Made by a program: the position numbers and the translations under genes
The notes under the pieces: generated by a model
The model's input: only the letters and a program-made list of their open reading frames with translations
What the model was told of the DNA's origin: nothing
Databases searched by the model: none
From: Diaporthe sp. PMI_573
Lineage: Eukaryota; Ascomycota; Sordariomycetes; Diaporthales; Diaporthaceae
DNA length: 64,000 nt
Assembly: GCA_021399435.1 (NCBI GenBank)
Contig: JAJTUP010000109.1
Coordinates: 62,001-126,000, forward strand
Reading direction: 5' to 3'
Part shown: positions 1-64,000 of the stretch, in pieces
Layout: each line of letters opens with the position of its first letter
Numbering within the stretch: the first letter of the stretch is position 1

Positions 1-1244
1 CCAGCAGCGCTATCTGATCAGGGACCTCGTCCTCTCCCATCGGACGCCGTCTGGGATCAAGGTCGCGGAAGGTGGAAACGACAACAAGGACAACACAGAC
101 AACAAGGATAACACGGACCAGAAGGATGACAAGGACGTCGGGGACACCAAGGAAAACATGGATAACAAGAACAACGCAGATAACAAAGACAACAGGGACA
201 GCAAGGAAGATAATGACATCGACGACGACATCATCAACGGCAAAGGACAAGGCCTCGTCGGCCTGCTGAGCGGCAAACCTGGCGTCGGGAAGACGCTCAC
301 GGCCGAGGCGGTGGCCGAGGTCTCGCAGCGGCCGCTGTATGCCGTCTCGGCCGGCGAGCTGGGCACCAAGGCCGATGATGTGGACAGGCAGCTTAGACTG
401 GTCCTCGACATCACGCGACGCTGGCGGTGCGTGCTGTTGATCGACGAGGCCGACGTCTTCCTCCACACGCGGGAGGATAACGTCAGTTTGGAGCGGAACG
501 CGGTCGTCAGCGTGTTTCTGCGGCATCTCGAGTTCGTTGTCTCTTCTCTATTCTCTATGTCAAAATCCTGCAAAGTGTTATGTCCCTCGAATTTTGCCTT
601 AAGAAGGAAGCACAGAGGCTCACCGAAATGTGCGTGATCCCACGAGCAGATACTTCCGAGGCGTGGCGATTCTCACCACCAACCGAAGGGTAGATATAGA
701 TGTTGCGTTCATGAGTAAGTGGAAGATCTCAAGTTTCTGGCCACGACTCATGCCGGCATTGTGCTGAAAGAGTCTAGGTCGCATTCATTTCAAATTCGAC
801 TACGAGGATCTCGCATCGGCCACAATGTTGGGCCTGTGGAAGAATTTCCTGGCAAAGGAGATCTCGACTTCCGGAGGGAGCATCGATGAGGCTGACCTTG
901 GGCAACTGGCTGAAGAGTATGTCTTAAACGGACGAGAAGTGAGTGCTCCCTTGTCGAGCAGTTGGCCTTCGGAGGGAACAAGTGCATCACGTGGCGATCG
1001 CTAACGGTGCTCGATGCAGATTAAAAACGCAGCATTCTGCGCAAAATCGATCAGCCGAATTCGGAAGACTCCGCTGTCCCTTCAAGATGTTAAGGATGTC
1101 ATTGAAAACTTGGGATTCGTGCCGGGAATGAGGCAGCAAGATCTCGCTTCACTAGCGAAAAGGGTACCTAAAAGGGCTGCTACCCTCGAAGAAAATGGAG
1201 AGGCCGAGCCTTTTAAGAGATTGAAGTTGTCTGCGGATGCCTAG
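1..1244 (+). CDS. AAA+ ATPase, 3' part of gene (5' end outside window)
   Basis: The reading frame is open from base 2 and splices as 2-531, 650-714, 778-938 and 1020-1244 (327 codons); all junctions are GT-AG. It encodes the AAA+ core: Walker A GKPGVGKT, Walker B VLLIDEAD, sensor-1 region AILTTNR, then SRIHF with the probable arginine finger, and a C-terminal lid. The order and wording fit the fungal AAA proteins that usually carry a DUF7025 N-terminus, which would lie upstream of this window. Substrate and partner are not evident. Just before the P-loop is an Asn/Lys/Asp-rich low-complexity run (bases about 70-240) built on degenerate NKDN repeats, which is unusual this close to Walker A. 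The family call is firm; the cellular role is unknown. Confidence 0.85.
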
Positions 1245-2051
1245 TGCTATTTTACGAAGAGGTTCACTACTTTAAGAGAAGTCGGGTTTGAAGGATATTC
1301 GTTTCTGTTGAGGAGTAGTTTGATTTTGGTCTGTGCATTTGCTTAATTCCTGTCACGATTCCGAGCAGGGCATATCGAATAGAGCAACTTGACTTGTTTC
1401 TTGTCACGGGCTGGGTCGCCAGGCACGATGGTCACACGAGGGCCCCGTTGAAGGACTGCTATTAGGGGTAGGTAGGTTGCAAGACTGATTCTTGCCCCTC
1501 TCGCTAGTGGCTTGTGGGGCAATCGCTCCCTATTTAAGCACTCGGCCGTCAGCACGTGGCTGCCACGCACGGGTCCTTACATAAAGTAAAGAGATATGCG
1601 CTTAAAACACCCTTCCAACATTATATTAGGTAATAGCAAGGTCTTTTTTCTATCCAAGTTAATTCCCACATAGCCTAGCTTTATGCATAAGAGTTTAGGG
1701 CAGGGGCATTATTATTAAGCAGGCCGTAGCATATCTTATTGAATAGCTGTTGTCAGATGTGACGGGTAGCCAAGAGGTGTATGCCTGAGGCATCAATATG
1801 TTCGTCATGACAAAACCAGCCCCCCAACGGGTGGGGTCGCACTAGAGAACCAAGACAAGACATCATTACAATACACACAGTGACCACCCCATCAATTGGA
1901 CCATAATTACACGTCCCACATACCTAAAAGGGTGATAATCTGACACTTATTATAATTCTGAGTGGTAACGTACCCGGCCCACATCTGCCGCACCCCCTGA
2001 TCTGCCGCACCCCACACCCGCGTACGCGCATGAACGCGTCTGCCCCCACAG
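1245..2051. other. Intergenic, AT-rich, no gene seen
   Basis: No coding pattern was seen on either strand. The stretch 1570-1760 is AT-rich with a decayed-transposon look. There is no serine-hydrolase nucleophile motif here that could supply the missing 5' half of the esterase fragment downstream. Confidence 0.4.
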
Positions 2052-2810
2052 ACCATCACGTCGGAAGAAGAGTTAATCGCATGGCTGCTCCATACGTTCC
2101 CTCTTCTGGATATCGGAGACGCCAACAGGATTCTATACTACTACCCTTTCCTCCCACTGTCAGATAACACCACCCTCACGTATCCGACCGCTGGAGATTC
2201 TGGCGCCACCGCGGTATCCACCAGCCAAATCGCATCCGGGCACCAGCAACGCGCCAACCTTATCCTGGGCGAGACGACCTTCATGTGCCCATCCTACTGG
2301 CTCGCGACCGCCTTCAGCTCGCCCAGCACGGGACACCACAGCTACAAGTACCAATACTCGATTCCCACGGCACTACACGGCTACGACCTAGAAGCCTACT
2401 TCGGCCCTCCGCGCAGGAACCAAGGCGCGGACTTCCTACGCGCGTTGCAGCTAAGCTGGGGGAACTTTGTGCGCCTCGGCGACCCGTCCATCCCCTCGAG
2501 CACGGCAAACGGGGCAGACAGTGCTGGCCCGGAGCCGCACCCCCTGGAGCACTGGCCCGAGTTTTCCCCTGCGCAACCCCTGATGGTTGATTTCAATCAG
2601 ACGGGCGGTACCCCTTACGAGTTCACGGCGGTGCAGGTCCGGAACGACGGGCCGCTTACGGTAGTTGGGTACAGTGACAAGAATGTGACATTGCATTCGG
2701 AGCCGGGATTGAGAAACGACTTTCGGGTCGTGGACGCGTATGCTTGGGAAAGAGGACGCGGGGCGAGATGCGATTTCTGGAGAAGTATTGGGCCGATTGT
2801 TCCCGAATAG
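2052..2810 (+). pseudogene. Type-B carboxylesterase/lipase, C-terminal fragment
   Basis: The frame opens after a possible acceptor (cccccacag, ending 2051) and runs about 252 codons to a stop at 2808-2810. It matches the last half of fungal type-B carboxylesterases (alpha/beta hydrolase): TSEEEL-AWLL, a YYYP segment, a central F-CPS-W-A segment, and the HGYDLEAYFGPP motif that carries the catalytic His, followed by the usual SW-NF-R-GDP and W-P tail. The family is normally about 550 residues. The N-terminal half with the GESAG nucleophile elbow and the catalytic acid is not found in the 800 bp upstream. I infer a truncated, inactive remnant; a distant 5' exon is possible but unlikely. Confidence 0.6.
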
Positions 2811-3542
2811 CAGTCGACTTTAGCGATGGCTCTCTACTACATACTGCTTGCTGCCTAATGGAACGGCCGATGCGACCAAGCTCTTCCGAAGAATGACATC
2901 CAATTGCAGACTGAGGCCTTTTCATTAGAGCTAAGAATTTCGTTGTTTTGAGCGTAATTGGAAGTATAAGACACGCGCGAGATGATTTTACCTAGAGGAC
3001 AAGTGTCAAGCATACAATCAAGATGAATTGTCAAAAAGCTGTATGTATCTTAGCCAAATCTATTTATACAGTTCTGTTGATTATTATACACGGATATCTT
3101 GCCCACACTGTATCTCGTCGTCACATCGCTCCAGGGCTGATATCATAAATGGGGTGCTGCAGCCCACATGCACCCCAAGGTCGTTCCATTCCTTATCATA
3201 GAGATATATCTGCCTCCTAAAACCGGCAAAGATGTACGATAAGACACTAAGCGAGTCGGAGCAGGAGCGCGAACCGGAGGAACAATAAGGTCAGTAATTC
3301 TGTCAATAACACCAATAACACTGGTGTTATTCTGCGAAGACCATTGTTGGCAGTCCTTCAAATCTTATATACATTAAACGATCTTGCCTTCTTCATCTTT
3401 GTCCAGCGATTGGGGATAATCAAGGCAGGGCCACCAATTTGCAGCTCGTCCGGAAGCCACACCCATCAGAGTATCACACACCCCTCGAAGTAAAGCATAG
3501 CTCATACATCACAAACCCTTCTATGTTCAGAAATAAGCCATC
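2811..3542. other. Intergenic, no gene seen
   Basis: No supported gene. It probably holds the promoter and 5' leader of the MFS transporter gene; 2930-3110 is AT-rich. Confidence 0.35.
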
Positions 3543-5103
3543 ATGGAGCCTGAAACAAGATCAAGTGGCATCCATTCCAAGGCCGATTCAATGGAGAAAC
3601 GCACGACTGCACCCAACGCAAACGAGCCCCCAGCCTCGCCCGTTGGCACCACTCTCCCCTCGATAGACCCCAAAGAAGAGCGCAAACTCCTCACCAAGCT
3701 CGACCTCTTCTTCGTCCCCATCATCATGCTAGTCTACCTCTCCTGCTTCCTAGACCGCTCCAACATCGGCAACGTCAAAGTCGCCGGCATGCCCGAAGAC
3801 ATTCACGCAACCCCACAGGAAATCTCCACCGCTGTGAGTATCTTTTACGCAACCTACGTCCTCGTAGAGAGCCCCTGGGCCATGACTCTGAAAAAGATCA
3901 CCCCGCGCGTGCTCATGACTGGCCTCTGCGTCGTCTGGTCACTTACCACTGTCTTCTCCGGCTTCATCACCAGCATCGGCGGGCTCTACGCCGCGCGGCT
4001 CGTCCTGGGTGCGTGCGAGGGCGGGTTGTTCCCCGGGCTGAATCTATACCTCACTATGGTTTACAAGCGCGAGGAGCAGGCGCGCCGCGTGTCGTACTTG
4101 TTTGTGTGCACAGCGCTTTCGGGCGCCTTTGGCGGCCTGCTGGCCTACTTGATTCTCAAGATGGACGGGGCAGGTGGCTACGCTGGCTGGAGGTGGGTAT
4201 ATATCATGGAGGGCTTGTTTTCGGTCGTGGTGGCGGTGGCGGTGTGGTTTGGGCTGCCGAATGATCCAGAAAATGCCTATTTCCTGAATGAGCACGAGAG
4301 GGAGCTGATGCGGATCAGGGCAGAGCAGCGGGCGCAGTACATGGGCGCTGAGGAGTTCAGCTGGGATGAGGTTATTATCACGCTTCGTGATCCCAAGATG
4401 TGGCTGAGGTACGTTCTTGTGAAAGTATTCAAACATCCTGCGAGACTCCAGCAACTAATCACGAGCTACCAATCACTCCAGTGGCGCCATCCAATTCTGC
4501 CAAGATATCCTCCTCTACGGCTTCAGCACCTTCCTGCCCTCCATCATCCAATCCATGGGCTACAACTCGTTGCAAGCCCAGTACCTCACCATCCCCGTCT
4601 ACATCGTCGGCGGCGGCAGCTTCCTGGCGCTATCCTTCCTCTCCGACCGCCTCACCCTTCGCTCGCCCTTCCTCGCGCTGGCAAACTGCATCGGCATCAT
4701 CGGCTACGCCCTGATCCTCAGCCCCACCGTCTCGCACGGCGTGCGTTTCTTTGGCACCTTTCTGTGCGCCATCGCAGCTTACAATGGACCCGGGATCAAC
4801 CTCACCTGGCTCAACGTCAACGTCGCGCCGCACCACCGGCGCGCCGCGGCGATTTGGTTCCAGCAGACTCTGGGAAACTGTGCTGGGATCGTGGCCGGCC
4901 AGATCTACCGCAGTGCGCCGTATACGCTGGGCAACGCGTTTAGTATTGGGTCGATTGGGGTGGCGCAGGCGATTGTTGGCGTCAAGGTGTTGTATGTGCT
5001 GCGGCAGACGAGGCTCAAGGGAAGGATTGAAAAGGGTGAGGTGGAGGACAAGAGAAAGGTGAGGACGGGTGATCGCGAGTTGGACTTCAAGTATCACTTG
5101 TAG
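3543..5103 (+). CDS. MFS transporter, anion:cation symporter (DAL5/allantoate permease-like)
   Basis: Two exons, 3543-4408 and 4482-5103, give a 495-aa protein; the intron 4409-4481 is GT-AG and splicing restores the membrane frame. After a polar N-terminus of about 60 residues comes KLDLFFVPIIMLVYLSCFLDRSNIGN, read here as the ACS-family first helix and its LDRSNIGNA-type motif. Then come the substrate-domain helices with R-LLG-EGG-FPG-type loop residues, a cytosolic mid-loop, and six further helices ending in a charged tail. The length and about 12 hydrophobic segments match the family, plasma-membrane importers of vitamins, ureides or organic anions. The substrate cannot be told. The gene looks intact. 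The ATG in tcATGgagc is the first in frame. Confidence 0.9.
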
Positions 5104-8000
5104 GATATATTTTATTTGACCTTGAAATACACCGGTTGAGACAAGATGGGCTACTGCGAAAGACAAAATAGGAAAGCAACAATGGAAGATAGGAGACCGT
5201 AGAAGCATCCGCTCACCTGTACTATTATATCAGCTGCTTCCCGTCGTCGTTGTCACCACTTCTCAACCTTTTTCACCTTTTTCAATTCTTACCACCCATC
5301 CTCGTGCTCCCTTGGTAAGGCTGATGCCCAGTTGCGTGTACTGGCACGGTCGAAACTGCAACGCCACGCTATTGCGCTTCTCCCAGTCGTCCTCGAGCCG
5401 CTTCGCGATTGACGGGATCGGCTCGCTCGGCTTGCGTGCCTCCTGGCTCCGGGTCGCCTTCACGCTTGAGTACCAGTGAGTCCTTTTTGGCACCGGCGAG
5501 CCGTCTGCCTCCCGTGGCATCCTGCTCTCCTTGTCGAGGAGGCAGCGCTGGTTGAAGCTCTCGCATTAAAGCTCAATGATATGGCGGGTGGGAGCGGTTG
5601 GCTCACACTTGTTCTTCGCAATCACCAGTATGTCCACGGCGTCGGCGGGACTTTCTAGACATGCTGCTCCCAAAGGACAGAGGCTGTCCTGGACTTGCCC
5701 TACAGCCAGAGCGCCAGCTCGATCTGGAGCCATCCCTCCCATCCGACTTTGGCTCAGAACGCTTGACTCGATTGATGTCTACCTTCTTGTCGTTGCCGGC
5801 CCAGCGGAAGGTGTAGGGGACGGCGTCGGTGTCGCCATAGATTATATGCCCATCTGGTATATTGCAGCCCCGCACCTCGCGGTCATGATCGATGTTAGCT
5901 GGGGATATGCTTTCCAAGGCATCGTATGCTTTGTCTCCCTTAGACTTTCCGCCTTTCCCGATACTGCTGCTGCTTGCTATTGATATGTAAGAAATTTTCG
6001 TTGACACAGACAGACCTTGAGTTGGCAGAAAAGCTGAATTAACCAGGCCAAAATTCACATACTTGGCAAGGGCTACAATCATGAGGTGTTTCGATATTTG
6101 ATCTTTCATTTACGGCCCATCGGAGAGCACTTTCAGCGGAATGCTGCCGAATTCCAAGCTGGAGAGTTACTCACGGCCTACATGGTCCGGCCAACCGATG
6201 GCAGCTCCCCTCCTAAGAAACTACGGAAGGAACATAGACTATACATAGGAATTACCATATTTTCAGATGGCGTTGACGCGAAGCCATGTTATTGAACTAC
6301 ACCGATTTCCAAGAGGCCCAAGGGCTGCCTGTCTACAAAGCACCACAGATCATAGATCTTGCCAATCAGCAAATTGAAAAGTATGCCCAGGGGTATGCCT
6401 TTGTGAAGACTTTCCACTCGCCACGAGGCGGAAACTTCCCACTAGCTCCCCATATTAAGTCGTAGCACCGGACGGCCTATTGTTCATGGCCGCCGGCTCG
6501 GTGCTAGTGACACCAAGATATCGTGAGACCATCTGTCTGGCCCGGCAGTTTACACTAATGCCGAATTGGGCATCCCCAAGAAGGCCCGCCAGGCTGGGCT
6601 CCCACACTTTTGTACTGTGGCACTACCCCTTGATCGGCGATGCAATTTTTGATGAACGATGGCTTGAGTTTCTGCAGGGTGGTCACCTAACAAGGTCCGA
6701 GAATTAGAGAGTGAGAGTTAATTTGTTTTCAGAGGCAGAGCTTCTGTCTTTGCTGACGCGGCGAAGTCATCTGCCCGCCAAGTCTTTCTGCACCTGATTG
6801 ACAGGCAACCCATGTCCACGCCCTATTCAGCCTTATGTAACGGTCACGCATTTTTTGACCAATCCTCGAGGCTGGGATGCCTTGCGTACGGGTGCCCGTG
6901 CATTCCGAAAGAGACGTGTCCCCGTCTTCAGCGTCTGGGTCAGCAAGCAAAGCTCTCGACTAGCAGACATGTTTTGGGAACAAGGGTTATTCCACGAAAG
7001 CCAGTTCTATTAAGATATCAAATTTAAGAATAGGGTTACACTGAGTCGAACATTCCTACGGAAGCCTTACGAGGCTGCTGTAGGAAAATGTCTGTTCAGT
7101 TGAGTTTTCGCTCCCACGTTTCGGAATTTCGCGACCTATCGGTGAGCTGATGAAAAGCCAAAACCACACGTAGTTTGTCTTAGCATGATTTTATGATCGA
7201 CACAACGTGCAGTCGACTGAACGGAATGAACGGAATGAACGCAACGGCACTTAACATTCTCCGATCTACGCTGCAGGGCGTTATGCATGCCCATCTCAAG
7301 TTCGTCAGGTGCATGCGACCCTGCAGGACGTCATCCCACAGCATACCACAGCCTTGGAAGTAGGAGAGGCGAAACAAAAAAAATGGTCCGATACTGGCCT
7401 CATTGAAAATGTCTTACCGCTGAGTGTTACGCTGCTGCAGTGTCAACGCTGCGTCGCATTGGGCCCTGAGATGGCTAGCCTCATTTTGACGAGAGATTCG
7501 GATGAAACCGTGCGGCGACAGAGTCAGCCATGGACCCTGCCTCGCATCAACCACTTCAAGTTCTGAACCGAACAAGATGGCCTGACATATTGGTGTAGCT
7601 ACAGGCTGAAGACGTGCTTCATCACTTGATTAGCTTGCTGCAAAAAACACAACCTCACACTTATCGACTATGACAAGAGCGAGCGACCAGTCGCAAAGGC
7701 AGCGAGTGGGACCGACTACGTAGGCGAAAGGTAATCAACATAGCATGTTGTCACTCATAATTTTGCTTCTCTCGTGTTGTAAAAAGCCGCACACTGGTTC
7801 AGTTGTGACTTGAGTAAATGCCGTGATACATACAATATCGTAATACGTATCAACAAAGAATCGAACCATGAGATAGATATGTGCAAGCTTCGCACCATAT
7901 GTATGTGAAGGAAATCGCACATCAAGTGCACCGATCGTATTGTCCAGCAAAGGGAAATGCCCACCCGGTGCCTCGCACCTCAACCAGTCCACTCCTGAGC
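5104..8000. other. Gene-poor, degenerate stretch between MFS and cutinase genes
   Basis: Only broken coding traces are visible. Besides the minus-strand trace listed separately, a 59-codon plus-strand ORF at 6286-6465 (MLLNYTDF start) has protein-like composition but no recognisable family. 6470-7700 shows nothing convincing on either strand. Confidence 0.35.
5263..6109 (-). pseudogene. Unrecognised gene, probably broken
   Basis: On the minus strand 6109-5603 encodes an uninterrupted 168-codon frame with a protein-like middle (GCNIPDGHIIYGDTDAVPYTF). A second frame, about 5780-5570, contains DAVDILVIAKNKCEPTAP, and a third, 5520-5263, is lysine/arginine rich. The segments look like consecutive pieces of one protein, but no good set of introns joins them; one candidate intron is only 39 nt and one frame ends in a taa at the junction. 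I do not recognise the family. It may be a multi-exon gene I failed to splice or a pseudogene. Confidence 0.25.
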
Positions 8001-8920
8001 TTAGTTGCCGAAAAGACCACCAAAGAGGCCACCACAGTTCTTCTTGTTCCCAGAAGCCGCACCGCTGGCAGCACCAGCAGCCCCTCCGGCCGCGGCACCA
8101 GCAGCTCCACCGGTTGCAGCTCCGGCGGCAGCTCCGGCCGCACCGCCTGCAGCCGCACCCCCAGCGGCATTTCCGCCCGCGCCGGCCTGCTGGGCCATCT
8201 GGGCGAGGAAAGCTCCAGACTCGTCCGCGTTGCGGCCGTATGACAGGTGAGCCGCGGTGATGGTGAGCGTATCGTTGCAGACGAGGTCGCCCTGGGCGCA
8301 GAAGACCTTTGTCTGGGCCACCGGGTAGCCGGGGATCTGGAGGTTGTCCTGCTCGGCACGGGTGAATCCCCACACGACGACTCCGGCGACCATAGACTTT
8401 TGCGCGGCCGGCAGCTCCTGGATGGCGTTGTCGACGACGGCGGAGCCCTGGCTGTAGCCGCCCATGACGATGGTCGACTGCGGGCACTGCGTGGCGGCGA
8501 GGTTGACCATGTCCACAGCCGCCTTGATCGACTGGTCGTCCGTGTTCTTGGGCTGGAAGTTGGGCGCCAGCGCGGCTGCGTAGCCATCCTCGGTACCTAC
8601 GCCCTGGCAGGCGACCTGGTCGGCGCCAAGGTTGTCCTTGATCGCTGCGCAGGTCTGTGGGCCGACGACGGTGCCCTGGGAAACATGTGTGTTAGCCATT
8701 ATCACCCAGCTTGGTCACTTTTCTGAAAAGAATATCGCCTCACCATGTTCGAGGTCTCAGTGGAACCACGGGCCATGATGAAGGTGACAGCCTTGCAGTC
8801 ACCATTCTTCAGGTCGTTGGCAACGACGCCTCCTTGACGGGTCTCGAGGTTGGAATATTCGCTGGGGGCTGCCGCAACCGCGGTGATGCCGATGAGAACG
8901 TTCAGGATGCTGGACTTCAT
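8001..8920 (-). CDS. Cutinase (CE5) with Gly/Ala-rich C-terminal tail
   Basis: Exons 8920-8744 and 8675-8001 are separated by a 68-nt GT-AG intron and give 283 aa. Residues 1-18 form a signal peptide. The cutinase fold follows: oxyanion-hole region RGSTE, nucleophile elbow GGYSQGS, the Asp/His pair in GDLVCND and AAHLSYG, and paired cysteines. It is a secreted serine esterase acting on cutin or similar polyesters outside the cell. The catalytic residues are all present. After the enzyme domain comes a tail of about 70 residues made almost only of Gly and Ala with a few Thr and Ser, ending in NKKNCGGLFGGLFGN. This makes the protein longer than most cutinases. A TATAAA box (8-strand minus, 9084-9089) lies about 165 bp upstream of the ATG. 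Confidence 0.93.
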
Positions 8921-11900
8921 CGTGTAAGTGATAGTGATATTCAGTTGCGATTGCCGGATCGGGAAAGACTGCTGTTGAAGAGTAAAGTAATGGCGGCCTG
9001 GCCAATATATGTAATTCAATGAGTGTATTGTGCGTGATTGATCCGATCCATCCTATCCTCAACGCGGGTGGCGTTCGCTGCCCTTTATACCACCAACAGA
9101 CAAGTTCGGTCTAATGTCGTTCTACATACTTCAGATGACCACAATGAGACTCGGTCGATGTAAGCGTGCTCGCAACACCAATCAGTCTGACTCGTGAGCA
9201 AAAGTCGGGACGAAAACCGTATTGGGACAATGTCCCGACCCGAAACATCGCACGTCTGACACCCCCCTGACACGTGTGGACACCACCACCAGGACACAAA
9301 AGACATGCCCAGCTTGTCCCAGCATGTTGGAGAGTGGGCCAAGATCCGACCGAACTATGCAAAAGCCGCTAACTTGTCCGAATGAAGAAGATGTAACGAG
9401 AGATTATGTCGTCTGGCAGTCTGGCTGTCGAAACGAAACGGTTCCTCGGGCTGTACGAACATCGCGAAGACGATCCAGCCTCGCGATTCGACAGAATTAG
9501 AGATGCCTCGGCACGTAGATCAAGTGAGGATCAAGGACAACCTCCTCGGCAGACTTTGTGGACAGCGCAGCCTAGAATCCGTCCAATTCCGCAGCCTTGT
9601 AAACGAAACAACGCTACAGACGCAACTGGCAATACAATGTCAACTTTGGCGCGCGCTGCTATCCACTGACGTACATTCTCGTCTCAAGAAATAATGACAC
9701 CCTTCACATACTACCTTCCGTCAGTTTCTTATTGGCGCTTGAACAGTTCGAACGGATTAAAGTGAACGGACAACGGCTCGATCTCCGATAACTAGCAACC
9801 CGCCCCTCCTTTCCCATAGATGCAGACACATTCATGACCTCATGAGGAGGTTTTCCGGAACACCACAAGGCATGAATGTGGCACCAGATCACTCGATCGC
9901 CTACCGCTCATATTGATCGACCAGCCGTTGCTAGCCAAATCCCAAGCCCACCCAAGCCTGCGGAGAATAGTCTGTGATCTGCGGGCCTTCGGCATTCTCC
10001 ATGCAAGCTGGCGATCCGGCGGGTTCCAGAAAATCTAGCTAGCCCGGTTAGCACCTAGTGCAGACCTTCGAGGAATACTTCCATGCATGGCAGCAGGGCG
10101 TACCAACGGCCGAGCCTGGGCCAGCTCGAAACGTGCTAAGCCAGACTGCGCACGATAAAAGAAGACATGGGCGGTTGGCGGCGCCAAGCTTAGCGGCACG
10201 GGTGAAGACCACGGGTGCTGACTGCACACTGGTGATCATACAGAACGGGTCCTGGCGGCGCTGTATGGGAGGGCGTGGAGGGTTGCGATTGGGGCCCTGT
10301 TTAGTGGATGCATGGAACTACCTCAGGCATGTACTGCTCCGCCCGCTTGGCTGAGGATCCACATATTTTTGCGCCTCTTGTCTTACATCCAAGACGACAT
10401 CAGTCGGACCTCGGCATGTTTGTCTACGGCTCGATATTGTTCCTCCTGTCTCATTGGTGATGCAGCCACGACAGTATTATTCAGTTTTTCAGAAGGAAAA
10501 CTTCTTGGAAAAAGAGCGGATGGTTCTCGTCCGATTTTACCTCAAGGAGTATGGCGGCAGGCTGTGCCTTCTAGAATCAGCTCATCCCAATATCGTCCAC
10601 CAGGAGGGTCCACACGAATTCTATTATTGCAGCACTTCTGTTGGGTCTAACGGTGTCTGTAGATGCATTGCAGTTTTCCTTGTGAAGCGCGTTGCGCGAG
10701 TCGTCCCGAGCCTTCCGAGGTTGATGATGGATTCTGGCTGATTGAAATGCGATTAGGCGAGTGGCCTCCACAAGGCGGCGTAGAGAGTTCAACGCGGATT
10801 ACTGATCTGGATGGTTGAACCTTGCCTATCAGCAAATTGCGTTCCGTGTTGACTTCAACCTCTGGGAGATCAAGCGATGGAGACAGTCCGGGATGTCGAA
10901 AGAAGGGGATTGCCCATCGGTGAGACATGCACAGCGCCATGTCTAAATGACTGTGGGCCAGATCGCCCAAGGGACTGGAACAGGCTGAGCTGACAACTTC
11001 CCTACACCAGAAACTCTCTATGCCAGTGGTGTTCTATCCAAACCCGTCTTGTGATGATTTTCCTTGAAGAGCCCAAGACTACCACGGTCGAAAGGCTACC
11101 CAAAGCAATCTGCTGCGTACAGTGGACCTGTGTAAATCGCGATCGCAACGTTGATATCACATATCTTGACAACGGAAAATCCTCAACAGGTATTCTGCGA
11201 CGACATCTGCAGCATCGAATAAAGTCCCATAGTACTGCTACAATCTCGCCGGCCTGATATGAATAAAACACACCCGCCACCATGCGTTCTTCATGTAAGC
11301 CCAGCCCAGCTGACAATGACGTTGACATACATTCTCACCAACACGTCATCGTTAATACATTAATTCTAATTGCTTCTCAGAGAAGGCTGTAAAGTGGTAG
11401 CAGTCAAGGGCCGACGAGACGAAGAGATCGCCGTGGTCGATGCTGAGCGAACACGAGGCCGGGCATCCGAGGAGCGTTCGTCTTCAGCATCGGATGAAGA
11501 CATTTATCCCCTGTTTCTGCAGAGACTCGACGTCACCCGAAATTGACGTCAAAAATTCGAGTTTTACACGATAAACGACAAGGATTGTCACGGTCTTTCG
11601 CAGCCAAATGACGCACTACACACTCCTGTCCAGCGTTGCCCCTAAGACCTGAATGCCAGGTACGCGAAGGGACAAGCTTAGAAACGATCTCCATGTCACA
11701 TCGCCAGAAATACAAGGAGGTTTAGTGGTATAGTATGGTATTGATACAGGCCCAGAAAATTGATTCGGTCATGGCTCTGTTGAGGTGTTTCACAGTAGAA
11801 CTTTGGAAGCCCCCGTGAACCTATTTGTGAAGGAATCCACCTCCTTCGCCAGAGAATCCTCGACTAAGACACGTACGTGTGTGCAAAATATTATCAGCAA

Positions 11901-12324
11901 AGAATTGTACAGTACTAGCGGTTACAACATGGTTAAATTAGAGACATTGCACTAGTAGTTACACTGATCAGTCGAGCTGTACGCAGACTGCCCATCGGTC
12001 CACAGGGCACAGAGGGAACATCTTGGCATCAGTGTGTTCTCAATCCGGCCTTTTGAATCCACAACCAATATTCTAAATATTCTAGCACTTGACGATACCA
12101 CTGTGGGAGCATAACAACTGTCCTTGGAGGCTGCCGATGCATCCCGATGCGGGGCCGTGGTGGAGGGCAACCCCAAGACTCGGCAAATGGGTGGCAAGTT
12201 ACGAGGACAACCACTTCCATACTCACAAGAAACAACTGTTTCTGACGATTCCTTTGAACACAGTGATTGCAGCAGCCGACATCCATACCGCCTTTGAGCA
12301 CCATCCTCATCAAACGTTGAGAAC
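8921..12324. other. Long intergenic stretch, no supported gene
   Basis: It begins with the cutinase promoter. I could not find a frame with family-like sequence or matching introns on either strand. Short ORFs around 9222-9694, 10058-10741 and 11002-11328 have unremarkable composition. A perfect 8-bp inverted repeat (GTCGGGAC / GTCCCGAC) sits near 9205-9240. Confidence 0.4.
9084..9089 (-). promoter_or_regulatory. TATA box, cutinase gene
   Basis: TATAAA on the minus strand, within GGTATAAAGGG, about 165 bp 5' of the cutinase start codon. Position and sequence fit a core promoter, but this is inference only. Confidence 0.4.
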
Positions 12325-13146
12325 ATGGCCAGGGTCACCGGAGCTCTGTGCTTCAGTGAGCGTATACCAGATGTTCGCCTCAAGTTCCACGCGAACGACA
12401 CGAGCCTCGACGTGATGAACATCACACAACGCGAAGCACCCATCTCTGACGCAAGGGAACTCGCCCCGCCGCCCTCTCTCGACGTCGAAGGGTTCATCCT
12501 CGTGGGCCACAAGAGCGCAGTCCATGACTTTCGCAACCAAGAAGAGATCAAGCGTGTGCACGTCGACGAGATCCATGACCTCCTCCTAAAGGTCACCGGC
12601 GCCGACGAGGTCGAATTACGCGGCCTGGGTGTGCTGCGCTTCGGGGAGCGGAGCAAGGACTCGGGCGCGCTGAATAACTCCCGCCCGGCGCGGTTCGCAC
12701 ACATCGACATCTCGGACAAGACGGCCGCGGAGTGGAACGCAAAGCTCACGGCGCCGGATGGCAAGCTGATCAGGCGCGCAGTGCACCTCAACGTCTGGCG
12801 CGTCCTGACCCCGCCGCCTCAGGACGTCCCGCTGGCCGTGTGTGACGCGCGCAGCCTGGCGCCTGGGGATGTCCATGTTGCGGATGCGATGTTCGATGAC
12901 CCTGATGGCAGTGGAAGGATATTGCACTCGTTTGAGGGGCTGGCTGTCAGGCAGAACCCGGCCCGGAGGTGGTGGTATTACAGCAATATGCGGACGGACG
13001 AGGTGCTCGTCTTCAAGACGAATGATACCGAGCAGGGGGTCGCACACGCGGTTGCCCACGGTGCGTTTGATGACCCCTCGTGTCCAGCAGATCAGCAACC
13101 GCGTGCGAGTCTTGAAATGCGTGGTGTTGCAATTTGGTATGAGTAG
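12325..13146 (+). CDS. AsaB/CmcJ-like hydroxylase/desaturase
   Basis: A single-exon gene of 273 aa. It matches the fungal CmcJ/AsaB/NvfI family (often annotated 7-alpha-cephem-methoxylase P8 chain related). Visible hallmarks are EGFILVGHKSAVHDF near residue 55, the HID pair in ARFAHIDISD, then VNVWR-like LNVWRVL, PLAVCDARS, RWWYYSNM and TDEVLVFKTNDT, and a C-terminal FDDP-P-D-PR-S-E-R segment. Family members are non-haem iron/2-oxoglutarate-type oxygenases found in many secondary-metabolite clusters. No PKS, NRPS or terpene gene is visible nearby, so this copy looks solitary. Length and start fit relatives. The substrate is unknown. Confidence 0.88.
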   Translation: MARVTGALCFSERIPDVRLKFHANDTSLDVMNITQREAPISDARELAPPPSLDVEGFILVGHKSAVHDFRNQEEIKRVHVDEIHDLLLKVTGADEVELRGLGVLRFGERSKDSGALNNSRPARFAHIDISDKTAAEWNAKLTAPDGKLIRRAVHLNVWRVLTPPPQDVPLAVCDARSLAPGDVHVADAMFDDPDGSGRILHSFEGLAVRQNPARRWWYYSNMRTDEVLVFKTNDTEQGVAHAVAHGAFDDPSCPADQQPRASLEMRGVAIWYE

Positions 13147-13470
13147 GGATTGCTTAGCTACACATAATCTGCCAAGGGGGCTTTGGGACATATTTTTAGG
13201 ATTCCAACAAACGGACAGCCGCACTCAGTCATCCCTACGAATACAAATCGAAAACGGACAATATGATAAATTGAGTGACTAAGTAACACGAGGTAGACTG
13301 GGTTACTATGAATAAGTTCATGCCGAACGACGGAGCTGCTTATCCTCCACCCCGTGACTAAAGATGCGAGACGAGGCAAGCCTCAAGAGATCCTGCTAAA
13401 TACCATGGGCGACCATATGTCCCTCCTATTCTAACGCAGTGGATCGAAGTCAAAGTCCCAAGCAGGCAGT

Positions 13471-13940
13471 CTAAGTGAACTTCACCGAGTTCTGGGAGCC
13501 CCTCTCAACGCACTTGCCGGTGTAGCGTTGGAACTTGTGGGAAGTCCCACCACACCCATGGTCGTCGTAGGCTAACCGTCTTCGTATCAGCTTGTGCACC
13601 TTATAAAAGAGGAATATAGATTTTGTCCTTACAATAAGACTGCCAGAAGCCTCCAGTGTTGTAAAAGAAAGCTCCGGTTTGATCGTCCAGCTCGTAGCAC
13701 TTTCCTGAAACTGGGGCAGCATGGTAGAGAATGTCTCTGTCATTCTCACTATTTGTTCTTGTTAGAGAAAGAGGGCTTCACTAGTGAGGGACAGAACATG
13801 TCGACCTACCAGTCGTCAAGAGTGCGGTACTGGTTCAGCTTGACGTTGTCTCTGGCTAGCAAAGTAGCGGCTCCAGATACGGGCTCCGGCAGGGCAAAGG
13901 CGGAGACGGTGAAGGCGACAGCGAGCAGGATGAACTTCAT
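13471..13940 (-). CDS. Small secreted cysteine-rich protein A (effector-like)
   Basis: Three exons, 13940-13810, 13748-13633 and 13571-13471, both introns 61 nt and GT-AG, give a 115-aa protein. It has a signal peptide (MKFILLAVAFTVSAFALP), a short propeptide-like segment, then KLNQYRTLDD and a mature part with four cysteines: one at exon junction 1 (tg|t), KCYELDD, HGCGG and GKCVERG. The same exon phases, the same 116-nt second exon and the same cysteine spacing occur in the gene at 24027-24502, so the two are paralogs. No named domain is recognised. Size, secretion and cysteines fit an effector or antimicrobial-type peptide, which is inference. The gene is divergent from the truncated chitinase, about 170-250 bp away. 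Confidence 0.8.
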
Positions 13941-14068
13941 TTTGGAATTATTAAGATATTGTAGATTGGAGGAGAAGACACAAAATGTATGATTGACTGG
14001 TGAGGAGTGATAATGATGTGTTGACTTGAATGGGGATGAGTCTGTTTCCAAAGGTCCCGTAGATGCAC

Positions 14069-14083
14069 TATATATATAATAAA
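14069..14083 (-). promoter_or_regulatory. TATA-like box, secreted protein A gene
   Basis: An (AT)n TATATATA run on the minus strand about 130 bp upstream of the ATG at 13940. The paralog at 24502 has a TATAAA at nearly the same distance. Confidence 0.35.
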
Positions 14084-14192
14084 TCTGGAGAGCGCATAAG
14101 TACACGAAGTATTACCTCGCCCGGTATACTACAAAGCACTCTCCATCCCTCTGAGTCGCCCGACTATCTTTATTGTTTCGCTCCGGAACTTC

Positions 14193-17116
14193 ATGCAAAC
14201 ATATGGGTTTGACGGTGTCGACCTCGACTGGGAATATCCAGGCGCGGACGACCGCGGCGGTGTGGAGGCCGACTTTTCGAACTTCCCGTCGTTCCTGGCA
14301 GAGCTGAGGGCCTCACTCGGCAGCGGTGTCGGGATAACTGTGACGCTACCATCATCGTACTGGTACCTACAGCATTTTGATGTCGTCGCCATGGAGCCTC
14401 ACCTCGACTGGATGAACCTGATGTCGTATGACATACACGGCGTCTGGGACTCGGGGAACAAGCACACAGGCCCGTACATACGTCCGCATACCAACATCAC
14501 CGAGATCAACCTCGGCCTGTCCCTCCTCTGGCGCGCGGGCGTCAGCCCTTCGAACGTGGTTCTCGGGCTCGGCTGGTACGGCCGCTCCTTCACCCTCAGC
14601 GACCCGTCGTGTAATACTCCCAACGGCGTGTGCGAGTTCAGTGGGGGCGCTGCCGAGGGCGAGTGCACCGCAGCTTCCGGAGTACTATCCAACGCCGAGA
14701 TCAAGCGGATACTGGAATCCGGGGCCGGCGTCCAGGGATATGATGCCACAGCCGGGGTCAAGTGGCTGACGTGGAATTCGAACCAGTGGGTCAGCTACGA
14801 CGACGGCGTTACCATACAGCAAAAGATTGCCAACGCCAACGGCCTGTGTTTGGGAGGCATCATGATCGTAAGAACCATCCTTCCGTTACTAGTGATCAAA
14901 CTCGACGATTTGAAATCATCTACTGACTTGCAACTACGCAGTGGGCGATAGATCAGGATAACACGGCCGGCGACAGCATGAACGACCTCTTGGGCATTGG
15001 CGCAGCCAACGGCGTCCCAGCAGCGGCCGCCCAGTCCTACAAGGAGCAGCTCGCCAACGCGACGCTCCAGCAAGCGGTGGCGTCCAGCTGCTACTGGTCG
15101 CTGTGCGGTGAGGGCTGCACCACGGGCTACTTCGGGGCCACCGAGGCCCGCGGCCAGGTCGCAGGCTTTCAGGAGAACCTGGTCTGCCCTGCCGGCCAGA
15201 CCCAGACGCTCTGCTGTGCGCCGGGCACGACGATGGGGTCCTGCAAGTGGGAAGGGTTCCGCGGGGTCGGCTTCCCGTGCTCGCCGGCATGCAGTGATAC
15301 GAAGGCCACCATTGTTGCGCGGAACAGCAACTCGCACGAGACGAACGAGGGCGAGCAGACGACCGACCTGACCTGCACAGGTGGATACCAGGCATATTGC
15401 TGCTCCGGCTTCGTCCCCTCGTCAATAACCAACACCGCCAACCTCGTCCTCTACGGCCAGGACTCTACTGCCCTGAGCAAGCGCGGCGAGCATCTCGATA
15501 GGCGTGCGGCTCCCCTGCTGGTGTCCGGGCTGGGCGCCCTCTGTGTGGACGCGGCTCCGTTGCTGCTTGGTGGGAGTTCAGTCACCTTTGGCTTGTCGGC
15601 CGCCATAGAGGGGGCAATCTGCGCCGCTGCCGCCGCGAGTCTGGCGGCGGTTGGGTTCGCGGTCATAACATCGGCCGCACGAAGCTTCATCGGGTGGCTC
15701 TTTGGCTCTCCGCCGACCCAGTCGAACACGGGGGTTCCGACCACCATCGGCACTCGAACCGCCTACGGGCAGTGGCAGCTCCTTGACTTCGGCGGAGGTG
15801 GAGGCGGCCAGACGACATCGAGCTGTGACTGCTTCGTCACTTACACGTGCCGCTACGGCCTGGGCTGGGACGAGATCTGTGACAACCAGCGCTGGGCCAT
15901 CAACAAGATGCTCAACGGGCGGACCTCCTTCCTGCCGTTCAAGGTCGGGAGAGCCGCGGACCGGGCGTACTCGCACTGGGCGCAGTCCGCGCCGACCCAG
16001 CGCCACGCCGCGTACCGGACCCTGATACAGGGCTCAAGGTCACCCAGAGCCGCGCGCTGCGAGCTTGACGAGTTCCCAATGGGGAACCTGCGGGAGTCGG
16101 GAAACAATGCTCCGCAGGCTTGTCGCTTGGTCAACGGGCCTGCAAACGGGCTTCAGGGGAATGACTGGAACGCGTTCAAGATGGCGCAGTGGGCGCCGTG
16201 TTCGACATTTCGATCAGCAGTCTGTGGTATCAACGATAATGGGCCATATGTGACCTGGTTGGTATCCCAAACGGAAAGAAACAAAAGCATACACACCGAC
16301 CGCAGCTGACCTTTGCAACAGGAGATTCAACCAGTTGAACGGCAACCGTGGACCCGGCAATGGGAAACACTTTGTCAGCGCCTATGGCTTCGATTCCCAG
16401 ACGCCCAATTCAGAGTGCTTCGCCTCGTTTACTTATACTGTTGCGCCTGGGACCGTCACCAACACGATGGTAACGGACCATGCCTTCCGCGTCCTTGACG
16501 ATGACCCGTAAGCCCCTCCTCAAACCTCATGTAGTTGGCAATACAGTAGCTAACGAGGGCTTCTTGCTCAAGCATGTTCGGTAGAGCCTATGGCTGGCCT
16601 CGACAGCCATACTCTGACAACCCGGCTCCGACCACGGCTTACAGGCCCATTCCTTACAACCCCGGGATCTTCCAGAGAGGGCTCCCGGAGGAGGCCGAAA
16701 ATCGTACCTCCGCCAGCAATGCCGACCCAGCCGTGACATGCCACTTCGATGCGAACTCACAACATGATGAGGACTTAGGCGCGGATGCCGGCCTCGATTA
16801 CGACAATCTCCTCTTCGTCGACGAGGACGGCAACTTTGTCGATGGGCGCACATGCGACGTCATCTACGAGGACCATCCGGACTCTCGTGTGCAGCTGGTT
16901 GTCGACGAGTACGGCAAGGTGTCGGAGGTGTATCTGGGCCACAGCACTGATGCACCCGAAGTACCCGTCACGGCTGCAGAGACCCTATATGTCACCACTT
17001 CCACGGAAGCCGCCAGCCCGCCAAGCGGCGTTGCAGACACTATGCCTCAAAGTACGACGGCGAGCGCGACGAGGGCGGAAACTGTGCCCACATTCGCGCC
17101 GCCTGAGCTTCTCTGA
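14193..17116 (+). CDS. Killer-toxin-like GH18 chitinase (subgroup C), 5'-truncated
   Basis: Exons 14193-14867, 14942-16257, 16322-16507 and 16573-17116 (GT-AG) give 906 aa from the first in-frame ATG. The protein starts inside the GH18 barrel, just before the catalytic DGVDLDWEYP, followed by MNLMSYDIHG, GLGWYGRSF and KWLTWN. Next is a Cys-rich region (residues about 260-420), a hydrophobic Gly/Ala stretch, and a long C-terminal region with CDCFVTYTC, CELDEFPMG and GLQGNDWN motifs. This architecture is that of fungal chitinases resembling the alpha/beta subunits of yeast zymocin. The usual N-terminus (signal peptide, chitin-binding/LysM modules, first half of the barrel) is missing; the frame closes near 14098, next to the divergent secreted-protein promoter. 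Catalytic residues remain, but secretion and folding are doubtful. Likely a truncated copy. Confidence 0.8.
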
Positions 17117-17628
17117 TGGAGAGGGTCTTGTAGGGAGACAGAACATGTAGATCCTGTATCTTAGTATTAGTAAGACAACTCCAAAGTAGTGAAGTTAAAC
17201 TGCGGTTCTTAATCTGTTCCACGACGTGTTACGTTGGATAATGAGATTTACTTGATTTCCCAGCCACAAACCACCCCGTTGATCATTTACAGTGCACCTA
17301 GGTCGCAGGCCGTCTCGTCATTCCTCTTTGTTCATCTCCGCGGTAGCCATAATTCATTCTCATTGCTCAGCTCCTCACAGAGTCTCCTCTTTGAACTTCA
17401 AGTTCGGTATTAGATGGGCCCAAATATGAACCCAAATTGAGTGTGTATCACGTATCTGCACACTTTGAGCTCCAGTAACAGAGATTGCTACCGTATCTGC
17501 ATATCTACCCACCTAGGTTGGCAGTTATGTAGAGCCGGAGACCATGACAGCGAAGACGCCCATGAGACACCACAGAAACCAGAGTGTTGTTGATTGCCCC
17601 TCCCACGCGCAAGATCTATATCTCCAGA
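17117..17628. other. Convergent 3' intergenic
   Basis: Lies between the 3' ends of the chitinase and the 482-aa orphan. No gene seen; it presumably holds both terminator regions. Confidence 0.35.
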
Positions 17629-19077
17629 CTACCAGGTCGGAGGGATGTAATAGTCCCTCCAGCGTTCCGCATCAGCCTCCTTGAAAGTATCGATCGTGCC
17701 CTCAACCCCTTGAGGGCCGACAGACCAGATTCCTTCGGCGACCAACTTGTGCCAGTGGTCAAACAAGCGTTCGAGCCGCTGGGGACGGTAATAATCCCCA
17801 CCAAAAGGCTTGTATCCATGCTGAAAAAGCTCAGCGACCGTTCCCTGGCCGACGACCGATCCGTCGCTCCTCCTCGCGCCGGCGCCCTCGTCCCACACGC
17901 CGTCTCTCAAACCATATGGCAAAAGCAGCCGGAAGCCCTCTTCAGCATTATCGAAAACCGTCCTGTTGACCGACTCGCTATAAATACCGGCAGGTACCGA
18001 CGACGGCACCAACGAGTCGGGAGATCGGGCCTTGAAGTCATCACAGAACGGGCTGGATGATCCCTCCAGGTGGGCCGGTCGCTCGCTGGCGAAGAGGCAT
18101 ACCGGGGGTACGGCCTGTGGAGAGCGAGGGAGCGTGGTGAAACGCTGCAGGCTCGCGAATTCGCGCTCGCACGCGGGTGGCAGCGAAAGGCCTGGTGCGA
18201 CGTGACGGAAGCGTGGCCGGCGGGCACGGGACAGAAAGGCGTGCGCAAAGGACTCCTCGGGAACTAAGGCCGCGTCCAAGACGGCGTGTGACAGGAGCTG
18301 TACGTCCCCCGCCGCCGCCACGCCGCCGCCGCTGCCGCCAGGCGACGGCGGCATCTCGGCCTCGACGGCCTCGCACAGCCGGTCCCACGCGCCGATGCAG
18401 GCGGTGACCTGTGCCTCGCTGTATGGCCGCCATTCCCAGGGCCCAATCTTTTCGACGCCGAACAGGGCGGGCTCCTCCGCGCGCGACGCCGTGATCTTTC
18501 CGAGCTGGAGGAGCTCGACCCAGTTGGAGAGGACGGTCTCGAGCGGGTTCCAGAGTGTTGGGTGCGCCTCTACTGGCAGCGCGTAAGCAAGATCGTCCAT
18601 GTGCATGAAGACTGCAGCGCGATGGGTGCCCTGGTGATAGTACAGGCCACCGCCAGACTCGCCACCCTGGCCGATATTGGGCCAGTATAAGCATACCAGG
18701 CTGTCTTCCGGCTCGTCATACAGATCAGCTGTCTCGTTGGCGAATAGTTCTTCCGGTTCGGAGAGCCCCTGTACCCAAAAGAAGAAGGGCGGGGCCTCGG
18801 AAGGGTCACCAGGTAGCACAGCAGCGTCAAGGAAGGCGGCCAGCGACGGGTCAAGACGCGGGCGAATAGCCTCGGCTGCGGGGCCGTGGGTGGTGAAGAA
18901 GGTATTGTTCACGGGTAAATCATCTGGGGAGCGGCCGTCTGCGAGCCAGGCGTAGCGGACGAGGTAGTTGTGCAGAGCCGCACACCGTGCATGGTCCATT
19001 GCTGCCGCGCCGCCTCGCGGTGGGTTCTCGGTTGTGACGAGCAAGCCGTCTATGTCGGAACCCGAGGAGCGAGCCAT
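17629..19077 (-). CDS. Hypothetical protein, 482 aa
   Basis: A single uninterrupted frame with an ATG at 19077 and a stop at 17629-17631. The composition is clearly protein-coding: acidic, Pro- and Trp-rich, with segments such as FFFWVQGLSEPEELFA, YHQGTHRAAVFMHMDD, WVELLQLGKI and GPWEWRPYSEAQV. There is no signal peptide, membrane segment or motif that I recognise. The layout resembles the large class of conserved cytosolic fungal proteins of unknown function. A Gly-rich insertion sits near residues 250-260. The gene is convergent with the chitinase. Coding status is well supported; the function is not. Confidence 0.75.
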   Translation of the reverse strand: MARSSGSDIDGLLVTTENPPRGGAAAMDHARCAALHNYLVRYAWLADGRSPDDLPVNNTFFTTHGPAAEAIRPRLDPSLAAFLDAAVLPGDPSEAPPFFFWVQGLSEPEELFANETADLYDEPEDSLVCLYWPNIGQGGESGGGLYYHQGTHRAAVFMHMDDLAYALPVEAHPTLWNPLETVLSNWVELLQLGKITASRAEEPALFGVEKIGPWEWRPYSEAQVTACIGAWDRLCEAVEAEMPPSPGGSGGGVAAAGDVQLLSHAVLDAALVPEESFAHAFLSRARRPRFRHVAPGLSLPPACEREFASLQRFTTLPRSPQAVPPVCLFASERPAHLEGSSSPFCDDFKARSPDSLVPSSVPAGIYSESVNRTVFDNAEEGFRLLLPYGLRDGVWDEGAGARRSDGSVVGQGTVAELFQHGYKPFGGDYYRPQRLERLFDHWHKLVAEGIWSVGPQGVEGTIDTFKEADAERWRDYYIPPTW

Positions 19078-19637
19078 GACATGCGCAGAGATGCGCGGAA
19101 GTCAAATTCGTTCCCGTGGAAATGTAATCGCGATTTACGCGATGAAATGGAAAGGGAATCAGCATCATCTTCTGCTGTCAGCATTGAGGAGTGATGGAGG
19201 CTCGGGGCGAATGGAGTGAACCCTCTTAGCGCCCATCCTCCTCGCAGCCCCCTCCTCGCAGCCCCCCTCCTCTGGCACGAGATGGTCTAACGTCGGAGCG
19301 GCTAAAACTAAAAGAACAAAGAATCTTATGTATTTTCTACTGACTCGAAATTGGCCTATAATCTAGATAAATAAACTTATAAGTTAGGTATCGAATTAGA
19401 CAGCGAGGGCGGCGTAGTGTTGTACTTCAACGTGTAGTATTATGATATAACAGAGTCTAGGCTATGTTTAAGCTGTGCACAAAGAACATTGTAAAGACAG
19501 ACTGCCCGCAAATCCAGTAGTAGGAAAATATCACATTTGTGGGTCAGGTCAAGGAGACACGGCCTAGAAGGGTGGCAGTGACTGAAATGTCCGGGTGATG
19601 TCTATTCCCAACTCATACGCTCCAAACCCTTGTGTAC
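19078..19637. other. Intergenic, no gene seen
   Basis: It contains the 5' region of the 482-aa gene. 19300-19500 is AT-rich without coding signal. Copies of a short CTCCTCGCAGCCCC repeat lie at about 19228-19265. Confidence 0.35.
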
Positions 19638-20391
19638 CTAAGGTCCCCAAGGAGGAACTTCAACGGCGAATCGAGCGTGGTTACTAGGATAATATTAGAA
19701 TGAGCCAGGACGGCTACATAGCATTGACAACCTGAATTCTCAACTTACTCAGCATTGTTGACAGCCTTTTCAGGATCCTCCCGCGCAAACTGCTTGCAGT
19801 AGTCGATACCGTAGCCGTAGTCATAGGTGCGAAGTACATCTCTAAAATGCGTCGCCTCGTGGATGATCGTGCTGGACGTCCAATGTAAGAATTTCTCTCT
19901 TAAGTGATGCGATGAGGGGCCAAACTCACTCCCATTGGTTGCGATGCTGCCCGGAAGGCGGGACCACCGCCTCGTTGAAGTACACGCTGCAGATCCTGAC
20001 ATCTCCGTATCTGCCACCAATCGTGGCGATGACAACATCGCTCGTGCAGGAGCAGTCATAGCTGAACGTCGTCGCCAGGTCGGGCGCAAATTTCTGGCAA
20101 CATTGGTCTCAGTATCTTGCCTCGCAGGCCGCAAGATTAGCATCAACGCACCTTGAAAGCAGTCAAGACTCTGTTGTACCTTTCCGTACTAAATGTCCCA
20201 TACCATGTTGTTTGGATGTCGCTGCCAGTGGGATTCTCTTCCAGATGCTCGATGGCCGCATAGGACTTGTTAGTGGCCCGTTCGATGGCCACCTCAAGAG
20301 TGGATATCTGCGCGGCGGTGCATGATGTAAAGGTCACGGCGCAGCTGCCGGACAACAGAGGAAGAAAACCAAGTAAATGAGAAAGGCGCAT
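19638..20391 (-). CDS. M35 zinc metallopeptidase, peptidyl-Lys endopeptidase-like
   Basis: Four exons, 20391-20152, 20093-19930, 19871-19749 and 19683-19638, splice cleanly to 190 aa. A signal peptide (MRLSHLLGFLPLLSGSCA) is followed directly by the catalytic domain: TSCTAAQISTLEVAI, paired cysteines in SYDCSC, the zinc motif HEATH (about residues 139-143) and the aspzincin signature around RTYDYGYGIDYC, then NADNHARFAVE. These features place it in the deuterolysin/aspzincin family M35. Deuterolysins carry a large propeptide; this protein lacks one and so resembles the shorter peptidyl-Lys metalloendopeptidases. Secreted protease. The last coding exon is only 46 nt, but its NADNHARFA matches the family C-terminus. 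Confidence 0.85.
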
Positions 20392-20757
20392 TTCACTGGA
20401 TTCCCAAAACACAAGCAAACACAGTCTGGCAATAGGTCAAAGATCTACTCGTTGGAGGAGGGGTTTGTCGGGGGTGTTCAGCCATTTATCTCAACCAGTT
20501 GCCTCGTTCTCGGGGTTCCAAGGTTGCATCTTGGCACAAAATGTATTAGGAAGGTACTATGCAGGGCAATCTTGGACATGCCAATTACAGTGAATGCTCC
20601 GTACATATGTGCATTGGACACGACCCTATAAGCAGACCCCATATATTTATATCCTTTCATTTTTATGTCTCCGGATATGTCATTTTCAATGGCGTGATAT
20701 GAAATAGATTCAGAATGATGGCATATCTACGATAAGCCACCCATCCACTTCTCCATT

Positions 20758-23395
20758 TCACGACACAGGTATCCCCGTCATCAACGAAGCCATCGCCTTA
20801 GGGTCCACAACCTCCTCCAAGGCAAACCAGTACACGAATTGCTTCTGTGCCTCCTCATCCTCCTCGCCCACAGCCTCGACGTACAGCGGCGTCTTGTTCT
20901 TGCAGAACGTCCGCAGCTCCTTGCAGGCCACGTCCCCCTTCGTCTTGAGGTACTCACGCATCACGTCGCCACAGCTCATGACGATCCGGCTCACGACAGT
21001 GTTGTCGCGGCCGCGCCCGATGCCCAATGCCTGTGACGAAGCGGCCGAGCCGCGGGCGACGTGGTGGATCAGGATGACGAGGTTGGATATCATGGATTCA
21101 TCGGGCATGTAGCCCGGTGTGAAGTACTGGGCGAACTTGTGGTGTTCCTTGTCCCGGATCCGCCGCAGCATCTCGATTGACCGCTGGTGCATGCCAAAGT
21201 AGTTGAACATGAGCACCGGCTCCTCTTCGTGCAGCTTGGTGCGGACCAGCGCGAGGAACTGCAGGGCGCCGAGGCTGTGTTTGTTGGACCACTTTTCCAA
21301 TAAGAGCGTCTCTGGTCTCTTGACCGCCTGGTTCTTCTTGCCTCGTTTGGTACCCTTTTTGGCATCGGGGGAGGTGCTAGCCAGCTCGTCCAGTAACATG
21401 CTAATGTCGGCGTTGGCGATGTTGCGGGCCTGCTCAGGCTTCGTATAGTTGTCGCGGAACAGGTTGGCGACTTTGGTCGTGGGTTCAAGCAGTCGGCCTT
21501 GCTTCCCATCGGGGGGATGCCACGGACCAGTCCTCCGGGCATCGCGAGCGAATCTGGAGATGGATGATATGCCCGTTGCTGCTTCAAGCCTGTTGAGAGA
21601 CTGGGCTGCATCCTTGGGCCTGCTGCCGACAAAGATGCGGTTCTCGCCGTGTATGTTGATAAAAGCCTCAATGTCTGGCCAGACAAGCTTCAACTCGGGG
21701 ACTGTCTGCACCAGGTTGTACAGGAATGCCATCTGCTGGACGTCGTACCACTGGTTCACTAGGCCCTGGCCAATGACTTGCATGCGGAGGTTGAGGTGAA
21801 ATGTCAACAACCCGCAGAGAACCGGGTTTCTCTTTAAGAAGAAGTGCTCCTCATGCGTCTGGCTCGAGCCCACAAGTTGCCACACAGCATGCTGCGGGTC
21901 GAACTTGATACTGCTGTCAATGCAATGCTCAATGTTGTTGATCTCCTGGTCGCCTTCCTTAGGCCAGAACGCAGGTTTGGGGTGCGTGGCAGACAGCTTC
22001 TTGAAGTCTGCAATGGTCTTCGAGATGCGCAATCCCGCCATACGGAGATCGGTCCAGGGACTGGCCGGGCTCGACCTCAAAGTATGATGAATATCGAGAA
22101 GGACTTGGGCCGCAAAGCACAGCCATAGTGTGATCTTCTTGGTCTCGACAAATTCAGAAAAGCCATGTGTGAACTCGTCACGGACCGGCCAATTGCCACC
22201 CATCGTCTGTATCAGGCAGAACTCCGGCAGGAGCTCGAGCAAAAGAATTTTATCCTCGTTGAACCGTTCGCCAACGGACATGCGAGACCTATCGGCCTTT
22301 GGGTCGTAGTCTCCATAGTGTCCCTTCTTGAAGTCGGGGACGTTGGACTGCTGCATCACGGGCACAAATGACTGCAGGAGAGTGCTTGTTGGGATGAAAC
22401 ACCAGTCGGCCTCATCAGCCATCTCGACGTTGAATGTCAGACCGAGTTCGGTAGACGCGGGTGCGTGGTGTCCGCGGACTACACAAGCCATCCCAAACAG
22501 CATGAGCTGAGCTTGTACCTCATCAGAAATATGCCCAGGAGACACTGATGGGATGTGTACGAGCTCCTCGGACGCGGCGCGTGCAAGCTGCATGGCGGTA
22601 TCTGTAACCACAGAAGCGGTCATGTTGTCGATCTTGTTGTCGCGGTACTCCTCCCAGGTCTGCAAAATGAAAGCACGCATATTCTGCAGGTCCCGGAAAA
22701 GACAGAAGACTCGGAAGTAAGCATGCGACAGGTGCTTCTGCTCCGGCTCCTCGGCGTCCACGTCGACCTCCTCGACTAGTTCGACCTGGACGAGTTGTTG
22801 CATGGAATCACTCGGCTCCGGTACCTCCTCAGGTTCTTCCACCGTCAAAGTCGCGAACTGATTGACCCAGGCGTCATCGGCAGTCTTTGCACCTGTCGCT
22901 GCGTTGGCGAGTGAAGCTGTGGCGGAACGAGTCCGGATCCTGCTTTGAAGTTCCGTTTGTCCGCCACGCCAGAGACTCGCAAATCTCCTCCAGGACCTCT
23001 ACAAAGTGAGCGTGTCGTTTGTTGGACGCAGTATCGCCTTTTCCGATAAACCAGGAGGCGGCGTCCTTCCTCAATGTGACGGCTCGGCGGGCCACGGCGA
23101 GGATTGGGGTTGGGACCCTCATGGAGGACTTGGCCACAACCTGGCCGAGGGTGCGGAGCTCAGACACGGTGGCTTTATATTTCAAGGGCAGGAGGGGTGC
23201 GGATTTTGCTTTCGCCTTCGCTTTCGTTTTGCCCTTTGCGTTGGCTGTGCCGTTGATGCCGTTGGCGGGCTCGCCGGCGAGCAAACGGCTGGACTCGTAT
23301 CCGCATTTCTCGGCCGCGCGGAGGAGCCACGTCGCGAATCGGTCTGTGTCGTCCTTGTACTGCGCATAGCTGCTCTTGAGTGAGTCAGGCAACAT
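20758..23395 (-). CDS. DUF6604-domain protein with an unresolved frame change
   Basis: The first frame begins at the ATG at 23395 (MLPDSLKSSYAQYKDDTDRF), which matches the start of fungal DUF6604 domains, with the Lys/Ala-rich linker and the ALRR-like segment that follow. A second frame reads without interruption through NQFATLTVEEPEE to a stop at 20758-20760 and covers the long C-terminal region (about 700 residues). The switch lies between about 22990 and 22848. One GT-AG intron, 22972 to about 22936, would fix the frame (CE|IRTRS) but is only 37 nt, below the usual fungal minimum; the alternative is a frameshift. DUF6604 proteins are conserved in fungi and have no established biochemical role. 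Confidence 0.7.
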
Positions 23396-24026
23396 GGTGA
23401 AATGAAGATCAGTAAGATTTGGTGGGCTTCTTGCTGGCGATGAAGATGTCCTGCTCGGGCGTCGATGCTGGCTGTGGTTTGATGTTTGCAGAGAGTTGTG
23501 GGGCGATTTTACTTGATAACAAACGATGGGCAGGGAGCAGGAAGGACACATGCCGACGTGGCCCAAGCTTCCTATCCCTTGCCAACCTTGCGCCCAAAAC
23601 TGAGTGAAACTAGTGTCACTGTATCAATGTGATAACTTCGGAAAGTTAGATCATCTACTTACTCTTTGACAGTCGCTGGTTCCAGGACCCCACATTCAAC
23701 TGCAACCCATTTTCTTTTTCACAATTTGATTGGAGTGGACGGCACCGAAGCAAAACATGTTCCACATATGTACACCAATCGGGACTCCGTATAGGTTGTA
23801 CCGCCGTTGCCCAGATGGAATCAGATTACTATTGATGATGCACAGTTTCCAGTCACTTCTCAGAACACTCAAAAGACGTATGATCAAGAGAACATTGAGA
23901 ATTTGCGAGGCCATAACATATGCAACAACAAGCTTACAGTTTCGCACTCACTAAACCAGTACTATTATATGCCTATGTATAGAAAACTTCCCCAGCACAC
24001 TTCTTCTCGTTACCAGGAGGAACTGC
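23396..24026. other. Intergenic, no gene seen
   Basis: Upstream region of the DUF6604 gene and downstream region of secreted protein B. 23620-23960 is AT-rich; no coding signal. Confidence 0.35.
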
Positions 24027-24502
24027 TCACTGGAAAACGACAGACTTGTAGTCACCCTTCTCCATACACTCCCCACCTTTGATATGGAGCGATTCGCCGT
24101 TGCATCCGACGTCCGTGTTAGCTATTATCAAAGCAAATCATTAGTAATGTGTGCCTGGCGAAATTCGACATTAGACAGGGGGGTGGTCAGCTTACCAGTG
24201 GCGTGGAGAAAGCCAGCGGTGTTGTAGAAGAAAGCGCCGGTCTGGCTGTCGAGGTCATAGCAATTGCCAAGGGACGGGGCGGCGTGGTATAGGATGTCAC
24301 GATCGTTCTTGCTGCGCCAAAGACTTAATAAAAACAACTTTGCTTCAAAGAAGGATATCTTTTCTTACCAGTCATCCAGGGTTCGGTATTGGTTCAACTT
24401 GGGTAGGTCCCTTGCGAATAGGTTGCGATCATTACCGGGCTGTGCGGGCGAAGCCATAGCAAAGGAGAGGCTGGAGGCCACTGCGACAAGGGTGAACTTC
24501 AT
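24027..24502 (-). CDS. Small secreted cysteine-rich protein B (effector-like)
   Basis: Exons 24502-24369, 24311-24196 and 24121-24027, with GT-AG introns of 57 and 74 nt, give 114 aa. Signal peptide MKFTLVAVASSLSFAMASPA, a short spacer ending LFARDLP, then KLNQYRTLDD and four mature cysteines: one made at exon junction 1 (tg|c), NCYDLDS, VGCNGE and GECMEKG. It shares the intron positions and phases, the exact 116-nt middle exon and the LDDC-NDRDILYHAAP core with protein A at 13471-13940, so the two arose by duplication. The C-terminal third differs most. Function unknown; secretion is well supported. Confidence 0.8.
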
Positions 24503-26479
24503 GGTGAATGATTTATTTTGATATATGAGAGAGATAAAACTTGAGCGAATTGAATTTTCAGGCAATGTTTTGGAATATGTGAGCGAGCTGATGGAGATGA
24601 TCGCAAAGTTAGAGTGGGAAGGTGAAGTGATGCACTGCCTTTATATTTCTTGAACCCAGTTAGGTCACAGACTTTTGCCATACTTGGGGCTTTGGGTGCA
24701 ATGACAATACACAGCCTTCAGTGACAGAAGGCTCAGTCAGATGGACCACAGGCAGGCTGCCGAATAATGCTGAGCATACACCGTGTAGATCGATCATTGC
24801 AAATGACGGTATCCTCGCATCCCGTACTCTAGGCACCCAGAATCTAGGAAGGAATTCCTCCAAACGAACATGATGCAGATCGGTTTACAAGAAAAGCAAC
24901 GCTTTTGTTGTAGCCTGAGAAAAAGCGGAGAATATCTGTAGGTCGATCAGCCATTTTACAGAATCGGACCCGCAAGCTGAGGTCGATCTGTATAATTGGG
25001 CCCATCCCCACACTGGACAGAAAAATATGCTTTAACTCACACATCATGATCCGCGTAGGAAGTTCGCATCACAAACCAAGCTTATGCCTCATATGCTTCA
25101 ACAGGACAATGCAAATGTGGAAGAGAGGCGATATGGAATCCTAAAGGACTAGCAGACCATATCGGGTTCCACAATAGGAGCGAACGAAGGGCGCAGATGG
25201 GGACCCGAGCTTTCTCGCTACCAGTACAACGTGGCGTTCAGCATGGCTGAGTCCCTTCAAGATCCCTATCATCCAATGATCGGAGACCTGTGGGTCGAAC
25301 ACCGCCTTTGCGTCTGCGCGATGAGCACAGCAAGTTACACTGATGAAAGCCTCGCACTTGTTCTAATTACAGATGCAAATCCTGTCTGGGGAAATATTCC
25401 ATTGATCGACGGGTTTGGCGCCGTGCGTCGAGCGGACGGGACGATTGACCCTCTGGAAGGACACGAGTCAGAATGATGTGGTCCACGCTTTGCAGTCTTC
25501 AGGATCTACAATGCCTTCAGCCCTGTCGATCTCTCCAGGCAGCATCATGAGTGGACGAGACCGCGAAAGGATCGGCCTCCGTCACTAACGAGCAGGGTCA
25601 CCCTAGTGCCGGGGACGGTTTTGGACTTACTTCCGCGTCTTGAATGCCACAACAGGCTACCCTGAGGCAGAATCAATATCACAAGTCCGACGGGCAACCC
25701 GGAGAGACCAGCTGTTTACTGCGCCGCGATGTGATAAATACGCCTTGGCCACACACACTGCCACCAGCCAAATCAAGGCAGCAACCTTGGAATACGAGGC
25801 CACCGTTCCATTTGTGCATATGCGCTGTGACTGACAAGGCTTTATGGAGGGCGACGGATCGGTGAGGACGCATCTGCTCCTGACGACCATTACATCGACG
25901 ACGAATGATCGATTCGTACCTCCTCCCACGATGAAGCGAGCAAGCCGGGCAGCCGCCCCCAGTTGACCGTGGTGTATATTGACCACGGTCTCGACAGTTT
26001 ACATTCCAGCCTCAAAATTCCATTTCCAGCATCAATACAAATGAGTAACGCTATAGGTCAGAATACCGGTGATATACCGAAGCATTGGTCATTTCTGGAT
26101 CAAAAGGTTATGCCTGGTCCAAGTTTTATGACCGTCCACTATTCTGCCTTGTCCAAAAATATGACCTGACTCCTGCGCGGTTGTGGTGGCCTCGTGATGG
26201 TGGCATGGCCTCAGCCGAGCCGTCCAACTTGCTTCTGCCTGCTTCCAGGTCAGCCGCACTGATCAATGCATCTGCGGATAGGGGAAGTAGGTGTGCGGAG
26301 GCCAATCTGTATTCGACACATATAAGAAGCCACACCCCAGAGTTGACATCCAGGCAGTGGTTTTCCATCAATAGTTAAGATCTTCTATTTCTTCACAACT
26401 CGCCAGCTCCAGCTTCCCACAGACATTAATCACTATACTAATTTCCATCTGTTCACTATTCGATTCATTCTAGTCCACA
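24503..26479. other. Intergenic, no supported gene
   Basis: It starts with the promoter of secreted protein B. An 81-codon frame at 25231-25476 has fair composition (SLALVLITDANPVWGNIPLID) but no family, start context or splice partners that I trust. The rest shows nothing. Confidence 0.35.
24640..24645 (-). promoter_or_regulatory. TATA box, secreted protein B gene
   Basis: TATAAA on the minus strand, about 138 bp upstream of the ATG at 24502; it mirrors the TATA-like run upstream of paralog A. Confidence 0.4.
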
Positions 26480-27188
26480 ATGATCTGCCGTGGTACAAGC
26501 CCTTCACCATCTCAGCAATCACCTATCACTTCTTTCAGCGATGAGTACTCTTTTACATCCGAATCATCAGCCAGTACGATAGAGTGTGAGGGATTGTGGT
26601 GCCGCGCCGCCGAAGTGGGAAGCCAGGTAGCCAACCATGATGGTACCCAGCCGTCATGGTGTAGATATTCGCCGCCTGAGGGAATTAAATACGACCAACA
26701 TACCATGGCGGCCGAGGCTGTAGCAAATAAAGGTGAGAGACCTCACAAAACTCTTGACCAGGCAAAGCTGACATCAACTAGTTGATTTAACCTGCAATTA
26801 CATATCCTGGAGTGTCCATCGATTCGATATCCGAGGCGGTACGCCCTCAGTTTTGATACATTCTTCTCCGCTGGTTTGGTTGGCCACGGACGTGGCAATC
26901 CTGGACCCAGATGCCCTCGACAACTTCTGTGCTCATTTCACCACGTGGGGGCAGTTTTTCGATCCCACCGCTAACGACCACAAGATACTCCCGCTCTGCC
27001 CTCCAGAAGCTTTGCCGGGTAGACATCGGATTCTTAACATCTTGGATATGGTTCTACGTGAAGGTATATGGTATGTGGTTATCAGAATCGAGCTTTATAT
27101 GAGCCTGGGAGAAGTTCAGCATAACGATGAAATTCGACCATGGGTAGTGAGAGACTTGAACACCAAGCGTTGGCCAGGACTCGGATAA
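26480..27188 (+). CDS. Hypothetical protein, two exons, 219 aa
   Basis: Exon 1 (26480-26732) has a Ser/Thr/Pro-rich start; a 49-nt GT-AG intron (26733-26781) joins it in frame to exon 2 (26782-27188), which extends the open frame 71 nt upstream of its first ATG. The second exon reads like a folded domain: DLTCNYISWSVHRFDIRGG, PLVWLATDVAILDPDALDNF, REGIWYVVIRIELYMSLGEV, and ends RDLNTKRWPGLG. I do not recognise a family. The exon-1 region looks disordered and there is no signal peptide. The intron is supported because the extra sequence before the first exon-2 ATG also has protein-like composition. Confidence 0.55.
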
Positions 27189-28289
27189 AGTCTGAGCTGA
27201 TTTAAGATTCAAAGCTGGCAATTTATCAGCGGTGGCTCACCGTAATAATTCTTTGTTTTAGATCTAACTCAACTTTACTGCGGTTCTTATTCCCGTTGTT
27301 CAATTGGGGGGATTCAACGGTCCTCAAACTAGCTAGTTCCGCCGTTAAAGTGAAGTAATCAGGCGTTAATTCAGATTTGAATTAACGATCGCAATAGGTG
27401 ATTTACGCCGTAAAGGATCTGCTCGGTTTGAGACTAGTGCGTGTTGCCATGGCTGTCAGCTTCTGGGTCACTTCCAGGCAAGCCAGGCCGGGACCAGGGC
27501 CTGTCCATTACAGGAAGCGTGAGATCAGTGAGCACCCTCGCGATTTTGAGCCTCTGTCAAGGCCCACGGCGCAACCGCCAACAGTTGACCGGTGTGTCCG
27601 TGCAGGAGTGTGTTGGCAAGTGGTGTCGTTGGTGGGAAGACAAATCGGGGGATCATGGAAAACTGCAGCCGTAGTGGATACAGGGTTATTGAGGAGAAGG
27701 CCCTGTTTTTCACAAGGCTGACCATTACATTCTGCAAACCCATGGTTCAGCCACTCGTCTCCATGGCAGCATAGTGACTTTATCATCACCCGACCACTCG
27801 GTGTTTCATAGATCAACCGACCTGGTTAGCCAATATCCGACACCAAAACGTTAGGGCACGCAGGAACTGCTGAGACGTCTCTAAGGGAAAGAGGGTGGCC
27901 AAGCGATTGCTGCCTTGGCATTCAATTCTAGGCGGAGGCGCGTCGAAATAGACAAGTTCCCGACACAGCCGCATTTTTAGGGCCATACGGTCTTAAGTCT
28001 TGGTAGGCGCGTTTGCGTTAGCGGGTCTTTTGCTTACAAGCTGGTTAGCTTGTGGGCAAGGAGGGCTGCCGTACTGTTGTTTTCTCGCTTTATTATTCAC
28101 CAAAGATGGGCGCCCTGGGAACGTCCAACTACACGTTGCAGATGAAGCCACGGGCGCCACACAACTTTGACACCAGACTGATTTTTGACTTTATGTGCTT
28201 CCACGCCGCAATTAAAATCCTAATACCTAATACATGAACCTCAACCATACAAATTCTGAAACAAGCGTTGGAGATGGACTCCAGGATTT
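27189..28289. other. Intergenic, no gene seen
   Basis: No coding or RNA signal that I can support. It leads into the left end of the hAT element. Confidence 0.35.
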
Positions 28290-28467
28290 GAAGGTCTGGG
28301 TTGGTCTGGGTTGGGGTGGTTTCTAGGGCTGCCATTGGTCAGCTCCAGCTTACCTTCACTTTAAGTTCAATGACACGACGCGTCTGCGTGACACGACACG
28401 TTTGCCTCAGTGAATTTTCGTGTCATGCCAATCTGTCTGAGCCATTGTCAATTCGTGCTGCATTATC

Positions 28468-30735
28468 ATGTCTTCTAGCAGAACTACGAGCCACGTGTCG
28501 TCAACACCGCAATCTCTTCCATCTCGCCCACCTCCCATCCCGGCTGATGACGGTTTTGAAGGCACGCCCGCCTCATGCGAGGCTACAACTGACGAGACAG
28601 ATGCATCACCATGCGAATTTGAAATCGATTGGGAGAATATCTGGCACGGTGGCAAACGACTTATGGGCGCCGAAAAGAGGCCCCGTCACAGGCCGGTCAT
28701 CGGCACCAAGATCAAAGAGTCGTGGATATACCGACATGGCGCCAATTTGGAGCATCACGGGGTACGTTACTGGCTTTGCAGGATCTGTCATGTGAAGAAG
28801 AGCTATTCGACAGCTCTATACGTCTCATCCGGGACGTCTCATGCCGCGAGGCAACTGCTCCGTCAGCACCAAATCACGGAGGCAGGGGAGAGTGGTCCCG
28901 GCTTGGCGACTCCGTTTACGTTGGCGGCGACGTCTGGCTCCTCGTTATCCCGTCTTTTGTCGCGGCAGGCCAGCCTCGGCTTGCAGCTTGCTTCACATGT
29001 TGACGAAGGAACATGGAAAGCTCGCTTCGTGGACTGGATCATAGTCGAAGATGTCACCTTCCGACAGGCATCCAGCGAGCGCCTTCGGTGGCTGATAGCG
29101 AATGGTGGGGAGCTTGCAAGTCAGCTACTTCCGGAACATCACACCACAGTTTGTTCATGGATCCGCCAAACCTTTGAATCCCGACGGCAAATCATTGCCA
29201 ATCTCGTCAAGAACGCGACAAGCTCAGTTCACCTAAGCTTCGACCTATGGACTGCTTCTAACGGGTTCAACTACGTCGGAATCGTCGGCCACTTCGTTGA
29301 CAGCAACGGCGAAAAGCGTGATGTCCTTCTTGGGCTGCCGCGCCTAGTCGGTCCACACTCCGGTGAGAATATTGCCCCTTATGTGAAGGGGGTAATCGAC
29401 CAGTACGAAATGGGCTCCAAGCTTGGCTACTTCATGCTTGATAACGCTGAGAGCAACGATACCTGCCTGGAGACGCTCGCGAGATGGTTCCCAATGGACG
29501 TTGGCCGACGCCGCTTACGTTGCATCGGCCACATTATCAACCTGGTTGCCCGGGCCGTCATCTTCGGCTCAAACGTTAGCAAATTCGAGACGGAGCTTCG
29601 TGGGGCTACGGATGAATTCAGTTTTGACATTTGGGCCAAGAAAGGGGCCATTGGCAGACTCCACAACCTTGCCACCTACATCCGCCGGACGGACCAGAGA
29701 CGACAGGCGCTTCGGCGTTTCCAGACCGAGCTCGCAGGGGACGATACCATATTTACATTGGAGATCGTTGTTGATGGCAAGACACGCTGGAACTCAATTT
29801 ACAGTATGATCACACGTGGTATGCCAGTCTGCCCTTGCCACCTGTGTTGGACATTTGCTGACTCCGGATTGACTTATCCTAGCACTCGAGCTGCGCAGCG
29901 CTATCAGCTCTATCAATCCCGCTGGCAAAAACCGAAATATGACCCGGTCCACCGTGACCTAACGAAGGACTTCCTCAACGCTGCGGACTGGGTTGAATTA
30001 GAGCGCTTCCACGATTTCCTAAAGCCGTTCTACATCCTTACGAAGACTATGGAGGGCAACGCCAACAAACCGGGCGCAGAGGGCGGGCATGGTGCAGTGT
30101 GGGAGACCCTCAAGACAATGGACTACCTGTTTGTCAAATTCAAGCAGGCCGCGGAGGAAACTCAGTTCGAGGAGCCCTCCCATTTTAAGTCGGGAATCGA
30201 CTGCGGATGGGCGAAGCTTGAAGACTATTACGTCAAATCGGACCGTACACCTGTCTACCGAGCAGCGCTAGCCCTTCACCCATCATATGGGTATGACTAC
30301 TTTGAGCGACACTGGAAAACCGCGATGGATATGCCGCAATGGTACAGCGACATGCAGTCCGCTGTGGGTAGCCTATTCGACGACTACGTCCGACAGGCTG
30401 AAGTTGAAGCTCAAGCTCAAGCGGGGCTTTTGGAAGGCGAAGTCGATGAGATTGAAGCTGACGTTAACGACTACAGTTCATCTGGGAAAAGATCAATCCG
30501 CTCCTTGAATACACAGCGAAAGAAGGTCAAGGCAGTTAGCGAGCTTGACATATTTCAGACACGGCCAATTTACGCGCATGATCTCGACGTTGCAAACCCT
30601 CTTAAATGGTGGAATCGACATCAATTTAGCCAGACCAAGAAAATGATCACTGACGAGCGCAACCGGCTAGCACCTGAGGTAGTCGAGGCCGATCAGCTTC
30701 AAAAACAGTGGCTAATGAGAGGGCTGGTAGTCTAA
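28468..30735 (+). CDS. hAT transposase, dimerisation domain damaged
   Basis: A 755-codon frame. The N-terminus is disordered, then a BED-type region (WIYRHGANLEHHG-YWLCRICH), then the hAT catalytic core: SFDLWTASNGFNYVGIVGHF (about residue 257), DNAESND, RLRCIGHIINLVARA (about 350) and TRWNSIYSM (about 439). Two defects show. First, near the C-terminus NPLKWWNRHQ joins directly to FSQTKKMITDERNRL, so the usual 25 or so residues of the hATC block between them are absent. Second, at 29819-29882 a GT-AG intron would restore the motif ITRALELRSAI but then runs into a stop, whereas the unspliced frame stays open with poor sequence. I infer a non-autonomous, decayed transposase. Confidence 0.8.
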   Translation: MSSSRTTSHVSSTPQSLPSRPPPIPADDGFEGTPASCEATTDETDASPCEFEIDWENIWHGGKRLMGAEKRPRHRPVIGTKIKESWIYRHGANLEHHGVRYWLCRICHVKKSYSTALYVSSGTSHAARQLLRQHQITEAGESGPGLATPFTLAATSGSSLSRLLSRQASLGLQLASHVDEGTWKARFVDWIIVEDVTFRQASSERLRWLIANGGELASQLLPEHHTTVCSWIRQTFESRRQIIANLVKNATSSVHLSFDLWTASNGFNYVGIVGHFVDSNGEKRDVLLGLPRLVGPHSGENIAPYVKGVIDQYEMGSKLGYFMLDNAESNDTCLETLARWFPMDVGRRRLRCIGHIINLVARAVIFGSNVSKFETELRGATDEFSFDIWAKKGAIGRLHNLATYIRRTDQRRQALRRFQTELAGDDTIFTLEIVVDGKTRWNSIYSMITRGMPVCPCHLCWTFADSGLTYPSTRAAQRYQLYQSRWQKPKYDPVHRDLTKDFLNAADWVELERFHDFLKPFYILTKTMEGNANKPGAEGGHGAVWETLKTMDYLFVKFKQAAEETQFEEPSHFKSGIDCGWAKLEDYYVKSDRTPVYRAALALHPSYGYDYFERHWKTAMDMPQWYSDMQSAVGSLFDDYVRQAEVEAQAQAGLLEGEVDEIEADVNDYSSSGKRSIRSLNTQRKKVKAVSELDIFQTRPIYAHDLDVANPLKWWNRHQFSQTKKMITDERNRLAPEVVEADQLQKQWLMRGLVV

Positions 30736-30842
30736 GTACGTTAGTAGTGCCTGCGTAGAAGAGCAAAAAGGGTTTCATTGTATCCTGTAACCAGCCAGGA
30801 AATCATTTTAATTGCACTGGTAAAACCTCGGTATGGGGCTAT

Positions 30843-30957
30843 CAGACCGACCTAGACCGACCGGCCGCGCACCCAGACCGACCAAGACCGACCGACCGGG
30901 AGCCTTGACCAACCCAAACCGACAGACCGAAGGGGCCGGTCTAGGTCGGTCGGTTTG
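30843..30957. repeat. GACCGACC/GGTCGGTC subterminal repeat array with inverted arms
   Basis: Tandem and inverted copies of AGACCGACC. The left arm (30844-30866) and right arm (30935-30956) are near-perfect reverse complements, so the array can fold into a hairpin. Interpreted as the right subterminal region of the hAT element. Confidence 0.6.
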
Positions 30958-31394
30958 TTAGCCACACTGTCCTCGACAACCTCCTCATCACTGACTCCGT
31001 AAATATCCTCTCCGGGCTCTTCTGCATCAACCTCAACAACCTCCTCTGGCTGCAAAACTTCAAAGTCTTCAACGGTACCTCCTTTGTTCAGAATTTCAGA
31101 AATCTGCATGAACTTCTTGTTCGGGTTGGGTATAGCCCGTCTCTTCTTTGTGCCAACTGAGGCATCTTCTCTGGCCTTCATCTCGGCATTCTCTTCCTCA
31201 AGCAATGCAATCCTAGCTTGAAGACTTTCAAATTCGTCTGCAACTCGACGAAGCTTGTACCTCTGTTGAGGATTTCCTTGGCTGATCGTCATGATAAACT
31301 GACGATTGACTGGCTCGTTCTCTGGCTCCGGATCTGCTTCCATGGCTCCGGCAGTGCGTTTCTGAGGGTCTGGCTGCATTTCTGGGTGCATCAT
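30958..31394 (-). pseudogene. C-terminal fragment of a transposase-like ORF
   Basis: The minus-strand frame from 31394 encodes a coiled-coil segment (RYKLRRVADEFESLQARIAL, then LLEEENAEMK) followed by IPNPNKKFMQISEIL and an acidic tail. The coiled coil plus 'PNPN+FM' wording resembles the C-terminal ends of fungal pogo/Fot-type DDE transposases; this is recollection, not a match I can prove. The last residues are a translation of the GGTCGGTC array, so the ORF is cut off by the hAT right end. Non-functional. Confidence 0.4.
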
Positions 31395-32248
31395 AGCCTT
31401 CTGATAACGTCAACAGCGCTTCCGGCGTCATCTAACAACCTATGGCTATTTGCGGACCAAGGATTCTCAGATGTGTTGCCAAGAGAGAACTCTCTAAGAA
31501 TTCGAGCATGTAACTACACACGCATCATAACCCCACCATCAAACCAGGCCATTCATGCCGTGCCGTGCCGGTCCCTACCCTTCCAGGCCTTTACACTACC
31601 CTTTTGACTCGTCACTTTTTTCTTTGGTCCAAGTGTTGTACCAGTTGTGAAACATAACTTGCAGATCGTTGTTTAGATGCGGCGAGGCCCGATGAATGCG
31701 GCTGGGAGTATCGTTGGCCTGTATGCAGGACCTTGTGGTCCTGAGCCCTTTGCCAATCCCGCAGGTCACGTCACCAACATTGAAGCTGGCAGAAGCAAAC
31801 TCAGCTGCCAGAGTCGCTCATGACGGCGTGAGTCATAATGGTCGGATCGAAATAAGCGCCTCTCGGATCTGAAGTTGCACCGGCAGAGGCCTGTTAAGCT
31901 GAGCCTGACCCTCCACCCCGTAGGCACCGATATTGCTGGGCATGGAATGGGTGAAGGGGGTCACCTGCTTCATCCTTTGGGGAGGGATATCCAGGGCCAG
32001 CCGCATAATTCGTCAGGGACGCTACCTTGCAAGTTCGGACAGGGCCGGGCTGTGACGAAGGTGCCTGGCGTACTTCCGTCTCGTATATGCAATGTAATCA
32101 ATCCTGGCACCATCACGTAGGAAGCCAGGCAGAGCCGAATGCCTAGCACCGATGGAATAAGGGATTCCCTCTTCAGGCAACTTTGGCTGCTAACCAGTGT
32201 TGCTAATAGTATGGCAATAAAGTAGTATATTGCAATATACCCCATATG

Positions 32249-32326
32249 ATATGGACTTTCTCATATTGTAACAATATAATATGAAGATTTTGATATTGTG
32301 ACAATATAATATGAGGATGTCCATAT
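32249..32326. repeat. AT-rich hairpin with a 30-bp tandem repeat
   Basis: ATATGGAC (32249-32256) pairs with GTCCATAT (32319-32326). Between them ATATTGTAACAATATAATAT occurs at 32263 and again, with one change, at 32293, a 30-bp period. It looks like a miniature element or the decayed end of one. Confidence 0.6.
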
Positions 32327-32422
32327 TGGCATTGATAGCTAGTAGTAGAGCTAATACATTACCTCTCTTCTTTCTACAACATCATCTTCTTAGCAAGTCT
32401 TGGCAGTCTTGGCGGTATTGCT

Positions 32423-32440
32423 GGTCTTACCGGTAAGACC
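32423..32440. repeat. 18-bp perfect palindrome
   Basis: GGTCTTACCGGTAAGACC is identical to its reverse complement. It is followed 25 bp later by a 12-bp stem hairpin. Confidence 0.8.
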
Positions 32441-32464
32441 ATACCGGTTATTATGTAAGCAGCT

Positions 32465-32496
32465 GGTATGGTATGGTTTGACCTCCATACCATACC
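32465..32496. repeat. 12-bp stem hairpin
   Basis: GGTATGGTATGG and CCATACCATACC form a perfect stem around an 8-nt loop (TTTGACCT). Together with the neighbouring palindrome it suggests a cluster of foldback sequence. Confidence 0.75.
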
Positions 32497-33162
32497 ATAC
32501 CGGACCATTCCGATCACTGCTTTGATCTCTCGTAGCGGTGCGCACCAGTCCTTTCCGTAAAGCATCTGCAGCAGACTCTCTGCTCCGTGAAGTAGTCATA
32601 AAACGTCCTGATCTTGAGAGGAGATCGGGGACGACCCAAATCAACACGTGAATGTCGCGAGCCAAGTCTGACTTATCCCAAAGGAAAAAGCGCGCATCCC
32701 CGCCAAACAGCCGTTTCTCGACGCACAGGCCTTAATTCACCACCATGGTGAGTCAAGGCATGTGCACGCGTGTCTCGGCTGGAAGCAACAGCCGGCCGCC
32801 GGCGAACTCACTTTGCTGCTTGATATTCAGTTATCCCTCGAACGGCCGCGATCCAGCAACTAGCAGTGACAACGACCGGTGTCTCGAGTGCACAGCGCCC
32901 AGCCATGCGAGGCTGCCAGCCGGCATGCACCTGGCATGCACCTGGCATCCCTGGTGTGACGTCGTCTCGAAAGTTGAGTGGTCAGGGACGCACTGAGCAA
33001 CCAACACCAAACGAAAATAAAGCCGCATTTCCCGTACGGTAGTGCTTGTGAGTCACTTCGATCGATTCATATACATACTGAATGGGTTGATCTACTACTT
33101 CTCGTGTTTCTTGTGTTTCTTGGAAATTTCTTTTTATTATTCACGCATGTCGTGGCCTAATA

Positions 33163-34566
33163 ATGTTAGGACAGGACGAACTCCAAGCTCTCGGCGTCAC
33201 CGGCGAGTGGATCTGGGGTGACGACGCCGAATCAATCGTGTTTGCGCAGGCTTTTGGGAAGGGCAGGACTATAATCTTTCGGTTCTCTCTCAACAGTAAC
33301 TACGCCGATGTTCTTCCGACCCGGCTCGTCAACTGCTACCATGGCCACGACGTTCCCAGCCCGCAAGCTTCATTTCCCGACCGACCCTCAATGCGTGCAG
33401 CGCTATGGTCTGCCATAGCTTCGGTGTGGCGTGAATGCAGCGAGCTGCCCGATGCTGGAGACCCAGACACTATCGTCGACATTTTTGGCTACGGGTCCTG
33501 GAAGATTTGCCACGAGACGCTGTTTAACAACTATGTTGACCTTCTCTTGCCACTGGACGAGTTCTCCGTTCAGCACCCGATCGAGGTGATAGACTTCAAG
33601 AGTCTGGTACGACGCCATCAGCTTGGTGGAAGAGGCTGCACCACATTGGTCCACCATGCATCAGATCCTACGCACAAGCTTGTCTTCAAGGGGATCGATT
33701 TCAGAACCTTTCTAGACACATATGAATCCGGCCATGCTCAAGAAGAAGTCATGATCTTCAAGCGTTCGACCGAGCTGGTGAGCAATATGCCAGGTCATCC
33801 GAACATTCTTCCTCCGCCACAGAATCTTGTCACAGTCTCTAGGCCTGTTGCCAATACACCAGTTGTCTGCGGCAGTCTGTATCCGTTTTATCCAAACGGA
33901 AGCCTCGCGGGAAAAATTGAGGAGAGCAATGCAGCGGGTAAAAGAATACCGCTTCTGCTGAAGGCGCAGTGGTGCCACCAGATGGCCGCAGCTTTAGCCC
34001 ACACCCATTTTGTCGCCCGCACTTATCATATGGACGTAAAGCCTGGCAACTTCATTCTTGACGAAGACTCCAACCTTGTTTTGATCGATTGGGAGCAATC
34101 CGACGCCCCTGTGACTACCGCGGCGCCGGAAATCGATGGCACATGGGATGCGGAGGAAGTACAGGTACAAGCAGCTGATGGAATGTCTTCTAAAGCTCTC
34201 CGATATACGAAATACCAAGGGCCAGAGCGGCGAAACATGCCCGAGACTACTCCTGGCGACAATGGTTGGAATGTGTGGAATGCATTTCTGGTCTGGCAGG
34301 AAAATTGCCCAAAAGCTTCTGAGCTCGCCGAAGTTTTCAGCTTAGGCCGATCAATGTGGATGCTATTGCGCCAGTGTAACAAGGACGACTTCGAAGGCAT
34401 TGAGAACACTGAGGACATTGTGGAAGACTGGACATCATCGGATGACATCCCCTCACATTGGAAAGAGGCAGTAGAGGGTTGCCTCAAGCGGGACCCGAAC
34501 GATAGAACTGGTCTGCAGGATATTCATGATTTCTGGGAGGCAGCTCGGAAGGATTTGAATGAATGA
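33163..34566 (+). CDS. Divergent protein kinase-like protein
   Basis: A single-exon gene of 467 aa. The N-terminal 150 residues are not recognisable. From about residue 150 a kinase-like fold follows: LVFKGID (probable VAIK-like lysine), E in AQEEVMIFKRS, a hydrophobic hinge with LYPFYPNGSL, catalytic loop HMDVKPGNFILD (HRD replaced by HMD, with D, K and N kept), and LIDWEQS where DFG is expected. The late helices end in CLKRDPNDRTG, the usual kinase C-lobe arginine region. Catalytic-loop Asp and metal-binding Asp are both present, so activity is possible, but the DFG-to-DWE change marks it as atypical. Fungi carry many such lineage-specific kinases. Role unknown. Confidence 0.78.
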   Translation: MLGQDELQALGVTGEWIWGDDAESIVFAQAFGKGRTIIFRFSLNSNYADVLPTRLVNCYHGHDVPSPQASFPDRPSMRAALWSAIASVWRECSELPDAGDPDTIVDIFGYGSWKICHETLFNNYVDLLLPLDEFSVQHPIEVIDFKSLVRRHQLGGRGCTTLVHHASDPTHKLVFKGIDFRTFLDTYESGHAQEEVMIFKRSTELVSNMPGHPNILPPPQNLVTVSRPVANTPVVCGSLYPFYPNGSLAGKIEESNAAGKRIPLLLKAQWCHQMAAALAHTHFVARTYHMDVKPGNFILDEDSNLVLIDWEQSDAPVTTAAPEIDGTWDAEEVQVQAADGMSSKALRYTKYQGPERRNMPETTPGDNGWNVWNAFLVWQENCPKASELAEVFSLGRSMWMLLRQCNKDDFEGIENTEDIVEDWTSSDDIPSHWKEAVEGCLKRDPNDRTGLQDIHDFWEAARKDLNE

Positions 34567-34707
34567 ATGGGCAAGTGGATGAACGTTGTTCCAAATCCAC
34601 TCTGTCAGAGATACATAGATAGACAAACTTCAGAGGAATCCCCAGCCATCGACAGACACAAGAGTGACACCGCAAAGGCATCTCAATTCTTTGTCGTTTT
34701 ATGGTCT

Positions 34708-35425
34708 TCACAATGACCGGTATTCGGACCATACTTGCAAGCAATCTTGCATTTCTTGAGTATGATAGGGGTCGGGTTGGGTCCAGCGACTATTGGCATG
34801 TTATTTCCCGAGTATGCGACGACCAGAGTTGTATACCTCACGTACCTTGGTCAGGAGACAGGTCGAATTGCCAGACTGCTTCAACTGACTTGTTCTGGCC
34901 TTGCTCGGGAGCAATGTCGAAGGGAAGAGTGATGTTCGCTCGGCCTTGAGTGAACTCGACCTGCGTAGCTACGTCCAGGTCTCCTCGCGAAAAAGCGCAG
35001 ACTCCGAGCTTCTCCACCAAGCCCAGGCGCTCGAGAACCGCCCGCAATTCGGAAAGGAAGGACTGGAAGCCGTCAATGTTGAGTCGGGTTGCCGTGTCGT
35101 GGACGAATTCGTAAGGAGCTAAGCCCTTGTCGGTGAATCGCCATGAGCTCCCTTTGACGTCACGGAGCTCCTGTGCGAGACTGGAAGTCTTCCAGGGGAT
35201 AGCTACAGATCCGATGTTGACCAACATTTCGTCTTCATCGAGCGGGAAGTGGTTGTGTAGCAAGATGATGCCAAAGAGGCTCTGAACCTGGTGCTTAACG
35301 AACACGTTGCCAACTGCGGCGGTCAGTTGCTCAATGTCTGACGGCTTAAGGCCACTTCCCGCATCTTCAATGCCAGGAAGTGAGTTGTAGTGCTGTGCAG
35401 AGTAAGGTAGGACGACGGTACCCAT
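34708..35425 (-). CDS. Conserved hypothetical fungal protein
   Basis: Exon 1 runs from the ATG at 35425 to 34846 and reads well: MGTVVLPYSAQHYNSLPGI, IEQLTAAVGNVFVKHQVQSL, FGIILLHNHFPLDEDEMLV, then an acidic-aromatic C-terminal part. A strong donor (GTACGTGAG) interrupts it after SPDQ; using the acceptor at 34746-34747 adds a short exon ending at 34708. Without splicing the frame stops at 34838-34840, so the 3' end is uncertain. I recognise the general look of a conserved fungal protein of unknown function but no named domain. It is convergent with the kinase-like gene, 3' ends about 140 bp apart. Confidence 0.6.
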
Positions 35426-36714
35426 GCTGGCGAGGTAATTGGCGGTAGTCTGAGTCTGCGATTTGACAGGCGTGCTTGTCGTCAGGCGAAGAGAACTTCG
35501 GAGGTGGGCAAAACGATATATATATTCGGTCCTATTGCTTTGGAGGGATCTATGAAGCTTTTGGCGGCATTCCAGTCGTCCAATATACAACTCTCCTTGG
35601 GTCGCACAACAGGTTGGTGCGTAGGCCAAAAGAACAATATGACTCACATTGCCAACCAACAGTCACCAGGCAGAAAGGCAGATAGCGCACAACCGGCGGG
35701 GATCAGCGGGTATTGACTATGCAGATGCTGATTGGTGTAGGAAGAAATTGGTGCAGGCTGGCACTGAGCTGACTGCTTTGTTGTCCGCCGGACAACGTCA
35801 ATCCATGGCCAGGCACCCACATGCGGCACGGTTACGGCCGACAGGTTGGACTCACGAACGCCCGGCTCTGCTTGTTCCAGCTCCCCCGAAGACTCGCGGT
35901 GTGACAGGTTGGGAGACCACGTCACTCTCGTGGCCAAACCAACGGCCCCCAGCAGCTCCCAGCGAATCGGCGGTTGAGCCGGACTCGGCGCGAACAGCGT
36001 GATAGTCTAAGCCCTCGGTGGATGGAGCTGCACCTCTCGGTATGTTCGATATTGGCAAATGCTTTGCGTTTCTGCGACCACCTCCCCGAGTATCACTACC
36101 CAGAGGACGAGCAGCAAGACCACGGTCCGGCACTTGCGTCGTTTGGCTTGGCCGCAGAACCACTGGCAAGCTTCGTGACAGAATAATTATAGCTAGTCGG
36201 CTTCCAATAAAGGGTGTGATCATCACCAAAGTCGATTTTGCAGGTGAGATTTTGCAGGTGAAAGATTGAGATATATAGTGGTTATTGCTCATGAAAGGTG
36301 TACCTATAGGAGAATTTATATTCTCTGCGGACCACACAAAAGACTTGCCAGTCTTGTGACACGCGCCCATTTTTGCATACGCATTATTATTTGAGTAGCA
36401 TTATCACATATTTCTTAATGAATACTACTTTAGTTCAATTTAACTATATCTGAAAAGAATGAAATTATGCTGCCGTTTCGGCGAACCTCTTCAAACAGGG
36501 ATTAGTACTGATTAAATAATCTACTGTAATGATAAGGTCTGAGCCACAGTGGCTTCGATAGCAAACCGGTTCAATCCGTTGAAATTTATCAAACAAGTAT
36601 AGTTTGGCTGTATTACATCAACATTTAGACATCTCCGACCCCCAACAAGACAGCCAAATCTACTAGAACCTTGATTCGACTTCGGTAGTTAATCACGACT
36701 TGATACTATCTACA
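35426..36714. other. Intergenic, no supported gene
   Basis: Several overlapping ORFs on both strands (for example 35852-36370) have no family-like content. 36270-36714 is AT-rich and looks decayed. Confidence 0.35.
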
Positions 36715-36981
36715 CTAAACTTCTGCAAATCCTGCCCCAACTTCCAGTTTCTTTGTAGTCCAGTTATAGAATGGGCGTAAGAGCTCTGCGAGGGAATTCG
36801 TAAAGGCACTCATGCCTCCTTTCAGAGATTGCAGTATTTCTCGAATCTGGTCGACCTCGCCTGCTAGTCGCTCTAGTTCGGCTTTCATCTCTTTCGTAAT
36901 GTTCTCGATTTTCTGGAGTAATTTTTCGGAGCGGCTAATTTGGAAGCTTAATTCTTCCAGCTTGGGTGAGGATCTTGGCAT
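36715..36981 (-). CDS. Small coiled-coil protein, 88 aa
   Basis: An uninterrupted 88-codon frame with an ATG at 36981. Nearly the whole protein is a heptad-rich helix (KLEELSFQISRSEKLLQKIE, then TKEMKAELERLAGEVDQIRE), followed by a short tail with FYNWTTKKLEVGAG. The composition is strongly protein-like, although the surrounding DNA is AT-rich and gene-poor. No family is recognised. It could be a free-standing microprotein or a surviving exon of a lost gene. Confidence 0.4.
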   Translation of the reverse strand: MPRSSPKLEELSFQISRSEKLLQKIENITKEMKAELERLAGEVDQIREILQSLKGGMSAFTNSLAELLRPFYNWTTKKLEVGAGFAEV

Positions 36982-38092
36982 GATATTAGATTTATATCTA
37001 TACGTTCACTTCTCAACCTTACTGTATATTATACTGTACAGGTGGCAGCTGGTTGTTTTGGAGGCTTAAAAAGCTAGGATCGCAGTTATCGTTCCATAGT
37101 GGATCACAGGGCAAGTCAGGCAGGGGCCAATCATAAGATTTGTAATGATCACCGGTTCTTGGGCCCTCTAAACCTGTGGATCTGGGTTTATGTCCAAGAT
37201 ATGGCGCAAGGCGGTTGCTGAACAATAAGGTAACGCGGACGGGTTTCTGACAATGATCACTAGCTAATGAAAGCTATTCGTGGGTGTAGACGAATACTTA
37301 GATTGACTGCTGAAGAGCTGTCCATACTATCTAGCTATCTGGTAATGAACGTGTCCTTATATGTCCATCTCTTCAGTCCTGGAGCGCCGGGAGCGCTCGT
37401 CGCTTCTGGATCATTGGGAGCGCAGGAGCGTACTGGAGCGTCGGGAGCATCGGTATCGCTCCCTTCTGCTTAATCATTCTTACCTCAGGCACTCAGACCC
37501 ACACACTAGGTTACCTCAGGCACTCAGACCCACACACTAGCCGAATAGACGCAAGCGCTAAGCGCACGTGATTCTGTGTGTGCGCCTGAGAGATTTTCGG
37601 CACAATTTGGTGGCCCATCCCTTAGGATACATACATTTTGTATGTGTCCTCAGCTGTAAATTATGTATCCCCATCTGTTACGCCAGACCGGTTTCATCAA
37701 GAGAATTACAACGCCTCATATCACCTTTAATGCGACAGAAAACATCAAAATAGCTGTGTGCGAAAGATCTATAACGTCTCAGCTACCGATTGAATTGAGT
37801 GTCATTTGGATATGATGCTTCATTGTTGAGATATCGCGGTCGATGCTGCGCGTGCTGCGCAACTTGCTCCTGGTAGTCGACGTGTGGTTACTTCCACGGA
37901 CGTCGTCTCGCGATTATATGTACGATTCCCCAGACGCATTTTAACTCTCTGGCAACACCTACTATGGTTGGTAGTGGATGCGTCGATTTGCTGTCAGGAA
38001 AGGAAAAACATGCATGACCCGAATAGGCCAAACACGCTGGCATGCAGCAAGAGTACATGCATACAGGTCGTAGGGGGAAATTGCTCCAATAA
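36982..38092. other. Intergenic with a tandem duplication, no supported gene
   Basis: No convincing frame. 37380-37460 carries many GGAGCG repeats, and a 31-bp tandem duplication lies at 37480-37540. Confidence 0.35.
37480..37540. repeat. 31-bp perfect tandem duplication
   Basis: The unit starting TTACCTCAGGCACTCAGACC and ending CACACACTAG is present twice head to tail. The identity of the copies suggests a recent slippage or repair event. Confidence 0.85.
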
Positions 38093-38707
38093 ATGGTGCC
38101 CGAGAAGCTGATATGTGACGTTCCGCGGCACGCACCGCTGCCCAGCCCCCAGTCGGCGCACCCAAGTATGCCTGCTATTCCCCTCCCGAAGGGCGGCCTC
38201 TGTTCTAGCTCTTCATCAAGCACCGGTTCACAAAGACCGAGGGAGCGAAGCAGTTTGTTTGCCAAGCCGCCCAAACAAGACAAGATGGAGTAAGTTGAAA
38301 AACGTTCTTGATGCCTGCATGCAGGCAACACATTATCTTACCCTCTCGCAGGTGTAATGTGCCTCGTGGGCAGCCCAAGACGCGACGCAACCGGCAACCA
38401 TCGAGCCAGATCATCGACAGCCGACTGATAGATCCCCAGAAGCTACATGACAAACTCGTTCACAGATTCGGCCTTGGGAACTACCAAATAGAGGTACGTA
38501 CCCTGCTGCGTTACAGCTCGCGGACTGATATCCCGCGCGATCATACACTGACATTTGGACAGATGCGCCACAACAAGTTCATCTTGCTCTCCTGGACTCC
38601 CTTGACACAGGTGAGAGCGCAGCAGCATCGCGTGAGCAGACGTTTGGGCTCCAGTACCCTGACACCAGATTCCGCAGAATGAAATTCTTGAATGTCGATA
38701 TTCGTGA
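38093..38707 (+). CDS. Small four-exon gene, 141 aa, hypothetical
   Basis: No single frame shows this gene; it appears when four exons are joined: 38093-38289, 38352-38493, 38563-38610 and 38669-38707. All three introns are GT-AG and 58-69 nt, and the total is 426 nt (142 codons). The N-terminus is Pro/Ser-rich. The C-terminal half looks like a small folded domain: IDSRLIDPQKLHDKLVHRFG, LGNYQIE, MRHNKFILLSWTPLTQ, ending ILECRYS. The 'FG-GNY-I--RHN-F-L' wording recalls small conserved fungal proteins of unknown function, but I cannot name one. No signal peptide. Confidence 0.6.
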
Positions 38708-38753
38708 TTACGGTTGTTTACATCAAGAGAGAATCGTGCAGGGTATTATATTC

Positions 38754-38780
38754 AAAAAAAAAAAAAAAAAAAAAAAAAAA
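38754..38780 (+). repeat. Poly(A) tract
   Basis: About 27 consecutive A residues. It could be the 3' tail of a retroposed sequence whose body would lie to the left, but no body is recognisable. Confidence 0.8.
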
Positions 38781-38799
38781 GGCCGGTTTAAAGGCAAAT

Positions 38800-38845
38800 G
38801 GTTCCGTGGCGCATTCGGTTAGGCGCCGGGCTGCCCACCTGCTCT
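38800..38845 (+). ncRNA. tRNA-like 5' half (possible SINE head)
   Basis: GGTTCCGTGGCGCATTCGG followed by TTAGGCGCC looks like a tRNA acceptor strand plus D-arm: the D-stem GCGC/GCGC pairs and the A box is TGGCGCATTCGG. The anticodon arm does not pair and no B box (GGTTCGA) follows. It is therefore not a functional tRNA and at most the head of a tRNA-derived SINE. Confidence 0.25.
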
Positions 38846-39373
38846 GCACACACTGTATATTCTTCTACTATTATCGGCATTGTATGACAAAGCTGGTATC
38901 TGAAAACAGGAGAGTCATGCTCAGTAGAAGCTTCGAGCTATCATGCTACATGTCCACTGAAATTTGAGAACAGTCCGTTCTTCCACATTCGAAGTTCGAA
39001 ATCTGACCCACAATCCTGCGAACTCTGAGAGACGACGCCTTCCGTCACAATTTGTATTAGTTACCCATCATCATCTTCAGAGGAAATGTGACGAAAGTCA
39101 CTAATTTCGGATCCATCTCTTATTCGAATGTCCTTGTTATTCTGTCCGAGTGAAGTCGTCCCTGCACAGTGCTCGCAAATATATGCTTGACGTTGAGTAG
39201 GAATTTCAGGCTATAAGCTGTGTTAAACATTTGGAAAATGTACACAGCACTAAAACCATTAACATTTACGTACAATTCTAGTTGAAAGTGAGCCAGAGCT
39301 GGGTGTTCTCATCCCGGGTTATGCGTGCGACCCGGTGCGTTAAAAAGGGTGCGTCGTGTAGGGATGGGCACGT

Positions 39374-39397
39374 GTTTAATACACATGTGTATTAAAC
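39374..39397. repeat. 24-bp perfect palindrome in hAT terminus
   Basis: GTTTAATACACA followed by TGTGTATTAAAC is a perfect palindrome seven bases inside the left inverted repeat. It may be a transposase-binding or regulatory site. Confidence 0.8.
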
Positions 39398-39517
39398 TGC
39401 TTTTTATTATAATGAAGCAGCTTTTTATTCCGAATAAAAAGCGCGCTTTTTATTGCAATATAACTACCCGTATATGAAGCTGCCCAAGGGTCATATAATA
39501 CAAATAACCAAGCCAAA

Positions 39518-41555
39518 TTAGGTCAACTTTTTCCCCGTTCCTTCGCTCTCTGACCCATCTTGGACCTCAAATGTGTCCACAACTGTCTCTTCTCCGTCGG
39601 AGGCGGGTTGGTGAGTGAACTCGCCGATAACAGCGTCAACTTCCAGACTTGATGCGCAATGGATTTCCATATACGTATCTTCGAGAGTAAGCCAACCGTC
39701 TTCTGTCAAATCTTCCCAGCTAACCACCGTAGAATCAACCTCATTGCGATGATCAAGAGGTTGATTCTGAGACTGTGTTATCCTCTCTAGCACCCGTTCG
39801 TTCATGTAGATGAACGCCAACTTGTCAGCGTTGGCTGGTGTGAGCCTGTTGCGTGCCTTGCTGTGGAGGAAGTTAACCGCCGAGAATGATCTCTCTGAGG
39901 GAACTGAATTGGCTATGGTTCCAAAGATTCGGACAGCAAGTGTAGCCAGCTTGTTGCCCTGGTTATCAAGAAGCATCCAAGCATCTAATGGCGTCCATTC
40001 TTTTGAATAGACTAAGCCTCCCGCAGCAAACTGGCCGCCCGATTGTGCTCGGAAGTGGTTAAATTCTCGAACAACATGAAGGTAGTCAGCAGGATTGACT
40101 GCTGACTTAAAGAACCGAAGCACTTTCATCATCAGCTGTTCTTCAAGCTTAGTCCCGACTGTGTCAGGCCTTAATGCAAATCCTGCATAATGAATATCAT
40201 ATGTCTGTTTGTCCATCCGGTTTAACCATACGGAATACAGCTCGCTGAAATTCACGTCTTTATGTTGCTGAGAATCGTCAAGTGCTTTCCATTCTGCTTT
40301 AATCTCCAGCCAACGAGGAATCACATGGCCGATGTGATCCCGATCGGCTTCTGAGGCATGCTGACGACTGCTGACAGGCTTAATTATAGCCAAAACAGTC
40401 TCTAGGCGTATCCAGAAGTGAGGGTTATTGACAGACTCCAGCACCCTCGGAAGAAGCTCGAGAGACCCGGAGGCTAGCTCTGCCCTCACGTCAGGACGGC
40501 GAGCGTATGTTTGGAGAGGCTCTTTACAGCGTAAAACTGACCGCAAAGCATTGAACTGGCTGCCCCAGCGTGTGATTACACTAAAGCGAGCGGTTAGTTA
40601 TAGCTAGGAGTCAGAAAAACTTAAAGACCCACGCGGATAAAAACGCCTTATGGTGGCCCCAAGCTGCCTTTTGTGCCTCTCTCAATCGAGCCAACTGCAG
40701 TTTCGACTTCTTGAAGAAGGTGACAATTAATGTAGTGCTTTTGAATGTCTCCTCAAAGAACGGCAGCTCTAGGATGTCCTTGATGAGTAGCTGTAACCCA
40801 TGTGAATCGCAGAGGGAAAAGAAGCAGTGCTGGAATTCCTTTCTTGCAGCCAAATGCACATGAGCTTTCCTCATCACGCTATCCGTATCTGTGCAAAACG
40901 AGTTAATTCGCAAGAAGTTACCCTTGCAAATTATCTCCAGCTCAGGATACAAAAGATCGATGTAGTGCTCAGCCGTGTGTTGAATCTCTCCTGTATCAAA
41001 CGTCTTCCAATAGAACGCCGGACCATTTGCCACCTGTATCGAGATATTGATAATTCGATGACTTGTGATATTGTCTGAGGCGTCAAAGATCACGTTGATA
41101 CGTTCTGTCTGGTCGAGGATATCTTGGACTTGGTTGTGGTACTCAGAATAAGTCGGGGCTAGCAGCCGCTGCACTCGGCGACGAGACGGTGGTTGCCAGG
41201 CAGTATTCAGCTTGCTCAACAGAATCCGCATTCGTTTGGACTCGAAGAGGTTAAATGGACGGCCATCAGCAAAAATTGCTCTAGCAGCAAGCTCATCAAG
41301 CATCTGCTTAAAGGTCTTGTCCACTACAGGAAAGTGCTGAGTAAGTTGAGACTGCTGAGACTGTTGCTGCCCTCTGTAATTGGGGCAATGGCGAAGTAAG
41401 TGCTTCTTCTGACGAGTAGTGCCCTTGGTTGTCTCGTGGCCGCAGTGCTTGCACTTGACTCGTGAGTTCTTGAACCCCGAGCTAGCGTCCGAGGCAATCG
41501 TGATAAATTCTCGGTGGACCTGGTGGTCGGCTGGCCTTCCAGAGGTTCTAGGCAT
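39518..41555 (-). CDS. hAT transposase, intact
   Basis: Two exons, 41555-40633 and 40580-39518, with a 52-nt GT-AG intron that joins HKAFLSA to VITRWGSQFNALR, give 661 aa. A BED-type zinc finger (CKHCGHETTKGTTRQKKHLL) lies at residues about 35-60. A DUF659-type segment follows (NVIFDASDNITSHRIINISI), then the catalytic core around CDSHGLQLLIKDIL and TRWGSQFNAL. The C-terminus holds the hATC dimerisation block SVPSERSFSAVNFLHSKARN. No premature stop or frameshift is seen. It acts in the nucleus as the transposase of the enclosing element. The upstream ATG at 41687 is also in frame, but MPRTSGRP at 41555 is the more usual start. Confidence 0.9.
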
Positions 41556-41815
41556 TGTAGAAGAAGCACGAAGGGTCTGAAGGTAGTGGGGAGTCGGATT
41601 GGGAAGTTTCAGGGGGATACAGCCACAGGCTGTTGAAGGCTGTGGAGAAAAGGAGGTCGGAACAGGGATTATATTGATCCGACGCACTATGCCTGTTTTG
41701 GAAGACGCTAAACCTAATATAGGAGGGGAAATAATGCATATAAAACGCGCCTGCTTTAAATATTTAATGCAAAAAGCGCATTTTATTTAATGATGCAGCT
41801 TTAAATCCATCCCTA

Positions 41816-43090
41816 ATAGACTAATCGCCTTTGGGCTAATCTCTTAAGACTTGTAGGATTAGAAAGCTGATTTCGGGTACCCTAGCATCCCCCCACACCT
41901 ATCGTTCCTAGGCTTTTTCTCTTCCTAGTGATTCTGTTTCGCAATCACAGGGTAGACAGATGCAAGTGTCCGCCTATATTTGTTTCTATAAAGGCAGGAA
42001 CCCTTTTAAGCTCCACCTGTATTTTAAAAAGTACTCTGCGTCATAATTGTTCGCATCTGTAAAGACAAAGGGGTCATGTACGGAGATATTCAGCTTAGCT
42101 GCATAAATGCACCTGTTGTATACTGCACACTTCATGAGAATTTTCTGTTCGTACTTAAGATACAATACAGTACCTAGTGTATTTGAAATACATAAATATT
42201 AAGCAAGGTCCTCTCTCATTCGGACATGACCATTCTCCAGTATTTTTGCCAAGCATAGTATTTTTTTCAGGACGTCGAACTTATCTTACACTCATTGAAC
42301 AGCCCCAGGACTCATTTTAGACAGTACTTCGTAATGCATAGGATTTCGCGTTGCAACGATAAGTCGTACATTTGCCACAGAAGCAAGACACTGCACAGTT
42401 TCCGTTGCATCTCACCTGGATTTTGTCATTGTCCCAAGAAGATATATATTTTGGCTTGCGGCATCCTAATAATGATTCAGTTCCTTGTTACTTCCACCAT
42501 CTCGAATCTATCATTGATTGTCCTATATCAACACAAAGCTGTTAGAAACCGTGGCTTAGCAATCTTCACAATTGGCATTGTAGTCAGGTCGATGACCCAA
42601 ATTGGAAGACGGAGTTCCACGCAATTGCCAACCTTACACTTCGAGCGCGCCTTTCTTTGGACCGACTTTTTGAGGCACAGGAGGAAGAGACCAAATTCTT
42701 TGTCGCAAACAAGATTCCGCGTGGGATTGCGCACCAGTGGGTTGGCATGGTGGATAAGTGTAAACAAATATTGGAAGAGTAGACAATATACAGTACAAGT
42801 ATGATTTATGGGGAAATATCACGGTATGCGCTTTACCATAGGGAAGAGTGGGCAAGATCAGGACTGGAAAACGATGCAAGGGTGATCTAGAAATTCTGCT
42901 GAGAAAAAAAGGCCTACAGCAACTTAGTGGCGACCGGGAACCTATCATCTGATTGGCCTACAGAGATTCTACCGCCTCTGGCCGCTTTCAAGCGGGGTAC
43001 TGCATATAGCAGGTTCGGTTTTATAGAACAACTTCTGACCATATCCTTTTCTTATCTACTCATCTCACCCTATTCAGAATTCCACATTGA
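41816..43090. other. AT-rich intergenic, no gene seen
   Basis: AT-rich, stop-rich sequence with no family-like frame; it resembles RIP-mutated repeat debris. Confidence 0.4.
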
Positions 43091-44049
43091 ATGCACATGG
43101 ACTTAAGTACATCCGCAGATGATGCTACGACAGGCGGACAGTCGAATGCTGTCCAAAAAAGACGAAATTGGCCATACATTATTATTTAATCTGTGTTTGG
43201 CGGGGCAATTGCAGTCATCGCTGCCCCTACAATCGCCGCACTGGTGCCGGCTGGGACGGTCGGCTTCATCCTTGGTACAACAACTGGGATGCTCGGTTCC
43301 GTCACGACGAGAGTAACCGGTAACGCCATCGACTCGAGCAGGATGGCTCTCACTATCCATCAATACCCAATTCAGCAGTTTTACCGAAAAACTGTCGTGC
43401 AATATATCGGAACCACGCTCGAAAGCGTCATCACTGGTATTCGCAAGAACAGCCATTTTACGTTGCACAACCGAGTGTTCTTCGAGGTTGGTGACAATTT
43501 TCGCTTCGAAGGCGTAGAGGCCAAAGAGAATCGCCGCATGTTCTTTGACTTTTCATTCAAGGTTGTCCCCCTACCTGGAACCCCACCTCGTCCTCTCGAC
43601 CAAAGCGTTCCGGCGCCCAACTTGCCCAACTACAAACTCGACAGCACGTGTTCTTTTGAATTTGGGACGAAGAAGCACCTTCTAGATGGTATCAGTAGGG
43701 CTGTTGAAGGCGCGGTCTTTAGTCTTGTTGGCGGTGCTGTGGCTAGGGCTTTTCCGGTCCTAATGGAGCCCAGATTTATTGAAACTGTGCCGGGAAAAAT
43801 CAATGTCATCTCACATTTCCATCACCAACACCAGACCATGCCGCACTCTTCGTCGAGTTTGCTACCGAAGCACAGCACCAAGTCAACCGCTTGGTACACT
43901 GTGCCCTCGAGAATGGCGTGGGTCTGGAACTCGACATGAAGATCGGATCAACAACGGAGAACATAGGGACTGTGAAGCCGGGTGATGTGGCGGCTGCGCA
44001 GCATTGCCAGTTCTATTGGAGTGTTTCTGAAAAAGTCAATTTGACTTAG
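43091..44049 (+). pseudogene. Orphan membrane-associated protein gene with two lesions
   Basis: From the ATG at 43091 a polar N-terminus (DDATTGGQSNAVQKRRNWPY) leads into III, then an in-frame TAA at 43187-43189. The same frame continues past the stop with SVFGGAIAVIAAPTIAALVP, a Gly/Ala-rich hydrophobic segment, and about 180 further protein-like residues. Near 43795 good coding sequence moves to another frame (DHAALFVEFATEAQHQVNRL) and runs to TAG at 44047-44049. The switch lies at a run of five As. No intron explains either break. The protein family is not recognised. The TAA could come from CAA by a C-to-T change. Confidence 0.5.
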
Positions 44050-44912
44050 TCAGGTCTCGGCCCTAGTATGGATTACATTCTTTGTTTGAGAGAAAGCTAA
44101 GTGACCGGCCTAGGTGAGCTGTGGTTAAATGAACTTAAATTGACGATTATTCCTGTCCTACTTTCAACGTGACAAATGAAATTGGAAGTTTCTCGTCCTA
44201 GCAAATATACATAGAGAATATGTATCACTTTCAAGTGATACAGTCGAAGGCGATATGGGTTTCGCAAAATTTATTAGTTAACGTTTTTAGTGGTAGTGGT
44301 ATAGGTCTGCGGCTTAGGTGGCTTGGCAGATCACATCTGTAGCGACGGAGTACTCGGGGAGAAATCACTAACAGGCCAGAAATAGCTTGCTGCAAATGCG
44401 TCAGGGACCCAGCCTGCTTAAAATCTCCTTGGCGCTCGTCTTTGCTTTCCCATTGGTTGTCCCTCCCCGCCCATCGTTATTGAACTTTACATTCCAGCTA
44501 ACAGTACTGTACAGTAAGATCTGTGAACATAGCGCCGCAACTGAATGCTTTGTAGTATGCCCTGATGACACCCTTCTGCTCACGGAGTAATGATAAACGC
44601 GGTGAAGCGACACGGCGGTACTAACGACGAATTTCAAGTAAGCCAGCTGGTCCGCCAGGTGCCTCGAGTAAATAAGGCGGGAGAAGACACAGATGCTAGT
44701 ATGGGCAGCTATTGAACAAATTAATCACCCTATTGCATTATTCGCCGTGAAGGTGGTGATCGCTGAGCGGCTTCGTCAACCGGGATAGGTTAAAAGTCTC
44801 ACTTACTGTAGAGAAAGTCAATTTATTATAATAACAGGGAAGTCAATGCTACTGTTTCTAAACATCATCGAACATCGTCGGATAAATTCAACTCGGTGAG
44901 AGGTGGAATTAT
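44050..44912. other. Intergenic, no gene seen
   Basis: No supported feature. It lies beyond the 3' end of the TPR gene. Confidence 0.35.
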
Positions 44913-47900
44913 CTAATCAGCACGCCAAGTATCCAAAGTTTCAATAGACAAACAGGTGTCCGGATGCTCCTCTCCTAGTACTTTACGGCGGGCTTGGACG
45001 CACGAGTCCATCAGGTCAATAGCATCAGTGATACGTCCTTGAGAGTACCAGGTGAAAGCTAGGTTGGCCATGCTGGTGAGCGTGTCGGGATGGGAAGGCC
45101 CCAGTTTCTGCTTGCGAGTCTCCATCACTTCCACTTCCAGCTTCTCGGCCTCTTCCCATCGGCCTTGGTTCCAAAATGTTGATGCGAGGTTAGCCATGCT
45201 GGTGAGCGTGGAGGGATGGGAAGGCCCCAGTTTCTGCTTGCGAGTCTCCATCACTTCCACTTCCAGCTTCTCGGCCTCTTCCCATCGGCCTTGGTTCCAA
45301 AATGTTGATGCGAGGTTAGCCATGCTGGTGAGCGTGTCGGGATGGGAAGGCCCTAGTTTCTGCTTGCTTGTCTCCATCACTTCTACTTCCAGCTTCTCGG
45401 CCTCTTCCCATCGGCCTTGGTTCCGGTATGTTGATGCGAGGTTAGCCATGCTGATGAGCGTGGAGGGATGGGAAGGCCCCAGTTTCTGCTTGCGAGTCTC
45501 CATCACTTCCACTTCCAGCTTCTCGGCCTCTTCCCATCGGCCTTGGTTCCGGTATGTTGATGCGAGGTTAGCCATGCTGGTGAGCGTGTCGGGATGGGAA
45601 GGCCCTAGTTTCTGCTTGCTTGTCTCCATCACTTCTACAAACAGCTTCTCGGCCTCTTCCCATCGGCCTTGGTTCCAAAATGTTGATGCGAGGTTAGCCA
45701 TGCTGGTGAGCGTGTCGGGATGGGAAGGCCCTAGTTTCTGCTTGCTTGTCTCCATCACTTCCACGTCCAGCTTCTCGGCCTCTTCCCATCGGCCTTGGTT
45801 CCGGTATGTTGATGCGAGGTTAGCCATGCTGGTGAGCGTGTCGGGATGGGAAGGCCCTAGTTTCTGCTTGCGAGTCTCCATCACTTCCACTTCCAGCTTC
45901 TCGGCCTCTTCCCATCGGCCTTGGTTCCGGTATGTTGATGCGAGGTTAGCCATGCTGGTGAGCGTGGAGGGATGGGAAGGCCCTAGTTTCTGCTTGCTTG
46001 TCTCCATCACTTCCACCTGCAGCTTCTCGGCCTCTTCCCATTGGCCCTGGTCTCGGTATGTTGATGCCAGGTTAGCCATGCTGGTAAGCGTGTCGGGATG
46101 GGCAGGCCCGAGTTTCTGCTTGCGAGTCTCCATCACTTCCACCTGTAGCTTCTTGGCCTCTTCCCATCGGCCCTGGTCTCGGTATGTTGATGCCAGGTTG
46201 ATCATGCTGGTGATCATGTGCGGATGCTCCTGTCTAAGCACCTCTTTATTGCCTTGCAGCGTTTGAACGTCCATCGCCTCCGCCTCGGCCAGCTTGCCTT
46301 GGTCAGAGTTGACTTTGCCCAGGTTATTGACCTTATCGAGTGTCGATATGTTCTTTGGCCCAAGGACCTCCTCGTAGCCTTGTGATAATGTCGACTGGCT
46401 GCCTGGAGCCTTGGCGGCAGAGGATCGTACAGTACTGTCGTCGTTCTTGAGGAGTTCCACTGGGGCAGTTGTGGGTGTCTCTTTGTACATCGCCTCAATG
46501 CTCTCTTTGTCGGGGACGCTCTTGTCGTCGTCGACGATGGTCGCCTCGGCGATAGCGGAGTCCATTTCTTGAGCAGATAGGGGAGGATTAGCCTGGGTAT
46601 GGCTCGAATATCCGCGACTAGAAGCTATAGATAACTGCCGCGTGCTAGCGGAATGGTCGGCTTGAGAAGAAGCCCTGTGACTGCTGGCATCGTCTTCGAA
46701 ATAGTCGATTCCGGCGCGGTCGAAATAATCGGCCACGATGGGGTCCGCTCTGTCTTCATTATCCATAGCCTGGTAGTCGTCCCAATCATGGTCGCGGATC
46801 GTTGCCTTTTGCTCGGGAGTAAGGTTCTTTTCTTCTGGACGAGGTCCTTCGACCCATTCTAGAATCCTGGTGTAGCGGAACATTCGCATCTCGGTGGCGT
46901 CTTTGTCGTCATTTGGGTCGAGTACTGGAGCGACGTCGTTAAAGGTGCGGATTGGTTTCTTTAGGCCTGTCTGGGGTGTTGTTCGCCAGGGGAGAGCATA
47001 CATGGAAAAGTCGTAGATGTGTCCGAGGACGTGCTCGATGAGCTCGGGAGAGTCGGTGGGGCCGTGGTCGTCGCACAGCGGGCAGTTGGTTATGCCAAAA
47101 GTTCGAAAAGTTGACTTGGCCATTATGCGGTCAAAAGTTTCATCAGAGACCTGGCTTTCATGCTTTTTGTCAAGGTGAGCCATAAAGGACGGCAGAGATT
47201 GAAAGACCGGACGGGTTCCTGTGCAACAGGAACATCTCCACTTTGGTGGGTGGTCGCATAGAACGTGCTCTCTCCATTGGTTTCGTGTGACGTAAAATCG
47301 ATACGGCGTAGGGCAGTTTTCTACGATGCAGGTGTACGGGCTGATGTCATTCTTCATGTGTTTCCTGTGCGGGTGAGTAAGGCGAAGCGATTCCAAGGGC
47401 CAGGGTACTTACGCCCATAGGTCTGGATCCTCAGCTTCCTCTAGTGGTATGGCCTGGCAGCAACAAGGACACAGCAGTGTCTTTCGTTGCGTCTGTGATT
47501 TCTTCGCTTTTGGAAAGCGAGCAAACCCGGTGATGGTGCTGATCCGCGTCATTGTAGACTTCGCTGGTTGGGTATATCGGCCCTCGAGTCCTTGGTATTC
47601 ACTCCCAAACGCAGAGGCTGACAACCCAGCGGTAGTGCGTGTCTCGCCTTGATCGTTGGCCTCGTTTCTTTGCTTTGCGGCGGCGGTATTGATTCGCGGC
47701 GCGGGGGCATTTGTTGGCTCTGCCGCCGAATCAGGCGCACTGCCTTCCGAAATGACATGTATTGGCATGTTTTGGATAGCTCGCGAGGCTCTGAGGACGT
47801 CGGAGTGGCATTGGGCATATCGGAATCGGTGCCAACGTCGTAGATTGGCCTCCACCAGCAGGTTCTGTATTCCTTGGAGCTCCATGCTGCGAAAATCCTT

Positions 47901-48443
47901 TGAATAGTCTTTCGACTTGGCGGATTCAGTCGGTCTGGACTTCATGATGCAGATAAGATGTGCTCGCAACTGGTCACACTGCCGCTTGTCTTTCCCGGAC
48001 CTGTCGCGCTCAAAGGACATGTCGGCCTTTTGAAGCCGCGATTTTGTTCCAGATCGCCGAATTGCAGAGCCGATCCACGCCAAATTGTCCGTCATCTCAT
48101 CAATTCCCTGCTTGGCCTCTTCCATCTCGTTCTCGTCGCCATCCTCGATAGCCGCCGTCTTGTAGCCCTCCAGAAACCGCTCCAGCATGTCTAGCAAGCT
48201 GGTGACGAGGAATGTATCCCTTGACCGCCCGCTGAGCCGCCAGTCCAGCGACGCCTTTCCATGAGCCAGGGCGCCCACGCTGTCGGCCCAGAGCTTCAGG
48301 TCCGCAAACCGGAGCTCGAGGTAGTTTCTGTGCTCGCCATCTAGCGCGGCAATACACGACCCGAAACGCGTGAAACACGCGCGGGTCGCATTGCCGACCA
48401 GCTCATCAACCTGCTCGGCCTTGTCCTGCTGCATCGGCTCCAT
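44913..48443 (-). CDS. C2H2 zinc-finger / TPR repeat protein, 1160 aa
   Basis: Exons 48443-47413 and 47364-44913 with a 48-nt GT-AG intron. Residues 1-200 are helical. A Cys cluster (CPCCCQAI) and several C2H2-like fingers follow (CIVENCPTPYRF-H; CSCCTGTRPVF-H-H; CPLCDDHG-H-H), a layout seen in fungal proteins with acuF-like zinc fingers. After an acidic/Ser-rich linker come about ten kinesin-light-chain-type TPR units of 42 residues (45010-46290), consensus HPDTLTSMANLAS then QGRWEEAEKL. Most units are almost identical at DNA level. No nucleotide-binding domain is present. It is divergent from the subtilisin gene across 274 bp. Such repeats serve as recognition surfaces in fungal NLR-type proteins, so a sensor or scaffold role is inferred. 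Confidence 0.85.
45010..46290 (-). repeat. Array of about ten 126-bp TPR-coding repeats
   Basis: Each unit contains CTTGGTTCC-type and GGATGGGAAGGCCC blocks on the plus strand. The internal eight units differ mainly at a few codons (YR/FW, R/S, E/D/F/Q, D/S). A long antisense ORF over this stretch (45052-46266) is an artefact of the repeat. Confidence 0.9.
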
Positions 48444-48717
48444 TGCGAGGTGTTGTAGCTTGCCTGAGCGTTCAAGGTGTTCGACTCACCTTTGCATACC
48501 TCTCTCGCTAAAAGCCACTTGGTTGGTGAGGGGGCCCGAATGATTCTTGGCGGGGATGTGCAGCGGCTCTTGCAGGAGCTGAAAGCGTCGACATGCATAT
48601 CTGGACGCCACAATTGGCAAGCGCCGCAGCCTTCTGTGGCAGGCGGCCCCAAACAAACGAAACAACCCCGCTCACTGCCGCAGAAACCTCTTCTCTTCCA
48701 AAGTTATGACCATCTAG
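48444..48717. promoter_or_regulatory. Shared divergent promoter region, 274 bp
   Basis: The only sequence between the start codons of the TPR gene (minus) and the subtilisin gene (plus). Both promoters and 5' leaders must lie here or overlap the neighbour. No TATA box is evident. Coordinate regulation of the two genes is inferred. Confidence 0.5.
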
Positions 48718-51700
48718 ATGAGTACCGTCCGGCAGAGAAGCAATGAGTCCACCATGGCTTCGTCCGGCGAAGCGCCAGAGCTCTTCAGCTCGGATCTGCT
48801 GGCTGAAGTCGCCCCGCAGGCCTGCAAGGAGATCCTAAACTGCGCCAGCAAGAAGAAGCCGCTGCCGTCGGTGTTGGGCTCGCGGATTGGCACTGCGCTG
48901 CACCTCATTGCGCAACACTTGGAGGAGGTGCAGCCATTCCAGCTCCCCGCCACGGTCCAGGATTCCTCGCGCCAGGCTCTGCAGGATTTCCTGAAAATTT
49001 GCAAGGTGAAGAGCATTCCGACTCAACCTGCTACATAGCATATCGATCCAATTGCTAACTGTTAAATCCGCAGTGGCCAGCAAAGTCGGCCGCAGTCAAA
49101 GCGGAGGACTATGAAGAGGTTAAGAACTGGCTGCCGTCTCCAAGTCCTCGCGGCATCTACGACGAACTAAAAGCACTGCGGCCGGATATGATGCGCGCCG
49201 GCATTAAGAATTTCCTGGCCGCGAAACAGACCGATGTGATATTCTACGCCAACCGCTTCCAGGAGCTCCTCGATACGCTAGAACCAGACAACCGAAAGCT
49301 CGACGGCGTAGGCCAGAGCAGCCTGTATAGCAGACATCTTAAGCCGCACGATGAATATGTCTATCCGGACGACATCCGTGAGAAGTTAATTACGGCACTG
49401 AAGGAGCATGCGACGTGTGTGTCCTCGGTGCATAAGTCAGAAGCACCGGTAGGCTTGAATCCTCGCCATATTACCAGGTTGTATCTTAGCACCGAGGGGC
49501 GAAATTTGAAACAGCTTGTCGAGTTCGATCTCATCGTGGCTTTTATGAATTTCGAGTTCTGGCAGGACTTCTCGCTAAGCGTTGCATTGTGAGTCTTTCC
49601 GCAGCATATCCAGACAAACTGTAATTTGAAGTTGATTTCCTCTCATAGAAAACCCAACAAAAGGCCCGGGATGTCATCTGGTGCCATGACTGCAGCCGGA
49701 CCACTAGACTGCACAGACCGCCAAATCGCCATCATGAAAGCCGGTGACATCTGCCGCATCCTTGAGCGCGAACGCAAGTCGCGCTCCGGTCTTAAGCTCC
49801 TCCTCGAGCTGGACCACAACTGCCACCTGCACAAGCACCGGCTCGCGCGCACGCTCCCGTACGACAAGCCGCGCGACAAGGGCCTCTCGCTCGCCGATCT
49901 CCTCGACTTGGGCCAGTACGACCTCACCCCAAAGGACAAGATCATGCTATCGTTTGCTGTCGCGCGCAGCTTCTGGGAGTTCTACGGGAGTGAGCTGACG
50001 ACGGTGCGGTGGTGCAGTGAGGATATCTGGCTCATGCCACGGTGTAAGAAGGACCAGATGAGCAGCGATAACTTGGATGACTTGGAGCTGAAGGCGTTTG
50101 TGAGCTTTCCGTTTGGGCAGGACCCGCTGGGGCCGGATGAGTTTCTGGAGGTGGATGATTTGACGCACAGTTATCCGCGGATTCTGTCATTGGGTATCAT
50201 TCTGCTTGAGATTGGCCGCGGCAAGAAGCTGGGATTACTACCGCTGACTGCGAACGAGAACCTTGAGGACCTGCGTAACGGTGTGAATGATGCCCACTCG
50301 GACGCAAGCAGTCAACTTGCGGCGCTCAATAACGAAGTCTGGGAAATGTGCAAGTACAAGAAAGCCTTCGATACTGCAATTTCAAATTGCCTGGACCCCA
50401 GCAAGTTCATCGAAAACCCCAGTACCCGCAAACAGCGAAGCAGGATAATTCCAGAAGAGTACGAGAAGCTCTCACCGCAGCTGAAAGCAGCCAAAGACGA
50501 AGAGCGGAAAGAGTACCAAAAACGCGCAGTGCAGGACCGCCGAGAGGCCATCTACCACAACGTCGTGTCGCCGCTCTACTGGCTTGCTAAGGTCGGCAAC
50601 CATGACGGACAAGATGACATGGTCATAAAACCTCGCAAGCAGCAGCATTCTAAAGTGCTCCGCCAGTCCACCTTTTCAGACGATCCAGACAAAGCTGAGA
50701 TCCAGAAGCTCTGGAAACGCGTCCAGACCCCGCACTTCAACAGCAATCAGCGAGCGGAAGGAAGTGCTGAAAAGTGGTTCGAGGGCATCCAGGCCATCTC
50801 CAGATTGGTCTTTCGTCAAAGACGTATATTAGATGTCAAGAAGCAGACCAAGGCGAATCCGATACGGATCGCTATTCTCGACACGGGCTGCGACTTAACC
50901 TTGAAATCTTTCCAGGAGGCAAAGTGCTTCAAGGGGTGGCGCGACTTTGCGGTAGAACCGCCGTCTGAGACCGCGGTGGATGAATATGGACATGGGACAT
51001 TCATGGCGCGGCTTGTGATGCAGGTGGTACCGGGCTGCGAGCTCTACATTGCGCGCGTTGCGCAGACGACGCAGCAGCTGGAGCTTAATGAGGAGCGCGT
51101 CGCAATGGTGAGTAGGCTTCATTCGATCCATGCACCCTCTGCTTTGCTAAGTAGTATTTACAGGCTATAAGACACGCCGGCAAGGACTGGGAAGTCGACG
51201 TCATCTCCATGTCCTTCGGCTTTCCTAAACTCAGTCAGCCCATCAGGGACGCTATCCACGATGTGAAAAAAACCCGCGAAGGCGCTATTGTATTCCTCGC
51301 CAGCGCCGGGAACGACGTCGATCGCGCCGAGGCCTACCCAGCCTGCGACCCCTCAGTCATCTCCATGTACGCTGCCGAAAGCACCGGCGCCTTCCTCAGG
51401 ACTAACCCCATCCCCTCCCCCTCGGAAGAATCACGGCGCTTGCTGGGCACGTACGGCGACAACGTCCCCGACGTTGTCCTGGAGGAACTGCGCGCGCGGT
51501 TTGTGAAGGGGGACTTTAGCCCCGGGACGTCGGTTGCGACGGCGGTGGCGGCGGGCGTCGTGGGCCAGATGCTGGCGTACGCGGCGCTGCTACCACATGT
51601 GCTGCGCGGGTGCGGCGCCGAAGGCGTCTATAGAGACCTGAAGACGACTGACGGCATGAGATGTATGCTTTTTAGTATGGCGAGGTCGTCGAATAGGGTG

Positions 51701-51805
51701 CAGTATTTCATTAATCCGATTCTGTTCTGGTCGTACAAGTCGGATGAGTCGAGCATGTATCGGGCAATGTGTGGGGCGTTACCGCAGAAGGAAGTGATGA
51801 GATAG
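48718..51805 (+). CDS. DUF7580-subtilisin (S8) protein, HET-Q2-like protease candidate
   Basis: Exons 48718-49005, 49074-49588, 49649-51107 and 51164-51805 (GT-AG) give 967 aa; a second ATG at 48754 has a better context (caccATGG). The N-terminal 600 residues contain a DUF7580-type helical region (LSLADLLDLGQYDLTPKDKI; PRILSLGIILLEIGRGKK). The C-terminal subtilase domain has a full triad: Asp about 679 in AILDTGCD, His about 716 in EYGHGTFMA, Ser about 877 in GTSVATAVAAG, with the oxyanion Asn in ASAGND. There is no signal peptide, so it is probably cytosolic. It lies 503 bp upstream of a gasdermin-like gene on the same strand, the arrangement known for fungal gasdermin-processing proteases. 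It lacks its own repeat domain. Confidence 0.87.
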
Positions 51806-52308
51806 ATATCCCCAAAGTTTGCCGAAACCTAGAAGTTGGAGAGATAATTGTGCAGAATATCAGCTCACCTATTGGCCATCATACCGTGTCGCCTGGTTGC
51901 ATTGTGTGAACAATCAAGTAGGCAGAAATACAAGTTAACATTGAACTGACCCACGAAGATTCTAAGTACAGTACTCCAAGATGGGATGAAAGAGAACTGA
52001 TATAGCATCGGATCTGTCGCACGTGGTGTATCATAGTGGGGACATGCGTTTGGGAGCCAGTGTGTTGTTCTATGAACTTCCCCTGGTATCGGATCTCTCT
52101 AGCGATCCTGCAGTTTGTAGCCTGAGGCGCCGTTGCGCCTCGGTCTGCTACAGAATCCAATGTCACGTTACATGATATGACTAAGCAGGGATAAACCCCA
52201 CCAGTCACTGCAAATGCCCGAACCTACCTCCGAACTTCCCACTCCCAGTCACTAAACTCGGCATCAACTTTAGCCAAAAGAAATTATGACTCCGAGGACT
52301 TCAAAACA

Positions 52309-53145
52309 ATGCCGACTTGGTTCCTCCCCCCAGATTTCACCTTCGCCGCCAACGGCCCCCTCCAGCTCGGGACCGTCATCGGCCACCCTAAGAAACCCAC
52401 ACTGGTCCTCACCGCCCTCAGCTCACCAGACTCCGGTATAACGCTTCCAAAGACTAGCATCCTCACCGAACCCAAACATGCCCATGATAAATCGCATGCC
52501 CAGTCCAACGGCTTCAGCATCTGGGCTCAATTCTTCGCCGCCGCCTCCGCCCGCGGAAAGACGGCCGTCGGCAGAAGCGCATCCCTCAGCTACGGCGTCG
52601 TAGACCATGAGATCCGCTGCTTCGCGGAGCCGCTGACCGCAGAGACGGCCTTAAAAATTGCGACGCTGCCGGTCATACAGCAGCGCATGGCCAGCGGTTT
52701 GTTTGGGAAGCGCTCCGTGTACGTGGTTTCCGGGGTCAGGATTGCGAAGACGTCTTTCACGGTCAAGAAAGAGACGGGCGCGAACCACATGGTCGAGCTG
52801 TCCGGGTCCGGTCCGGCGATTGCCGGGCCTGTGCTCCTGGAGCTGGGGGCAAGTGTGGAGCACAATCAGGAGAAGACGGTGACAGACTCGTATGAGACTG
52901 CACCGGAGATTGTGTTTGCATATCGGGTGCATGTCATCCGGCATAAGCGGGCGGGTGTAGAGACGGAGCTGTTCCAGAGCAAGTCGGCGTTCATGGCGGG
53001 TTCTGGGAGGGCGGACGACGAGGAGCCGCCTATTCTGGTGGAGGGCACTAAGGAAGAACTGGATGAAGATCTAGAAGAAGAGAGCAATTACACGGTGACT
53101 TCGATCGGAGATGATGATGTGTGTATTAGCTTTAACCTATACTAG
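52309..53145 (+). CDS. Fungal gasdermin-like pore-forming protein candidate
   Basis: A single-exon gene of 278 aa. The N-terminus (WFLPPDFTFAANGPLQLGTV), the central GLFGKRSVYVVSGVRIAKTS, then SGSGPAIAGPVLLELGASVE and the basic IVFAYRVHVIRHKRAGVE segment fit what I know of fungal gasdermin homologues of the HET-Q1 type, which have this same length. After about residue 228 comes an acidic tail of about 50 residues, the position where the family carries its short inhibitory C-terminus removed by proteolysis. Its subtilisin neighbour fits that pairing. In the characterised systems the cleaved protein inserts in the plasma membrane and kills the cell during incompatibility. The gene looks intact. 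The family call rests on recollected similarity plus synteny, not on a search. Confidence 0.72.
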   Translation: MPTWFLPPDFTFAANGPLQLGTVIGHPKKPTLVLTALSSPDSGITLPKTSILTEPKHAHDKSHAQSNGFSIWAQFFAAASARGKTAVGRSASLSYGVVDHEIRCFAEPLTAETALKIATLPVIQQRMASGLFGKRSVYVVSGVRIAKTSFTVKKETGANHMVELSGSGPAIAGPVLLELGASVEHNQEKTVTDSYETAPEIVFAYRVHVIRHKRAGVETELFQSKSAFMAGSGRADDEEPPILVEGTKEELDEDLEEESNYTVTSIGDDDVCISFNLY

Positions 53146-54189
53146 TGGGATCACTCAGGAAGCTTAGCCTAAAATCGCAAATGAGCGATCAGAAAGAATC
53201 AGATTCCTAAAAACCAGCCGAACATCTGGTTCCATTTACTTCCATAAGAACAAGCTGATGCCAGTATCTCAATACGAACGGTCTTGATTGACAGCCGTTG
53301 TTGCTATCATTTTTAGCCGATGACCTGGCTCGGACTGGCGTCGACCACATGCTGGACATCGTGTTCTGCTGGCAATGGCTGGGCCTCATACTACTAACTT
53401 AGATTGTGGCATCCACCAGTCTGACAACAGTCCCAGTGGAGGAGTCCAGCAAGTGCACCTGCCCGCTAATGGCATCTTGCTATATTGGCCACAAGATTGA
53501 TATTATGACTAGAAGACAGCATGACAGTTTAAGGTACGGCTTCTGTTCCTTGATATAATTATTTTTTTAAATGATGCTCAGATTCCCTAACGATAGCAGA
53601 AGCAAGAACCCAAGACCGCGATGCCCAAAATTGGTATGAGAGGGAAGAGATATTAGCGAGGACAAGTTCTAGCCTGATCCCGCTACGGTAGTCTCAATCC
53701 AGAACAATGGGATTGGAAAAGCTCGAACCCGCGCAATTGCCACTGTCTCTTGCTTCACACCTTTTTGTGATGCGGTGCCTGCTTGCCTTGCTTAGACACC
53801 AAACACATCGCTTCATTTAATACGTATTGTATAGACCTATTGCATTCAATCTACTGCATAGATCTCAGAACCTTATGTTATATTGATCCAAAATATAATA
53901 ATCCACAAGAATCCTCCACTCTTTACAGCAATTTCCAGCAATATTATTGTAGATCACAGTTCTTCTATTTACAGAAATCTATCTAGTAAGTTGTTTCACT
54001 AGGGCTCTTGGCTATCTAAGCGGAGGTCAATACTAAGGATAAGGAGCAGATTGGTACTGTGATTGCAATTAGTTAGGCTTGCGATTTCCTCTGCCTCAGG
54101 GTGTTCTTCCCCCAAGTGAATGATGGTTGGATGGAGGTAAACTATGGAGGTCTTACACTTTCCTGCTGCTACTCTGACTTTGCAAGTAG
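53146..54189. other. AT-rich intergenic, no gene seen
   Basis: No supported gene. 53480-53990 is AT-rich with a decayed look. Confidence 0.4.
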
Positions 54190-54600
54190 CTATACAATGG
54201 GGATAGGGGATCTGCTCTTCGCTGAGGATAGCTGCCTTATGTATGGCTCAGCCGGTTGGTAAGCAGATAGATCAGACCACGCAGCACTGCCGTTACAGTG
54301 TTGATGCATGTATCCGTGGCCTGGCAAAAGAAGTAGGATGTAATTTGTACCCGGCAGTCTCTCCAATTCGTTGATGAGTCCACAGAGCAACATTGTCTTC
54401 CCTTTGCCAGGGTCGCCTCTGATTCAAAGGAGCATTCTGATCATTTTACCGCTGTTGGAAGCAAGTCGTCATTCCCCAGGATCTACTTGTAACAGCCATG
54501 CAGTAGACCTCCTTTTGTTTGCTTGATACGCTGTTTGTCGTCGCAGGGATTAGTTGCCCGTAGCCTTTAAGGCATGCCTTGTTTTCATTATATCTTTGTT
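54190..54600 (-). pseudogene. NACHT-NLR relic
   Basis: On the minus strand pieces of a fungal NACHT domain can be read in shifting frames: DDKQRIKQTKGGLL and YKWILGNDDF near 54540-54470, the P-loop IRGDPGKGKTMLLCGLINEL near 54425-54370, and, in another frame, YFFCQATD followed by TAVLRGLIYLLTNRLSH near 54345-54250. A TGA replaces the expected Trp just before the P-loop, and at least one frameshift separates the P-loop from the next block. These are wordings of fungal STAND/NLR proteins. The gene is dead and truncated. It sits about 1 kb from the gasdermin-like gene. Confidence 0.7.
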
Positions 54601-54936
54601 AGCTGTCTTTTCTTCTCTTTTTTTTATCTTGCTTTCTTTATAAAGAAAAGAAAACAAGAAACATTCAAACTAGCATGAAATACTTAGCATACCTTTGATT
54701 TCTTCCTTAAGCCAGAAATTTGCCTAGATTGAGCGATGTGATAGAGAATGCGGGACCGAAGCGTTTTCGGGACAGGCTGGTCCTGGACGGATGCCTGTTA
54801 TCGATTTCTCCCGAGGTACCCCACGACTACAAGCGCGATCTGCCAAGCCACATAAGCCGCGGGCCCACACCACCACTACTAAAAACGTTATCTATAGATT
54901 TGAGCGAAACCCATTGTGTGTGTGTGTGTGTGTACC
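54601..54936. other. Debris between NLR relic and LINE, with BAH-like fragment and (TG)n
   Basis: On the minus strand about 54890-54800 reads VVVVWARGLCGLADRA-SRGV, similar to the BAH-like frame right of the LINE (VVVWVYGFGGLADYIYSNGV). A (TG)n run of about 21 nt at 54914-54934 follows and leads directly into TACCC. Confidence 0.4.
54914..54934. repeat. (TG)n microsatellite, left of LINE
   Basis: About ten TG units followed by TACCC. The right end of the LINE shows the same (TG)n-TACCC junction. Confidence 0.8.
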
Positions 54937-55091
54937 CAGGTGAACAGACCACACAAGGACCGGGATATTGCGACAATCTACGATTCTGAGACCTCTAAAA
55001 ACTCTTGAATATTCAACCTTCTCGTTATTGATTTTCCTTTTCATCTTTTGGGTTACCTGGTAACCGCTTGGAAATTTTGGCTTGGTGGCGG

Positions 55092-56393
55092 ATGTCTGGC
55101 GTGGTGAACCCCGCTTCATACGTCATGGGCCGCGAATCTGACGTTTCGGGAGGGGGACATCACCGTCCCCAGCGCAAGAGAGCTAGAACGATGAGAGCGA
55201 CGGAATCGGAGCAACAAGAGTGTGATATGGACTGGGAAGAGGAGGGGAGCAGTGAGGCGGTGTCGTATAACACCAGAAGCAAGAAGCCGGCTACGCCTAA
55301 GGCGGCCGACAAAATGCTCGAGGCGATCCAGGGCCTAAAGCAACTCCTGGAACAGGACTTCAACAGGAAAATGGAAACTATGAAGGCAGAGTTCCAACTT
55401 GAATTCGCAAAGCTTCGAGACCGAATGGCTGAGGAGGTCGCTAAAACGACAGCCCAGGTGGCACAAGAACTCTCGCAAGCGCGAGAGGAGCTTTCCCAAG
55501 TCCGCAACGAGTTAGAGTGCACCCGGCTCCAGCTGGACACCGCGGTGGGCGCTCAAGGAGCTTCGCCGGCCACCCGGTCATACGCCGAAGCCGCCAGTAT
55601 GACAACGGTTAGCCCGACCTCTCCGACTTCCTCTCCAGTTCAGCAGGCCAGCCCGGACCCAATCTTTTGCACGATCGACATATCCAGGGTGCCTGAGGAT
55701 CATGCCGCAGAAGCCACACCAACAGCACTACGTAAGGCCATCGAACAAGAAATGAGAGCGTCCGGTACCCAACCCAGTTGGCGGTGTGTTGCGGTGACCC
55801 GGGACGCAAGAAATACCAACCGCATGAGGGTTAGAGCTAGGAACGAGGAAGAACTTAAGCGGATTAAGGATATTGTCGAGGCCAGGAAGGTGCCGGGCAC
55901 GAGGGTCCTTCGTGACCAATTGTACCCAGTCAAGGTCGACAGCATCAACCGTACCGCCGTGCTCGACCAGGAAGGCACGATCCTTCCTGGAGCACTGGAA
56001 GCCCTGGGTCAGGAGAACGAAGTTCAGATTGCTAAAATTGCATGGTTAAGTCGTAAAGATATTCCAAAGCTATACGGATCCATGGTGGTATACCTCACTA
56101 AAATCAGCGATGCTAGGAGACTACTACAGGAACGCTACTTCCACGCAGCGGGCGAGTCGGGTTCCACCAGCTTCTTCGAAAGGCGAATCGGACCGATGCA
56201 ATGCTACAACTGCCAAGAGCTCGGCCATAAAGCATTCTCATGCAGCAAGAACAGGGTATGTGCAAGGTGCGCTGCCGAAGGCCACCATCATAGGGAGTGC
56301 CAAACGCAGGTACCCAAGTGCGTACCATGTGGAGGACCACACGAGTCCTTTAGCAGAAACTGCCCGAAACTCTACCCTCCCCGGCGTAAGTAA
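55092..56393 (+). CDS. LINE ORF1, gag-like protein with CCHC zinc knuckles
   Basis: 433 aa from the ATG in cggATGtctg. The N-terminus is basic/acidic. A long coiled coil ([20 protein letters not shown], then [20 protein letters not shown]) spans residues about 85-150, an RRM-like middle carries '[20 protein letters not shown]', and three CCHC knuckles close the protein ([43 protein letters not shown]). This is the RNA-binding, particle-forming protein of Tad-type LINEs. It ends TAA at 56391-56393; ORF2 starts one base later. Confidence 0.9.
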
Positions 56394-56394
56394 G

Positions 56395-59300
56395 ATGTTC
56401 CAGGTGGTCCAACTTAATGTGAGGAAACAGGGCACAGTACACGACAGCTTGATGAATGATGCGGAAATCCAGAATGCAACGGTATTAGCTATCCAGGAGC
56501 CCCAGGCACGGAGAATCCAGGGCCGGCTTTTGACGACCCCTATGGGACACCACAAATGGACCAAGATGGTCCCTACGACATGGAGGGAAGGCAGATGGGC
56601 GATTCGGAGCATGCTCTGGGTGAATAAGGACGTGGAGGCAGAGCAGGTGCGGATGGAGTCCCCGGATATAACGGCAGCGGTGATAAGGCTCCCCGATCGG
56701 TGGGTCTTGGTGGCTTCAGTCTACGTACCAGGAGCAGATTCGCAGGCCCTGCGAGACACCTGCGACCTTTTGCGAAAGGCCATCGCGAACGCAAGGCAAG
56801 CGGCAGGCACGGTGGTGGAGGTAGTGATCGCCGGAGACTTCAACCGTCACGATCAACTATGGGGTGGAGACGATGTATCTCTAGTGAGACAAGGCGAAGC
56901 AGATCTGATCATCGACCTGATGAACGAGTTTGCTCTCAGCAGTCTGCTTCGACGAGGCACGAAAACATGGCATGATGGAGACTACGACACGACCATCGAC
57001 CTGGTCCTAGCTTCCGAGGAGCTGACGGCATCAACGGTCAAATGTGCGATACACGAGACGGAACACGGGTCCGACCATCGAGCGATTGAGACGGTCTTTG
57101 ACATCTCGGTCCCAGTGCCGAAGCAGCAGGAGCGGCTCTTACTCAAGAACGCGCCCTGGAAGGAGATAAACGCCAGAATAGCGAGCTCGCTAGGCGACGC
57201 CCCGCTGGAAGGCACAGTGCAGCAGAAAACGGACAAGTTGATGGCGGCGGTGCTGGAAGCGGTTCATGCCTTGACACCGAAGGCGAGACCATCACCGTAC
57301 ACAAAGCGATGGTGGACGACCGACCTCACACAGCTGCGGCGAATATACACATTCTGGAGAAACCGCGCCCGGGCCCAGCGCCGAGCGGGGCGGACCAGAA
57401 CGGACCTGGAAGAGACGGCAAGAGCAGCTGCGAAACAGTACCACGACGCTATCCGGCAACAGAAGAAGAAGCACTGGAACGAGTTCCTTGCAGACAACGA
57501 CAACATCTGGAAGGCCGCCAAGTACCTGAAGTCTGGTGACGACACGGCGTTCGGGAAGGTGCCGCAACTAGTCAGAGCGGACGGAACAGCCACGACCGAT
57601 CACAGGGAGCAGGCAGAAGAGTTGCTGGCTACGTTCTTCCCTCCCTTACCGAGCAACATCGACGACGAAGGACCCAGGCCGCAAAGAGCTCCCGTAGCGA
57701 TGCCCGCCATTACCATGGAAGAAGTGGAACGGCAGCTCTTTGCAGCAAAATCATGGAAGGCACCAGGAAACGACGGCCTACCCGGGATAGTCTGGAAAGA
57801 GGTCTGGCCATCGGTCAGGCACCACGTCCTGGCACTATTTCGAGCGTCCTTAGAAGAGGGGATGCTGCCTAGCCAGTGGAGACACGCAAAGATCATACCG
57901 CTCAAAAAGCCTGGCAAAGAGGAATACACAGTCGCAAAAGCCTGGAGACCGATCTCACTCCTGGCAACGCTCGGCAAGGTGCTAGAGTCGGTAGTCGCGG
58001 AAAGGATCTCTCACGCGGTCGAGACGTATGGGCTCCTCCCGACTAACCACTTCGGGGCCCGTAAACAGCGGTCTGCGGAACAAGCGCTCGTGCTGCTCCA
58101 AGAACAGATCTATACTGCCTGGCGAGGTCGAAAGATAGTCAGCCTGATCAGTTTTGATGTCAAAGGGGCCTACAACGGAGTCTGCAAGGAAAGACTTCTT
58201 CAGCGGATGAGGGCGCGAGGCATCCCAGAGGGACTGCTCCGATGGATAGAGGCATTCTGCTCGGAGCGTACAGCAACGATCCAAGTCAACGGACAATCCT
58301 CCGAGGTCCAAAGCTTATCACAGGCTGGTCTGCCTCAAGGCTCTCCCCTGTCCCCGATTCTGTTCCTCTTCTTCAATGCCGACTTGGTACAGCGGCGAAT
58401 CGACAGTAATAGGGGAGCGATAGCATTCATTGATGACTTCACGGCGTGGGTCGCAGGAGCCACGGCACACAGCAACCGGGAAGGCATCGAATCCATCATC
58501 GAAGACGCCCTAGACTGGGAGAGAAGAAGTGGTGCGACGTTCGAGGCGGAGAAGACAGCAATCATACACTTCACCCGCAAGTCGTACAAGACGGACTCTC
58601 AGCCATTTACCATCAAGGGACAAGTTGTACAACCTAAAGAGCACGTTAAGATCCTCGGCATGATCATGGACACCAAGCTCAAGTACAAGGAACACATCGC
58701 GAGGGCAGCCTCTAAGGGCCTGGAAGCAGCAATGGAGCTCAGGCGGCTCAGAGGACTGTCCCCAGCAACGGCGCGACAGCTGTTCACATCGACAGTTGCC
58801 CCGGTGGTAGACTACGCCTCCAACGTCTGGATGCACAATTTCAAGGATAGGCTCATGGGACCCATCAACAGGGTCCAGAGAGTAGGGGCGCAAGCAATCG
58901 TGGGAACGTTTCTCTCGGTGGCAACGAGCGTCGCCGAGGCGGAGGCTCACATCGCCCCCGCACAAGACCGCTTCTGGAGACGGGCAATCAAGCTGTGGAC
59001 GGACATCCACACCCTGCCCGAAACCAATCCACTTCGCAGGAACACGTCTCGAATGAGAAAATTCAGAAAGCAACACCGCTCGCCACTATATCAGGTGGCA
59101 GACGCACTCAAAGAGATAGAGATGGAGGAGATGGAAACTATCAATCCGTTCACTCTGCCGCCGTGGGAGAAGAGGCTGCAAGCGGTTACCGACAAGGCAG
59201 CACCAAGGCCGCCAAACCCACGCCGGGCAGCACATATCGCCGTAAGCAGTTCGGCACGGAATGGTGTGGTTGGATTGGGCGGAGCAATCGAGACACGCAA

Positions 59301-60141
59301 ACACGTCGGAGATGTCCCCACTGTTGAGAGTTTCTCCTCAACTCTAGGCCCAAGGACAGAACAGAACCCATACGTCGGCGAACTAGCAGCAATGGCATAC
59401 GCCCTTGAACGACTACCGCAGCGCAGATACCGCAGTATCACGCTTCTGACGAGAAACAAAGCAGCAGTGCTCACGCTCAGGAACCCAAGACAACAGTCTG
59501 GACAGGAACATGTCTGCAGCATTTACAAATCCATCAGAAAGCTCAGAAGAGAAAACAACGTGATCACGGTAGTATGGCTACCGTCGGGTGAAGATGACGA
59601 GCTCTGGATACGCGCCAAACAAAAAGCCAAGGAAGCCACGCGACAGGGCACAGAGCCACAGACACAACTCCCCAGAGCAAGATCGACGACGCTCAACGTG
59701 GCACGCGCCAAGCGAGGCACCACCAGAAGTCTGCCAGATAAGGTTGGCAAGCATTCCAAGAAAGTCGACACAGCGTTACCAGGCAAACACACGCGACGTC
59801 TGTATGACAGGCTCTCCTGGAAAGAAGCTAGTATACTCGCGCAGCTCAGGACGGGTATGGCAAGATTGAACGCATATCTGTACCATATCGAAGCAGCATC
59901 GTCAGACCAGTGCGCATGCGGACAAGCGAGAGAGACCGTGGAACATTTCCTTTTTCGGTGCAGGCGTTGGACGATACACCGAACGCAGATGCTCCAGTGT
60001 ACGGATACCCACAGAAGTAATATCTCCTTCTTCTTGGGAGGGAAAGCACCGTCAGATGGTACAAATTGGACTCCAAATATGGATGCCGTCCGCGCAACGA
60101 TACGGTTCGCTATTGCCACGGGGCGACTCGACGCAGACTGA
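56395..60141 (+). CDS. LINE ORF2, endonuclease-reverse transcriptase-RNase H
   Basis: 1248 aa from the ATG in TAAGATG. The APE-type endonuclease spans residues 1-220 ([45 protein letters not shown]). The reverse transcriptase spans about 440-790 ([39 protein letters not shown], catalytic FIDDFT near 677, [14 protein letters not shown]). An RNase H-like region lies at about 945-1080 ([14 protein letters not shown]) and a C-terminal CACG-HFLFRC zinc motif near 1175. In the RNase H part the first catalytic Asp appears as Ser (AVSSSARNG) and the LLTRNKAA segment lacks its usual Asp, so that activity is doubtful. The rest is intact. Confidence 0.93.
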
Positions 60142-60382
60142 TCACAAGGAGGAACACCTCCATCCCATCACCACTAATCCGACGAACCTTAATCACCTCG
60201 TGTCATATACAGCAGGCACCGCTTCAGTCGCCGAAGATAGGACACTGAACACTTGGAGAATCGCCTTCAAGTCGGCCTACTAACACCACTAACCCACGAG
60301 AATTCGCAGAGACATGGTACATTGAGACAAGCTATAAGCTAGGAACAGATTGCATATGGGCTTAAGGAGGTCGGGATTCATT

Positions 60383-60921
60383 TTAGGACATGTATTTGCA
60401 GATTAGTAATAGTTGCCCTTTCGGCGCAAGCCGCCGCCGGGCGTCAATAAATTGTGTGTGTGTGTGTGTGTGTGTGTGTACCCCGTTGCTATAAATGTAA
60501 TCTGCTAAGCCACCGAAGCCGTAGACCCACACCACCACGTTGACGTGCCGTTCATTCTTTGCCCGAATCTCCAAAATCCGGGCAACCCATTCCTGCCCTG
60601 TATTGTCGACAGTGTTCTCGTTTGAGACCAAGACATAGTTGTCAACAAAGAATTTACAGTTATTGACTAAAGTTAGTGGGATTAGAGCCATAGCTGACTT
60701 TGTTTAAAGGGGTTGCAGGGATTAAACATTAAGACAAAGTTATGGACCATTAATATACGGATAGCATCTCCGAAACTTCCGAAAGCAAAGATGATATCAA
60801 GCGTTTGAAGAGCGCTCAACCCAGCTCGGGGCGGCAGATCAGCCGAGGTTTGAGGAGTTGAAAAATTGTCCTCTAGTTCCGCTACTTCGGCAATAGGCTG
60901 AAACAAAGCGCGAGCAGCCAT
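60383..60921 (-). pseudogene. BAH-domain gene remnant, cut by LINE
   Basis: From the ATG at 60921 a 79-codon frame (LFQPIAEVAELEDNFSTPQT) precedes, in another frame, NCKFFVDNYVLVSNENTVDN and EWVARILEIRAKNERHVNVV. That wording matches the core of fungal BAH domains (DYVLV--NE-EWVA+ILEI+A). The BAH frame then runs into the (CA)n tail and 3' UTR of the LINE, so the gene lost its 3' half. A possible intron between the two parts was not resolved. A decayed piece of similar sequence lies on the other side of the LINE. Confidence 0.5.
60453..60479. repeat. (TG)n microsatellite, LINE 3' tail
   Basis: About thirteen TG units following AATAAAT and preceding TACCCC. Probably the simple-repeat tail of the LINE. 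Confidence 0.85.
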
Positions 60922-62720
60922 GGCGGTCTTAAATACACCACAGCAACTCGGTCATCCGCTGGCAAGAAGCGGCAACATCATCGCCGGAACACCAGAGGAA
61001 ATACAAACACAATCACTTTATCGTCCCCCAGTCGACAAGCAAATGGCGGTCGAAACATCTTTAATGAAGAAGCAAATGCTTCTCGTTCGATTCATCAGAT
61101 ATGCGCAGCCATCAGGAACCGGCTGCGTTTTGTTCCTCAAAAAAAAAATTATCACGAGATTTGCGACAAATGAAGCTACAATATGTCCCAAAAGGGGACA
61201 CAGCACTGGGCAGACGTTCTGGGCGGAACCCTCGTGCCGCCTCCGAACAGATTGCAGGGGATACTGTATGTTAGTCATTAGGACGTTTGTAGCCTCCCTG
61301 TGCGCATGCCTACCCTTCCGTAAACCGAAGCGGGCCTCAATTTCAGGCTTTAGTATATCTCGACAGAAGTCCTGTATTTTTAAATGTTTCATTATGTGAC
61401 AAGTACAGTACTGTATCTGTACTTTATATACAATATTGTTGCATCTGAATGTTTATACATATCTTGCACAAGAGACATACTTTACTATGGCAGGATATTA
61501 ATCATGGTTCGAAGTACAAATACAATACTGAAGAAGGTACTTTACAGTACAATACAGATGTAATAACGTGGTATAGTACAGTACAGTTATGCTGACATCT
61601 TATACTTTATCATAGTTAGTGAGCCTTCCTATGTACAGTACATACAGCCTGATGATACTTTATCACATAGACCGAACTTAGGGGAGTATTTTTGGTGGCT
61701 TATTTCTTCCGTCTTTTCCTTATGGCCATGCTCATAAGTCATCTGACTCTGCATGACTAAATTTAGAATCAAAGTTCGAACACCTGTGAAGAGGTAAACA
61801 AACCTAGTCTCACGTTATCCAAGGCGCCTGGTTGCTTACAACTTTTAAATTAGTATGTTCCTGCTCACAGCTTTGCTTTTTGTAGAAGCCACACCTGTCT
61901 TCTAAGCATTTCCGTATATATATTACTTGTAACTTTAACGTATTTATATATGGAGCCCAGTCGTTGATTACACTATATATAGTCAGCGATTAAGCAATAA
62001 ACACTATTGCTTTGCTATCAAGCTAACCCAATCCTTCCATAATGCCGCCTTCATCGACGTTAACTGTCAGCTCGGGCTTCACGCAGCTAAACTGCTCCCG
62101 GTGGTCAAAATACTAGTTAACCGCCTTTGGAGTGAAGCCGTCAAATCGTACGGTTTCTTGTGCCCTGCCGATTTTCGTGTGTATACGATCATGTCGCTTT
62201 TTGAAGCCATCCATCCAGTTTGAATTCGGATATTCGCGCACCCAAAATCGGATGCCGCGCACCCTTTTGCTTAGTAAGCAGAGCTGCAGCCAATCAGATC
62301 GCTCCATTTGACATCACGCACCACCTCAACAGAGTGCGTTTTGGAGCCTCACCAATACTGGGGAGCAGCCGTCAAGCCGGCTTGCTAGGAAGGCCTCCCG
62401 TTAGGAAGGCTGTTCTCAGCTAAGACATACAGTGGAGCAGCTGTTTCAAATTTGGGAGCCACTAACAGGGTCACAGCAATTTTACCTGTATATAAGATAG
62501 GTCTGCCCTTTCTGGCTACATTTTTCGTTTTGTGTATCCAACTCCCTGATAGGTCAGGGTCGTGCGAAAGGCTAAAACGAAACACCACCACCTGATACTT
62601 GGGCAGGGATCATGTGGTTGAAACTTCGAAACATTTCCCCAACTACTTGCCGTTACCCATCTGCCGATCAAGAAGCGCTTCAACATTTTACTCCAGATTG
62701 TGAGCAGTATCAACCTCAAG
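60922..62720. other. AT-rich debris, no supported gene
   Basis: A minus-strand frame at 61018-61392 (IQDFCRDILKPEIEARFGLR) has some protein character but no family. 61395-62040 is strongly AT-rich with many ACAGTAC words in both orientations, consistent with mutated repeats. Confidence 0.4.
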
Positions 62721-63476
62721 ATGGCTACAAGACGCGTTCGGTTTGATTTCCTCTGTTATCGTGTACGCGTCAAGTTCGATGTATCCTACGACATACCTAA
62801 TCGCATCGTCGGGGCAGGGGACGATTCCGACAAGGCGAAACCCGAGGAAAGGCAGTTGTGGGACGCAGCGATGGATATCATTATGGAAAAGAGCGAGGCG
62901 ACTTGCCTCCGGCGTGCCAGTCCGGCCCCGTGTGCGTGTGGATTACCAGCAGTGGCCACTGAATATCTACCTCCGATGGCATTCCTTGATGCTCCGGAAC
63001 CTCACGTTGTGGTCGTCGTGGATCCGTTCTGCGGGGACCTGAAATGTCGGACCCGGACGCGGCAGCGAATGCTGCAAGTAATGTCGAGGAGCCGCTCTCC
63101 AGATGGTGGCCTTAGTGGTCCGGACCCAGGACTCTTCGCAGAGCTTATGTCCTGTAGAGTATGCAAGAAAAGAGAAGGGCTAAGGGAATGCGGGGGCTGT
63201 CACGTCGCGGGGTATTGTGGGCAAGAGCACCAAGAGGAGGACTGGCCAAACCACAAGGCTGAGTGTACGCCGTGGCCGACGTCGACATTCGATGCAAGGC
63301 GCCCCCTGGACGAGGCGGACGCTGACTCCGACACCAAAGTGACCTACAGCGCCGTCTTCAATGTCGCGGGTCCTGGCGAGCCGCCGCGGTCCAGGGAGAT
63401 TAGTCGAGAGGAGGTCGTGAGACGTTTATTGATGGGAGCAGCTGGAATGGAAGAGCTGGAAGTCGAGATGAAGTAA
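62721..63476 (+). CDS. MYND-type zinc-finger protein, 251 aa
   Basis: A single exon from ATG in caagATGG. The N-terminal half is unrecognised and has a CxCG pair (CACGLP). The MYND finger lies near residues 144-181: CRVCKKREGLRECGGC, then YCGQEHQEEDWPNHKAEC, with all expected Cys and His residues. An acidic C-terminus follows (EEVVRRLLMGAAGMEELEVE). MYND fingers bind proline-rich peptides and often act in transcriptional or methyltransferase complexes, but no SET domain is present, so the role is open. Additional 5' exons are possible. Confidence 0.8.
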   Translation: MATRRVRFDFLCYRVRVKFDVSYDIPNRIVGAGDDSDKAKPEERQLWDAAMDIIMEKSEATCLRRASPAPCACGLPAVATEYLPPMAFLDAPEPHVVVVVDPFCGDLKCRTRTRQRMLQVMSRSRSPDGGLSGPDPGLFAELMSCRVCKKREGLRECGGCHVAGYCGQEHQEEDWPNHKAECTPWPTSTFDARRPLDEADADSDTKVTYSAVFNVAGPGEPPRSREISREEVVRRLLMGAAGMEELEVEMK

Positions 63477-64000
63477 AATGAGTTCAGAAAGCGAGCGCAG
63501 GGCCGCGCACAGATTGTTTCGAAGAAATTGTGAACTTCCCATAAAGTTTCCAACAAAGTGGGACCCTTACGCTGACGAGGGCAACGGCAAGTGACCTATC
63601 ACCCCATCAGCAGGGAGGTCCCCGGCAGGGCCACTCGGTCACATATCATGTCCGCTGCCGTAGATGCGCGTGACAGATCGGCACAACGGAGTTCCGGGGG
63701 CTATTGTGTGTTGGTAGGCCGCTTGGGACTAGGTGATGAGGAGACCGTGACAGTACCATGGCACTCTGGCAAGAAAGAACAAGAGATATTCTGGCAACAC
63801 TTAGAGGACTCCAGCTAACCAAAGGCGCTGCTGGATTGTCATAGATCACGCCGAACGTCATGGGCAGAAAGCAGAGGATCTACCCACCGAGACGGCCGCT
63901 GGCCCGACTCCTTCCCAAGACACCGACCACACCACCAATTCAATGTCCTCCTATCGTTGTGACGCCGAGTCTTAAGCAGCGCGGTCCCAGACCAGGGACC
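63477..64000. other. Window end, no supported gene
   Basis: Downstream of the MYND gene. Short ORFs at 63591-63861 on both strands have no family-like content. Confidence 0.3.

Follow-up and report, generated by a model that had tools for sequence, protein, structure and literature searches.

The window analysed here, a stretch of 64,000 nucleotides from Diaporthe sp. PMI_573, contains at positions 44913-53145 an island of three genes whose models, deduced from the sequence, encode a protein of 1152 amino acids, a DUF7580-subtilisin of 967 amino acids and a gasdermin of 278 amino acids, and the frames of all three are open. The 1152-residue protein, a putative sensor that we call the product of the third gene, is encoded on the reverse strand by two exons (48443..47413 and 47340..44913) separated by one intron of 72 bp (47412..47341); an alternative intron of 48 bp would yield a product of 1160 amino acids. 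The protease gene (48718..51805, forward strand) has four exons, with introns at 49006-49073, 49589-49648 and 51108-51163, and other in-frame splice choices would give proteins of 952-970 amino acids. The start codons of these two genes face each other head-to-head across 274 bp (48444..48717), a region that may serve as a shared promoter, and 503 bp separate the protease stop codon from the start of the gasdermin gene, a single exon on the forward strand (52309..53145). The initial annotation had described a protease with a complete subtilisin triad upstream of the single-exon gene, and a zinc-finger/TPR gene divergent from the protease; gene models and Pfam agree with the former, and the spacing of the start codons bears out the latter. 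Relics of mobile elements surround the island.

The 278-residue protein gave no match in Pfam, and its sequence alone had no match in PDB up to an E value of 10. A profile of five rows, made of this protein and four paralogs, yielded just five PDB matches up to E 10, all of them to RCD-1 or HET-Q1: RCD-1-1 (4e-13), an RCD-1-1 fusion (9e-12), RCD-1-2 (6e-9 and 0.003) and the HET-Q1 pore (8e-9). Comparison of a low-confidence model of the protein returned the gasdermin pore-forming fold, and RCD-1 of Neurospora crassa is the nearest solved structure by profile and fold alike. By its family profile and the fold of this low-confidence model the protein is a fungal gasdermin, and the likeness originally called by eye thus holds in the structural comparison as well. 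Its acidic C-terminal tail, also remarked on at that stage, comprises 56 amino acids with a net charge of -13 (52975..53142, forward strand). Acidic tails were present in all ten gasdermins measured, and that of the locus is compatible with a putative short inhibitory C-terminal part that would be removed by cleavage.

Analysis of the protease with Pfam identified DUF7580 (5.6e-21) and Peptidase_S8 (7.3e-15) as the only domains above the cut-off, with no sensor repeats or NLR part, features that many though not all Q2L proteases carry, among them; below the cut-off there were matches to NNH2 (0.0012) and HVO_0513_N (0.024). The subtilisin domain (residues 673-894; 50862..51583, forward strand, with an intron inside) has a complete catalytic triad formed by Asp679 (codon at 50880), His716 (50991) and Ser877 (51530), and this triad is retained in all 12 rows compared, which represent 11 islands and C185. 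In the case of DUF7580 (residues 200-532; 49383..50441, forward strand, also with an intron inside), the profile search against PDB placed MLKL at the top (5.9e-5), and the predicted structure of the domain from the C152 paralog is kinase-like, with a Foldseek match that is weak on its own (best E 5e-3). The HRD motif was absent from the 18 rows checked. At the family level, DUF7580 is a kinase-like, MLKL-related domain without the catalytic motif.

The third protein consists of an N-terminal domain of 343 full codons (47413..48443, reverse strand) that is conserved between islands, a zinc-finger module (46854..47339, reverse strand) with nine invariant columns, mostly Cys or His, over 12 rows, and a TPR array (44967..46226, reverse strand) of ten 42-residue units from residue 716. 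Pfam recognised 11 TPR_10 stretches in it, neither NACHT nor NB-ARC appeared among the 25 of 26 Pfam families listed for it, and the eight core units have a mean DNA identity of 94%. Across the islands, the N-terminal domain and the zinc-finger module form the constant part of the family, and the C-termini vary between TPR, TPR with CHAT, and NACHT (the last in island C163), whereas detached, near-identical copies carry WD40. In C152, C158, C194 and C144, whose DNA was scanned at least partly, the third genes showed no recognisable repeat or NTPase domain. TPR as the defining trait of the third gene is ruled out by these differing C-termini and by the abundance of TPR_10 in the genome (at least 149 matches, with 150 of 346 candidates scored).

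A trace of how such C-termini change is preserved in the genome. Two copies of the third gene, at C158:151 kb and C172:257 kb, are about 90% identical to that of the locus, with 99.5% identity between the two over 4.1 kb. In the copy at C158:151-154 kb the near-identical half (about 90%, corresponding to 46565..48754 of the window, no strand assigned) is the N-terminal one, behind which WD40 replaces TPR. Position 46565, where the two sequences diverge, is the trace of an exchange of the sensor half, TPR against WD40. The similarity of the C158 copy extends through the entire region between the divergent genes and 37 bp into the protease, and that of the C172 copy takes in 149 of the 274 intergenic bases. 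Within the 2.5-3 kb of upstream DNA read at each, both look like detached remnants. We rejected the use of these copies as examples of a fully independent third gene, because their similarity runs into the intergenic region or the protease.

Examination of the whole genome identified 12 gasdermin loci and one fragment. An S8 protease adjoins the gasdermin at all 12, and at 11 of them, the locus and ten paralogous islands, the protease bears DUF7580 and stands head-to-head with a gene of the third family. Because it is found again at so many loci, the three-gene arrangement goes far beyond chance, and the linkage of the third gene to the protease-gasdermin pair, set beforehand as the point to be checked, was observed in each of those ten further islands of the same genome. 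The split design of sensor, protease and executioner proposed by the initial annotation recurs in the paralogous islands and is therefore a recurrent module in this genome, with the refinement that TPR repeats are one of several C-termini attached to a constant N-terminal domain and zinc-finger module. The association extends beyond the gasdermin loci: of the 27 DUF7580 genes, 22 are paired with a member of the third family, every pair being head-to-head with no other orientation within 10 kb, against 0.22 pairs expected by chance, and five have none. Of the 34 third-family genes, 12 are without DUF7580 within 10 kb. These 34 are matches with E values up to 0.2 in two profile searches and 0.04 in a third; adding C165:117542, which falls below 0.2 and is not among them, gives 35 genes, 13 without DUF7580, and an expectation of 0.23. 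Three members, C60, C25 and C202, were weak in the genome searches (0.16, 0.15 and 0.04) and stronger in a local profile search of their DNA. All counts refer to a single genome, whose paralogs are not independent. Among seven stretches chosen without regard to the third gene, six contained it. Chance proximity of the TPR gene is excluded by the conserved N-terminal domain, the zinc-finger module and the head-to-head order. Since the third gene also pairs with DUF7580 genes without a detected protease, DUF7580 is its more general partner; at C46:940k, C112, C136 and C207 the absence of S8 comes from one genome search, which missed the S8 of C144 and C185. Two exceptions complete the survey: C32, a DUF7580-S8 gene around which the 10 kb read contained no gasdermin and no third gene, and C1, where gasdermin and S8 occur with no match to DUF7580 or the third gene in the genome profile searches.

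The trees of the third gene and of the protease (DUF7580) have groups in common, with uneven support, and several placements, including that of the locus, are unsure because of long branches. C202 was omitted from trees and distances, neither tree contains C46:940k, C112, C136 or C207, and C25 is without a zinc-finger row. Correlations of distances, calculated over ten islands after omission of C185 and the protease-free pairs, were strongest between S8 and gasdermin (0.62) and between the N-terminal domain and gasdermin (0.53); they were not significant for zinc finger and gasdermin (0.16; p 0.19), DUF7580 and S8 (0.20; p 0.10) or zinc finger and S8 (0.28; p 0.056).

Taking all these results together, we consider it fairly probable that the locus is a modular cell-death triad with separate sensor, pseudokinase-protease and gasdermin. 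The divergent third gene would encode the detector, with the N-terminal domain and zinc-finger module as the constant half that couples it to the DUF7580 protein and the C-terminal part, here the TPR array, as the exchangeable sensing half. Upon detection, the third protein would contact its partner at the MLKL-like DUF7580 part, and this contact would activate or cluster the attached subtilisin, which would cut the acidic tail off the gasdermin; the freed domain could then oligomerise in the membrane and bring about cell death. Cleavage of HET-Q1 by a subtilisin-like protease removes about 5 kDa, according to excerpts of a 2025 review (PMC12881547), and the tail at the locus is only about the size of that piece, a point that we count against the mechanism. 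To the same side belong C32 and C1, the third-family genes without DUF7580 nearby, the third genes in which no repeat or NTPase domain was recognised, and the distances that are not significantly correlated.

Linkage by itself says nothing about the sign of the effect of the third gene. Its product could be an inhibitor or antidote that keeps the DUF7580-protease silent until loss or mismatch, for example on fusion with an unlike strain, releases it. Such a role would equally predict the linkage, the head-to-head arrangement and the partial agreement of the trees, and divergent genes on one promoter region would suit a balanced dosage; however, TPR, TPR with CHAT and NACHT are the kinds of C-termini that the reviews, in the parts available, assign to sensor proteases or NLR sensors, and the third-family genes and DUF7580 genes that occur singly are a poorer fit to a tight pair, so that we regard an antidote as unlikely. 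It is equally conceivable that protease and gasdermin make up an ordinary two-gene module, with sensing done by the protease, and that the third gene, long adjacent to them, has been kept by selection for another role such as DNA-binding or repeat recognition of its own. Excerpts of the reviews treat two-gene clusters as functional units, C1 has just such a pair, and zinc fingers might bind nucleic acids. Against this, the third gene accompanies most DUF7580 genes, always in the same orientation and even where no protease was detected, its tree is partly shared with that of DUF7580, and Pfam found no sensor repeats on the protease of the locus; we therefore hold a two-gene module to be improbable.

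The islands could also have arisen by duplication from one element and be in decay, having been spread and kept by chance, with a gene order that is simply inherited. Broken copies do occur, with stops in the C202 gasdermin, a DDE-transposase frame within the C46 protease and a fragmented S8 in C185, and both the near-identity of the two detached copies and the mobile-element relics would fit. The other islands, however, are only about 15-30% identical to the locus in amino acids and nevertheless have their genes in the same order and orientation and retain the triad and the acidic tail, and the locus itself retains open frames, which makes decay by chance a very remote explanation.

That fungal gasdermins are activated by proteolysis and cluster with proteases has been published, as excerpts of two reviews attest (PMC12881547, PMC10197012), and it is against these systems that the proposed triad has to be placed. 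The locus resembles HET-Q1/HET-Q2 of Podospora anserina, as described in those excerpts, in having a gasdermin with a short C-terminal part and in that a subtilisin-like protease controls HET-Q1, but het-Q1 and het-Q2 occupy a single locus as idiomorphs, whereas the genes studied here lie linked in an island, the protease bears an MLKL-like DUF7580, and a divergent third gene accompanies them. In the Q2L/fGSDM two-gene clusters, among them the TPR-CHAT protease and gasdermin of P. anserina, a multidomain protease adjoins the gasdermin, as here; the excerpts place the sensor parts (WD40, TPR, ANK, NLR) on the protease, whereas here they reside on a separate divergent protein (PMC12881547, PMC10197012). 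RCD-1, by the same partial account, acts through two coexisting allelic variants and without cleavage (PMC12881547), and so differs from the cleavage proposed here. The likeness to MLKL, the pseudokinase of necroptosis, consists in its first place among the PDB matches to the DUF7580 profile, a kinase-like model and the lack of HRD; the difference is that DUF7580 is here fused to a subtilisin. The mammalian inflammasome, caspase-1 and GSDMD are alike in that sensor, protease and gasdermin are separate proteins. In that system the genes are unlinked, the protease is a caspase instead of a subtilisin, and it is not known to have a kinase-like domain.

Titles and abstract openings gave no precedent for a third gene, whether divergent or with zinc fingers, beside gasdermin and protease, and the available parts of the literature touch in general terms only on kinase-like fusions and on fungal cell-death pathways encoded in clusters of two or three genes. 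As far as these parts go, the literature deals mostly with two-gene clusters whose protease does the sensing itself (PMC12881547, PMC10197012), recognised architectures were reported in 2023 for about one third of some 1,500 Q2L proteases (PMC10197012), and the control of gasdermin-activating proteases was left for future work in 2025 (PMC12881547). The divergent partner gene is a concrete candidate for the missing sensor, testable by knock-out, and a rule for finding such candidates would be to look across the protease promoter. Were the triad to hold in other fungi, many two-gene gasdermin clusters would become three-gene ones, with sensor, protease and pore separate as in animals and an MLKL-like domain between sensor and protease.

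More tentatively, and with less confidence than doubt, we suggest that one sensor-gene family and an MLKL-like pseudokinase relay form a general front end of fungal cell death with two types of executioner, a pyroptosis-like one, DUF7580-subtilisin with an adjacent gasdermin, and an MLKL/necroptosis-like one, protease-free DUF7580 with a helical N-terminus, sensing halves being exchanged by recombination. If true, this would account for the switching on of many Q2L proteases in which no sensor domain can be recognised, and it would join both mammalian lytic death pathways in one architecture. The protease-free DUF7580 proteins may have a HeLo-like N-terminal motif; a killer four-helix (HeLo-like) domain had no Pfam match above the cut-off in them, and a profile of only four rows found nothing meaningful in PDB. 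C79, which has a third gene and DUF7580 and no S8, is nevertheless placed with the S8 types in the DUF7580 tree. Effector type clusters imperfectly on both trees, requiring two changes on the zinc-finger tree (as few in 3 of 500 shuffles) and three on the DUF7580 tree (as few in 12 of 500).

The genome that holds the window comprises 83.7 Mb in 217 contigs, the window being 64 kb of contig C12, and the island at this locus consists of three genes: a third gene, the putative sensor, on the minus strand (44913-48443, 1152 aa, one intron), a protease gene on the plus strand (48718-51805, 967 aa, three introns) and a gasdermin gene on the same strand as the protease (52309-53145, 278 aa, single exon). 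Gene models and Pfam searches bore out the initial annotation with regard to the sizes and strands of the genes, the spacing of 274 bp between third gene and protease and of 503 bp between protease and gasdermin, and the complete S8 (subtilisin) triad, formed by Asp679, His716 and Ser877. Pfam identified DUF7580, a kinase-like domain, together with Peptidase_S8 in the 967-aa protein, and 11 TPR_10 stretches in the third protein.

Gasdermin searches of this genome yielded 12 gasdermin loci and one fragment, and the arrangement of this locus recurs in nearly all of them, in counts that are lower bounds from one genome and whose paralogs are not independent events. S8 sequence adjoins the gasdermin in 12 of 12 loci, DUF7580 lies on the same gene as S8 in 11 of the 12, and in 11 of 12 the DUF7580-S8 gene faces a third-gene relative in head-to-head orientation, the sole locus outside this pattern being C1:1539528. 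In each of the 11 islands the gasdermin, in either orientation, lies beyond the 3' end of the protease gene. When stretches were chosen for DUF7580 and S8 regardless of the third gene, six out of seven contained it. Genome-wide, a third-family gene is located near 22 of 27 DUF7580 genes, head-to-head in every case (22/22) and at 0.9-3.1 kb measured from match to match, while the number expected by chance within 10 kb of DUF7580 is 0.22. These 22 pairs comprise the 11 gasdermin islands, 10 pairs without detected S8, and one on contig C185, where S8 is fragmented and the DNA read holds no gasdermin. In 11 other pairs the distance from start to start, for which ATG placement is approximate, ranged from 78 to 1205 bp, with nine of the 11 between 250 and 850. 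The interest of the finding resides in the rule that a divergent third gene lies opposite DUF7580-S8, which can be checked in any fungal genome.

Two reviews (PMC12881547; PMC10197012, section 15) describe fungal gasdermins as activated by proteolysis and clustered with proteases. In both, the sensor is the protease, whose own chain often bears repeats or NLR parts; the first of them (PMC12881547, 2025) also mentions, in general terms, fusions with kinase-like domains and clusters of two or three genes. We found no description of a conserved divergent third gene at gasdermin-protease clusters in the titles and abstract starts of the literature searched.

Comparison of the third genes shows that they are modular, with an N-domain and a zinc-finger module that are constant and a C-terminal part that varies. 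The zinc-finger module presents nine invariant columns across 12 rows and is followed, in the same open frame, by TPR repeats at this locus, C213 and C163:774k, by TPR plus CHAT at C192, by NACHT at C163:434k, by DUF7889 at C61, by a response-regulator receiver domain at C60 and by WD40 in the detached copy at C158:152k. Kinase matches at C163 and C46 occur in downstream frames, which may be part of the third gene or of the next gene, and no C-terminal domain was recognised in the DNA scanned for the third genes of C152, C158, C194 and C144. Over window positions 46565-48754, identity with the C158 copy that carries WD40 is about 90%; past 46565 the two sequences part, a trace of an exchange of the putative sensor half. 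The eight TPR core units show a mean DNA identity of 94%, as expected of recently homogenised repeats, with 8 of 42 amino-acid positions variable. Antisense to this array runs a 407-aa open frame (45043-46266, plus strand), probably a by-product of repetitive coding sequence. At C192:4893-9137 (stretches L022/L033) a 1415-aa third-gene frame that encodes TPR repeats together with a protease-like CHAT domain lies opposite an S8 protease, and this island holds two protease types. Two detached WD40-type third genes of 4.1 kb, in L026 at 2549-6642 (C158) and in L027 (C172), are 99.5% identical, which points to a recent duplication.

The zinc-finger-module tree and the DUF7580 tree have three clades in common: this locus with C46, C194 and C144 (98/96 for DUF7580 and a weak 53/54 for the zinc-finger module), C213 with C61, C152 and C185 (98/97 for the zinc-finger module, 84/90 for DUF7580), and C146 with C68 (91/93; 81/75). 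Rank correlations of distances, computed over 10 islands among the N-domain (N), zinc-finger module (Zn), DUF7580 (DUF), S8 and gasdermin (GSDM), were 0.62 for S8-GSDM (p 0.0006), 0.53 for N-GSDM (p 0.003), 0.48 for N-Zn (p 0.002), 0.41 for N-S8 (p 0.015), 0.40 for DUF-GSDM (p 0.006), 0.32 for N-DUF (p 0.02), 0.31 for Zn-DUF (p 0.03), 0.28 for Zn-S8 (p 0.056), 0.20 for DUF-S8 (p 0.10) and 0.16 for Zn-GSDM (p 0.19). Trees and distances support joint inheritance of the genes of an island in part, in a manner not uniform across pairs.

The most economical reading of these sequences is a relay in which the third protein would sense, the DUF7580 pseudokinase would receive its signal, the subtilisin would cut and the gasdermin would kill. 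The published activation of fungal gasdermins by proteolysis and their clustering with proteases lend it support, while sequence does not separate an activating from an inhibiting role of the third protein.

Mobile elements and decaying copies were also observed. A LINE-type retrotransposon lies about 2 kb past the gasdermin (55032-60141, plus strand), in which a CCHC zinc-knuckle frame precedes one for endonuclease and reverse transcriptase, and a hAT-like transposon remnant (Dimer_Tnp_hAT, DUF659; 39518-41786, minus strand) lies about 3 kb before the island. The window also contains a 746-aa frame with DUF6604 (20758-22998, minus strand), a domain of fungal NLR-like proteins, and a second immunity-type gene may therefore lie in the window. 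On the same contig, about 45 kb from this island, part of a gasdermin gene close to the N-domain of a third gene (37% identical) at C12:158.5-159.9 kb (L028 1514-2901) looks like a relic island. At C46 (L013 3608-5470) a DDE-transposase frame separates two parts of the S8 domain and appears to have inserted into the protease gene. Finally, the gasdermins at C158:172854-173678 and C202:160352-161176 are 91% identical and the C202 copy carries four stop codons, one island copy therefore being in decay.
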